NCBI GenBank assembly: GCA_964036045.1
Contig: OZ038395.1
Coordinates: 3,932,410-3,996,409, forward strand
Length of the DNA stretch: 64,000 bases
Direction of reading: 5' to 3'
Origin: Eutreptiella sp. 'Long Island Sound 2002'
Lineage: Eukaryota > Euglenozoa > Euglenophyceae > Eutreptiales > Eutreptiaceae
The notes under the pieces are model-generated. The model searched no databases. It saw only the letters and a list, made by a program, of their open reading frames with translations, and had not been told where the DNA came from. This document shows, one piece after another, positions 1 through 64,000 of the stretch. A program made the position numbers and the translations under genes. The stretch's first letter is position 1, and every line of letters begins with the position of its first letter.

Positions 1-414
1 CTGCACTACTGTATGAAGGATCAACACATTTTATGACTGTGCTTTGCTAGGACCTCAGGTCCACCCAGTTTCTGGGTGCACCCGTACTGTACATAAATGG
101 ACCTTCTACTATCCGGGGTTCTCCCAAGTACACTCAATGACACCTTGATCGCCAGGAACTCAAATTTTTTTTGCATGATGTCTTATCTCAAGGGAAGGTA
201 GTTTGCCACAGTTCTTGAGCTAGGGTAGTTGGGGTCGCCTCATTTTAAGGCCGCTTGGAAGGGGCGCTCCGAGGGGCTCTTCGGGGGGAACCTAGTCTAA
301 AAGTAGTGTGCAGTGTAGGTGCGGTGCAAGGATTCCCCCTAAGTCCAACATGGAACAGCGGGAGCTTTTCTGGTATGCCAGCTAACATTGTAGGTAGCAG
401 CGTGTGCCAAGCCA
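1..414. other. No gene recognised at left edge
   Basis: I see no convincing coding sequence, RNA gene or repeat in these bases. Because the next feature is the tail of a retroelement RNase H, this stretch may be decayed retroelement sequence, but no motif supports that directly. Confidence 0.4.
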
Positions 415-963
415 ATGTCTGACCTGGTTCAGTTCCAAATATTTAAAATCTCCTCAGGTGTGTATCGGGCCAGAGCAGTCCTTTTTGGCTGCGACACTGC
501 CTCCCCATGCCTCCCCAGCGTCCATGCCTCTTTGGAGCTGACGTGTGTGTGTGCCAAGGTACGTATCCCCTTTTTGCAAAGCCCTGCCCAGATTCGCAGG
601 TGCCTGCAGGGCGGTCCCATGACTCCTCTGTTTAGCAATTGCCATGGTGAAAATCCTCGCCATACAGTTCTCCATACGCCTCCAGATTTGCCTGACCGTA
701 CCCTTATAGTTGACTCAGACCGGACTTGGCTGCACAGGCAGAACAGACTCTTGCGGTCCACTATAAAACGCATGACACAGTGTGGGTTGGTGGTCGGCCT
801 GCATTGGGTGTCCACGGGATTTCAGCCGGCAGACCCCCCGAGTCGCCTTGATGCGGTGGTTTCTTCGTCTCCTTTACCTGCTCTGTATTTAGCACAGCTC
901 CGCTGGCACATGGTGTGTGCGCGTGTGCCTGGTCCGGAGGCGATTGGAGTGGTTTGGTTGTGA
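415..963 (+). pseudogene. RNase H C-terminal fragment of a YR-type retroelement
   Basis: The 182-codon frame ends at TGA 961-963. Its second half reads like the end of a retroelement RNase H domain: an Asp in a D-S-D context, a helix with LLRSTIKRM, then HWVSTGFQPADPPSRL, which fits the NxADxPSR ending typical of RNase H in DIRS-like and other YR retroelements. The first half is not recognisable, and no RT precedes it inside the window, so this is a 5'-truncated relic. Thirty-four bases after the stop begins a 111-bp sequence that also precedes the gag gene near 40.5 kb in the same sense. That position suggests this is the 3' end of another copy of that family. The start codon is arbitrary. 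RNase H assignment is moderate; family assignment is inference. Confidence 0.5.
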
Positions 964-997
964 AAGTGCCTGATTCATTTTGCATCTGACGCAGACT

Positions 998-1108
998 GCA
1001 AGCTGCACACACACACGCACCCACATCCACACAGACGATGTGAGGGAAACCAATGAACCAACGACCCCAAGCACCCAATGTGGATGAGCTCAACAGGGCA
1101 GGCGAATC
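998..1108 (+). repeat. 111-bp retroelement end/leader repeat, copy 1
   Basis: The reverse complement of this segment matches 40575-40685 with only a few differences. It begins GCAAGCTGCACACACACA and ends GGCGAATC. In sense orientation it follows the RNase H relic here and precedes gag at the other site, as expected of a terminal direct repeat of one retroelement family. Sequence on either side of the match differs between the two places. Confidence 0.75.
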
Positions 1109-1943
1109 ACAGGGCACTGGGGTCTAAACATCTCATCCGGCCATCATATTGTAGAAAGTCATGTGGCTAGGCGCCTTTCTGAAATGAGTCCGGGAGGGGG
1201 TGGGACGTGGGAGGGTATCTCCAATGTTCTTGAGTCACAGGCTCCCGTCCTACCCATTTCCAGACTAGCCAGGGAGAGGAAAGAAGTAAGTCGTGTACCG
1301 CAGCACCATTCTTTTTTGGGGGGGGGCTCAGACCAAGATGAGCTGGCGTAGCCTGCTCACTTCACAGTACTCGAGGTGACCCCTCGGGATCAAGGTTCAG
1401 AGCTGTCCAGTGCTACAATGATCCCACAAATGACTGTGGTAGCGGATCTGACACGTAGTGAGGATGAGCTGAGTCTGAAACCAGGTTATGCAGTGGGAGA
1501 CTGCCATGCCCGTAGGCTTCCCAGTGTTCCCACAATGACTGTAGGCTGAAAAAGACAGCGGAGTGAAGATTGAAGGCCGAGGTGAATCAGCAGGTTGCAT
1601 ATCATACACTATCAGAGTGGGAGGGGGATGACATTCAGGCACGATTGGTCAATCAGGCACAAAGGGTCACTATTCGCTTGGGGCAGAGCGCACTGCTGTG
1701 GAGTGATTGGTGACACACAGAAGAGGGCGAAGATGGGAGGTAGAACACAGGCAGGGTTACGTTGCGCTGGGGAGTGGCATTCCACACCTGTGGGGGAAAA
1801 AATAGACAAGGGGAGGACGCCACAGGGTGGCCAACCTGCCATGGGTTGGTGAAAAAATAGTAACTGGCGCGCAGCAGACACCACCGCCAAGTGCAAGAAT
1901 CCAGTGTCAGATGTCAAGTCTGTAGAGGGGTTGGTCCCTGTCT
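1109..1943. other. Unassigned spacer, no gene recognised
   Basis: Short open frames on both strands show no domain or conserved pattern. The only structure I see is the 25-bp repeat listed separately, a G10 run near 1318-1327, and TAGGCGCCTTTCTG at about 1169, which recurs near 3361. Confidence 0.4.
1288..1312 (+). repeat. 25-bp direct repeat, copy 1
   Basis: Identical over 25 bases to 3027-3051 (core GTCGTGTACCGCAGCACC), in the same orientation, 1,739 bp apart. The two copies bracket the minus-strand ORF at 1944-3026 and may mark the ends or target site of an element. Confidence 0.7.
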
Positions 1944-3026
1944 TCAGGGATTCGGCCACACCGGCTCGGACTCGGAGGGTTGAGTGCCAGTGCGGGGCGT
2001 GTAGGTCCATTTTGGGTTGGGGTTTGCAGTGTCATAGGGCCGGGAGCGCTTTTTGAGGTGATGTACGGTGGCAACGGCAGCTCGGAACAGGTCCTCCGCA
2101 GCTGACCAGTTTTCCCTTCGTAGTTGAGTGGCAACGTGTGTGAGTGCCTGCACTGACCGATGTCTCAAGGTACGTAGGGATTGAAGCCAAAACCTTTTCT
2201 TCTTGGTCCGGCATGTTTGCATCAGTGTGTCATAGTGGTCAAGGAGAAGAGTCCCTTGGCGCCTCCAGGCGATGATACGGCGACGCGAGGTGGCAATGGA
2301 GGTGCGTGAATTGCTGTAACATCGCCACATGCGATTGTAAAATTGCTGCAGGAGGTTGGCTTCTGTGTATTGGGCATACTGTAGGAAGCGGCTGCCCAAT
2401 TCCATGTCCCACCGTCGGTGTCGCATGAGGGTGTGGGCAAACTGCTTGTAATCCGCGATTGCAGTAGCCGGAAACTTTAATGCATGGTGGGGGGGGTGGG
2501 GGCAGGTCGGGGTGAAACACGCCTGGGAATGCACATAGCGCAAGGATGCAAAAGTTTTCAGATCAGCCGTGTAGGGTGTATCAGGGTGCTGGGTGAGGTA
2601 GCACGCCTGGGAATGCACATTGTGCAAGGATGCAAAAGTTTTCAGATCAGCCGTGTAGGGTGTATCAGGGTGCTGGGTGAGGTAGCGGACGGCCTTGGAC
2701 CGATTCTGGGAGGTAGGGGTTTGGGTCAGCAGCTTTTTTATCCGGCATGGAACCAGAAGGGTGGGCGCCGGTTTTGGGGTGGGTGTGTGTGGGTCGGAGC
2801 CACTTGTCGCAGGAGAGAAGTGTACCTGTTCCCACAGGTTTTTTGTTGTCGGGTTTGGTTGGGGTTTCCTACAGCGTAGCGAACCAAACCAGGCAGAAAT
2901 GGACGCAGTAGGGGCAGAAGAATCAGTGCATCGGCGCGGCATGGGTAATTCACCACGTAGGGACGTTACCGACAGAAGCAAGTGGTACTGATGGTACGCA
3001 ACACGCTCGCGCAGAGCAGGCCGCAA
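1944..3026 (-). CDS. Hypothetical protein, 360 aa, with internal 28-aa duplication
   Basis: This minus-strand frame of 360 codons ends at a TGA. I do not recognise the product. Residues in the middle carry an in-frame tandem duplication of 28 amino acids (core QHPDTPYTADLKTFASL). The second half is rich in Arg, Trp and aromatic residues (RMWRCYSNSR, RRIIAWRRQG, KKKRFWLQSLRTLRHRS) and would form basic amphipathic helices, similar in flavour to linker regions of LINE polyproteins or nucleic-acid-binding segments. No catalytic motif is visible. It is flanked by retroelement relics and by the paired 25-bp repeats, so a mobile-element origin is likely but not shown. The start Met is simply the first available one. 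The N-terminal third is low quality and may not be coding. Confidence 0.35.
   Translation of the reverse strand: MRPALRERVAYHQYHLLLSVTSLRGELPMPRRCTDSSAPTASISAWFGSLRCRKPQPNPTTKNLWEQVHFSPATSGSDPHTPTPKPAPTLLVPCRIKKLLTQTPTSQNRSKAVRYLTQHPDTPYTADLKTFASLHNVHSQACYLTQHPDTPYTADLKTFASLRYVHSQACFTPTCPHPPHHALKFPATAIADYKQFAHTLMRHRRWDMELGSRFLQYAQYTEANLLQQFYNRMWRCYSNSRTSIATSRRRIIAWRRQGTLLLDHYDTLMQTCRTKKKRFWLQSLRTLRHRSVQALTHVATQLRRENWSAAEDLFRAAVATVHHLKKRSRPYDTANPNPKWTYTPRTGTQPSESEPVWPNP
2521..2688. repeat. Tandem duplication, 84 bp x 2
   Basis: Two adjacent 84-bp copies (2521-2604 and 2605-2688) differ at only a few bases. Since 84 is 28 codons, the duplication keeps the minus-strand frame open. Confidence 0.9.
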
Positions 3027-3051
3027 AAGTCGTGTACCGCAGCACCATTCT
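3027..3051 (+). repeat. 25-bp direct repeat, copy 2
   Basis: Second copy of the repeat at 1288-1312. Weak similarity continues downstream of both copies (GATGAG followed by GCCTGCTC), so the repeat was probably once longer. Confidence 0.7.
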
Positions 3052-3414
3052 CATGTTGATGAGTTCGTTGAGTCAGGCAACACCGCCTGCTCGCATACAC
3101 ACAAACTGGTTTTAGTTTCGCGGAGAGTGATGGAGGAAAGGGTGGGGGTGGGAGCAGGTGTGTCCAATGGGCCGGCCAGCCATTGCCACCACATGCAGGA
3201 GGGGGGCATCAGAGCACCAAGCATCCACACACACACACACACACGATATACGCAACAAACGGGCACCAGCCAAGACGCGGGCAGCAGTCAAGAAGGCCTG
3301 TTTGCACAGATTCTCGTCAGGCACAGTCAGCACAAAAGCATGGCCATTGTCTGGCTGCACTAGGCGCCTTTCTGCAGTAACAAGACGTACGGAGATGAGG
3401 GCCAGGACCAGCCC

Positions 3415-3424
3415 ATGTTCAGCA

Positions 3425-3458
<34 letters not shown>

Positions 3459-4995
3459 GCCGGGCATCAGGACGGCGGCAGCACAGATCACAGGCCTTCT
3501 CCTCATGGACCAGTGGCCCCCATGTTTACGACTTTGTGGATTAGCCCCAGAGTTAGACACAGACAGCGTCAAGTCAGGGACAGCGCTCGCATTCATGACA
3601 GCTCTGCACAATATGTTGGTAGCCGTTTTGCAGGCCCGCAAGTTACGAGACACACAATCCCCCATGCTTTTCATGGGGTTGAGCCTCTCACAGCAGCTTC
3701 GGCAATACCCGTACCACCAACTGGTGGGACCCCTCCCCAGACCGGAAGACAAAGGGTTACTTCTTTTGCGTACCCCTAAGAAGGTGGAATGGCGGTGGGA
3801 AATGCCTTTTTTGGCGGACCTGCTACGCTGGCTGAGGGAACTGCACTGGGCCCCTGAACCAGGCACAGTGACGTTCTTGGAACTCGCACTGGACTTTGAG
3901 GAATTTGCGCAACGCACCCTCCTGCACGCTCCACAGGCAAAATTTAAGGGCACCACCCTTTCACTGCAAGAGAGAGGGGGGGTCTTACGACTTGCAATGG
4001 CAAATGCGCAGCGCCTGGTCACCAAAGGCCATTTGCATCCAGCGCGTGTGGTCACACGCTGCAGCTCTTTAGTTCCTTTGGGGGGGCCGGCACTCTGCGG
4101 CCTGAACTGCCGCCCCTATTTCACCTGCCACAGTGCCATGAACATGCACGTTCAGCAGTTAGCGGCATACTGTGAGCGCACGTGGGCCACCAAGGTTGGT
4201 CTCAAGAGAATACACAAACTGCGCCCGTACACACATAGGCTACGCAGAACAGCGCAGGAAGTGGAGGAGCATCGACTACAGCGTGCACTCCAGGGGAATC
4301 TGCAGTTGGGGCTGGCTCCGTCCTCGGAGCAGACCACTTTTGCCAAAGGGGGGGGGGGGGGCTGCTCCTCCTTTGCAGCTGATTTCTTCCCTGTGATAGG
4401 GGATGGGAAGCTCCCACAGCGCCCCTACACCGGGACACGCAGGCGCGCAAACACACACAGGGCGCCACCACCGGCGCCGCCGGCTGATCCGTCAAAGTGT
4501 GCCCAGCACTCTGCTGACGCGTGCACGACCTGCAAGAGACTTCGGCGCACAGCTGAAGCATGCTGTGCGCTGGGACATCACGCTGATGACCACATGGCAC
4601 GCAGACCGCAACTGCAACTGTGCCCACTGCATGGCCTGCCACCGTGCCCGAGGTGCACACTCAAGCAAAGGGGAGTGCGCCACTGCTGTCAGCAGGGACA
4701 CCATAAAGTGTGCACCCCAGTGCCTGCGCGCCGGAAGCGCCCACTTGCTGCACATGCACAACTGCCCAACAAACGACCACGCCTGCAAGGGCCTGCAAGT
4801 ATCTCTACGGGTCTGCTGAGGTCCCCACACCAACCCCCCACCCCTCCAGCCCCCAAACGCAGGAGGCCGAAAACACCCCCCCCTCCGTCCCCACCAGCCC
4901 CAGTTCCACGGGGGCTGGAGGAGACCGTGGCCGAGGATGTCGCCCGCCCGCTTTTCGTGACGAGGCACGGGAGAGCAAACACTCTGGATACCTAG
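3415..4995 (+). CDS. Retroelement-like C-terminal protein with duplicated Cys/His module
   Basis: The plus-strand frame of 526 codons ends at TAG 4993-4995. The first Met sits on a CA microsatellite; the Met at residue 31 is a likelier start, or the protein is 5'-truncated. Residues about 120-260 (WEMPFLADLLRWLRELHW, LELALDFEEFAQR, VTRCSSLVPLGG, NCRPYF) resemble the conserved region after RT in some protist LINE proteins; this is recall-level similarity without a named domain. A G14 run at 4348-4361 gives a Gly5 tract. Residues 362-393 and 403-433 form two copies of a Cys/His pattern: C-x2-H-x4-C-x2-C-x9-C-C-x2-G-H-H-x2/3-[HC]. This is probably a pair of zinc-binding modules. The rest of the C-terminus is Pro- and Arg-rich. 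Function unknown; nucleic-acid binding is the simplest guess. Confidence 0.45.
3426..3456. repeat. (CA)n microsatellite
   Basis: About 15 uninterrupted CA dinucleotides. Shorter CA runs lie at about 3230-3243 and 4450. It overlaps the first codons of the downstream plus-strand frame and gives a Thr-His run, which argues that the true start of that protein is later. Confidence 0.95.
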
Positions 4996-5125
4996 CCAGC
5001 AAAATACAGAGGTTCTGATTCCGCACAAGGGAGGGAAACAACGTCACAAAGAGGCCTCAGCAGACCTGAGCCGAATGAGGCGTCCAGCCCAACGCTGCAC
5101 AAGGATCCACCTCTAAAAGTAAAGA

Positions 5126-5161
<36 letters not shown>

Positions 5162-5371
5162 CGGGAGGAGATCAAGCGCACACACGGCGTGAGGAGATCA
5201 AGCGCACAGCGAGAGCAGAGCACCGATCATCAAAACAACTCGTCAGGCCAACATCAAAGTAAAGTCAGGGAGGCTAGGCGCATTTATGACGGACAGTGAC
5301 GATGAAGGTGATGAAGGTGCAAACAGGTTCCACACAGGGTGCTTCATATGATTTCCTTGCATTTTCATTGA
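4996..5371. other. Spacer with CA microsatellite and 26-bp repeat
   Basis: Contains a 33-bp CA run at 5127-5159, followed by two copies of a 26-bp unit (5161-5186 and 5187-5209; core GAGGAGATCAAGCGCACA). No gene is seen before the 55-bp satellite begins. Confidence 0.6.
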
Positions 5372-8300
5372 CCGGTAGCCATACGGGTGCATAATAGTTG
5401 TGCAGGGTGCAGAATCTCATCAGTTTCCGGTGGCCATAGGGGTGCATAATAATTGTGCAGGGTGCAAAAGCTCATCACTTTCCGGTAGCCATATGGGTGC
5501 ATAATAATTGTGCAGACTGCATAATCTCATCATTTTTTGGTAGCCATACGGGTGCATAATAATTGTGCAGGGTGCATAATCTCATCAATTTCCGGTAGCC
5601 ATACGGGTGCATAATAATTGTGCAGGGTGCATAATCTCATCACTTTTCTGTAGCCATAGGGGTGCATAATAATTGTGCAGGGTGCATAATCTCATCAGTT
5701 TCCGGTAGCCATACGGGTGCATAATAATTGTGCAGGGTGCATAATCTCATCATTTTTTGGTAGCCATACGGGTGCATAATAATTGTGCAGGGTGCATAAT
5801 CTCATCAGTTTCCGGTAGCCATGGGGGTGCATAATAATTGTGCAGGGTGCATAATCTCATCAGTTTCCCGTAGCCATACGGGTGCATAATAATTGTGCAG
5901 GGTGCATAATCTCATCAGCTTCCGGTAGCCATACGGGTACATAATAATTGTGCAGGGTGCATAATCTCATCATTTTTTGGTAGCCATACGGGTGCATAAT
6001 AATTGTGCAGGGTGCATAATCTCATCACTTTTCTGTAGCCATAGGGGTGCATAATAATTGTGCAGGGTGCATAATCTCATCACTTTCCGGTAGCCATATG
6101 GGTGCATAATAATTGTGCAGACTGCATAATCTCATCATTTTTTGGTAGCCATACGGGTGCATAATAATTGTGCAGGGTGCATAATCTCATCAGTTTCCGG
6201 TAGCCATACTGGTGCGTAATAATTGTGCAGGTTGCAAAATCTCATCAGTTTCCGGTAGCCATACGGGTGCATAATAATTGTGCAGGGTGCATAATCTCAT
6301 CAGTCTCTGGTAGCCATACGGGTGCATAAAAATTGTGCAGGGTGCATAATCTCATCAGCTTCCGGTAGCCATACGGGTGCATAATAATTGTGCAGGGTGC
6401 ATAATCTCATCACTTTTCTGTAGCCATAGGGGTGCATAATAATTGTGCAGGGTGCATAATCTCATCAGTTTCCGGTAGCCATACGGGTGCATAATAATTG
6501 TGCAGGGTGCATAATCTCATCAGTTTCCCGTAGCCATATGGGTGCATGATAATTGTGCAGGGTGCTTAATCTCATCATCTTCTGGTAGCCATACGGGTGC
6601 ATAATAATTGTGCAGGGTGCTTAATCTCATCATCTTCTGGTAGCCATACGGGTGCATAATAATTGTGCAGGGTGCATAATCACATCAGTTTCCGGTAGCC
6701 ATACGGGTGCATAATAATTGTGCAGGGTGCATAATCTCATCAGTTTCCGGTAGCCATACGGGTGCATAATAATTGTGCAGGGTGCATAATCTCATCAATT
6801 TCCGGTGGCCATACGGGTGCATAATAATTGTGCAGGGTGCATAATCTCATCAGTTTCCGGTAGCCATATGGGTGCATGATAATTGTGCAGGGTGCTTAAT
6901 CTCATCAGCTTGCGGTAGCCATACGCGTGCATAATAATTCTGCAGGGTGCATAATCTCATCGGTTTCCGGTAGCCATACGGGTGCATAATGATTGTGCAG
7001 GGTGCATAATTTCATCAGTTTCCGGTAGCCATACGGGTGCATAATAATTGTGCAGGGTGCATAATCTCATCAGTTTCCTGTTGCCGTAGGGGTGCATAAT
7101 AATTGTGCAGGTGCATAATCCCATCAGTTTCAGGTAGCCATACGAGTGCATAATAATTGTGCAGGGTGCATAATCTCATCAGTTTCCTGTAGCCATACGG
7201 GTGCATAATAATTGTGCAGCGTGCATAATCTCATTAGTTTCCGGTAGCCATAGGGGTGCACCATAATTTTGCAGGGTGCATAATCTCATCAGTTTCCGGT
7301 AGCAATACTGGTGCATAATAATTGTGCAGGTTGCATAATCTCATCAGTTTCCGGTAGCCATACGGGTGCATAATAATTGTGCAGGGTGCATAATTTCATC
7401 AGTCTCTGGTAGCCATCCGGGTGCATAATAATTGTGCAGGGTGCATAATCTCATCAGCTTCCGGTAGCCATACGGGTGCATAATAATTGTGCAGGGTGCA
7501 TAATCTCATCAGTTTCCCGTAGCCATACGGGTGCATAATAATTGTGCAGGGTGCTTAATCTCATCATCTTCTGGTAGCCATACGGGTGCATAATAATTGT
7601 GCAGGGTGCATAATCTCATCAGCTTCCGGTAGCCATACGGGTGCATAATAATTGTGCAGGGTGCATAATCTCATCAGTTTCCGGTAGCCATACGGGTGCA
7701 TGATAATTGTGCAGGGTGCATAATCTCATCTGTTTCCGGTAGCCATACGGGTGCATAAAAATTGTTCAGGGTGCATAATGTCATCAGTTTCCGGTAGCCA
7801 TATGGGTGCATGATAATTGTGCAGGGTGCTTAATCTCATCAGCTTGCGGTAGCCATACGGGTGCATATTAATTCTGCAGGGTGCATAATCTCATCGGTTT
7901 CCGGTAGCCATAGGGGTGCATAATAATTGTGCAGGGTGCAGAATCTCATCACTTTTCGGTAGCCATACGGGTGCATAATAATTGTGCAGGGTGCATAATC
8001 TCATCAGTTTCTCGTTGCCGTAGGGGTGCATAATAATTGTGCAGGGTGCATAATCCCATCAGTTTCAGGTAGCCATACGAGTGCATAATAATTGTGCAGG
8101 GTGCATAATCTCATCAGTTTCCTGTAGCCATACGGGTGCATAATAATTGTGCAGGGTGCATAATCTCATCAGTTTCCGGTAGCCATGGGGGTGCATAATA
8201 ATTGTGCAGGGTGCATAATCTCATCAGTTTCCGGTAGCCATAGGGGTGCATAATAATTGTGCAGGGTGCATAATCTCATCAGTTTCCGGTAGCCATGGGG

Positions 8301-11300
8301 GTGCATAATAATTGTGCAGGGTGCATAATCTCATCAGTTTCCGGTAGCCATAGGGGTGCATAATAATTGTGCAGGGTGCATAATCTCATCAGTTTCCTGT
8401 AGCCATAGGGGTGCATAATAATTGTGCAGGGTGCATAATCTCATCAGTTTCCGGTAGCCATACGGGTGCATAATAATTGTGCAGGGTGCATAATCTCATC
8501 AGTTTCCGGTAGCCATACGGGTGCATAATAATTGTGCAGGGTGCATAATCTCATCAGTTTCCGGTAGCCATACGGGTGCATAATAATTGTGCAGGGTGCA
8601 TAATGTCATCAGTTTCCGGTAGCCATACGGGTGCACCATAATTTTGCAGGGTGCATAATCTCATCAGTTTCCGGTAGCCATGGGGGTGCATAATAATTGT
8701 GCAGGGTGCATAATCTCATCAGTTTCCGGTAGCCATAGGGGTGCATACTAATTGTGCAGGGTGCATAATCTCATCAGTTTCCTGTAGCCACACGGGTGCA
8801 TAATAATTGTGCAGGGCGCATAATCTCATCAGTTTCCGGTAGCCACATGGGTGCATAATAATTGTGCAGGGTGCATAATCCCATCAGTTTCCGGTAGCCA
8901 TACGGGTGCATAATAATTGTGCAGGGTGCATAATCTCATCAGTTTCCGGTAGCCATACGGGTGCATAGTAATTGTGCAGAGTGCATAATCTCATCATCTT
9001 CTGGTAGCCATACGGGTGCATAATAATTGTGCAGGGTGCATAATCTCATCAGTTTCCGGTAGCCATACGGGTGCATAATAATTGTGCAGGGTGCATAATC
9101 TCATCCCTTTTCGGTAGCCATAGGGGTGCATGATAATTGTGCAGGGTGCATAATCTCATCAGTTTCCGGTAGCCATAGGGGTGCATAATAATTGTGCAGG
9201 GTGCATAATCTCATCAGTTTCCGGTAGCCATACGGGTGCATAATAATTGTGCAGGGTGCATAATCCCATCAGTTTCCGGTAGCCATAGGGGTGCATAATA
9301 ATTGTGCAGGGCGCATAATCTCATCAGTTTCCGGTAGCCATACGGGTGCATAATAATTGTGCAGGGTGCATAATCCCATCAGTTTCCGGTAGCCATACGG
9401 GTGCATAATAGTTGTGCAAAGTGCATAATCTCATCAGTTTCCGGTAGCCATACGGGTGCATAATAATTGTGCAGGGTGCATAATCTCACCAGTTTCCGGT
9501 AGCCATACGGGTGCATAAAAATTGTGCACAGTGCATAATCTCAACAGTTTCCGGTAGCCATACGGGTGCATAATAATTGTGCAGGGTGCAGAATCTCATC
9601 AGTTTCCGGTGGCCATACGGGTGCATAATAGTTGTGCAGGGTGCAAAAGCTCATCACTTTCCGGTAGCCATACGGGTGCATAATAATTGTGCAGGGTGCA
9701 TAATCTCATCACTTTTCGGTAGCCATACGGGTGCATAATAATTGTGCAGGGTGCATAATCTCATCAGTTTCCGGTAGCAATACGGGTGCATGATAATTGT
9801 GCAGGGCGCATAATCTCATCAGTTTCCGGTAGCCATACGGGTGCATAATAATTGTGCAGGGTGCATAATCTCATCAGTCTCTGGTAGCCATACGGGTGCA
9901 TAATAATTGTGCAGGGTGCATAATCTCATCAGCTTCCGGTAGCCATACAGGTGCATAATAATTGTGCAGGGTGCATAATTTCATCAGTTTCCGGTAGCCA
10001 TACGGGTGCATAATAATTGTGCAGGGTGCATAATCTCATCAGTTTCCGGTAGCCATATGGGTGCATAATAACTGTGCAGGGTGCTTAATCTCATCATCTT
10101 CTGGTAGCCATACGGGTGCATAATGATTGTGCAGAGTGCATAATTTCATCAGTTTCCGGTAGCCATACGGGTGCATAATAATTGCGCAGGGTGCATAATT
10201 TCATCAGTTTCCGGTAGCCATACGGGTGCATAAAAATTGTTCAGGGTGCACAATCTCATCAGTTTCCGGTAGCCATATGGGTGCATGATAATTGTGCAGG
10301 GTGCTTAATCTCATCAGCTTGCGGTAGCCATACGGGTGCATAACAATTCAGCAGGGTGCATAATCTCATCAGTTTGCGGTACCCATAGGGGTGCATAATA
10401 ATTGTGCAGGGTGCATAATCTCACCAGTTTCCGGTAGCCATACGGGTGCATAATAATTGTGCAGGGTGCATAATCTCATCAGTTTCCTGTTGCCGTAGGG
10501 GTGCATAATAATTGTGCAGGTGCATAATCCCATCAGTTTCAGGTAGCCATACGAGTGCATAATAATTGTGCAGGGTGCATAATCTCATTAGTTTCCGGTA
10601 GCCATACGGGTGCATAATAATTATGCAGAGTGCATAATCTCATCAGTTTCCGGTAGCCATACGGGTGCACCATAATTTTGCAGGGTGCATAATCTCATCA
10701 CTTTCCGGTAGCAATACTGGTGCATGATAATTGTGCAGGTTGCAAAATCTCATCAGTTTCCGGTAGCCATACGGGTGCATAATAATTGTGCAGGGTGCAT
10801 AATTTCATCAGTCTCTGGTAGCCATACGGGTGCATAATAATTGTGCAGGGTGCATAATCTCATCAGCTTCCGGTAGCCACACGGGTACATAATAATTGTG
10901 CAGGGTGCATAATCTCATCAGTTTCCGGTAGCCATACGGGTGCATATTAATTGTGCAGGGTGCATAATCTCATCAGTTTCCCGTAGCCATATGGGTGCAT
11001 GATAATTGTGCAGGGTGCTTAATCTCATCATCTTCTGGTAGCCATACGGGTGCATAATAATTGTGCAGGGTGCATAATTTCATCAGTTTCAGGTAGCCAT
11101 ACGGGTGCATAATAATTGTGCAGGGTGCATAATCTCATCAGTTTCCGGTAGCCATACGGGTGCATAATAATTGTGCAGGGTGCATAATCTCATCACTTTT
11201 CGGTAGCCATAGGGGTGCATAATAATTGTGCAGGGTGCATAATCTCATCAGTTTCCGGTAGCCATACGGGTGCATAATAATTGTGCAGGGTGCATAATCC

Positions 11301-14300
11301 CATCCGTTTCCGGTAGCCATACGGGTGCATAATAATTGTGCAGGGCGCATAATCTCATCAGTTTCCGGTAGCCATACGGGTGCATAATAATTGTGCAGGG
11401 TGCTTAATCTCATCAGTTTCCGGTAGCCATACGGGTGCATAATAATTGTGCAAAGTGCATAATCTCATCAGTTTCCGGTAGCCATACGGGTGCATAATAA
11501 TTGTGCAGGGTGCATAATCTCATCAGTTTCCGGTAGCCATACGGGTGCATAAAAACTGTGCAGAGTGCATAATCTCAACAGTTTCCGGTAGCCATACGGG
11601 TGCATAATAATTGTGCAGGCTGCAGAATCTCATCAGTTTCCGGTGGCCATACGGGTGCATAATAATTGTGCAGGGTGCATAATCACATCAGTTTCCGGTA
11701 GCCATACGGGTGCATAATAATTGTGCAGGGTGCAAAAGCTCATCAGTTTCCGGTAGCCATACGGGTGCATAATGATTGTGCAGGGTGCATAATCTCATCA
11801 CTTTTCGGTAGCCATACGGGTGCATAATAATTGTGCAGGGTGCATAATCTCATCAGTTTCCGGTAGCCATACGGGTGCATGATAATTGTGCAGGGCGCAT
11901 AATCTCATCAGTTTCCGGTAGCCATACGGGTGCATAATAATTGTGCAGGGTGCATAATCTCATCAGTCTCTGGTAGCCATACGGTTGCATAATAATTGTG
12001 CAGGGTGCTTAATCTCATCAGCTTCCGGTAGCCATACAGGTGCATAATAATTGTGCAGGGTGCATAATTTCATCAGTTTCCGGTAGCCATACAGGTGCAT
12101 AATAATTGTGCAGGGTGCATAATCTCATCAGTTTCCGGTAGCCATAGGGGTGCATAATAATTGTGCAGGGTGCTTAATCTCATCATCTTCTGGTAGCCAT
12201 ACGGGTGCATAATAATTGTGCAGGGTGCATAATCCCATCAGTTTCCGGTAGCCATACGGGTGCATAATGATTGTGCAGAGTGCATAATTTCATCAGTTTC
12301 CGGTAGCCATACGGGTGCATAATAATTGCGCAGGGTGCATAATCTCAACAGTTTCCGGTAGCCATACGGGTGCATAAAAATTGTTCAGGGTGCATAATCT
12401 CATCAGTTTCCGGTAGCCATATGGGTGCATGATAATTGTGCAGGGTGCTTAATCTCATCAGCTTGCGGTAGCCATGCGGGTGCATAATAATTCAGCAGGG
12501 TGCATAATCTCATCAGCTTGCGGTAGCCATAGGGGTGCATAATAATTGTGCAGGGTGCATAATCTCATCAGTTTCCGGTAGCCATACGGGTGCATAATAA
12601 TTGTGCAAGGTGCATAATCTCATCAGCTTCCTGTTGCCGTAGGGGTGCATAATAATTGTGCAGGTGCATAATCCCATCAGTTTCAGGTAGCCATACGAGT
12701 GCATAATAATTGTGCAGGGTGCATAATCTCATTACTTTCCGGTAGCCATACGGGTGCATAATAATTGTGCAGAGTGCATAATCTCATCAGTTTCCGGTAG
12801 CCATACGGGTGCACCATAATTTTGCAGGGTGCATAATCTCATCAGTTTCCGGTAGCAATACTGGTGCATAATAATTGTGCAGGTTGCAAAATCTCATCAG
12901 TTTCCGGTAGCCATACGGGTGCATAATGATTGTGCAGGGTGCATAATTTCATCAGTCTCTGGTAGCCATACGGGTGCATAATAATTGTGCAGGGTGCATA
13001 ATCTCATCAGCTTCTGGTAGCCACACGGGTGCATAATAATTGTGCAGGGTGCATAATCTCATCAGTTTCCGGTAGCCATACGGGTGCATAATAATTGTGC
13101 AGGGTGCATAATCTCATCAGTTTCCCGTAGCCATATGGGTGCATGATAATTGTGCAGGGTGCTTAATCTCATCATCTTCTGGTAGCCATACGGGTGCATA
13201 ATAATTGTGCAGGGTGCATAATCTCATCAGCTTCCGGTAGCCATACGGGCGCATTATAATTGTGCAGGGTGCATAATTTCATCAGTTTCCGGTAGCCATA
13301 CGGGTGCATAATAATTGTGCAGGGTGCATAATCTCATCAGTTTCCGGTAGCCATACGGGTGCATAATAATTGTGCAGGGTGCATAATCTCATCAGTTTGC
13401 GGTAGCCATACGGGTGCATAATAATTGTGCAGGGCGCATAATCTCATCAGTTTCCGGTAGCCATACGGGTGCATAATAATTGTGCAGGGTGCTTAATCTC
13501 ATCACTTTTCGGTAGCCATAGGGGTGCATAATAATTGTGCAGGGTGCATAATCTCATCAGTTTCCGGTAGCCATACGGGTGCATAATAATTGTGCAGGGT
13601 GCATAATCCCATCAGTTTCCGGTAGCCATACGGGTGCATAATAATTGTGCAGGGCGCATAATCTCATCAGTTTCCGGTAGCCATACGGGTGCATAATAAT
13701 TGTGCAGGGTGCTTAATCTCATCAGTTTCCGGTAGCCATACGGGTGCATAATAATTGTGCAGGGTGCATAATCTCATCAGTTTCCGGTAGCCATACGGGT
13801 GCATAATAATTGTGCAGGCTGCAGAATCTCATCAGTTTCCGGTGGCCATACGGGTGCATAATAATTGTGCAGGGTGCAACAGCTCATCAGTTTCCGGTAG
13901 CCATATGGGTGCATAATAATTGTGCAGGGTGCATAATCACATCAGTTTCCGGTAGCCATACGGGTGCATAATAATTGTGCAGGGTGCATAATCTCATCAG
14001 TCTCTGGTAGCCATACGGTTGCATAATAATTGTGCAGGGTGCATAATCTCATGAGCTTCCGGTAGCCATACAGGTGCATAATAATTGTGCAGGGTGCATA
14101 ATTTCATCAGTTTCCGGTAGCCATACGGGTGCATAACAATTGTGCAGGGTGCATAATCTCATCAGTTTCCGGTAGCCATATGGGTGCATAATAATTGTGC
14201 AGGGTGCTTAATCTCATCATCTTCTGGTAGCCATACGGGTGCATAATAATTGTGCAGGGTGCATAATCTCATCAGCTTCCGGTAGCCATACGGGTGCATA

Positions 14301-17300
14301 ATGATTGTGCAGAGTGCATAATTTCATCAGTTTCCGGTAGCCATACGGGTGCATAATAATTGCGCAGGGTGCATAATTTCATCAGTTTCCGGTAGCCATA
14401 CGGGTGCATAATAATTGTGCAGGGTGCATAATCTCATCACTTTTCGGTAGCCATAGGGGTGCATAATAATTGTGCAGGGTGCATAATCTCATCAGTTTCC
14501 GGTAGCCATACGGGTGCATAATAATTGTGCAGGGTGCATAATCCCATCAGTTTCCGGTAGCCATACGGGTGCATAATAATTGTGCAGGGCGCATAATCTC
14601 ATCAGTTTCCGGTAGCCATACGGGTGCATAATAATTGTGCAGGGTGCTTAATCTCATCAGTTTCCGGTAGCCATACGGGTGCATAATGATTGTGCAAAGT
14701 GCATAATCTCATCAGTTTCCGGTAGCCATACGGGTGCATAATAATTGTGCAGGGTGCATAATCTCATCAGTTTCCGGTAGCCATACGGGTGCATAAAAAT
14801 TATGCAGGCTGCAGAATCTCATCAGTTTCCGGTAGCCATATGGGTGCATACTAATTGTGCAGGGTGCATAATCACATCAGTTTCCGGTAGCCATACGGGT
14901 GCATAATAATTGTGCAGGGTGCATAATCTCATCAGTTTCCGGTAGCCATACGGGTGCATAATAATTGTGCAGGGTGCAAAATCTCATCAGTTTCCGGTAG
15001 CCATACGGGTGCATAATAATTGTGCAGGGTGCATAATCTCATCAGTCTCTGGTAGCCATACGGTTGCATAATAATTGTGCAGGGTGCATAATTTCATCAG
15101 TTTCCGGTAGCCATACGGGTGCATAACAATTGTGCAGGGTGCATAATTTCATCAGTTTCCGGTAGCCATACGGGTGCATAATAATTGCGCAGGGTGCATA
15201 ATCTCATCAGTTTCCGGTAGCCATACGGGTGCATAAAAATTGTGCAGGGTGCAACAGCTCATCAGTTTCCGGTAGCCATATGGGTGCATGATAATTGTGC
15301 AGGTTGCTTAATCTCATCAGCTTGCGGTAGCCATACGGGTGCGTAATAATTCAGCAGGGTGCATAATCTCATCAGTTTCCGGTAGCCATACGGGTGCATA
15401 ATAATTGTGCAGGGTGCATAATCTCATCAGTTTCCTGTTGCCGTAGGGGTGCATAATAATTGTGCAGGTGCACAATCCCATCAGTTTCAGGTAGCCATAC
15501 GAGTGCATAATAATTGTGCAGGGTGCATAATCTCCTTAGTTTCCGGTAGCCATACGGGTGCATAATAATTGTGCAGAGTGCATAATCTCATCAGTTTCCG
15601 GTAGCCATACGGGTGCACCGTAATTTTGCAGGGTGCATAATCTCATCAGTTTCCGGTAGCAATACTGGTGCATAATAATTGTGCAGGTTGCAAAATCTCA
15701 TCAGTTTCCGGTAGTCATACGGGTGCATAATAATTGTGCAGGGTGCATAATCTCATCAGCTTCCGGTAGCCATACGGGTGCATAATAATTGTGCAGGGTG
15801 CATAATCTCATCAGTTTCCGGTAGCCATACGGGTGCATAATAATTGTGCAGGGTGCTTAATCTCATCAGTTTCCGGTAGCCATATGGGTGCATGATAATT
15901 GTGCAGGGTGCTTAATCTCATCATCTTCTGGTAGCCATACGGGTGCATAATAATTGTGCAGGGTGCATAATCTCATCAGCTTCCGGTAGCCATACGGTTG
16001 CATAATAATTGTGCAGGGTGCATAATCTCATCAGCTTCCGGTAGCCATACGGGTGCATAATAATTGTGCAGGGTGCATAATCTCATCAGTTTCCGGTAGT
16101 CATACGGGTGCATAATAATTGTGCAGGGTGCATAATCTCATCAGCTTCCGGTAGCCATACGGGTGCATAATAATTGTGCAGGGTGCATAATCTCATCAGT
16201 TTCCGGTAGCCATACGGGTGCATAATAATTGTGCAGGGTGCTTAATCTCATCAGTTTCCGGTAGCCATATGGGTGCATGATAATTGTGCAGGGTGCTTAA
16301 TCTCATCATCTTCTGGTAGCCATACGGGTGCATAATAATTGTGCAGGGTGCATAATCTCATCAGCTTCCGGTAGCCATACGGGTGCATTATAATTGTGCA
16401 GGGTGCATAATTTCATCAGTTTCCGGTAGCCATACGGGTGCATAATAGGTGTGCAGGGTGCATAATCTCATCAGTTTCCGGTAGCCATACGGGTGCATAA
16501 AAATTGTTCAGGGTGCATAATCTCATCAGTTTCCGGTAGCCATACGGGTGCATGATAATTGTGCAGGGTGCTTAATCTCATCAGCTTGCGGTAGCCATAC
16601 GGGTGCATAATAATTCAGCAGGGTGCATAATCTCATCGGTTTCCAGTAGCCATACGGGTGCATAATAATTGTGCAGGGTGCATAATCTCATCAGTTTCCG
16701 GTAGCCATACGGGTGCATAATAATTGTGCAGGGTGCATAATCTCATCAGTTTCCTGTTGCCGTAGGGGTGCATGATAATTGTGCAGGGTGCTTGATCCCA
16801 TCAGTTTCAGGTAGCCATACGAGTGCATAATAATTGTGCAGGGTGCATAATCTCATCAGTTTCCGGTAGCCATAGGGGTGCATAACAATTGTGCAGGGTG
16901 CATAATCTCATTAGTTTCCGGTAGCCATACGGGTGCATAATAATTGTGCAGGGTGCATAATCTCATCAGTTTCCTGTAGCCATACGGGTGCATAATAATT
17001 GTGCAGGGTGCATAATCTCATCAGTTTCCCGTAGCCATACGGGTGCACCATAATTTTGCAGGGTGCATAATCTCATCAGCTTCCGGTAGCCATGGGGGTG
17101 CATAATAATTGTGCAGGGTGCATAATCTCATTAGTTTCAGGTAGCCATAAGGGGTGCATAATAATTGTGCAGGCCGCATAATCTCATCAGTTTCCGGTAG
17201 CCATACAGGTGCACAATAATTGTGCAGGGTGCATAATGTCATCAGTTTCCGGTAGCCATACGGGTGCACCATAATTTTGCAGGGTGCATAATCTCATCAG

Positions 17301-20300
17301 TTTCCGGTAGCCATAATAATTGTGCAGGGTGCATAATCCCATCAGTTTCCGGTAGCCATACAGGTGCATAATAATTGTGCAGGGTGCATAATCTCATCAG
17401 TTTCCTGTAGCCATAGGGGTGCATAATAATTGTGCAGGGCGCATAATCTCATCAGTTTCCGGTAGCCATATGGGTGCATAATAATTGTGCAGGGTGCATA
17501 ATCCCATCAGTTTCCGGTAGCCATAGGGGTGCATAATAATTGTGCAGGGGGCATAATCTCATCAGTTTCCGGTAGCCATACGGGTGCATAATAATTGTGC
17601 AGAGTGCATAATCTCATCAGTTTCCGGTAGCCATACGGGTGCATAATAATTGTGCAGGGTGCATAATCTCATCAGTTTCCGGTAGCCATACGGGTGCATA
17701 ATAATTTTGCAGGGTGCATAATCTCATTAGTTTCCGGTAGCCATAGGGGTGCATAATAATTGTGCAGGGTGCATAATCTCATCAGTTTCCGGTAGCCATA
17801 CGGGTGCATAATAATTGTGCAGGGTGCATAATCCCATCAGTTTCCGGTAGCCATAGGGGTGCATAATAATTGTGCACGGTGCATAATCTCATCAGCTTCC
17901 GGTAGCCATACGGGTGCATAATAATTGTGCAGGGTGCATAATTCCATCAGTTTCCGGTAGCCATACGGGTGCATAATAATTGTGCAGGGTGCATAATCTC
18001 ATCAGTTTCCGGTAGCCATACGGGTGCATAATAATTGTGCAGGGTGCATAATCCCATCAGTTTCCGGTAGCCATAGGGGTGCATAATAATTGTGCAGGGT
18101 GCATAATCTCATCAGCTTCCGGTAGCCATACGGGTGCATAATAATTGTGCAAAGTGCATAATCTCATCAGTTTCCGGTAGCCATACGGGTGCATAATAAT
18201 TGTGCAGGGTGCATAATCTCATCAGTTTCCGGTAGCCATACGGGTGCATAATAATTGTGCAGAGTGCATAATCTCAACAGTTTCCGGTAGCCATACGGGT
18301 GCATAATAATTGTGCAGGGTGCATAATCTCATCAGTTTCCGGTAGCCATACGGGTGCATAATAATTGTGCAGGGTGCATAATCTCATCAGTTTCCGGTAG
18401 CCATATGGGTGCATAATAATTGTGCAGGGTGCATAATCTCATCACTTTTTGGTAGCCATAGGGGTGCATAATAATTGTGCAGGGTGCACAATCTCATCAG
18501 TTTCCGGTAGCAATACGGGTGCATAATAATTGTGCAGGGTGCAAAATCTCATCAGTTTGCGGTAGCCATACGGGTGCATAATAATTGTGCAGGGTGCATA
18601 ATCTCATCAGTCTCTGGTAGCCATACGGTTGCATAATAATTGTGCAGGGTGCATAATCTCACCAGCTTCCGGGAGCCATACGGGTGCATAATAATTGTGC
18701 AGGGTGCATAATCTCATCAGTTTCCCGTAGCCATACGGGTGCACCATAATTTTGCAGGGTGCATAATCTCATCAGCTTCCGGTAGCCATGGGGGTGCATA
18801 ATAATTGTGCAGGGTGCATAATCTCATTAGTTTCAGGTAGCCATAGGGGTGCATAATAATTGTGCAGGCCGCATAATCTCATCAGTTTCCGGTAGCCATA
18901 CAGGTGCACAATAATTGTGCAGGGTGCATAATGTCATCAGTTTCCGGTAGCCATACGGGTGCACCATAATTTTGCAGGGTGCATAATCTCATCAGTTTCC
19001 GGTAGCCATGGGGGTGCATAATAATTGTGCAGGGTGCATAATCCCATCAGTTTCCGGTAGCCATACAGGTGCATAATAATTGTGCAGGGTGCATAATCTC
19101 ATCAGTTTCCTGTAGCCATAGGGGTGCATAATAATTGTGCAGGGCGCATAATCTCATCAGTTTCCGGTAGCCATATGGGTGCATAATAATTGTGCAGGGT
19201 GCATAATCCCATCAGTTTCCGGTAGCCATAGGGGTGCATAATAATTGTGCAGGGGGCATAATCTCATCAGTTTCCGGTAGCCATACGGGTGCATAATAAT
19301 TGTGCAGAGTGCTTAATCTCATCAGTTTCCGGTAGCCATACGGGTGCATAATAATTGTGCAGGGTGCATAATCCCATCAGTTTCCGGTAGCCATAGGGGT
19401 GCATAATAATTGTGCAGGGTGCATAATCTCATCAGCTTCCGGTAGCCATACGGGTGCATAATAATTGTGCAGGGTGCATAATTCCATCAGTTTCCGGTAG
19501 CCATACGGGTGCATAATAATTGTGCAGAGTGCATAATCTCATCAGTTTCCGGTAGCCATACGGGTGCATAATAATTGTGCAGGGTGCATAATCTCATCAG
19601 TTTCCGGTAGCCATACGGGTGCATAATAATTGTGCAGAGTGCATAATCTCAACAGTTTCCGGTAGCCATATGGGTGCATAATAATTGTGCAGGGTGCATA
19701 ATCTCATCAGTTTCCGGTAGCCATACGGGTGCATAATAATTGTGCAGGGTGCATAATCTCGTCAGTTTCCGGTAGCCATATGGGTGCATAATAATTGTGC
19801 AGGCTGCATAATCTCATCACTTTTTGGTAGCCATAGGGGTGCATAATAATTGTGCAGGGTGCACAATCTCATCAGTTTCCGGTAGCAATACGGGTGCATA
19901 ATAATTGTGCAGGGTGCAAAATCTCATCAGTTTCCGGTAGCCATACGGGTGCATAATAATTGTGCAGGGTGCATAATCTCATCAGTCTCTGGTAGCCATA
20001 CGGTTGCATAATAATTGTGCAGGGTGCATAATCTCACCAGCTTCCGGTAGCCATACGGGTGCATAATAATTGTGCAGGGTGCATAATTTCATCAGTTTCC
20101 GGTAGCCATACGGGTGCATAATAATTGTGCAGGGTGCATAATCTCATCAGTTTCCGGTAGCCATATGGGTGCATAATAATGGTGCAGGGTGCATAATCTC
20201 ATCAGTTCCTGGTAGCCATACGGGTGCATAATAATTGTGCAGGGTGCATAATCTCATCAGCTTCCGGTAGCCATACGGGTGCATAATGATTGTGCAGGGT

Positions 20301-23300
20301 GCATAATGTCATCAGTTTCCGGTAGCCATACGGTGCATAATAATTGCCCGGGGTGCATAATCTCATCAGTTTCCGGTAGCCAGACGGGTGCATAAAAATT
20401 GTTCAGGGTGCATAATCTCATCAGTTTCCGGTAGCCATATGGGTGCATGATAATTGTGCAGGGTGCTTAATCTCATCAGCTTGCGGTAGCCATACGGGTG
20501 CATAATAATGCAGCAGGGTGCATAATCTCATCAGTTTGCGGTAGCCATAGGGGTGCATAATAATTGTGCAGGGTGCATAATCTCATCAGTTTCCGGTAGC
20601 CATATGGGTGCATGATAATTGTGCAGGGTGCTTAATCTCATCAGCTTGCGGTAGCCATACGGGTGCATAATAATGCAGCAGGGTGCATAATCTCATCAGT
20701 TTGCGGTAGCCATAGGGGTGCATAATAATTGTGCAGGGTGCATAATCCCATCAGTTTCCGGTAGCCCTACGGGTGCATAATAATTGTGCAGGGTGCATAA
20801 TCTCAACAGTTTCCGGTAGCCATACGGGTGCATAATAATTGTGCAGGGTGCATAATCTCATCAGTTTCCGGTAGCCATAGGGGTGCATAATGATTGTGCA
20901 GGGTGCATAATCTCATCAGTTTCCGGTAGCCATATGGGTGCATAATAATTGTGCAGGGTGCATAATCTCATCACTTTTCGGTAGCCATACGGGTGCATAA
21001 TAATTGTGCAGGGTGCACAATCTCATCAGTTTCCGGTAGCAATACGGGTGCATAATAATTGTGCAGGGTGCATAATCTCATCAGTTTCCGGTAGCCATAC
21101 GGGTGCATAATAATTGTGCAGGGTGCATAATCTCATCAGTCTCCGGTAGCCATACGGGTGCATAATAATTGTGCAGGGTGCATAATCTCACCAGCTTCCG
21201 GTAGCCATACGGGTGCATAATAATTGTGCAGGGTGCAGAATTTCATCAGTTTCCGGTAGCCATACGGGTGCATAATGATTGTGCAGGGTGCATAATATCA
21301 TCAGTTTCCGGTAGCCATATGGGTGCATGATAATGGTGCAGGGTGCATAATCTCATCAGTTCCTGGTAGCCATACGGGTGCATAATAATTGTGCGGGGTG
21401 CATAATCTCATCAGCTTCCGGTAGCCATACGGGTGCATAATGATTGTGCAGGGTGCATAATGTCATCAGTTTCCGGTAGCCATACGGTGCATAATAATTG
21501 CCCAGGGTGCATAATCTGATCAGTTTCCGGTAGCCAGACGGGTGCATAAAAATTGTTCAGGGTGCATAATCTCATCAGTTTCCGGTAGCCATATGGGTGC
21601 ATGATAATTGTGCAGGGTGCATAATCTCATCAGTTTGCGGTAGCCATAGGGGTGCATAATAATTGTGCAGGGTGCATAATCCCATCAGTTTCCGGTAGCC
21701 ATACGGGTGCATAATAATTGTGCAGGGTGCATAATCTCATCAGTCTCTGGTAGCCATACGGGTGCATAATAATTGTGCAGGGTGCATAATCTCATCAGTT
21801 TCCGGTAGCCATACGGGTGCATAATAATTGTGCAGAGTGCATAATCTCAACAGTTTCCGGTAGCCATACGGGTGCATAATAATTTTGCAGGGTGCAGAAT
21901 CTCATCAGTTTCCGGTAGCCATACGGGTGCATAATAATTGTGCAGGGTGCATAATCTCATCAGTTTGCGGTAGCCATAGGGGTGCATAATAATTGTGCAG
22001 GGTGCATAATCTCATCACTTTCCGGTAGCCATATGGGTGGATGATAATTGTGCAGGGTGCTTAATCTCATCAGCTTGCGGTAGCCATACGGGTGCATAAT
22101 AATTGTGCAGGGTGCATAATCTCATCAGTTTCCGGTAGCCATAGGGGTGCATAATAATTGTGCAGGGTGCATAATCCCATCAGTTTCCGGTAGCCCTACG
22201 GGTGCATAATAATTGTGCAGGGTGCATAATCTCAACAGTTTCCGGTAGCCATACGGGTGCATAATAATTGTGCAGGGTGCATAATCTCATCAGTTTCCGG
22301 TAGCCATAGGGGTGCATAATGATTGTGCAGGGTGCATAATCTCATCAGTTTCCGGTAGCCATATGGGTGCATAATAATTGTGCAGGGTGCATAATCTCAT
22401 CACTTTTCGGTAGCCATACGGGTGCATAATAATTGTGCAGGGTGCACAATCTCATCAGTTTCCGGTAGCAATACGGGTGCATAATAATTGTGCAGGGTGC
22501 ATAATCTCATCAGTTTCCGGTAGCCATACGGGTGCATAATAATTGTGCAGGGTGCATAATCTCATCAGTCTCCGGTAGCCATACGGGTGCATAATAATTG
22601 TGCAGGGTGCATAATCTCACCAGCTTCCGGTAGCCATACGGGTGCATAATAATTGTGCAGGGTGCAGAATTTCATCAGTTTCCGGTAGCCATACGGGTGC
22701 ATAATAATTGTGCAGGGTGCATAATATCATCAGTTTCCGGTAGCCATATGGGTGCATGATAATGGTGCAGGGTGCATAATCTCATCAGTTCCTGGTAGCC
22801 ATACGGGTGCATAATAATTGTGCAGGGTGCATAATCTCATCAGCTTCCGGTAGCCATACGGGTGCATAATGATTGTGCAGGGTGCATAATGTCATCAGTT
22901 TCCGGTAGCCATACGGTGCATAATAATTGCCCAGGGTGCATAATCTCATCAGTTTCCGGTAGCCAGACGGGTGCATAAAAATTGTTCAGGGTGCATAATC
23001 TCATCAGTTTCCGGTAGCCATATGGGTGCATGATAATTGTGCAGGGTGCATAATCTCATCAGTTTGCGGTAGCCATAGGGGTGCATAATAATTGTGCAGG
23101 GTGCATAATCCCATCAGTTTCCGGTAGCCATACGGGTGCATAATAATTCTGCAGGGTGCATAATCTCATCAGTCTCTGGTAGCCATACGGGTGCATAATA
23201 ATTGTGCAGGGTGCATAATCTCATCAGTTTCCGGTAGCCATACGGGTGCATAATAATTGTGCAGAGTGCATAATCTCAACAGTTTCCGGTAGCCATACGG

Positions 23301-26300
23301 GTGCATAATAATTTTGCAGGGTGCAGAATCTCATCAGTTTCCGGTAGCCATACGGGTGCATAATAATTGTGCAGGGTGCATAATCTCATCAGTTTGCGGT
23401 AGCCATAGGGGTGCATAATAATTGTGCAGGGTGCATAATCTCATCACTTTCCGGTAGCCATATGGGTGGATAATAATTGTGCAGGGTGCTTAATCTCATC
23501 AGCTTGCGGTAGCCATACGGGTGCATAATAATTGTGCAGGGTGCATAATCTCATCAGTTTGCGGTAGCCATAGGGGTGCATAATAATTGTGCAGGGTGCA
23601 TAATCTCATCAGCTTCCGGTAGCCATACGGGTGCATAATAATTGTGCATGGTGCATAATCTCATTAGTTTCCGGTAGCCATAGGGGTGCATAATAATTGT
23701 GCAGGGTGCATAATCTCATCAGTTTGCGGTAGCCATAGGGGTGCATAATAATTGTGCAGGGTGCACAATCACATCAGTTTCCGGTAGCCATACGGGTGCA
23801 CCATAATTGTGCAGGGTGCATAATCTCATCAGCTTCCGGTAGCCATGGGGGTGCATAACAATTGTGCAGGATGCATAATCTCATCAGCTTCCTGTAGCCA
23901 TACGGGTGCATAATAATTGTGCAGGGTGCACAAATCATCCGTTTCCGGTAGCCATAGGGGTGCATAATAATGGTGCAGGGTGCATAATCTCATCAGTTTC
24001 CGGTAGCCATCCGGGTGCATAATAATTGTGCAGGATGCATAATCTCATCAGTTTTCCGGTAGCCCTACGGGTGCATAATAATTGTGTGGAGTGCATAATC
24101 TCAACAGTTTCCGGTAGCCATACGGGTGCATAATAATTGTGCAGGGTGCAGAATCTCATCAGTTTCCGGTAGCCATACGGGTGCATAATAATTGTGCAGG
24201 GTGCATAATCTCATCAGTTTCCGGTAGCCATACGGCATAATAATTGTGCAGAGTGCATAATCTCAACAGATTCCGGTAGCCATACGGGTGCATAATAATT
24301 GTGCAGGGTGCAGAATCTCATCAGTTTCCGGTAGCCATACGGGTGCATAATAATTGTGCAGGGTGCATAATCTCATCAGTTTCCGGTAGCCATATGGGTG
24401 CATAATAATTGTGCAGGGTGCATAATCTCATCACTTTTCGGTAGCCATAAGGGTGCATAATAATTGTGCAGGGTGCACAATCTCATCAGTTTCCGGTAGC
24501 AATACGGGTGCATAATAATTGTGCAGGGTGCAAAATCTCATCAGTTTCCGGTAGCCATACGGGTGCATAATAATTGTGCAGGGTGCATAATCTCATCAGT
24601 CTCTGGTAGCCATACGGTTGCATAATAATTGTGCAGGGTGCATAATCTCACCAGCTTCCGGTAGCCATACGGGTGCATAATAATTGTGCAGGGTGCATAA
24701 TTTCATCAGTTTCCGGTAGCCATACGGGTGCATAATAATTGTGCAGGGTGCATAATCTCATCAGTTTCCGGTAGCCATATGGGTGCATGATAATGGTGCA
24801 GGGTGCATAATCTCACCAGTTCCTGGTAGCCATACGGGTGCATAATAATTGTGCAGGGTGCATAATCTCATCAGCTTCCGGTAGCCATACGGGTGCATAA
24901 TGATTGTGCAGGGTGCATAATGTCATCAGTTTCCGGTAGCCATACGGTGCATAATAATTGCCCAGGGTGCATAATCTCATCCGTTTCCGGTAGCCAGACG
25001 GGTGCATAAAAATTGTTCAGGGTGCATAATCTCATCAGTTTCCGGTAGCCATATGGGTCCATGATAATTGTGCAGGGTGCTTAATCTCATCAGCTTGCGG
25101 TAGCCATACGGTTGCATAATAATGCAGCAGGGTGCATAATCTCATCAGTTTGCGGTAGCCATAGGGGTGCATAATAATTGTGCAGGGTGCATAATCCCAT
25201 CAGTTTCCGGTAGCCATACGGGTGCATAATAATTGTGCTAGGTGCTTAATCTCATCAGTCTCTGGTAGCCATACGGGTGCATAATAATTGTGCAGGGTGG
25301 ATAATCTCATCAGTTTCCGGTAGCCATACGGGTGCATAATAATTGTGCAGAGTGCATAATCTCAACAGTTTCCGGTAGCCATACGGGTGCATAATAATTG
25401 TGCAGGGTGCATAATCTCATCAGTTTCCGGTAGCCATACGGGTGCATAATAATTGTGCAGGGTGCATAATCTCATCAGTTTGCGGTAGCCATAGGGGTGC
25501 ATAATAATTGTGCAGGGTGCATAATCTCATCACTTTCCGGTAGCCATATGGGTGGATGATAATTGTGCAGGGTGCTTAATCTCATCAGCTTGCGGTAGCC
25601 ATACGGGTGCATAATAATTGTGCAGGGTGCATAATCTCATCAGTTTGCGGTAGCCATAGGGGTGCATAATAATTGTGCAGGGTGCATAATCTCATCAGTT
25701 TCCGGTAGCCATACGGGTGCATAATAATTGTGCATGGTGCATAATCTCATTAGTTTCCGGTAGCCATAGGGGTGCATAATAATTGTGCAGGGTGCATGAT
25801 CTCATCAGTTTGCGGTAGCCATACGGGTGCATAATAATTGTGCAGGGTGCACAATCTCATCAGTTTCCGGTAGCCATACGGGTGCATAATAATTGTGCAG
25901 GGTGCATAATCTCATCAACCTCCGGTAGCCATGGGGGTGCATAACAATTGTGCAGGATGCATAATCTCATCAGCTTCCTGTAGCCATACGGGTGCATAAT
26001 AATTGTGCAGGGTGCACAAATCATCCGTTTCCGGTAGCCATAGGGGTGCATAATAATGGTGCAGGGTGCATAATCTCATCAGTTTCCGGTAGCCATACGG
26101 GTGCATAATTATTGTGCAGGATGCATAATCTCATCAGTTTTCCGGTAGCCATACGGGTGCATTATAATTGCGCAGGGTGCATAATCTCATTAGTTTCCGG
26201 TAGCCATAGGGGTGCATAATGATTGTGCAGAGTGCATAATCTCATCAGTTTCCTATAGCCATAGGGGTGCATAATAATTGTGCAGGGCGCATAATCTCAT

Positions 26301-29300
26301 CAGTTTCCGGTAGCCATACGGGTGCATAATAATTGTGCAGGGTGCATAATCCCATCAGTTTCCGGTAGCCATACGGGTGCATAATAATTGTGCAGGGTGC
26401 ATAATCTCATCAGTTTCCGGTAGCCATACGGGTGCATAATAATTGTGCACAGTGCATAATCTCATCAGTTTCCGGTAGCCATACGGGTGCATCATAATTG
26501 TGCAGGGTGCATAATCTCATCAGTTTCCGGTAGCCATACGGGTGCATAATAATTGTGCAGGGTGCAAAAACTCATCAGTTTCTGGTGGCCATACGGGTGC
26601 ATAATAATTGTGCAGGGTGCAAAAGCTCATCAGTTTCCGGTAGCCATACGCGTGCATAATAATTGTGCAGGGTGCATAATCTCATCACTTTTCGGTAGCC
26701 ATACGGGTGCATAATAATTGTGCAGGCTGCATAATCTCATCCGTTTCTGGTAGCAATACTGGTGCATAATAATTGTGCAGGTTGCATAATTCCATCAGTT
26801 TCCGGTAGCCATACGGGTGCATAATAATTGTGCAGGGTGCATAATCTCATCAGTCTCTGGTAGCCATACGGGTGCATAATAATTGTGCAGGGTGCAGAAT
26901 CTCATCAGTTTCCGGTAGCCATACGGGTGCATAATAATTGTGCAGGGTGCATAATCTCATCAGTTTCCGGTAGCCATACGGGTGCATAATAATTGTGCAG
27001 GGTGCATAATCTCATCAGTTTCCGGTAGCCATACGGGTGCATAATAATTGTGCAGGGTGCATAATCTCATCAGTTTCCTGTAGCCATATGGGTGCATGAT
27101 AATTGTGCTAGGTGCATAATCTCATCAGTTTCCGGTAGCCATACGGGTGCATCATAATTGTGCAGGGTGCATAATCTCATTAGTTTCCGGTAGCCATAGG
27201 GGTGCATAATAATTGTGCAGGGTGCATAATCTCATCAGTTTCCTGTAGCCATACGGGTGCATAATAATTGTGCAGGGTGCATAATCTCATCAGTTTCCGG
27301 TAGCAATACGGGTGCATAATAATTGTGCAGCGTGCTGAATCTCATCATCTTCCGGTAGCCATACGGGTGCATAATAATTGTGCAGGGTGCATAATGTCAT
27401 CAGTTTCCGGTAGCCATGGGGGTGCATAACAATTGTGCAGGATGCATAATCTCATCAGTTTCCTGTAGCCATACGGTGCATAATAATTGTGCAGGGTGCA
27501 CAATCTCATCGGTTTCCGGTAGCCATAGGGGTGCATAATAATGGTGCAGGGTGCATAATCTCATCAGTTTCCGGTAGCCATACGGGTGCACCATAATTGT
27601 GCAGGGTGCATAATCTCATCAGTTTTCCGGTAGCCATACGGGTGCATTATAATTGTGCAGGGTGCATAATCTCATTAGTTTCCGGTAGCCATAGGGGTGC
27701 ATAATAATTGTGCAGAGTGCATAATCTCATCAGTTTCCTGTAGCCATAGGGCTGCATAATAATTGTGCAGGGCGCATAATCTCATCAGTTTCCGGTAGCC
27801 ATACGGGTGCATAATAATTGTGCAGGGTGCATAATGTCATCAGTTTCCGGTAGCCATATGGGTGCATAATAATTGTGCAGGGCGCATAATCTCATCAGCT
27901 TCCGGTAGCCATACGGGTGCATAATAATTGTGCAGAGTGCATAATCTGATCAGTTTCCGGTAGCCATACGGGTGCATCATAATTGTGCACGGTGCATAAT
28001 CTCATCAGTTTCCGGTAGCCATACGGGTGCATAATAATTGTGCAGGGTGCAGAATCTCATCAGTTTCCGGTGGCCATACGGGTGCATTATAATTGTGCAG
28101 GGTGCATAATCTCATTAGTTTCCGGTAGCCATAGGGGTGCATAATAATTGTGCAGAGTGCATAATCTCATCAGTTTCCTGTAGCCATAGGGCTGCATAAT
28201 AATTGTGCAGGGTGCAAAAGCTCATCAGTTTCCGGTAGCCATACGGGTGCATAATAATTGTGCAGGGTGCATAATGTCATCACTTTTCGGTAGCCATACG
28301 GGTGCATAATAATTGTGCAGGCTGCATAATCTCATCAGTTTCCGGTAGCAATACTGGTGCATAATAATTGTGCAGGTTGCAAAATCTCATCAGTTTCAGG
28401 TAGCCATACGGGTGCATGATAATTGTGCAGGGTGCATAATCTCATCAGTCTCTGGTAGCCATACGGGTGCATAATAATTGTGCAGGGTGCATAATCTCAT
28501 CAGTTTCCGGTAGCCATACGGGTGCATAATAATTGTGCAGGGTGCATAATCTCATCAGTTTCCGGTAGCCATACGGGTGCATAATAATTGTGCAGGGTGC
28601 ATAATCTCATCAGTTTCCTGTAGCCATACGGGTGCATGATAATTGTGCAGGGTGCTTAATCTCATCAGTTTGCGGTAGCCATACAGGTGCATAATAATTG
28701 TGCAGGGTGCATAATCTCATCAGCTTCCGGTAGCCATACGGGTGCATAATAATTGTGGAGGGTGCATAATTTCATCAGTTTCCGGTAGCCATACGGGTGC
28801 ATAATAATTGTGCAGGGTGCATAATCTCATCATCTTCTGGTAGCCATACGGGTGCATAATAATTGTGCAGGGTGCATAATCTCATCAGTTTCCGGTAGCC
28901 ATATGGTGCATGATAATTGTGCAGGGTGCTTAATCTCATCAGTTTCCTGTAGCCATACGGGTGCATAATAATTGTGCAGGGTGCACAATCTCATCAGTTT
29001 CCGGTAGCCATACGGGTGCATAATAATTGTGCAGGGTGCATAATCTCATCAGTTTCCGGTAGCCATACGGGTGCATAATAATTATGCAGGGTGCATAATG
29101 TCATCAGTTTCCGGTAGCCATTCGGGTGCATAATAATTGTGCAGGGTGCATAATTCCATCAGTTTCCGGTAGCCATATGGTGCATAATAATTGTGCAGGG
29201 TGCATAATCTCATCAGTTTCCGGTAGCCATATGGTGCATGATAATTGTGCAGGGTGCTTAATCTCATCAGTTTCCGGTAGCCATAGGGGTGCATAATAAT

Positions 29301-29940
29301 TGTGCAGGGTGCATAATCTCATCAGTTTCCTGTAGCCATACGGGTGCATAATAATTGTGCAGGGTGCATAATCTCATCAGTTTCCGGTAGCAATACGGGT
29401 GCATAATAATTGTGCAGGGTGCATAATCTCATCATCTTCCGGTAGCCATACGGGTGCATAATAATTGTGCAGGGTGCATAATTTGATCAGTTTCCGGTAG
29501 CCATACGGGTGCATAATAATTGTGCAGGGTGCATAATCTCATCAGTTTCCGGTAGACATATGGGTGCACAATAATTGTGCAGGGTGCATAATCTCATCAG
29601 TTTCCGGTAGCCATACGGGTGCATAATAATTGTGCAGGGTGCATAATCTCATCAGTTTCCGGTAGCCATACGGGTGCATAATAATTATGCAGGGTGCATA
29701 ATGTCATCAGTTTCCGGTAGCCATACGGGTGCATAATAATTGTGCAGGGTGCATAATCTCATCAGTTTCCGGTAGCCATACGGGTGCATAATAATTGTGC
29801 AGGGTGCATAATCTTATTAGTTTCCGGTAGCCATACGGGTGCATAATAATTATGCAGGGTGCATAATCTCATCAGTTTCCGGTAGCCATACGGGTGCATA
29901 ATAAATGTGCAGAGTGCACAATCTCCTCAGTTTCCGGTAG
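5372..29940 (+). repeat. 55-bp satellite array, about 447 units
   Basis: A 24.6-kb head-to-tail array of a 55-bp unit running CCGGTAGCCATACGGGTGCA, then TAATAATTGTGCAGGGTGCA, then TAATCTCATCAGTTT. Inside each unit the block GGGTGCATAAT occurs twice 20 bp apart, so the unit is a 20 + 20 + 15 composite. Most units differ from the consensus at one to four positions, and 54-bp and about 45-bp variants occur (for example near 7110, 10520, 12660, 17305). On the minus strand the unit is open for about 63 codons until a recurring TGA; these short frames (MHPYGYRKLMRLCTLHNYYA type) are products of the period and not genes. Marker variants recur at kilobase spacing, showing higher-order repeats. The array begins at CCGGTAGCC and ends at CCGGTAG. 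Confidence 0.98.
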
Positions 29941-31970
29941 GGACCACAACGGACCACCACGAACCACGACGAACCACCATGACCCACCACTAACCACCAC
30001 AAACCACCACGAACCACCACAAACCACCACGAACCACGAACCACCACGAACCACCACGAACCACGACGAGCCACCACGAACCACCACGAACCACGAACCA
30101 CCACGAACCACTACGAACCACCACGAACCACCACGAACCACCAGGGACCACAACGGACCACCACAGACCACCACGAATCACCACGAACCACCACGAACCA
30201 CCACGAACCACCACGAACCACCACGAACCACCACGAACCACCACGAACCACCACGAAATACAAGGGACCACCACGAACCACCAGGGACCACCACGAACCA
30301 CCAGGAACCACCCCGAACCACCACGAACCACCACCAACCGTCCACAACCACCACGAACCACCACGAACCACCACGAACCACCACGAACCTCCACGAACCA
30401 CCACGAACCACCACGAACCACCAAGGACCACAACGGACCACCACAGACCACCACGAACCACCACGAACCACCACGAACCACCAAGGACCACAACGGACCA
30501 CCACAGACCACCACGAACCACCACGAACCACCACGAACCACCACGAACCACCAGAAACCACCACAAACCACCACGAACGACCACAAACCACCACAAACCA
30601 CCACGAACCACCACGAACCACCACGAACCACGACGAGCCACCACGAACCACCACGAACCACCATGAACCACCACGAACAACTACGAACCACCACGAACAA
30701 CCACAAACCACCAGGGACCACAACGGACCACCACAGACCACCACGAATCACCACGAACCACCACGAACCACCACAAACCACCACGAACCACCACGAACCA
30801 CCATGAACCACCACCAACCACCAGGGACCACAACGGACCGCCACAGACCGCCACGAACCACCACGAACCACCACGAACCACCACGAATCACCAGGGACCA
30901 CAACGGACCACCACAAACCACCACGAACCACCACAAACCACCGAGAAACCCCCACGAAACACCAGGACCCACCACTAACCACCACGAACCACCACGAACC
31001 ACCACAAACCACCACGAACCACCACAAACCACGACGAACCACCATGAACCACCACGAACCACCACGAACAACCACGAACCACTACGAACCACCACGAACC
31101 ACCACGAACCACCAGGGATCACAACGGACCACCACAGACCACCACGAATCACCACGAACCACCAGGAACCACCACGAACCACCACGAAATACCAGGGACC
31201 ACCACAAACCACCATGAACCTCCACGAACCACCACGAACCACCACGAACCGCCACGAACCACCACGAACCACCACGAACCACCATGAACCACCACGAACC
31301 ACCACGAACCACCACGGACCACGACGAACCACCACGAACTACCACGAACCACCAGGGACCACCACGAACCACCATGGACCACCACGCATCACCACGAACC
31401 ACCACGAACCACCACGAACCACCACGAACCGCCACGAACCACCACGAACCGCCACGAACCACCACGAACCACCACGAACCACCAGGAACCACCACCAACC
31501 ACCACGAACCGCCAAGAACCACCACGAACCACAACGGACCACCACGGACCTCCACGAACCACCACGAACCACCAGGAACCACCATGGACCACAACGGACC
31601 ACCACGGACCACCACGAACCACCACAAACCACCACGAACCACCACGAACCACCACGAACCACCAAGAACCACCACGAACCACCACGAACCAACACGAACC
31701 ACCACGAACCACCACGAACCACCACGAACCACCACGAACCACCACGAACCACCACAACCCACCACGAACCACCATGAACCACCAGGGACCACAACGGACC
31801 ACCACAGACCACCACGAACCACCACGAACCACCACGAATCACCAGGGACCACAACGGACCACCACAGACCACCACGAACCACCACGAACCACCACGAACC
31901 ACCACGACCCACCACTAACCACCACGAACCACCACGAACCACCACAAACCACCACGAAATACCAGGGACC
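29941..31970 (+). repeat. 10-bp satellite array A, (CCACCACGAA)n
   Basis: About 200 units, with variants such as CCACAAACCA, CCAGGGACCA, CAACGGACCA and GAAATACCAG. It directly abuts the 55-bp array. As the 10-bp unit contains no stop in any register, both strands are open in all frames (NHHEPPRTTT on one strand, VVRGGSWWFV on the other). Confidence 0.97.
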
Positions 31971-31973
31971 ACC

Positions 31974-34900
31974 ATATTGGGCACCTCAGTGACGGCGGGG
32001 CACGCCCTCAAGCGGAGCCTAGTGGCCTTGGGAGAGGCCTAGCGCCAGCAGAGCCTCCGGGGGGTGAAACGCAGGGCCCTCCGACGCAAGCAGGAAACCC
32101 TCAATTTGAAACGCACCCCAGAGCAGTGGAGGGAGGTGCAGCGTCGTAGCACGGCCCCCCCGCGCGATGTCTCGGAAATCCCCCTGGACAGCAAGGCGCT
32201 CCTCAACCCCAGGGAGACGTTGTCTGCCCTGTACTTGAGCCGCCTACAGCTCCAGGGCCATAGCTACCGGATCTGAGATGACCCCGACCGATGGGCCCAC
32301 TTCCAGAGGTACCTGGGGCTCCTGCCGCAGCATGCCCCGCCAGCCCGCGGCGACTATGTCCAGCCCCGCCACCTCTGGGAGGTGCAGTCGGGGAAGGCCC
32401 GCGGCCCCGACCTCCGCCTACCCGAAGCGGACGTCTGCATCGATATAGCCTGGTACCGACACCTGACGGAGGCGGACCAGAAGACCCTGTGCACCGTGGT
32501 GCGCAGCCCCCCAGTCAGCCGCACGGTGGGCAGGCGGGGGCGGGTTACCCTGCTCCTAAAAAACCCGGACCAGCCGGTCCAGGAGGCGAACCTCCGGGGG
32601 ATAACCATCTCCTCCCACGTCTCCAAACTCGAGCCCACGGCCTTCTATGCCGTGGCGACAGCCGTCTACGAGCGGGCCCTGGGGGGCCTCTGCCTAGTGG
32701 GGGGCATGCGGGGTATATCCCTCCAGGAGGTCGTCCGCACGGTGCACATGAAGCTGGACCTGGCCAGGCTTCAAAACCGGATAGTAGACGTCCTGATCAC
32801 GGATCTCTCGAAATTCTTCGACGTAATCGCGCAGGACATTCACCCTATAGTGGGAGCCCGGGTGGGCCTGGGAGAGGCCGACCACCTCGCCACCCATACC
32901 GAGGGTTTCTCCTACACCCTGCCCTTGGGCCCCTGGCAGTCCCACACCCTGACGCAACTCCTGGGTACGCCCCAGGGTACCGTCCAAGGGGTCCATGCGG
33001 GGGCGACGGCGGCGCTCCCCTTCTTGCGATACATGGACATCGCATACCGGTCCTCGGCGGCGGAGCCCTTCCGCTTCCCGGGACTCATGTGGGTGGACGA
33101 CACGATCGTCCTCTTGGAGCGGGGCGATTCCCACCCCATACAGGGGGTCCTATTGGATCAGCGGGTATACTACCAGGGAATCCTGCGGGTGGACGTCCCT
33201 GACCGCAAGATCCAGCACGGCTCCACGTCAGACCCACGGCCCCTACGGTCGCCTACGCCAGCAGCCGTGGCCCGCCACCTAGGCCGCGCGTGGGTGACGA
33301 GTACCCCGGACCAGCGGCGGGAGGCACTGGCAGGGGCCCCGGAGATACAGCCCTCCAGGGTCCTCCGATATATGGGAACCGACATTTACCTCCAGGGGGC
33401 GCCTACGGCCCCCCGCAACCTGCCGGGGGTCAAGGCGGAGCTCTGGACACAGCTCCGCCCCCAGCGGCTCTCCCCGGACGCGGCCATGATGGTACTCATG
33501 GCCAAACTCCCGAGCAAGCTGCTCCCCTTGGCCAGCGTGTACCGCCCCACGGCCAGGGTACACGCGGCGAACGATGCTCTCATGGTGCGAGCATACAAGC
33601 ACGTGACAGGCATCTCCCGCCACGCTCATACCGACGCGCTTTGGGGACCCTGGGAGCATGGGTGCCAAGGTCTCACTCGGTCAGAGCACTCGTGGCAGGC
33701 GGAGGTAGTTCGAGAGTGGGTTCGGCAGGGGGCCTGGGCCAAGCAGGAGTTCCGGGACTCCCAGGCCTACACCCTGCAAACGCACCAGGCGCTCAGGGGG
33801 GGATGCCCGGCGGTGCTTACCCCGGGGCAGTACACGCATCACCCCAAGTGCCCCCACCTCATAGCCACGCTGCAGCGGGTCGTGGATGAGGTGGCTCTGC
33901 CCATGTGGATGCCGGGCCAGTGCTCAGGGACTACCCCCATCCTGGTCCGAGGTCCCGGTGGGCCGCGATCGGCGGCAGCGGCGGCCCCTGCCCCCCGGGT
34001 GGAGGTGTACACAACTCTGTATGGCGCCGTCGCGCAGGTGGTCGTCCCCCCGACGGTGTACGAGACGGTACAGGCCCTAGGCTACCATCACCTCGGCGAC
34101 CTCTACACAGGGAATCACCAGGTGCTACCGGAGCGAGCCCTGAAGAGACGAGCGCCAGCCCGCAAGGGGATCCCGGGGCTAGGTGCGTGGCTGGCCCGCC
34201 ACGCTGCGGTACTAGTCCAGCTCCTGAGGGAACCCACGCCGCGATGGCAAGCGGCACCAAAGGACTGGGTCCCGGGGGCCGTGCCCACCTATCAGGCGGA
34301 AGTCATAGTGGGGGGCCGGGCGGCCAAAACCACCCGAATGGAGACGATATACCATAGGGGGCAGCCCCTCCGGATGACCGCGGCCCTGCAGGACACCATG
34401 GAGACCGCGGGCTGGGCGCCAGAACCCCGGGTGTGCCAGCAGCCCCCGGGCACCCTGCCCAGCGACACCAGGCTCCACCGCCTCCTGGTGGCCCTCCTGG
34501 ATATCCAGGTGCAGGTGGATGCGCCACTGCACACCCAGCTGTGGGGCGATCACCGGCAGGAGTCCCTGGCCCAGCTCCAGCGCACTGGGGTCAGGGCGCC
34601 CACCGTCGTGTGGACGACAGCCCCCCCGACTGCCGCCTACTGGAACTGGGCCAGCACATCGCAGGCCCCTCTCGTGACGGTCACCTCGACGCTGCCGCCG
34701 TTTCCGTGGATCGGCATAGCCCCGGCGGCGGTGGCGCGCTTCCAATATCCAGCGGAGTGCATGGCGCACAAATGCCCGGGGCACCCGCACAAGGGGCCCC
34801 TCTATTACTCCCTCGATACGGTGGGGTCAGTGCCGGCGGAGCTTCACCAGGCCCTGCGCACCCACCTCAGGGAGCACCATGGGGACATGGCCCTCCTGGC

Positions 34901-35403
34901 GCCACACGGCCGGGCGACCAGCCCCCCGCGAGTGTTGGCCCCTGAGACTCGCCCGGGCGTCTGGTTCCATGACCTGCCTGCGCTGGCGACCCTCCGAGGC
35001 AGTGTCGTGGCGGTGGATGCCGGGGCCACGCAGGCGGGTATGGCCATGGCCGGGGTCGTCCAGAGCGGGCCTGGGGAGTACCAGGCCCAGGTCGCCTCAG
35101 GAGTGGGCACCTCCCAGGGGGGGGAGGCGATGGCCCTCCTCTCGTATGCCCGCCGGCTGGCGACACAGCCGGGGGTTTACTGGCTGGTGCCGGACTCGGA
35201 GGCAGCAGTGGGGGCCCTCCGCACGTACCAGGAAGGAGGGCACTGCGGAGATGGCATCCACCACCTCTACGCCACTGTCCTGGGGGGGCAGCGCCTCTCC
35301 CCCAGGTCTGCCATCAATGTGGTGACCACACCATCGCACTAGATCACGGACCTCAACGTCCGTGTGGACGCAGCGACGCGGGAGCCGCAGGAGGTAGACC
35401 TCA
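31974..35403 (+). pseudogene. LINE-type polyprotein fragment: RT and RNase H
   Basis: One frame runs from the array into 35403, broken by three in-frame stops: TAG 32040-32042, TGA 32274-32276 and TAG 35340-35342. Counting from Met 32382, RT motifs appear in order: GITISSHVSKLE (about 73-84), motif A D141-LSKFFD, motif B GTPQGT (195-200), motif C WVDDT with D239-D240. The C-terminal RNase H has D879 (VVAVDAG), E915 (GGEAM) and D938 (VPDSEA). The last stop falls directly after the His of TTPSH, before NVRVD, which would supply the final Asp. No endonuclease or 3' UTR is present, so the copy is cut at both ends, where 10-bp satellite begins. It replicates by target-primed reverse transcription if intact; here it is presumably dead. 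The sense strand is the CCACCACGAA strand of both neighbouring arrays. RT and RNase H identification is firm; the clade is not determined. Confidence 0.85.
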
Positions 35404-36038
35404 CCACGAACCACCACGAACCACCACGAACCACCACGAATCACCAGGGACCACAACGGACCACCACAGACCACCACGAACCACCACGAACCACGACGAG
35501 CCACCACGAACCACCACGAACCACCACGAACCACCACGAACCACCACGAATCTCCATGAACCACCACGAACCACCAGGGACCATAACGGACCACCACAGA
35601 CCTCCACGAATCACCACGACCCACCACGAACCACCACGAACCACCACCAACCACCACGAACCACCACGAACCACCACGAAATACCAGGGACCACCACGAA
35701 CCACCAGTGACCACCACGAACCACCAGGAACCGCCACGAACCACCACGAACCACCACGAACCGCCACGAACCACCACGAACCACCACGAACCACCAAGAA
35801 CCACCACGAACCACCACGAACCACCACGAACCACCACGAACCACCACGGACCACGACGAACCAACACGAACTACCACGAACCACCAGGGACCACCACGAA
35901 CCACCATGGACCACCACGCACCACCACGAACCACCACGAACCACCACGAACCACCACCAACCGCCACGAACCACCACGAACCGCCACGAACCACCACGAA
36001 CCACCACAAACCACAAGGAACCACCACCAACCACCACG
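35404..36038 (+). repeat. 10-bp satellite array B, (CCACCACGAA)n
   Basis: About 64 units in the same orientation as array A. It starts directly after the truncated LINE RNase H and ends directly against the truncated RNase H of the minus-strand YR element. Confidence 0.97.
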
Positions 36039-36044
36039 CGCGCG

Positions 36045-37803
36045 CAGCGACACCATTTGTGCCCCCGCCACTTGCGAATCGGTCACCAGAACCAAAAACC
36101 GCCAACCCAGCCGCTCGGCCAGACGCACCGCCCAACACAGCCCCGACAGCTCCGCACTCTGCTGGGTATGTCGAGTGGGCGGGATAACCACGGACGACTT
36201 CGTGTTTACAAGGCATAAAAATACCCGCCCGATACCGGAACACGTCCAAAGCCGCATCAACAAACATGGTGGTGAACGCATGGCGGCCAAGCGCCACCGG
36301 GTGATCCAAAGCACACTTCAGGGACCACCTCAGGGTACCAGGCGGAGACCAGGATTCCATAGCGAATACTATCGCGGCGGCCAACCCGTGCAGCACCTTA
36401 AGAGGGACCGGCTGCCCAACAACTCCCCACCTCTGCCAGCAGTAAGCCCCGGACCAAAATGGGCCCATGCCACGACGTGGCCTCACATGCCACTGAATAA
36501 AGCCTAACACCTTATTCAAGTGACGGGGGTGCGGGTGGGCCGCTGTTGCCAGACGCAGCCATTGCGCAAACATATGCAAATACGCGCGCGGGTGGGACCA
36601 AACGCACCGCGTTTGCGTATCAATATGCTTCCCCCAAAACAAAATGCGCGTCGTAGGCCCCAAAACCGACTTAGGGGACACCAAAAACCCTGCAGCCTTC
36701 AATGCCTCAACCACCCGCCGGGTGGCCTCCCGCAGCTCCGCCGGACACCCACCCAGCAATAGGAAATCATCCAAATAATGGAAGATGACCATATGCGGCG
36801 GGACAATCCCCTCTATCACCTTTTGCAAGGCCAATTGGCACAGCAGCGGGGAAAATTTCCAGCCAAACGGCATGCGACGCATGCGGTACACGACCCGCGC
36901 CCCCCCTCCCGGCCGAAAACAAAACCGAAACGCCCTCAACGCCTTCGGTGGCAAAACAAACGACCAAAAGGCGTTTTTCAGATCGATGTGCGTGCAAAAC
37001 AGGGGCTCACGCGGCGGCCACGCACTGAGGCGATCCGCCATGTTTTCCCAGCTGCACAATGAAAAACGCGCAGGGCGGGGCATGGTGTCGTTGAAGTCCA
37101 CTAAGTGGAAAATCACGGACACCTTCTCCGAGGACTTCGGAATGATGAAGGGCCAGCATGTGGTAGGTCGGCCAGGGTCGTCCACCACCCTCTCAACCAG
37201 CCCCCCCACCTCAAGGGAGCGCAACATGGGTTCCACCAGCGGGTCCGTCTCCCGCCTGTGGAGGACCGCCGGTGGGGGGGAGACCTCCGGCGCAAACACC
37301 GCGGCCGACCGCTCCACATCCACCCCCTCCCCCACAACCTCATCCCACGGTGCGTCTGAGATGTGGTACGTCCCAATATCACCCAACCCCCGGGCCGCCA
37401 CTTCGGAATCAAGCGCCTGCATGACTGGCTTGGGCGAGGTGGAGACATGCATCAGGCTAGCCCAACCCTCCGGCGGAAGCTCGCCAAGCACCCGCAGAAA
37501 AATGGGCACCGTATCAGGGAGCCGGAAATCTTCGGCCGTGAAAGCTCTCATCAAAAAGAGGTGCAACCTCTGCATCAGGAGGCGGACGCTGATTTTGAGG
37601 GCGACTTCCGCGTGTCTGGGCCTGCCTCGATTTGTGTGTTGGCAGTGGGGATAGCCCAAATCCAGGGCACGGTCCCCGTGGACGGCCAGCGGCGCTGGAT
37701 CCATTGGGCCAGGCAGAGCATGGCCAGTCCCAGGTGGTAGCCCTCCCGCCCTGAGGTGATTTGGGCCCGGGCGCGGGCTGGGGGTTCGTCGACGGACAGC
37801 CAC
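36045..37803 (-). pseudogene. YR retroelement RT and RNase H, truncated
   Basis: The minus-strand frame encodes a DIRS/Ngaro/LTR-type RT: WPFIIPKSSEKVSVIFHLVDFN (split here as WPFIIPK and IFHLVDFN), motif A HIDLKNAF with D274, RMPFGWKFSPLLCQLAL as motif B, and the YLDD box at 343-346. RNase H follows with D516 (FVDAALDVFRYRAGIF). A one-base shift near 36190-36220 moves the frame to QQSAELSGLCWAVR (catalytic Glu) and LVTDSQVAG (catalytic Asp). The domain then stops at array B, losing its NxADxPSR end. Upstream of about residue 65 a different frame (LFLLLLRELSSKLAWLS) looks more protein-like, so the N-terminus may also be frameshifted, around 37600-37650. It lies downstream of YR and gag on the same strand. 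RT and RNase H are certain; the element is defective. Confidence 0.85.
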
Positions 37804-38076
37804 GCGAGCTTACTGGACAACTCGCGAAGGAGGAGCAGGAAAAGAGGTTCCCCTACCCCCCCAGAAAACAACGGCGGCCGCGGGCCATCGGGCTGCACCA
37901 CGAGGCCCAGCGGGGACTGACCACGAACATTCCGGGGGCCCAGCATACCACCTGGCCGGAGGACGCTCGGGTCGGCGGGAGATCCACCGTTGTGATTGTT
38001 TGGAGGTCCCGGAGGCCCTCCGGCCAGCTGGTCGCTTAACCCCTGTCCCCGTCGAGCCCCGCGGGCCGCGTGGCCC

Positions 38077-39704
38077 TCAGAGGGAGATTGGGTTGCGTTG
38101 GTCCTCTCCGCGTGGCCTGAACTTACACGCCACTCCGCCGGTCTTTGCCGCTCCGCCTGCCGACTCTCCCAACGGGCGAGACATTTCGGGCCCCTCCCCC
38201 CGCCGAGGCACCTTTTGGGGACGATCAGCGGGGCTCGCACGCCCGTCGGCGCCACGCCCACGTAGACGGCTCCCGGCGGCAGGACGACTCCCGACGGAGC
38301 CACCACCCAGCACCACCTTCGTGCTACCCGGTACAGGGCCGTGGACACGTACGGCACTGCTCACAACAGGCAACCTCCACCGCTTTGGTGCCTGTTTAGC
38401 GCCCTTGTTCCCACCCGCTGACTTGGAAGACGAGGCGCCAGCCGGTAACCGCTTGCGCTTGGCCCCGCCGGCACGTGGCCGGGGCCCTGCAGCTGATTTG
38501 CCGCCGACGACAAATGTGCCGCCTTCGCGCTTACCCAGGTCGGGCCCCGGTGCAGACCCTCCACCACTGCGCTTCGTGGCTGTCGTCGCGGACCCGGCTA
38601 GCTCGAGGGACGATCCGGACGACTCCGAGGAGGACTCCGGGGAATTGGAGTCGGAGGACTCGTCGTCTGCACCCCCACCGGCTCCTTTCGGCCCCCCCTC
38701 TCTGGTAGTGGATGGGACACCCAATCCTTTAACCAGTTCCTTGATGGCCACAGACTCCTTCGCGTACATGGCCCCTGGCGAGAGGTCCTGAATCGGAACC
38801 TCCAACACAGAGCCAGCACAGTCCCCAGCATCCGCAACAGATAAAAGAAGGGGCCCCACCACCTCCGGATCGGTGTACCTGGTGGCGAACTCAAGCGCCG
38901 TTTGGAGGCGGCGCCAATGCCCCCACCATACGAGGAACCGGATGTGGGGAACCCTTTGGTAGCACGCCGCATAGCCACCTCGCCGGAACGCGTGCCATCG
39001 CAGATGGCTCCAACGCGAGTCTCGCACCATGTCCTTAACGGCCTTCTCAAGCCCGGACGCCCCTCGCTCCGCGAACGGCTCTGCCGAATCCGCCGAAGCA
39101 CCCACCAGAGCCAGCAGGTAAGCAGCCCAGCGGCCCAGAGGGCGTCTCTCTTCCGACACCCCCCCACTTTGGTAGCGGTGAAGGAAGCCATGCCGGACGT
39201 TTGCAAGCCCCGAGGCGTAATAGTGGCCGCCTCAGACACTCGCAGCCAGAGCACGTAGTTGAGACAACCGAGGCCCAGCGCGACGCGCTGCTCACGGGTG
39301 CTTGCCGCCTGGGCCAAGAAGGACAGCGCGGGGGGACTAAAATAGGGCTGGTGCCCCGATGACAGTCCCCCTTTCACCAGCCTCCAATGGATGCGGAGGA
39401 CGGTGGGTGGCATGATGCCAAGGTCCTCCGCTCCCCGTACCGCTGACACCACGTTGCGGAGTGTCGACCGTGCCACCCCTGATGACACTTTGGCTGACAG
39501 GTACTCTGAAAGGCACGTAGATGGTCCAGTAGGCAGCGAACGCTCGTCCCCGAAATCGGCGACCGCGAACAAGGAACCCTGATAGCGCCGGGTAGTCCTG
39601 GACGCCCAGCTGCGCATGGCGACGGTCGCCGGGTCGCTCGGGCGATCACCGGAACGGACTGCCGCCCACGCCAGCGCCGCCACAGGAAAGCGTCCTGCAG
39701 CCAT
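38077..39704 (-). pseudogene. YR retroelement tyrosine recombinase, one frameshift
   Basis: The recombinase would integrate a circular DNA intermediate. The N-terminal frame (from 39704) has a SAM-like core-binding region (ASRTTRRYQGSL ... LRNVVSAVRGAEDL) and the first catalytic Arg, R155, in LWLRVSEA. At a G7 run (C7 on plus, 39159-39165) the reading must change frame by one base to enter the second frame, which holds H-x2-R (WHAFRRGGYA), a His in WWGHWRRLQ, and the nucleophile Tyr in ATRYTD. All five catalytic positions are therefore present across the break. An unusually long tail of about 200 residues follows, Ser-, Gly- and Lys/Arg-rich, with an NLS-like AKRKRL. It ends at TGA 38077-38079. 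The frame is continuous with gag upstream except for gag's stop. YR lies before RT, unlike most DIRS-like elements. Confidence 0.85.
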
Positions 39705-39797
39705 GGTCCCCGGCTCGCCGACGGCTCGCCCGACCCCCCCCTCGGGCCTGACTCCAGAGGAACCTTGTGCCCAACCCCAGGTCCCCGTCCCTGGAGC

Positions 39798-40481
39798 TCA
39801 GGACCAGTTGGGGCACTGGAAGTGCCAGTGCTTGGCCGCCTCCTCGCTCAGGCCCAGTCCCAGGCAGCGCTTGCAGGGCTGCGACGCCACGGCCGTCTCG
39901 GGCACCCACCGGCCTTTGGCTGTCCGCCAGTGCAACACCCCGCCCCGGGTGGCAAACTTGATACCCTTGTACGTAAAGTTGTCCCCGCCTTGGTTCCGAG
40001 CGCCCTGCCAATCAAGGCCATCCGGCGGGTTGGTCCCTTGGGAGGCGGAGAGGGCGGCCGGGTCGGCATATTTTTCGGTGTAGGCTTTTTGGGACTCGGC
40101 CAACACCGACCACATCCAATACGCCAGCCGATCCCCGGGATCGCGTCCACCGCCAACCCTGCCCACTGGCTGGGCGACAGGCCTCCCCACCGTCTTGACG
40201 TAGTCGCCCAGGGCGTCTCCACATTGCCTCATCCAAGACGCTAACTTCGGCTTAGCCATCAGCTCAGCGACCGCTGTGGCCGTCAACTCTGGCACCCCCG
40301 ACTTGTCGTTAACACTGAGCTCGTCCAGTTTCGTATGCAGAGTGGCCAGCGCGGCTTGTTGCTGAGCCAGCAGCGCCCGCATATGGTCTGGGGACATATT
40401 AGCCACGTCCTGGCCATCAGTCCCAGAGCCACCGCCAGAATTAGCGGCCGTTTTCGCAGGCGAAGAGGTAAAAGTAAACAT
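39798..40481 (-). CDS. Gag-like protein 1 with HWHFQC zinc motif
   Basis: The frame gives 227 aa from ATG 40481 (preceded by CACC); an upstream GTG at 40490 is less likely. It is paralogous to the plus-strand protein at 40854-41546. Shared parts are an N-terminal SPAK, a coiled-coil-like Gln/Leu helix (LLAQQQAALATLHTKLDEL), a FTYKGIKFATRGGVLHW block, and a C-terminal C-x2-C-x11-H-x-H-x2-C motif ending HWHFQCPNWS. The finger and the position before YR suggest a nucleocapsid/gag role: binding element RNA in cytoplasmic particles. It stops at TGA 39798-39800, and the same frame stays open through 31 further codons into the YR start at 39704. Intact and not obviously decayed. Gag function is inferred from position and motif. 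Confidence 0.7.
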   Translation of the reverse strand: MFTFTSSPAKTAANSGGGSGTDGQDVANMSPDHMRALLAQQQAALATLHTKLDELSVNDKSGVPELTATAVAELMAKPKLASWMRQCGDALGDYVKTVGRPVAQPVGRVGGGRDPGDRLAYWMWSVLAESQKAYTEKYADPAALSASQGTNPPDGLDWQGARNQGGDNFTYKGIKFATRGGVLHWRTAKGRWVPETAVASQPCKRCLGLGLSEEAAKHWHFQCPNWS

Positions 40482-40542
40482 GGTGCACACAAATAAAAAT
40501 TTCGCAGAATTGCAGCAGGGATACAGGTGGGGTGGTGAACTA

Positions 40543-40572
40543 CTGTCCGCCCAGAAAAACAGGGGCGGACAG
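40543..40572. repeat. Perfect 10-bp inverted repeat with 10-bp spacer
   Basis: CTGTCCGCCC at 40543-40552 and GGGCGGACAG at 40563-40572 flank a 10-bp spacer (40553-40562). Located in the gag 1 leader, next to the 111-bp repeat. It could be an RNA hairpin or the paired arms of a recombinase core site. Confidence 0.8.
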
Positions 40573-40574
40573 GA

Positions 40575-40685
40575 GATTCGCCTGCCCTGTTGTGCTCATC
40601 CACATTGGGTGCTTGGGGTCGTTGGTTCATTGGTTTCCCTCACATCGTCTGTGTGGATGTGGGTGTGCGTGTGTGTGCAGCTTGC
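40575..40685 (-). repeat. 111-bp retroelement end/leader repeat, copy 2
   Basis: Near-identical inverted match to 998-1108. It lies in the 372-bp region between two divergent gag genes, so in minus-strand sense it is the leader of gag 1. Confidence 0.75.
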
Positions 40686-40853
40686 CAAAGCACGGCATTA
40701 GAGGCCCACACTCTTCCTATGATTGCATTGCATGGCTGTGTGGCAAATTGTGTTTCTATTCCATGTGGGCCAGAGTATCCCGTGTTTGTCCCAACAAACA
40801 TTGTTTACCACTTTCATACAGGATCTTTCTGAATTTTTTTTCTTTGTGACAGC

Positions 40854-41546
40854 ATGTTTGCTCGCTCCCCCGCCAAGAGTCAGTCCCAAAATGAACAGGG
40901 GTGGGGTTCCAATGCCCCAGCGCCTCCGTCAGCAGTTCCTAACAACGCCACGGCAGAGGAACTGAAAAATCTGCTGGACCGCCAGAGGTTGGAAATGGAG
41001 GGCCTGAGGGCCCCACTAGAAGCCCAGAAGATCGCGGACCAAGCGGTAGTCCCTGAGCTGACTGAGGCCACGTTGCAAGAGTTTCAGGGCCGTGAGCGGC
41101 TGCCCCAGTGGATGCCAGGCACCCTGGGTGCTTTGAGGCAGTACGTGGTGGCGGTGCTGCGACCTGCACGACCGGCCGAGGTTGGAGGGGACGTCGCTTC
41201 GCAGGCCAGCCCAGGCGATACCCTGACATACAGGATGTGGGCGTGTCTGCAGTCGAGCCATCAAGCTTACCGCTCCCGGTACACAGCGCAGCAGCACAGT
41301 GCGGAGGCCAGAGACACGCTGGACAAGCTCCAGTGGGAGGAGTCCTTGGCGCGTGGCGGTCCGCAGCTCACCTACCGTGGGGTGAAGTTCGTGACCCAGG
41401 AGGGTGTGCTGAAGTGGATTGCCAGCAATGGCAGCCATATTCCTGTGTCCGCCAAGCCTTCCGGAGACTGCCAACGTTGCCGAGATCTGCGCAAGCCAGA
41501 AGGGGACCACAAGCACTGGCATTTCCAGTGCCCCTATTGGAGCTAA
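40854..41546 (+). CDS. Gag-like protein 2 with HWHFQC zinc motif
   Basis: The frame encodes 230 aa from ATG 40854 to TAA 41544-41546. It is a diverged paralogue of gag 1. Corresponding parts are RSPAKSQSQ near the start, a coiled-coil-like segment (EELKNLLDRQRLEMEGLRA), LTYRGVKFVTQEGVLKW, and the C-x2-C-x11-H-x-H-x2-C motif ending HWHFQCPYWS. Upstream, a T8 pyrimidine tract ending in CAG one base before the ATG looks like a 3' splice site, so a leader intron is possible. The stop is directly followed by ATG (TAAATG) in the same frame, opening into a YR-like protein. It faces away from gag 1, so it belongs to a second element in opposite orientation. Likely a nucleocapsid protein; function inferred. 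Confidence 0.7.
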   Translation: MFARSPAKSQSQNEQGWGSNAPAPPSAVPNNATAEELKNLLDRQRLEMEGLRAPLEAQKIADQAVVPELTEATLQEFQGRERLPQWMPGTLGALRQYVVAVLRPARPAEVGGDVASQASPGDTLTYRMWACLQSSHQAYRSRYTAQQHSAEARDTLDKLQWEESLARGGPQLTYRGVKFVTQEGVLKWIASNGSHIPVSAKPSGDCQRCRDLRKPEGDHKHWHFQCPYWS

Positions 41547-42311
41547 ATGTTCCATGCCGGCCACCCAGACGGGCGCAGGGGTGAGCCGGAGTCCCGGGGT
41601 GCCTCGTCACGGCCTCCGATGCCGGACAGCGCACAGGGCATGGCAATGCATGGAGCCGATGCGCCCCTGTGGGGCGGCACTGCAGCCACTTTCCTCGCGG
41701 CAAGAGAGATATGGGACGAGGCAGCCAGAGCCGACGGGGAAGAGAGCATCAGAGCGCAAGCTGTCCTCGACTGGCGACCGTCTACACGAACTCGTTACAG
41801 ATCAGCAATCAGCCAGCTGGTGGAGACCGAGCGACAACGCCCAGACTTGGGCCTGCAAGAGGTCTTGGCCGAGAGCTTGGCCGTGCGGTCAGACCAGGGC
41901 CAGTCCGCGTCAGGCATGCGCGGCATCATCGCCGCTGTTCGGGCCCTGGAGGACCTATGCTGGGGAGATGGTATTTTAGGGATATTGGTTGCTGCTTTGC
42001 CTTCACCCCTTCTTGTCCTTTGGAGGCGGAGATGTCATGACGCAATAGTCAGCTCTTGTGTCTTCTCGCGGCGCGCACAAACAACGGCCTTGCCAGTGCG
42101 ACGGGAGGTGCGGTTTTCGTCAAATCACCTCGAAGAGAGGTTGTTAGATCAAGCGCAGGCGCGGGCGTCATATACCCCCGTTTTTTGGGGTCATTCGCGT
42201 AGCATACCCCAAGGCATGATATTGGATGTCCAACCCCTTGTAAAATCATTATTTTGCCCAATAAGACCATCCCCCAATGGATTTTTTGATACTGAGGCTT
42301 CTATCCCCTAA
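41547..42311 (+). pseudogene. Tyrosine recombinase N-terminal fragment
   Basis: The frame begins at the ATG touching the gag 2 stop. Residues up to about 143 align with the YR core-binding region of the minus-strand element: WRPSTRTRYRSAISQLVE against the other's WASRTTRRYQGSLFAVAD, and MRGIIAAVRALEDL against LRNVVSAVRGAEDL. After about 41,975 the similarity ends and base composition becomes AT-richer, so the remaining codons to TAA 42309-42311 are probably not recombinase. No catalytic Arg, His or Tyr box is reached, so it is inactive. The element is truncated and no RT follows. Confidence 0.65.
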
Positions 42312-42330
42312 AACTGGATATCACTTTTTT

Positions 42331-42367
42331 GGCGGGTGGGGGGGGTGGGGGGTTGTTGGGGGGGGGG
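42331..42367 (+). other. G-run cluster with quadruplex potential
   Basis: Four or more G-tracts of 3 to 10 bases within 37 bp, separated by T or TTGTT. This fits an intramolecular G-quadruplex pattern. It lies between the truncated YR fragment and the tRNA-like sequence. Confidence 0.6.
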
Positions 42368-42426
42368 TCAAAAGTTTTTGCTGAGAAGGCTCCAAGCAGT
42401 GGGGAAGCATATTGTTAACACACAGC

Positions 42427-42500
42427 TGCTGGTCGAATGGTAACACAGCAGACCGCAGCAATCAAGGTCGGCAGTTCGAATCCTGGTTGGCCCACTTTTT
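42427..42500 (+). other. tRNA-like remnant or SINE head with Pol III signals
   Basis: TGGTCGAATGG (about 42430-42440) fits an A-box and AGTTCGAATCC (about 42473-42483) fits a B-box, about 40 bp apart as in a tRNA. TTTTT at 42496-42500 could terminate Pol III transcription. The middle (GCAGACCGCAGC) recalls a tRNA-Cys(GCA) anticodon arm, but the anticodon, T and acceptor stems do not pair properly. I read it as a decayed tRNA or the tRNA-derived head of a SINE. Confidence 0.35.
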
Positions 42501-42749
42501 GCACAGGCGGCGGCAGCACATGTACTGTACCGGGGTTCAAACCGCCGAACAAACCACCATTACCATTCGGCCACTGCTTCAATACTAGGATATCAGAGTC
42601 CCCAGTGCTTGGGGCCGTGTCTGCCACTGACAAAAAACCCAAACTGTGTGTTTCTGTCTGACTGACTACTGGCCTGGCTCAGGGACTGCTTGGCTGACTG
42701 TCAACCTCTCTTCGAGGTGCACTGCCGAAGGCAATAGAATTTTGGAATC

Positions 42750-43240
42750 TGGTGATTCGTGGTGGTTCGTGTTGGTTCGTGGTGGTTCGTGGTGGTTCGT
42801 GGTGGTCCGTTGTGGTCCGTTGTGGTTCGTGGTGGTTCGTGGTGGTTCGTGGTGGTTCGTGGTGGTTCGTGGTGGTTCGTGGTGGTTCGTGGTGGTTCCT
42901 GGTGGTTCGTGGTGGTTCGTGGTGGTTCGTGGTGGTTCTTGGTGGTTCGTGGTGGTTCCTGGTGGTTCGTGGTGGTTTGTGGTGGTTCGTGGTGGTCCGT
43001 GGTGGTCCGTTGTGGTCCGTGGTGGTTCTTGGTGGTTCCTGGTGGTTCGTGGTGGTTCGTGGAGGTTCGTGGTGGTTCGTGGTGGTTCGTGGTGGTTCTT
43101 GGCGGTTGGTGGTGGTTCGTGGTGGTTTGTGGTGGTTCGTGGTGGTTCGTGGTGGTCCCTGGTGGTTCCTGGTGGTTCGTGGTGGTTCGTGGTGGTTCTT
43201 GGTGGTTCTTGCTGGTTCGTGGTGGTTCGCGGTGGTTCGT
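42750..43240 (-). repeat. 10-bp satellite array C, inverted (GGTGGTTCGT on plus)
   Basis: About 49 units of the same 10-bp satellite as arrays A and B, but in the opposite orientation. It lies beyond the 3' end of the minus-strand LINE. Confidence 0.97.
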
Positions 43241-43790
43241 TGCGATGTTGCGGTGTTGCGGCGGCATGCCTGTTCTTTACGCGCGGCTGCGCGTCCTCCC
43301 CTAGGAACACACAACAGGGCTTGCTGGCGGAGGGTACTCGTCCAACTACTTCTGCCTTCTGGGCGGTGGTTGTTGAACGTGGACCTGACGGCGTCGCTAC
43401 ACCGCCACACCGCCGTGGAGGGCCTGCTATGTGCTGGGGCTGGCGGGCATGGGCAGGCACGGACAGGCAGCAGAACTCCAGGGACACATGTCAATCTTTT
43501 GCTGCTGCACAGTCACGTGTTCGCTGGTCGCCGATAGCCTTCGGCACACGCTGCCAACGGCATCGCCCGATGGGCCGCTAGCTTTGGCCCGGACACATGA
43601 TAAGCAGTGCGACTAGAAGTCTAGTTTACTGCGTCTTGCAATTGCAGGCACGTTATACTCGAAAATAATTGAACATGTAACAGCGGCAAACAGAAAATAT
43701 GGAGACCCGGCGCTGCAGGCTGCGCTTCTGGGGTCTGTACCATGGCAGGGCGGACTCCCCTGGCGCATATTGTTAAACAAGGTTGGGAGC
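43241..43790. other. Spacer without recognised gene
   Basis: No domain, RNA or clear repeat is visible. By position it may be the 3' untranslated region of the minus-strand LINE that ends at 44241, or unrelated unique DNA. Confidence 0.4.
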
Positions 43791-43800
43791 AGTGCAGCAG

Positions 43801-44170
43801 ACTGCAGATTGTCTGGTGCATTTATACTTGGTCAATACGTGTGGGCCGCAGACTGCAGACCGCCTGAAAAACTGCCCAGAGAGTGGGCCAGTGGATGAGT
43901 GGACAGCTGTGGGTCATGCACACGCACTGGCAGCTGGGCTGCTGACTGCAGACTGTCTGAAAACTGGACCAGAGAGCGCTGATAATGGGCTGGCAGATGG
44001 GTGGACGGCCGCTGGCCGCATACCTGCTGTGTAGACGAACTGGCCGATGGGCCGTACACGGCAGACTGCCTGAAAAACCGCACAGAGCATTTATAAAGGG
44101 CTGGCAGACGGGTGGGCGGCTGTGGGCCGCACACTTGCTGTGCTGACGCACTGGCAGCCCTGGGCGTCAA
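43801..44170. repeat. Degenerate tandem repeat, about 93-113 bp unit
   Basis: A motif like GCAGACTGCCTGAAAA recurs at about 43855, 43948 and 44061 (a shorter copy near 43804), each followed by a GGGCTGGCAGATGGGTGGAC-like segment and a GGCCGCA stretch. Copies are diverged. It lies just 3' of the LINE coding region, so it may be a repeated 3' UTR. Confidence 0.55.
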
Positions 44171-44240
44171 CGGTGGTGGCCGTGCTCGCTGGATGCCATG
44201 GCTGGCGGCCTCAGTGACCGCCGGCACGATAGGTGACCCA

Positions 44241-45812
44241 CTACTTGCCACCCTTGCGGGGTCTCCATGTGGGCGCTCCACGTCCTTTCCCTCGGTGTCC
44301 ATATCCGCCACCACGGCCCCAGGCGCGCTCACGGTCGCGGTCTTGGTCACGATCATGGTCATGGTCTCGACCACGGTCCCCGCGATGTTGGCTGTTGCCT
44401 GTGGATAGTGGGTATGGGGGCCCGAACCACCGCGTCATCAGACGCTCCCATTCAGGTGCAATGGCATAGCCGCTGTGACAGCCTGTCTGTACCGCCACGC
44501 CGTATGGGCTGCCTCGATGCCACACTTTCTGCTGACGCCCTCTTGGGGGGGGGGGGGGCGAGTCTGACATATCCCAGAGGCCTATATGCATGCCACCTTC
44601 AGGCACGTTGTGGCCGAACCCGGCCCAGTCACATGAGGCACTGCCGATGCGTATCAATGTGTCAGGCGCTTCATCCCACGCAGCAATCGCCAACCAGGCG
44701 CCCGTGCTAGCGTGCACGCACACAGGGATACGGCAGTGAGAGGGCACAAGGGCACACACAGCGTACACTACTGCACAGGGTATGTGTTGGGTCGCGCGTG
44801 CTGTTGTTGGATGGATCCTTGGATCCCAGCGCAGCTGCGCTCTGACATCCGCATCCGGTGGTATCTCGTCCAGGCCTTGCAGGCCTGCTACGCTGCCGTC
44901 CTGGATCAGCTGGTACACCATGGAGGTGGCACGGGAACAGAATGCCGCTGCCGGGATGTCCGGGGACTTCTGCAGGATGCTGTATGCCGCCTCATTGGGG
45001 CTCAGCCCCAGCATGATGGGCCACAGTGGCATGCCTGATGGCATCGCAGCTTGCTGTGCGGATAGATATTTCGGATGCCCGGCTATTATGGGCACTTCGC
45101 CTTTGGCAGTGAGGACTTGTACGCCCGCCCACGTGCGGGTGATATGCACGGAGTGCTTGCCATGTCTGTCCCAGAGACCTGCCACCACTCTGATTGCTGC
45201 CAGGAGAGACATGTGCGCTCTAGGGCAGTCACGCAGCGCATGGCACAGGGGGTGCACAAATGGCAGCCCGCACGCAGCGCACTTGCCGCTAGAGGTGTCG
45301 TCGTGGACCAGGCGCGACCAATCACTGTACTGGGCCATCAGCATTACGTTGCCAGCGACATGCGGGTGTAGACCACTGTACGAACTCCACAGGTCGCTGA
45401 GTTCCCTCGGCACACGCCAGGATTCCCAGAACTGGAACGGGAGCACGACATCGTCGGCGTGTCTGCGGTTGACTGTCTGCCAGTGGAACTCTGAGCATAC
45501 TGCGCGGCGTATATCCGCTATGACTCCGCGTGGTCCTTCTAAGACCGGTGTGGGCAGGTTTCCCTGGCACCACGTGGAGGGCAGCAGCCAGTCCTCGGTG
45601 TCCACACCGGTCCACGCTCGCTTGGACTCAGCGTCTGCCTCTTTGTTGAGGGCGGAGAGGATGGACTGGTGCTTGGTGTCGTGTTCCGCAGGACCCCAAC
45701 CAGTGCGAAACGGGCAGTTCGCGTACAGCAGCTCCAGGTCGGCGGATATCATAGTCTGCGGCCGCCAGGGCTGACCCTGTATGTCGCGCTTGTTGGTGTG
45801 GATGGCCGCCGT
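44241..45812 (-). pseudogene. LINE part 3: end of RNase H and CCHC finger
   Basis: This is the same frame as part 2 after the TAG. TAAIHTNK continues the RNase H helix, and AEHDTKHQ ... LNKEADAESKRAW gives the usual H ... N-x-x-AD ending. A C-terminal finger follows: CAACGLPFVHPLCHALRDC, that is C-x2-C-x9-H-x4-C, as in many LINE C-termini. The tail is Pro-rich (a G14 run on plus, 44545-44558) and then Arg/Asp-rich (DRGRDHDHDRDQDRDRER). It ends at TAG 44241-44243; a TGA lies about ten codons later in the same frame. Confidence 0.75.
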
Positions 45813-46996
45813 CTAGTTGTCGCACCAGGGCCAGACCATGAAGCCCTGGGGCAGGACAGGTGCCACTGCCCTTAGGCCTTCGGCGACGGCTGTGGCCTCC
45901 ATGACTGATGTGCTGCAGTACTGCGCGCGAACACGCGCCCGCAGCCGGTGCAGAATTCTGCCATCGCATGTGGCAACAACCGCACCAAGTCCCCAGACGC
46001 ACTGCTCGGGGTTGGTACTGCAATCTGCCACCAGGAGGATCACGGGAATCGGCGACTCGATGGGCACACGGCGCACGTTCCAGGTTGACCCTTTGCCATT
46101 GTATAGGCGGAAGCGCCAATCGCGCGACCGGCACCACTGCGCAGAGACGCCGAAGTCGCTGGTCTTGCCTGGTGCCACGTGCTCGCTGTCGGTGCGTGAG
46201 AATGCTCGTTGCAGCTCCCTGAGACATGCCTCCCGTGCGGTGTCATGAGGCGAGTGGGCCACTTTCCAGAGTTCCGTGACGGCCATCCTCCATGCCTTTT
46301 CTGCAGGGCATGGGACCCCGAGGCGTCCTTGGCTGGGGCTGCCGTATACAAACTCTCGTGGGGTGCGTTTGGGCAGCTGCAAGGCCATGCGGCAACAGCG
46401 AGCTACCGTTGACGTGGCCGCTGACGCGGGGCGTTTGAGCTGCTGCTCTCGTACGAGGTCTCTGGGCCAGTCAACCTGCTTCCGGAAGCTCCACCTCATG
46501 GTGAGCATGCCGTCGAGGATCCCTCTGAGCATCCGAAGGGCCACTGGGTGTTGTGCCAGCCGGGACATGACCCTTCTGCCATGGTTCCTGATTTCTTTCT
46601 CGTCCTCGTTAACGGTGGCAGCGAGGTGGATATTGCCGCCGACCATTTTCACGTACTGCCGGCTCGCTGCGCTTTTGATGACCTGCCCGTCGATGTGGAC
46701 AACGCCTTCCACCCGTATGCCTCCCCGCCGGGAAGGTGCTTGGTGGATGAGATCAAACTTGTCCGGGTTGCACTTCCCGTTGAGCCGCTGGATCTCCGCA
46801 ACACACTGTGACGCGCTGCTCTGGATGGCCGACATGGTTGGTGCCAGCACGATCGTGTCATCGACGACACACAGGATCGTCATGTCCACTGGCCCTGAGA
46901 TAGTGTCAACTGTGACAGGGGGGCACTGCTGCTTTATAGCTGTGGCCAACATGGCAGTGTACAGCACGTACCAGAAGGGGTCCAGCCCCCCCCCCC
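45813..46996 (-). pseudogene. LINE part 2: RT palm and first half of RNase H
   Basis: After the C11/G11 run the frame reads GGGLDPFWYVLYTAMLA (rest of RT motif B), then motif C ILCVVDDTIVLAP with both Asp residues, and KCNPDKFDLIH as motif D. A thumb-like helical region follows (LRGILDGMLTMRWSFRKQVDWP). RNase H starts with LLVADCST (first Asp) and SVMEATAVAEGL (Glu), then VWPWCDN, where a TAG at 45813-45815 interrupts. Codons upstream of the G-run in this frame are not real coding sequence. Confidence 0.8.
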
Positions 46997-49900
46997 TGAA
47001 TGACGCCGCTGGCGATGGCGTAGGCAGCTGTGAGGCCCTGCACTGTGACCACAAAGGCAAGCAGGCGCTGGTACAGCTTGGCGGACTGGTGGACGGCCCA
47101 GGACCACACAGGGTCTTGGTCCGCCTGCGTGCGCAGGGCTTGGAGGTCCGTCTGGCCATAGGCGTTGCTCTGGTTCAGCTTGAGCATGCACAGGGACTGG
47201 CCTGTGCGGACTCGCTGTATTTGCAGCACGTATATGAGCCGCCGTACATGCGAAGGGCTGAGCCCGCGAATTATGGCGAATTGTGTTTTGAGAAACACGT
47301 CTGGTGTAAGCAGGAGTTGGCCTCTGCGGAACTGGAAGCGTTGCCGGTGACGGAGAACTCCAGACTCCACTATGATCGGCCGTGTGCATTTGTTGAGTAC
47401 GACACCAGGGCACTTCGTGATGGGCAGATGCGGTGCATGCAGTACGTCCTTGGGCAGCTCGTCAAGGTCGCAGACTAGGAGGTGAGCAACATGTCGCAGG
47501 GCCCACAACCCCATGCATGCCGCCAGACCTGGCGCGTACCAGTCCATCGTTGCCGTGGGCGAGGTCTGGTCCGTGGCGGTCAGGATGGTTTCGCTCACAG
47601 ACGGCGCATACCCTACGCCGTGGCGTATCTGGCCTGCGGACACGCGCATTGCTTGCGCCGCTGCTGCCTGCTGCACCTTTGTGCGCCGTTCCGCATGCAG
47701 CGTGGTGGGCCCCAGATGGGACAGCACCCAGTGGCGGGGGACAGGAGCTGGCACAGGAGGGTGACGGAGGGATGCTTCATGCCTGACAGCGTCCCGCAGT
47801 TCGTCGCCGCTAACGACGCACTGTTTTCTGGAGTCCCAGATGCGGCTGATGGACGAGAAGGGCACCGCTTTTTTCAGCCTCAGTACGGCTGCAGCTTCGG
47901 CATGCATGCTGGCCCGCATGAGCAGTCCCCTTTCTTTCACCATGGACAGCCATGCGCGCTCATGTTTGGCCGCGTTCCAGGCAGTTCCGTCCGTGGCGGG
48001 GTGCTGCGCCAGACTGGCGTCGATGCGGTCCATGAATTTCTGTGTCTTCAACCGGTCCGCCGTCTCCTGGCCTGCACGGCGGTGTGCTTCCACTGCCCCC
48101 ATGACATCTCTGTACCGTGCCAGCCATTCCGCCGGCCGGCCCTCAAACTGGCTGAACGCTTCAAGGAGATCGCTGAACGCTGTCTTCTCGGCCGCCTTCC
48201 ACGGTCCGACGCTGACGGGTCTGTAGGCGGTGCTGCTGCCCCCTGCTGCAGTGGCCTCAAAGCACACTGCGAGAATGATCATGGGGTGAATGGTCACGAG
48301 CCCCGCGGCATATGTCACCCTGGCGACAGTTGTCCTTGCACAGGACACCAACGCCCAGTCCTTATGCAGCCTGCGCTCTGTCCCATTGCAGACTGGAGCG
48401 ATTTTGGACGTCACCATGAAAATCACTGTGTCTGCATGTTCGGGGACGAAGCGGTTCCAGTCCCCAAGATACACTTCATATGCGTCAGGTTCACGCGCCC
48501 GGAGGAGGCGGATGGCATGCAGGACCGCCTTGTACTGTCCAGACTGGCTGCGGTGTGGCATATGCAGGATGTACACGCGGCACAGCTGCCCGTGCACTGT
48601 CAATGCAACCACCATGACGTGTCTGGTGTCCATGATCGTGCGTGCGTGGCCGCATGTCTGGCCCTGCATCAGGAGGAGAATCCCCTGCCCTGCCGACTGG
48701 TGTCCGGACCGACGCCTGAAGTATCCGGGCACATGTCGTTCGTACGCTTTTTCAGCCCACGTCTCACAGACGGCCGCTACTGTGACCGCTGCCTGTTGAA
48801 CTTTGCTGGCTACGACGCGCCATTTATCTTCCGTGAGGCTCTGTGCGTTGACGAACAGTGCTTGCAGCTTGTTGGTTTTGGCGATCCCCAGCGAGGGGAC
48901 CATGCGCTGCCCTTCCCACGGGCCTGGGCCATGATGCGTGGGCGCCGTCGAGCTGGGGCCATACTGTGGTATGATAACCAGCTGGCCGCCTGCCGGTGTG
49001 CTCTGCACGCTGCACCAACATACGCTGTACCTCATGGTATCCACCTCGATGTTCAGCTGCCACTGATCAATCCACGAGCGGCACCACTGATGCACGTAGG
49101 AGGCTGGGTCTGGGCGCTCCCTGTGTTTGCGGGTGTATACTCCGCCGTCAGGTAGAATCCATCGTTGCTTCCATGCCGCCGTTAGCATCACTCTCAGGAA
49201 CTCTTCGCAACTCATTCGCCATCTGGCCGGACTGACCGGGTGTGGCACGGGGTATGTGAGCAGCCCGACGTGCTCAACGAGCGCTGCACCTGCTGTGAGG
49301 TGGAACCTGGTGGACCCGCACAGGTATTCACCGCAGTAGACTCTCTGCGGGGTGACTGCCAGAGACGGCTGTGATTTCCACTGCACGGTCCTCTGTCCGC
49401 AGCGATCGTATTCCCCAGGCGGCGCGGCAGACGGGGGGCCTGCTGTTGCGGTGCTGCACTGCCACTCTGCATCCACTGCCGCCGCTGCCTGCTCGTAGTG
49501 CTGCCATGTGGGGTCCAACTGTCTAAGGCGAAGGCGGACAGGGTCGGTGTCACTGGTGTTGAGCACCCTCTTCAGCTCTGGGCCATGGGGGCACTTCAGG
49601 CCCGGTTTGGCTCTGGCCGTCTTGGAGAATGTGTGCACTATCTTGTGGCTGGGCACTGGTTCGGCCGGTTCCGTGGTGCATGGCACGATGTACTCTACGG
49701 TGTGCTGCTGTTTGGCGCGCTTGGGCACCGCTCCGCGCACCCATTTCTTGGTTGTGCCTGTGGGTACCCATAGCCCATCGTGCAGCACAGCTCCGGCGAC
49801 CATACTGGGCCATTCGCTGCGGCGCTGAAGCCGCTCCATGTGCATGTGCACCGTCGTACCGGGTCGCTCTGCGTCCCCCGGGCCCCATAAGGATATAAAC

Positions 49901-50265
49901 GGACTTTTGGGCGTGTGTGGGTACACTGTGCTGACACACACATACTGATCCACACCTGAAGACCCGTAGTGATTGACGTCGATGATCCGCGTCCCTCCTT
50001 GCGGTTTGCTCGATGGCGGCGCCTGGGTGCGGATGTTGAGCAGCACCGTAAGATCCTGTCGTCGTCGCAGGCGAACATCGGCGCGGCTGCGGCGGAAGGT
50101 GCGGCGGTGGTACTCTTTGCCGTCCATGATGGCTTCGATGCCTGGGATGTCGGCAATCAGCAGGACACTGGCCGCATGCTTCTCGGACTTGCAATGTTTT
50201 TGGATGACATCGAACAGCTCATCCCCATGATGCGAACTGAAGCTGTCGTCCAAGTCCCGTAACAC
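46986..50265 (-). pseudogene. LINE part 1: unknown domain, APE endonuclease, RT start
   Basis: The frame from Met 50265 covers 1,093 codons before the G11 run and ends at a TGA 46906-46908 just beyond it. Residues 1-460 match nothing I recognise; they include CGEYLCGS, RWRMSCEEFL and several Trp/Cys-rich pieces. Residues about 467-670 form an APE-type endonuclease that nicks target DNA: FVNAQSL (Asn473), VCETW (Glu501), YILHMPH, GDWN (601-604) and THPMIIL (His660). RT begins near 950 (CTRPIIVESGVLRH). Motif A reads KLNQSNAYG, with Asn1031 (codon 47173-47175) where the catalytic Asp is expected. Motif B begins ASGVIQGGG at the G-run. A change of frame there continues into the next part. The motif A change predicts an inactive polymerase. 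Start choice is uncertain because of the satellite directly upstream. Confidence 0.8.
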
Positions 50266-50289
50266 GTTGCGTGCTCCAGCACCTGCGAA

Positions 50290-53200
50290 CCCGGTCCGTG
50301 GTGGTCCGTTGTGGTCCGTGGTGGTTCTTGGTGGTTCCTGGTGGTTCCTGGTGGTTCGTGGTGGTTCGTGGTGGTTCGTGGTGGTTCGTGGTGGTTCGTG
50401 GTGGTTCCTGGTGGTTCGTGGTGGTTCGTGGTGGTCCGTGGTGGTCCGTTGTGGTCCGTGGTGGTTCGTGGTGGTTCTTGGCGGTTGGTGGTGGTTCGTG
50501 GTGGTTCGTGGTGGTTCCTGGTATTTCGTGGTGGTTCGTGGTGCTTCGTGATGGTTCGTGGTGGTTCGTGGTGGTTTGTAGTGGTCCGTGGTGGTCTGTT
50601 GTGGTCCGTGGTGGTTCGTGGTGGTTCGTGGTGGTTCGTGGTGGTGCGTGGTGGTTCGTGGTGGTTCGTGGTGGTTCGTGCTTGTTCGTGGTGGTTTGTG
50701 GTGATTTGTGGTGGTTCGTGGTGGTTCGTGGTGGTCTGTGGTGGTCCGTTGTGGTCCCTGGTGGTTCGTGGTGGTTTTTGGTGGTTCGTAGTGATTCGTG
50801 GTGGTTCGTGGTGGTTCGTGGTGGTTCGTGGTGGTTCGTGGTGGTCCGTGGTGGTTCGTGGTGGTTTGTGGTGGTTTGTAGTGGTCCGTGGTGGTCTGTT
50901 GTGGTCCGTGGTGGTTCGTGGTGGTTCGTGGTGGTGCGTGGTGGTTCGTGGTGGTTCGTGGTGGTTCGTGCTTGTTCGTGGTGGTTTGTGGTGATTTGTG
51001 GTGGTTCGTGGTGGTTCGTGGTGGTCTGTGGTGGTCCGTTGTGGTCCCTGGTGGTTCGTGGTGGTTTGTGGTGGTTCGTAGTGATTCGTGGTGGTTCGTG
51101 GTGGTTCGTGGTGGCTCGTCGTGGTTCGTGGTGGTTCGTGGTGGTTCGTGGTGGTTCGTGGTGGTTCGTGGTGGTTTGTGGTGGTTCGTGGTGGTCCTTG
51201 GCGGTTGGTGGTGGTTCGTGGTGGTTCGTGGTGGTTCCTGGTATTTCGTGGTGGTTCGTGGTGCTTCGTGATGGTACGTGGTGGTTCGTGGTGGTTCGTG
51301 GTGGTTCCTGGTGGTTCGTGGTGGTTCGTGGTGGTTCGTGGTGGTTCGTGGTGGTTCGTGGTGGTCCGTGGTGGTTCGTGGTGGTTTGTGGTGGTTTGTA
51401 GTGGTCCGTGGTGGTCTGTTGTGGTCCGTGGTGGTTTGTGGTGGTTCGTGGTGGTTCGTGGTGGTGCGTGGTGGTTCGTGGTGGTTCGTGGTGGTTCGTG
51501 CTTGTTCGTGGTGGTTTGTGGTGATTTGTGGTGGTTCGTGGTGGTTCGTGGTGGTCTGTGGTGGTCCGTTGTGGTCCCTGGTGGTTCGTGGTGGTTTGTG
51601 GTGGTTCGTAGTGATTCGTGGTGGTTCGTGGTGGTTCGTGGTGGCTCGTCGTGGTTCGTGGTGGTTCGTGGTGGTTCGTGGTGGTTCGTGGTGGTTCGTG
51701 GTGGTTTGTGGTGGTTCGTGGTGGTCCGTGGTGGTCCGTGGTGGTCCGTTGTGGTCCGTGGTGGTTCGTGGTGGTTCTTGGCGGTTCGTGGTGGTTCGTG
51801 GTGGTTCGTGGTGGTTCCTGGTATTTCGTGGTGGTTCGTGGTGCTTCGTGATGGTTCGTGGTGGTTCGTGGTGGTTCGTGGTGGTTTCTGGTGGTTCGTG
51901 GTGGTTCGTGGTGGTTCGTGTTGTTTCCCGGTGGTCCGTGGTGGTTCGTGGTGGTTTGTGGTGGTTTGTAGTGGTCCGTGGTGGTCTGTTGTGGTCCGTG
52001 GTGGTTCGTGGTGGTTCGTGATGGTTCTTGGTGGTGCGTGGTGGTTCGTGGTGGTTCGTGCTTGTTCGTGGTGGTTTGTGGTGATTTGTGGTGGTTCGTG
52101 GTGGTTCGTGGTGGTCTGTGGTGGTCCGTTGTGGTCCCTGGTGGTTCGTGGTGGTTTGTGGTGGTTCGTAGGGATTCGTGGTGGTTCGTGGTGGTTCGTG
52201 GTGGCTCGTCGTGGTTCGTGGTGGTTCGTGGTGGTTCGTGGTGGTTTGTGGTGGTTTGTGGTGGTTCGTGGTGGTTCCTGGTGGTTAGTGGTGGGTCGTG
52301 GTGGTTCGCCGTGGTTCGTGGTGGTTCGTGGTGGTTCGTGGTGGTTCGTGGTGGTTCTTGGTATTTCGTGGTGGTTCGTGGTGCTTCGTGATGGTTCGTG
52401 GTGGTTCGTGGTGGTTCGTGGTGGTTCCTGGTGGTTCGTGGTGGTTCGTGGTGGTCCGTGGTGGTTCGTGGTGGTTTGTGGTGGTTTGTAGTGGTCCGTG
52501 GTGGTCTGTTGTGGTCCGTGGTGGTTCGTGGTGGTTCGTGATGGTTCTTGGTGGTGCGTGGTGGTTCGTGGTGGTTCGTGCTTGTTCGTGGTGGTTTGTG
52601 GTGATTTGTGGTGGTTTGTGGTGATTCGTGGTGGTCTGTGGTGGTCCGTTGTGGTCCCTGGTGGTTCGTGGTGGTTTGTGGTGGTTCGTAGTGATTCGTG
52701 GTGGTTCGTGGTGGTTCGTGGTGGCTCGTCGTGGTTCGTGGTGGTTCGTGGTGGTTTGTGGTGGTTTGTGGTGGTTCGTTGTTTTTCTTGGTGGTTAGTG
52801 GTGGGTTGTGGTGGTTCGTGGTGGTTCGTGGTGGTTTGTGGTGGTTCGTGGTGGTTCGTGGTGGTTCGTGGTTGTTCGTGGTGGTTCGTGGTGGTTCGTG
52901 GTGGTTCGTGGTGGTTCGTGGTGGTTCGTGGTGGTTCGTGGTTGTTCGTGGTTGTTCGTGGTGGTTCGTGGTGGTTCGTGGTTGTTCGTGGTGGTTCATG
53001 GTGGTTCGTGGTGGTTCGTGGAGGTCCCTGGTGGTTCGTGGTGGTTCGTGGTGGTTCGTGGTGGTTCTTGGTGGTTCGTGGTGATTCGTGGTGGTTTGTG
53101 GTGGTTCGTGGTGGTCCGTGGTGGTCCGTGGTGGTTCTTGGCGGTCGGTGGTGGTTCGTGGTGGTTCGTGTTGGTTCCTGGTGGTTCGTGGTGGTTGGTG

Positions 53201-56200
53201 GTGGTTCGTGGTGGTTCGTGGTGGTTCCTGATGGTTCGTGGTGGTTCGTGGTGGTTCGTGGTGGTTCGTAGTGGTTCGTGGTGGTCCATGGTGGTTCGTG
53301 GTGGTTCGTAGTGGTTTGTGGTGGTTTGTAGTGGTCCGTGGTGGTCCGTTGTGGTCCGTGGTGGTTCGTGGTGGTTCGTGGTGGTTCGTGGTGGTTCGTG
53401 GTGGTTCGTGGTGGTTCCTGATGGTTCGTGGTGGTTCGTGGTGGTTCGTGGTGGTTCGTGGTTGTTCGTGGTGGTTTGTGGTGATTCGTGGTGGTTCGTG
53501 GTGGTCTGTGGTGGTCCGTTGTGGTCCCTGGTGGTTCGTGCTGGTTCGTGGTGGTTCGTGGTGGTCCGTGGTGGTTCCTGGTGGTTTGTGGTGGTTTGTG
53601 GTGGTTCGTGGTGGTTCATGGTGGTTCGTGGTGGTTCGTGGTGGTTCGTGGTGGTTCGTGGTGGTTCCTGGTGGTTCGTGGTGGTTCGTGGTGGTTCGTG
53701 GTTGTTCGTGGTGGTTCGTGGTGGTTCGTGGTGGTTCGTGGTGGTCCGTGGTGGTCCCTGGTGGTTCGTGCTGGTTCGTGGTGGTTCGTGCTTGTTCGTG
53801 GTGGTTTGTGGTGATTTGTGGTGGTTCGTGGTGGTTCGTGGTGGTCTGTGGTGGTCCGTTGTGGTCCCTGGTGGTTCGTGGTGGTTTGTGGTGGTTCGTA
53901 GGGATTCGTGGTGGTTCGTGGTGGTTCGCGGTGGCTCGTCGTGGTTCGTGGTGGTTCGTGGTGGTTCGTGGTGGTTTGTGGTGGTTTGTGGTGGTTCGTG
54001 GTGGTTCCTGGTGGTTAGTGGTGGGTCGTGGTGGTTCGTGGTGGTTCGTGGTGGTTCGTGGTGGTTCGTGGTGGTTCGTGGTGGTTCTGGGTATTTCGTG
54101 GTGGTTCGTGGTGCTTCGTGATGGTTCGTGGTGGTTCGTGGTGGTTCGTGGTGGTTCCTGGTGGTTCGTGGTGGTTCGTGGTGGTTCGTGGTGGTTCTTG
54201 GTGGTTCGTGGTGATTCGTGGTGGTTTGTGGTGGTTCGTGGTGGTCCGTGGTGGTCCGTGGTGGTTCTTGGCGGTCGGTGGTGGTTCGTGGTGGTTCGTG
54301 TTGGTTCCTGGTGGTTCGTGGTGGTTGGTGGTGGTTCGTGGTGGTTCGTGGTGGTTCCTGATGGTTCGTGGTGGTTCGTGGTGGTTCGTGGTGGTTCGTA
54401 GTGGTTCGTGGTGGTCCATGGTGGTTCGTGGTGGTTCGTGGTGGTTTGTGGTGGTTTGTAGTGGTCCGTGGTGGTCCGTTGTGGTCCGTGGTGGTTCGTG
54501 GTGGTTCGTGGTGGTTCGTGGTGGTTCGTGGTGGTTCGTGGTGGTTCCTGATGGTTCGTGGTGGTTCGTGGTGGTTCGTGGTTGTTCGTGGTGGTTTGTG
54601 GTGATTCGTGGTGGTTCGTGGTGGTCTGTGGTGGTCCGTTGTGGTCCCTGGTGGTTCGTGCTGGTTCGTGGTGGTTCGTGGTGGTTCGTGGTGGTCCGTG
54701 GTGGTTCCTGGTGGTTTGTGGTGGTTTGTGGTGGTTCGTGGTGGTTCCTGATGGTTCGTGGTGGTTCGTGGTGGTTCGTGGTGGTTCGTAGTGGTTCGTG
54801 GTGGTCCATGGTGGTTCGTGGTGGTTCGTGGTGGTTCGTGGTGGTTCGTGGTGGTTCGTGGTGGTTCGTGGTGGTTCCTGGTGGTTCGTGGTGGTTCGTG
54901 GTGGTTCGTGGTTGTTCGTGGTGGTTCGTGGTGGTTCGTGGTGGTTTGTGGTGGTTCGTGGTGGTTCGTGGCGGTTCGTGGTGGTTCGTGGTGGTTCGTA
55001 GTGATTCGTGGTGGTTCGTGGTGGTTCGTGGTGGCTCGTCGTGGTTCGTGGTGGTTCGTGGTGGTTCGTGGTGGTTCGTGGTGGTTCGTGGTGGTTTGTG
55101 GTGGTTCGTGGTGGTCCGTGGTGGTCCGTGGTGGTCCGTTGTGGTCCGTGGTGGTTCGTGGTGGTTCTTGGCGGTTCGTGGTGGTTCGTGGTGGTTCGTG
55201 GTGGTTCCTGGTATTTCGTGGTGGTTCGTGGTGCTTCGTGATGGTTCGTGGTGGTTCGTGGTGGTTCGTGGTGGTTTCTGGTGGTTCGTGGTGGTTCGTG
55301 GTGGTTCGTGTTGTTTCCCGGTGGTCCGTGGTGGTTCGTGGTGGTTTGTGGTGGTTCGTGGTGGTTCGTGGTGGTTCGTGTTGTTTCCCGGTGGTCCGTG
55401 GTGGTTCGTGGTGGTTTGTGGTGGTTCGTAGTGGTCCGTGGTGGTCTGTTGTGGTCCGTGGTGGTTCGTGGTGGTTCGTGATGGTTCTTGGTGGTGCGTG
55501 GTGGTTCGTGGTGGTCTGTGGTGGTCCGTTGTGGTCCCTGGTGGTTCGTGGTGGTTTGTGGTGGTTCGTAGGGATTCGTGGTGGTTCGTGGTGGTTCGTG
55601 GTGGCTCGTCGTGGTTCGTGGTGGTTCGTGGTGGTTCGTGGTGGTTTGTGGTGGTTTGTGGTGGTTCGTGGTGGTTCCTGGTGGTTAGTGGTGGGTCGTG
55701 GTGGTTCGTGGTGGTTCGTGGTGGTTCGTGGTGGTTCGTGGTGGTTCGTGGTGGTTCTTGGTATTTCGTGGTGGTTCATGGTGCTTCGTGATGGTTCGTG
55801 GTGGTTCGTGGTGGTTCGTGGTGGTTCCTGGTGGTTCGTGGTGGTTCGTGGTGGTCCGTGGTGGTTCGTGGTGGTTTGTGGTGGTTTGTAGTGGTCCGTG
55901 GTGGTCTGTTGTGGTCCGTGGTGGTTCGTGGTGGTTCGTGATGGTTCTTGGTGGTGCGTGGTGGTTCGTGGTGGTTCGTGCTTGTTCGTGGTGGTTTGTG
56001 GTGATTTGTGGTGGTTTGTGGTGATTCGTGGTGGTCTGTGGTGGTCCGTTGTGGTCCCTGGTGGTTCGTGGTGGTTTGTGGTGGTTCGTAGTGATTCGTG
56101 GTGGTTCGTGGTGGTTCGTGGTGGCTCGTCGTGGTTCGTGGTGGTTCGTGGTGGTTTGTGGTGGTTTGTGGTGGTTCGTTGTGTTTCCTGGTGGTTAGTG

Positions 56201-59200
56201 GTGGGTTGTGGTGGTTCGTGGTGGTTCGTGGTGGTTTGTGGTGGTTCGTGGTGGTTCGTGGTGGTTCGTGGTTGTTCGTGGTGGTTCGTGGTGGTTCGTG
56301 GTGGTTCGTGGTGGTTCGTGGTGGTTCGTGGTGGTTCGTGGTTGTTCGTGGTTGTTCGTGGTGGTTCGTGGTGGTTCGTGGTTGTTCGTGGTGGTTCGTG
56401 GTGGTTCGTGGTGGTTCGTGGAGGTCCCTGGTGGTTCGTGGTGGTTCGTGGTGGTTCGTGGTGGTTCTTGGTGGTTCGTGGTGATTCGTGGTGGTTTGTG
56501 GTGGTTCGTGGTGGTCCGTGGTGGTCCGTGGTGGTTCTTGGCGGTCGGTGGTGGTTCGTGGTGGTTCGTGTTGGTTCCTGGTGGTTCGTGGTGGTTGGTG
56601 GTGGTTCGTGGTGGTTCGTGGTGGTTCCTGATGGTTCGTGGTGGTTCGTGGTGGTTCGTGGTGGTTCGTAGTGGTTCGTGGTGGTCCATGGTGGTTCGTG
56701 GTGGTTCGTAGTGGTTTGTGGTGGTTTGTAGTGGTCCGTGGTGGTCCGTTGTGGTCCGTGGTGGTTCGTGGTGGTTCGTGGTGGTTCGTGGTGGTTCGTG
56801 GTGGTTCGTGGTGGTTCCTGATGGTTCGTGGTGGTTCGTGGTGGTTCGTGGTGGTTCGTGGTTGTTCGTGGTGGTTTGTGGTGATTCGTGGTGGTTCGTG
56901 GTGGTCCGTGGTGGTCCGTTGTGGTCCCTGGTGGTTCGTGCTGGTTCGTGGTGGTTCGTGGTGGTCCGTGGTGGTTCCTGGTGGTTTGTGGTGGTTTGTG
57001 GTGGTTCGTGGTGGTTCATGGTGGTTCGTGGTGGTTCGTGGTGGTTCGTGGTGGTTCGTGGTGGTTCCTGGTGGTTCGTGGTGGTTCGTGGTGGTTCGTG
57101 GTTGTTCGTGGTGGTTCGTGGTGGTTCGTGGTGGTTCGTGGTGGTGCGTGGTGGTTCGTGGTGGTTCGTGGCGGTTCGTGGTGGTTCGTGGTGGTTCGTA
57201 GTGGTTCGTGGTGGTCCATGGTGGTTCGTGGTGGTTCGTGGTGGTTTGTGGTGGTTTGTAGTGGTTCGTGGTGGTTTGTGGTGATTCGTGGTTGTTCGTG
57301 GTGGTTCGTGGTGGTTCGTGGTGGTTCGTGGTGGTTCGTGGTGGTTCGTGGTGGTTCGTGGTGGTTCTTGGTGGTTCGTGGTGATTCGTGGTGGTTTGTG
57401 GTGGTTCGTGGTGGTCCGTGGTGGTCCGTGGTGGTTCTTGGCGGTCGGTGGTGGTTCGTGGTGGTTCGTGTTGGTTCCTGGTGGTTCGTGGTGGTTGGTG
57501 GTGGTTCGTGGTGGTTCGTGGTGGTTCCTGATGGTTCGTGGTGGTTCGTGGTGGTTCGTGGTGGTTCGTAGTGGTTCGTGGTGGTCCATGGTGGTTCGTG
57601 GTGGTTCGTGGTGGTTTGTGGTGGTTTGTAGTGGTCCGTGGTGGTCCGTTGTGGTCCGTGGTGGTTCGTGGTGGTTCGTGGTGGTTCGTGGTGGTTCGTG
57701 GTGGTTCGTGGTGGTTCCTGATGGTTCGTGGTGGTTCGTGGTGGTTCGTGGTTGTTCGTGGTGGTTTGTGGTGATTCGTGGTGGTTCGTGGTGGTCTGTG
57801 GTGGTCCGTTGTGGTCCCTGGTGGTTCGTGCTGGTTCGTGGTGGTTCGTGGTGGTTCGTGGTGGTCCGTGGTGGTTCCTGGTGGTTTGTGGTGGTTTGTG
57901 GTGGTTCGTGGTGGTTCCTGATGGTTCGTGGTGGTTCGTGGTGGTTCGTGGTGGTTCGTAGTGGTTCGTGGTGGTCCATGGTGGTTCGTGGTGGTTCGTG
58001 GTGGTTCGTGGTGGTTCGTGGTGGTTCGTGGTGGTTCGTGGTGGTTCGTGGTGGTTCCTGGTGGTTCGTGGTGGTTCGTGGTGGTTCGTGGTTGTTCGTG
58101 GTGGTTCGTGGTGGTTCGTGGTGGTTCGTGGTGGTGCGTGGTGGTTCGTGGTGGTTCGTGGCGGTTCGTGGTGGTTCGTGGTGGTTCGTAGTGGTTCGTG
58201 GTGGTCCATGGTGGTTCGTGGTGGTTCGTGGTGGTTTGTGGTGGTTTGTAGTGGTTCGTGGTGGTTTGTGGTGATTCGTGGTGGTTCGTGGTGGTCTGTG
58301 GTGGTCCGTTGTGGTCCCTGGTGGTTCGTGCTGGTTCGTGGTGGTTCGTGGTGGTTCGTGGTGGTTCGTGGTGGTTCGTGGTGGTTTGTGGTGGTTCCTG
58401 GTGGTCCGTGGTGGTCCGTGGTGGTTCTTGGCGGTCGGTGGTGGTTCGTGGTGGTTCGTGTTGGTTCCTGGTGGTTCGTGGTGGTTGGTGGTGGTTCGTG
58501 GTGGTTCGTGGTGGTTCCTGATGGTTCGTGGTGGTTTGTGGTGGTTCGTGGTGGTTCGTAGTGGTTCGTGGTGGTCCATGGTGGTTCGTGGTGGTTCGTG
58601 GTGGTTTGTGGTGGTTTGTAGTGGTCCGTGGTGGTCCGTTGTGGTCCGTGGTGGTTCGTGGTGGTTCGTGGTGGTTCGTGGTGGTTCGTGGTGGTTCGTG
58701 GTGGTTCCTGATGGTTCGTGGTGGTTCGTGGTGGTTCGTGGTTGTTCGTGGTGGTTTGTGGTGATTCGTGGTGGTTCGTGGTGGTCTGTGGTGGTCCGTT
58801 GTGGTCCCTGGTGGTTCGTGCTGGTTCGTGCTGGTTCGTGGTGGTTCGTGGTGGTCCGTGGTGGTTCCTGGTGGTTTGTGGTGGTTTGTGGTGGTTCGTG
58901 GTGGTTCATGGTGGTTCGTGGTGGTTCGTGGTGGTTCGTGGTGGTTCGTGGTGGTTCGTGGTGGTTCCTGGTGGTTCGTGGTGGTTCGTGGTTGTTCGTG
59001 GTGGTTCGTGGTGGTTCGTGGTGGTTCGTGGTGGTGCGTGGTGGTTCGTGGTGGTTCGTGGCGGTTCGTGGTGGTTCGTGGTGGTTCGTAGTGGTTCGTG
59101 GTGGTCCATGGTGGTTCGTGGTGGTTCGTGGTGGTTTGTGGTGGTTTGTAGTGGTTCGTGGTGGTTTGTGGTGATTCGTGGTGGTTCGTGGTGGTCTGTG

Positions 59201-59760
59201 GTGGTCCGTTGTGGTCCCTGGTGGTTCGTGCTGGTTCGTGGTGGTTCGTGGTGGTTCGTGGTGGTTCGTGGTGGTTCGTGGTGGTTCCTGATGGTTCGTG
59301 GTGGTTCGTGGTGGTTCGTGGTGGCTCGTGGTGGTTCCTGGTGGTTTGTGGTGGTTTGTGGTGGTTCGTGGTGGTTCATGGTGGTTCGTGGTGGTTCGTG
59401 GTGGTTCGTGGTGGTTCGTGGTGGTTCGTGGTGGTTCCTGGTGGTTCGTGGTGGTTCGTGGTGGTTCGTGGTGGTTCGTGGTGGTTCGTGGTGGTTCGTG
59501 GTGGTTCGTGGTGGTGCGTGGTGGTTCGTGGTGGTTCGTGGTGGTTCGTGGTGGTTCGTGGTGGTTCGTGGTGGTTCGTGGTGGTTCGTGGTGGTTCGTG
59601 GTGGTTCGTGGTGGTTCGTGGTGGTTCGTGGTGGTTCGTGGTGGTTCGTAGTGGTTCACGGTGGTTTGTGGTGGTTCGTGGCGGTTCGTGGCGGTTCGTG
59701 GTGGTTCGTGGTGGTTCGTGGTGGTTCGTGGTGGTTCCTGGCGGTTCGTGGTGGTTCGTG
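50290..59760 (-). repeat. 10-bp satellite array D, inverted, about 950 units
   Basis: A 9.5-kb array of GGTGGTTCGT on plus. It contains long near-identical blocks at spacings of about 3.4 kb (52498 against 55898 onward), 3.17 kb (54368 against 57538) and 0.99 kb (57538 against 58528), so it grew by segmental duplication of blocks. Every frame on both strands is open over hundreds of codons; none is called as a gene. The last 300 bp (about 59380-59650) are nearly pure consensus. Confidence 0.97.
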
Positions 59761-59761
59761 G

Positions 59762-60279
59762 CTACCGGGACGTGATGAGATCATGCACCCTGCACAATTA
59801 TTTTGCAACCGTATGGCTACCGGAAACTGATGAGATTATGAACAATTATTATGCACCCGTATGGCTACCGGAAACGGATGAGTTTATGCACCCTGCACAA
59901 TTATTATGCACCCGTATGGCTGCCGGAAACTGATGAGATTATGCACCCTGCATAATTATTATGCACCCGTATGGCTATCGGAAACTGATGAGATTATGCA
60001 CCCTGCATAATGATTATGCACCCGTATGGCTACCAGAGACTGATGAGATTATGCACCCTGCACAATTATTATGCACCCGTATGGCTACCGGAAACTGATG
60101 AGATTATGCACCCTGCAAAATTATGATGCACCCGTACGGCTACCGGAAACTGATGAGATTATGCACCCTGCACAATTATGATGCACCCGTATGGCTACCG
60201 GAAACTGATGAGATTATGCACCCTGCACAATTATTATGCACCCGTATGGCTACTGGAAACTGATGAGCTTATGCACCCT
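59762..60279 (-). repeat. 55-bp satellite, inverted, about 9.4 units
   Basis: Same unit as 5372-29940 in reverse orientation. It joins array D at GGCTACCGG (CCGGTAGCC in unit sense) and ends at ATGCACCCT where a 2,941-bp insert begins. One unit near 59825-59850 is shortened. Confidence 0.95.
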
Positions 60280-60293
60280 CCCTGTGTGCGCGC
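60280..60293 (+). repeat. Left terminal inverted repeat
   Basis: CCCTGTGTGCGCGC, pairing with 63207-63220 at 12 of 14 positions. Confidence 0.65.
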
Positions 60294-60643
60294 AATGGTG
60301 CATTTTTTCCATAGTGCGCGCAAACTTTGAAAAATATGACCTTTGTAGCGCGCCTATTGCGCGCGCTCCACCGCGCTATATTGTCCCGTTTTTCAAAACC
60401 TGAAAATGTTTCAAAACCATGCTTTTTCCAGTGTCCTGTGTTTCTCAAAAACCCCTTGTTGTTCAAAAACATTACCTGTTGCTCACCCATCCCAAGACAC
60501 ATGCATAAACACTTTCTGAAAGGTCTGAAAAGTGTGCAACACTACAGGTCCTCATGGGCAACAACAGCGTAGCGCGCGCAAAATATTTACAACGCGCGCT
60601 ATGGATCTTGCGGCGTGCGCTATACCAGGTATAGCGCGCACTA
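60294..60643. other. Non-coding part of insert with GCGCGC motifs
   Basis: Contains GCGCGC near 60320, 60352-60370 and 60575-60600, each usually next to TAG or CAA. On the minus strand CACTTTTCAG and CCTTTCAG near 60520-60535 look like 3' splice sites, and AACAGGTAATG near 60470 like a donor, so a short further exon may lie between them. I see no other coding sequence. Confidence 0.4.
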
Positions 60644-63062
60644 TCATCCAGTGATCTCCTTAATGCTTGTGACCACCACTTCGGACTCCCACTGCTTCTC
60701 CCATGCTGGTCTTTGGTCTTCTGCCCCGGCTGCAGCTGGGGCTGTGTCCCCTTCTTCTTGTGCACTTGGGTCGCCTTCTGGGGTTGCTCCTTCTGGTGCC
60801 TCTTCTTCTTTCGGGGCTGCTCCTTCTCCTTCTGTTGTCTCTCCTTCTTGTGGCGCGGCCGCTGGTGCCTCTTCTTCTTCTGGTTGGGCTGGTGCGTCTT
60901 CTTCTTGTGCAGCTGCTGCTGGGGCTGGTGCCCGCTGCAGCTGGTGCTTGTGCTTGTGCTGCAGCTTCGGCAGGTCCCTCGTCTTCTTGTTGGGGGGCTG
61001 GTCGCTGGGCTGGTGGGTCTCCTTGGGGCTGATTCTTCTTTGGGGTTGGTGGCTTTGACGGGGACATCCTCATGGTCTTTGGGTCGGGGTTGAGGTCCAC
61101 AATTTCATCGGGCTCGTACGTCTCCCACCACGACTGCCACTTGTCCAACTCCTCATACGCTTTGCTTTTGGCGGAGAACACCTAGCAGGTGGGCATGAAC
61201 TCCGACCAGTCGTCCTCTTCCACCTCCTCCTCCCCTTGTTGGCTCCCTTGTTGGCTGGGGCTCCACTGATCGTTGGGGATGATGACGGCCACGTGGTCCT
61301 GAGGGGCCCTCCTAGCCCCTGCTGACTTGATTTCGGCTCCTTCCACAATCATCGGCGCGATCGCAGTGGTGCAGTACATGATCCAATGAGGCTTGTAGCC
61401 GTCCTTGTAGGACCAATCTCGGCGCAGCATGAGCTCATCTCTTGCCAGCTTGTCCGCGTTGGCTTTGCTCTGCTGCTTGGCGGCCTTGGGAGCCGTACTG
61501 GGTGGGGTGGAACCGCACGGACCTCCTTGTTCTTGTGGCTGGTCTGGGACTGGGAGCGGCTGCTTCGGTGCTGGCTTTGATGCTACCTGCGGCTGCGGTG
61601 CCTTCTTCACGTTGGGGCCAGTCTTGTTTGCCTGGAAAGAGAAGCGCAGAGGCATAGCACGCGCAATACAGGGCATAGCACGCGCGACGAAATGCATAGC
61701 ACGAGCAATGACACCGATAGCGCGCGCTGCAGCATTACCTTTTCTGCTTTCTCCTCCTCTGCTTTCTTCCGTCTCTTCTCCTCCTCTTCCTTCTCCTTCT
61801 TCTTCCTCTTCTCTTCCTCTTCCTTCTCCTTCTTCTTCCTCTTTTCCTCCTCTTCCTTCTTCTTCTTCTTTGCTTCGTCCTCTTTCGTCTTGTTCTGTTC
61901 CGCTTGACGTTGGACTCTCTGCGCCGCTGCTGCCATCAGCTGCCGGTCGGCGGTCTTCTGGGCAAGGACCTTGCCAGGCGGGTGGGGGGGCTTAGCGGAG
62001 TGGGAGGCGGAGATGGCTGGTGGTAGGTGGCTGGTGGCTGGTGGCTCCTCGGTACGCTTCTTCTTCTGCCTTGGGGCTGGCACGGGTTCCGTCTCCGGCA
62101 TGGCAAAGGCGTCGGCCCAGTCCACCTCCAGCTCCTCCATCTGCCGCGTAGCCCGGGCCAGCACCGGGGAGGGGCCTTGCTCCTTCCGTCCGTCAAGCCA
62201 GTCGGCCGCATGCTTGGACTGCCCGGCAATGTCCGCGGGCACGCTGATCATCAACGGCCCTCTGCGGGATCCCAGGCACAGGAGCTGCTCGAAGCTGCCC
62301 ACCTACGTGAAAACAGGACAGACGGTGGGGCCGTAGCGCGCGCAAACGGTCAAATCGCGCGTGCTACAGCAAATGAAGCGCGCGCAACAATGTCGGCAGC
62401 GCGCGCAATGGCAAACATAGCGCGTACTTGTTGTTGTTGTTGTTGTGGTCTTTGCAGTTCCTGCTGGGCCATCTCCACCCGCTGCTGCTGCTGGAGCAGC
62501 TGCAGTGTTGCCTGCTGGACTGCTGCCTGCTGGTGGAGCTGCTGCTGTTGCTGCACTTGCTGCTGCTGCGGTTGCTCCTCGTCCTTGACCGCCGTGGTTT
62601 TGACTTTGGCGCCGGTTGCAAGTGCCCTTGCTGCACTGGCTCCTTTCATGGCTGACCCCCGCAGCAAACTGGCCCCCGCACTTCTCACCGAGGGACACTC
62701 GTTCTTGAAGGCCATTGCCCCCGCGTCCGTCGCATTGATAAAGCTCGGTGGGTCCTTGTTGAAGTAGAAGTGGTGGACGGTCTTTGCGGTGGCACCCGGA
62801 GGCGTGTGAGTCCGAACGTGACCCCGGGTGTGACGGCGTTGGCAGCCTCGGTCCTGCGACGCTTCTTCTCTGCTTCAGACACGGGGGCCCTTTTTTCCAA
62901 CTTGGCCCACGAAGACCGTTGGACGGCAGACCCTGAGCAAAAAAGCTCAACTAGGTCCGCCAAAAGGTCCTCGTTCTTCCACAAGGACCACCCATAGTGG
63001 GGGCCCAAAATGTTTGCAATCTTTCCTGACATTGACAACGTCACTTGCGGTGCCGGAAGCAT
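60644..63062 (-). CDS. Spliced gene of unknown function inside the insert
   Basis: Three exons are readable on the minus strand: 63062-62428, 62302-61739 and 61631-60644. The two introns between them are GT...AG and in phase 0. Exon 1 begins with MLPAPQVTLSMSGKIANIL after a TTTCAG acceptor, so an upstream exon may exist. It includes HHFYFNKDPPSFINATDAGA and a poly-Gln stretch of about 45 residues. Exon 2 includes GSFEQLLCLGSRRGPLMISV, ELEVDWADAFAMPE and a long Lys/Glu helix. Exon 3 has RRDWSYKDGYKPHWIMYCTT and an acidic Ala/Pro/Glu tail. Breaks: a one-base shift at C4 (62822-62825), TAG 61182-61184 followed by VFSAKSKAYEELDKWQSWW in frame, and a one-base shift at 60931-60933. The low-complexity and charged composition suggests a nuclear or scaffold-type protein. 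No enzyme motif is seen. Whether it serves the insert or is a captured host gene is open. Confidence 0.55.
61632..61738 (-). other. Intron, 107 bp, GT-AG, GCGCGC-containing
   Basis: Donor AAAAG/GTAATG, acceptor CTCTTTCCAG/GCAAAC. It holds several TAGCRCGCGC motifs. Splicing joins the Lys/Glu helix to ANKTGPNVKK in phase 0. Confidence 0.7.
62303..62427 (-). other. Intron, 125 bp, GT-AG, GCGCGC-containing
   Basis: Donor CAACAA/GTACGC, acceptor TTTTCACGTAG/GTGGGC. It carries at least four GCGCGC-type motifs. Splicing joins the poly-Gln end to VGSFEQLLCLG in phase 0. Confidence 0.75.
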
Positions 63063-63206
63063 CTGAAACTTTAGAGAAATAGGCGTTTTTGCCCTGCTTA
63101 TTAGGACATGGGGTTACAAACCCAAGACCCCGAGCCATAGGACGCGCTATGACCCGCGCGATGTCTTCGTAGTGCGCACTGAGCCATCGCGCGGCAATAC
63201 CGTGTA

Positions 63207-63220
63207 GCGCGCACGCAGCG
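63207..63220 (-). repeat. Right terminal inverted repeat
   Basis: GCGCGCACGCAGCG, the inverted partner of 60280-60293. A further GCGCGC-rich stretch lies just inside it (63137-63206). Confidence 0.65.
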
Positions 63221-63415
63221 CTGCACAATTATTATGCACCCGTATGGCTACCAGAACCTGATGGGATTATGCACCCTGCACAATTATTATGCACCCCTAT
63301 GGCTACCGGAAACTGATGAGATTATGCACCCTGCACAATTATTATGCACCCGTATGGCTGCCGGAAACTGATGAGATTATGCACCCTGCACAATTATTAT
63401 GCACCCGTATGGCTA
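63221..63415 (-). repeat. 55-bp satellite, inverted, about 3.5 units
   Basis: Resumes the satellite in phase with the part ending at 60279 and ends at ATGGCTA, again at the CCGGTAG/CC point of the unit. Confidence 0.95.
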
Positions 63416-64000
63416 TCTTGCCACCGGGGGGGGAGGGAGTGGCACACGCAGGACCATGTCCCTCAGTGTTCCCCACGGTGATGCAGCCTCCTCCACCAGA
63501 CCACGTCTCGTCCCTGCCATTCTGTCCCTGCTGTCATGGCACTATTCGAACAGCGGTGATGACCCCCGGAAATTGCCATGCAGTCCCGCTAACCTCACTA
63601 CTGCCCGTTGTACCGCCCGCCGAGGGAGCATGTGCATTCTCGGACACAGTGCCTGCCTCGGAAGCAGGCAATGCCATATTCTACCTGGTGTAGTCAGAGG
63701 TCAGTTCAGGCAGGACCCTACCCCAACGCACAACTCTGCCACCCAAGCACATGCAGAAGATGGCATGAATAACTGTGCTGACAACTGATGAATCTAGTGG
63801 CATAGTACCCGTGGAACTGCCATGATGGCCTCATGTTCGGCCTCACGCATGATGATGCAGTTTTGTTTTTGGGTATTGACGGAGATGGTGAGTCTGTTAG
63901 GAACTGTTTCGCAGCATTTTATGTTGTTGGGGTAATATCAGCGGGGTTGAGGCCACGCCCTGAACATTTTTTTACCTGGTGCCTTGGTTGCTGCCCTCCT
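63416..64000. other. Right edge, no gene recognised
   Basis: Unique sequence starting with a G8 run (63427-63434). Plus-strand frames of 129-134 codons extend from the satellite and show no family pattern, so I do not call them. Confidence 0.4.

Follow-up and report, generated by a model that had tools for sequence, protein, structure and literature searches.

A decayed transposon copy in a split euglenid satellite unit, very probably from a two-gene cut-and-paste family with a RAG1-like predicted transposase

The 2941-bp insert at 60280-63220 of the window is very probably a non-autonomous, decayed copy of a cut-and-paste family whose complete members would be about 5.8 kb long, with CCCTGCGTGCGCGC inverted ends and two spliced genes, a RAG1/Transib-like DDE gene (ORF1) and an accessory gene (ORF2). 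By the window we mean the whole stretch of 64,000 nucleotides that was analyzed, C18:3932410-3996409 of the 2.28-Gb assembly (G000) of Eutreptiella sp. 'Long Island Sound 2002'. At the most general level, the insert is an ordinary dead copy of a real DNA transposon family.

A single unit of a 55-bp satellite is split by the insert. The satellite on the left ends ATGCACCCT, that on the right begins CTGCACAATT, and a CT is doubled relative to the uninterrupted unit. The unbroken junction, ATGCACCCTGCACAATT, is found 240 times in the other, larger 55-bp array of the window, which therefore represents the empty site. The insert ends, CCCTGTGTGCGCGC (60280-60293) and GCGCGCACGCAGCG (63207-63220), are inverted repeats that match at 12 of 14 positions. 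The boundaries, the in-phase split of the satellite, and the CT repeat given in a preliminary description of this DNA are exact to the base, and recomputation returned its count of 12 of 14 for the ends. The features of the insert and its immediate flanks are as follows.

60278..60279, no strand: target-site duplication, left copy (CT); repeated at 63221-63222, the satellite unit being otherwise contiguous
60280..60293, plus strand: left terminal inverted repeat, CCCTGTGTGCGCGC; copies at unrelated sites start exactly here
60294..60643, no strand: subterminal region 3' of ORF2, with scattered GCGCGC motifs; of the 18 GCGCGC in the insert, 9 fall within 60280-60642
60644..61631, minus strand: ORF2 last exon, acidic C-terminal part; open in another copy (L051:3914-4897)
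61632..61738, minus strand: intron (GT-AG) predicted from the sequence, with GCGCGC-type motifs
61739..62302, minus strand: ORF2 exon with a Lys/Glu-rich run; homologues include P0001-P0003 and P0006-P0008
62303..62427, minus strand: intron (GT-AG) predicted from the sequence, with six GCGCGC
62428..62825, minus strand: truncated ORF2 exon (end of the middle domain plus poly-Gln), start deleted; other copies extend beyond
62825..62826, no strand: internal deletion junction, ORF1 exon 1 fused to ORF2 out of frame, from comparison with L051
62826..63062, minus strand: ORF1 (predicted transposase) exon 1, 5' part, MLPAPQVTLSMSGK...EAANAVTP; ATG located
63063..63206, no strand: subterminal region on the 5' side of ORF1; 96-98% identical in 39 other copies scored (right-end search)
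63207..63220, minus strand: right terminal inverted repeat, reading inward CGCTGCGTGCGCGC; common family form CCCTGCGTGCGCGC
63221..63222, no strand: target-site duplication, right copy, the same CT as at 60278-60279

The interior had been read as a multi-exon gene, and in part this reading holds. The two putative GT-AG introns are consistent with the sequence, but the gene, read from the minus strand, is not intact; it is a fusion spanning the deletion at 62825/62826. Compared with a 5063-bp copy (L051, on C11), the insert aligns to positions 3-395 and then to 2534-5063. The last ORF2 exon of the window copy also carries an in-frame stop (61182-61184), and its frame is broken near 60.95 kb. 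No transposase is visible in the insert because most of ORF1 has been deleted there; this accounts for the failure of the preliminary description to recognize one, and for this copy its term "non-autonomous" is correct.

When the insert was used as a query against the genome, at least 54 matches were found (40 of 1608 candidates scored), and 30 of the 53 listed matches besides the window itself start at the insert's first base. All 20 left ends examined outside the window open with CCCTG, exactly at the base equivalent to 60280. Their flanks are unlike one another, with two exceptions: L004 and L051 represent one and the same site, and L012 and L045 are flanked by the element's own sequence, i.e. 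they are nested or rearranged copies. Right ends elsewhere are mostly CACGCAGGG or a close variant, and thus the last bases of the window copy are altered; many copies have CCCTGCGTGCGCGC at both ends, a 14 of 14 inverted match. Genome-wide, the right-end pattern was found 240 + 262 times and the left-end pattern 220 + 212 times, against 0 for a reversed control pattern. Paired ends of four full-size copies lie 5797-5860 bp apart. L051 is itself short of 735-770 bp of ORF1 found in seven of eight compared copies, and the eighth has still more (L053-L055, which are otherwise arranged, were excluded from this length comparison).

Of the 21 copies in which both ends were read, 18 have an exact duplication of 2 bp of target, compared with 2.23 for shuffled partners. 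The misses are C3:102968041, C3:124284833, and C19:37578634, the last counted as such despite a misplaced right end. Fragments and copies in tandem arrays were left out of the count, as was L024, where the left and right ends have the same orientation and are not a pair from a single copy. None of the 21 copies matches over 3 bp or more, and none over 5 bp. Ten different pairs were seen duplicated (AA, AC, CA, CT, GG, GT, TA, TC, TG, and TT), so the target sequence is free. Shared exact ends, copies at unrelated sites, and 2-bp duplications bear out the earlier proposal of a DNA element family, and the genome search that had been suggested, for the same ends with 2-bp duplications, thus returned hundreds of ends and a duplication in most of the copies read.

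Two observations on individual sites may be added. At G000:C6:92303040-92314422 (L025, L027-L029, L034-L036, and L047), right ends recur every ~1.57-1.60 kb with a near-identical flank after each; this array is an insertion that was taken up into a tandem repeat unit. The right flanks of L030, L040, and L041 contain strong hairpin-forming palindromes within 50 bp of the insertion points. A general preference for hairpins at the target, considered from the same data (34 flanks versus 827 far windows, p = 0.045), was driven by a few right flanks and was dropped.

A second family follows the same two-gene plan, with an ORF1 37% identical to that of the window family. A search for its members (P0048-type elements) gave 87 rows that are 94-100% identical, 65 of them without stops, which indicates that the copies are very young, in a list that favors the best matches (the best 86 of 8786 candidates). 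One copy measures 6078 bp plus the last base. The ends are CCCTAGTGACCCC..GGGGTCACTAGGG, and a 24-mer from them gave 228 + 224 matches, with 0 for the control. Of the adjacent end pairs on C1 in plus-then-minus order, the first 10 were taken; nine of these have a 2-bp duplication (shuffled control, 1.68), and the tenth matches over 3 bp, not 2. Both families have CCC..GGG ends. In pairwise comparisons, exon 1 is alike in the two (E 6e-9) and so is the middle domain of ORF2 (E 5e-5); ORF2 therefore belongs to the lineage as a regular component. By eye, the last ORF2 region of the second family (L104:769-1353, plus strand; HKHPRDD..GDFRGGGFF..ERYATVAY) resembles 2-oxoglutarate/iron dioxygenases; it had no match in Pfam and only weak, unrelated matches among PDB sequences. 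TET/JBP dioxygenases are carried by some fungal DNA transposons, according to a passage in PMC12730594.

Fold prediction was made on the second-family protein, and the top structural matches of its ORF1 are of the RAG1/Transib type; a first model, from 25 sequences, was poor (pLDDT 50), and the VIA-align structural rows ranked below Hermes were scattered and were left unused. ORF1 also has conserved D, D, and E residues in that order, with a helical insertion ahead of the E. ORF1 is thus predicted to be a DDE transposase with a RAG1/Transib-like RNase H fold. Profile searches of the element proteins in Pfam, NCBIfam, and PDB sequences found no transposase, and Pfam searches of 86 ORF1 members likewise found no transposase family, with one weak match to NblA (0.0011). 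Other weak matches, likewise to unrelated families, included TFIIA and TPR_TTI1_C on low-complexity parts, and COQ9 (0.12). A viral structure library gave no match at E <= 0.001, the left end was found 0 times in viral contigs, P0013 had no match in prokaryote genomes, and Rfam had 0 matches in the window.

We interpret both families as a divergent euglenid lineage of cut-and-paste transposons with the RAG1 fold. At just short of an even chance, they would form a superfamily-level, as yet undescribed RAG1-fold lineage, marked by CCC..GGG ends, unrestricted 2-bp duplications, the lack of a zinc-binding C2H2 site, and a second, obligatory gene that takes on the part of RAG2 or TnpA through family-specific motif arrays in ends and introns. 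It is also quite possible, if somewhat less so, that they are very diverged members of a named lineage within the EnSpm-Mirage-Chapaev-Transib group, e.g. of Plavaka, ESTA, or Lanisha. The predicted RAG1-like fold would fit such a placement, as would the duplications, which are 2-5 bp in the CMCT group (EnSpm, Mirage, Chapaev, Transib, Plavaka, ESTA, Lanisha), 2 bp in PlavakaA, and TA in ESTA, and the relation of ESTA to RAG1 was likewise found by structure-aware comparison, HHpred (Kojima 2025, PMC12730594). Several features argue against it, however. The C(2)C and H(3-4)H motifs expected between the second D and the E are missing: among the 26 of 86 alignment rows (A3) that hold both the second-D and the E motifs, C(2)C occurs in 1, H(3-4)H in 7, and both together in 0, and in the seven H(3-4)H rows, five of which are close copies, the motif lies 80-120 residues before the E. 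The ends are CCC..GGG and not the usual CA..TG, and the duplications are not restricted to TA. Finally, there is no Pfam transposase match, and PF02992 (Transposase_21) was not found in the genome, in a search in which the control genomes were silent too. In the open-licence PMC literature we found no description of the family, so that the earlier word "undescribed" stands uncontradicted, and nothing joining Euglena, RAG1, and transposon. A paper on viral insertions in Euglena mentions transposases/recombinases as abundant across the genome; its passages on them do not describe the family (PMC12455990).

In full copies, ORF1 consists of exon 1 (MLPAPQVTL...KIPRRR), an intron, and exon 2. Exon 2 is a 493-aa open frame without a stop in at least 28 rows (157 matches listed, 150 of 4509 candidates scored), three of which were read directly in the sequence, and exon 1 is uninterrupted in 41 of 45 matches among the fetched loci, some of which overlap. 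ORF2 lies downstream in the same direction, with a proline-rich start, the middle domain, and poly-Gln, Lys/Glu, and acidic parts, with introns between. For ORF1, pN/pS is 0.47 in exon 2 (3 sequences; 3 more of the 6 matches had stops) and 0.52 in exon 1 (27 sequences), and for three parts of ORF2 it is 0.40, 0.43, and 0.67 (7, 9, and 15 sequences), ratios that are biased downward by the exclusion of sequences with stops or indels. Judged from these ratios, purifying selection has acted on both genes. As a separate observation, P0030 (376 aa) joins ORF1 exon-1 sequence to what by eye is GIY-YIG nuclease-like sequence; Pfam gave no support.

These data bear on two further explanations of the insert. 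First, the preliminary description had allowed for a carrier of a host gene, i.e. a gene captured on a DNA transposon (Pack-type), a notion to which the spliced, low-complexity gene and the apparent lack of a transposase lent some appeal. This is very unlikely, as the Gln, Lys/Glu, and acidic gene is the element's own ORF2, the second gene in many copies, and its middle domain stands at the same position in the 37%-identical family. Second, it is scarcely credible that there was no insertion and that separate arrays flank an unrelated unique segment, the in-phase junction being a coincidence or an assembly join: the junction is known from the assembly sequence alone, but it consists of satellite plus a 2-bp duplication, and the insert ends coincide exactly with family ends at hundreds of other sites.

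Each family also has its own repeated motif. In L051, 34 of the 35 GCGCGC lie outside the ~3751 bp of coding DNA, and the second family has 30 GTTGAAC/GTTCAAC, with 0 in ~3864 bp of coding DNA (the coding limits are approximate in both); with the motifs swapped, there were 1 and 0 occurrences in the other family. In the window insert, 18 of 18 GCGCGC lie in the ends and introns. Such a layout, with motif arrays in introns and ends but excluded from exons, is unusual. The TnpA protein of plant CACTA elements binds repeated subterminal motifs, and by analogy the family-specific motifs are probably binding sites for ORF2 and/or ORF1.

The ends, the copy number, the 2-bp duplications, the two genes, the selection on both, and the predicted fold can be taken as established; catalysis by ORF1, RAG/Transib-like hairpin chemistry, and roles for ORF2 and the motifs are inferred. 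In such a scheme, the ORF1 transposase would cut the element out at its terminal repeats, and the cut element would be joined to the target at cuts staggered by 2 bp, so that 2 bp of whatever sequence lay there would be duplicated. The repeated motifs in ends and introns would be read by ORF2 and/or ORF1. In the window copy, deletion has removed most of ORF1 together with the first half of ORF2, and the copy could now move only with proteins supplied by other copies.

Elsewhere in the window, the 55-bp satellite is followed by a 10-bp array on one side (5372-31974), whereas on the other (50293-60279) the 10-bp array comes first and the satellite after it in opposite orientation, a large inverted arrangement about a TE-filled center. 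A reverse transcriptase (RVT_1, E 4.5e-14) is encoded at 35611-39797 on the minus strand, and an adjoining frame has a weak match to a tyrosine recombinase N-terminal domain (E 0.093); from sequence, this is possibly a DIRS-like element inside the 10-bp array. The RVT_1 match thus lies in another part of the window, outside the insert. Long open frames at 32277-35342 (plus) and 45813-47174 (minus), the second weakly reverse transcriptase-like (E 0.072), are probably further retroelements in the same array. In the assembly, the 26-base euglenid spliced leader has 1233 + 1347 exact matches (control, 0); the same sequence is given in a paper on Euglena longa and other euglenophytes (PMC6242988).

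RAG1 assembles antibody genes, and vertebrate V(D)J recombination arose from a RAG1 transposase, whose mobile relatives are best known from animals. Fungal relatives of RAG1 also exist (PMC12730594). If the superfamily-level reading is true, RAG1-type recombinases reach deep into the euglenozoan branch, and transposase-plus-partner elements arose among euglenozoans too. A high-copy, two-gene euglenid lineage with the same predicted fold but without the zinc motifs considered diagnostic of the group, one family of which is very young, bears on the age and variety of the RAG1 fold. More practically, these are recently multiplied elements in an alga for which hardly any descriptions of DNA transposons were found in the open-licence literature, with ends and duplications precise enough for direct tests.

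Among known systems, Transib and RAG1/ProtoRAG are alike in the predicted transposase fold and in the D, D, E order with its helical insertion before the E, and RAG1-RAG2 elements also have a second gene beside the transposase. Unlike them, the present families make 2-bp rather than 5-bp duplications (5 bp for Transib, PMC4411706), have CCC..GGG ends, lack the C(2)C and H(3-4)H zinc motifs, and show no detectable sequence similarity; ORF1 and ORF2 share one orientation. No Pfam kelch or PHD match was found in ORF2 pieces of either family. EnSpm/CACTA, Mirage, Chapaev, Plavaka, ESTA, and Lanisha share a duplication length in the 2-5 bp range, ESTA has a reported RAG1-like transposase, and the accessory protein and repeated subterminal motifs are comparable to TnpA of plant CACTA elements and its binding sites. 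The EnSpm/CACTA group differs in the zinc motifs that are absent here, in its CA..TG ends, and in that the duplicated sequence here is unrestricted; among the 86 ORF1 members, no match to the CACTA Pfam family was found. The hAT element Hermes and the P element, which make 8-bp duplications, are weaker structural matches than RAG1. KDZ (Zisupton) elements also make 8-bp duplications (PMC12730594), in contrast to the 2 bp here, with none of 3 bp or more in the 21 copies. Thus, the two families work like cut-and-paste elements of the RAG1/Transib type, but we place them in no named family.
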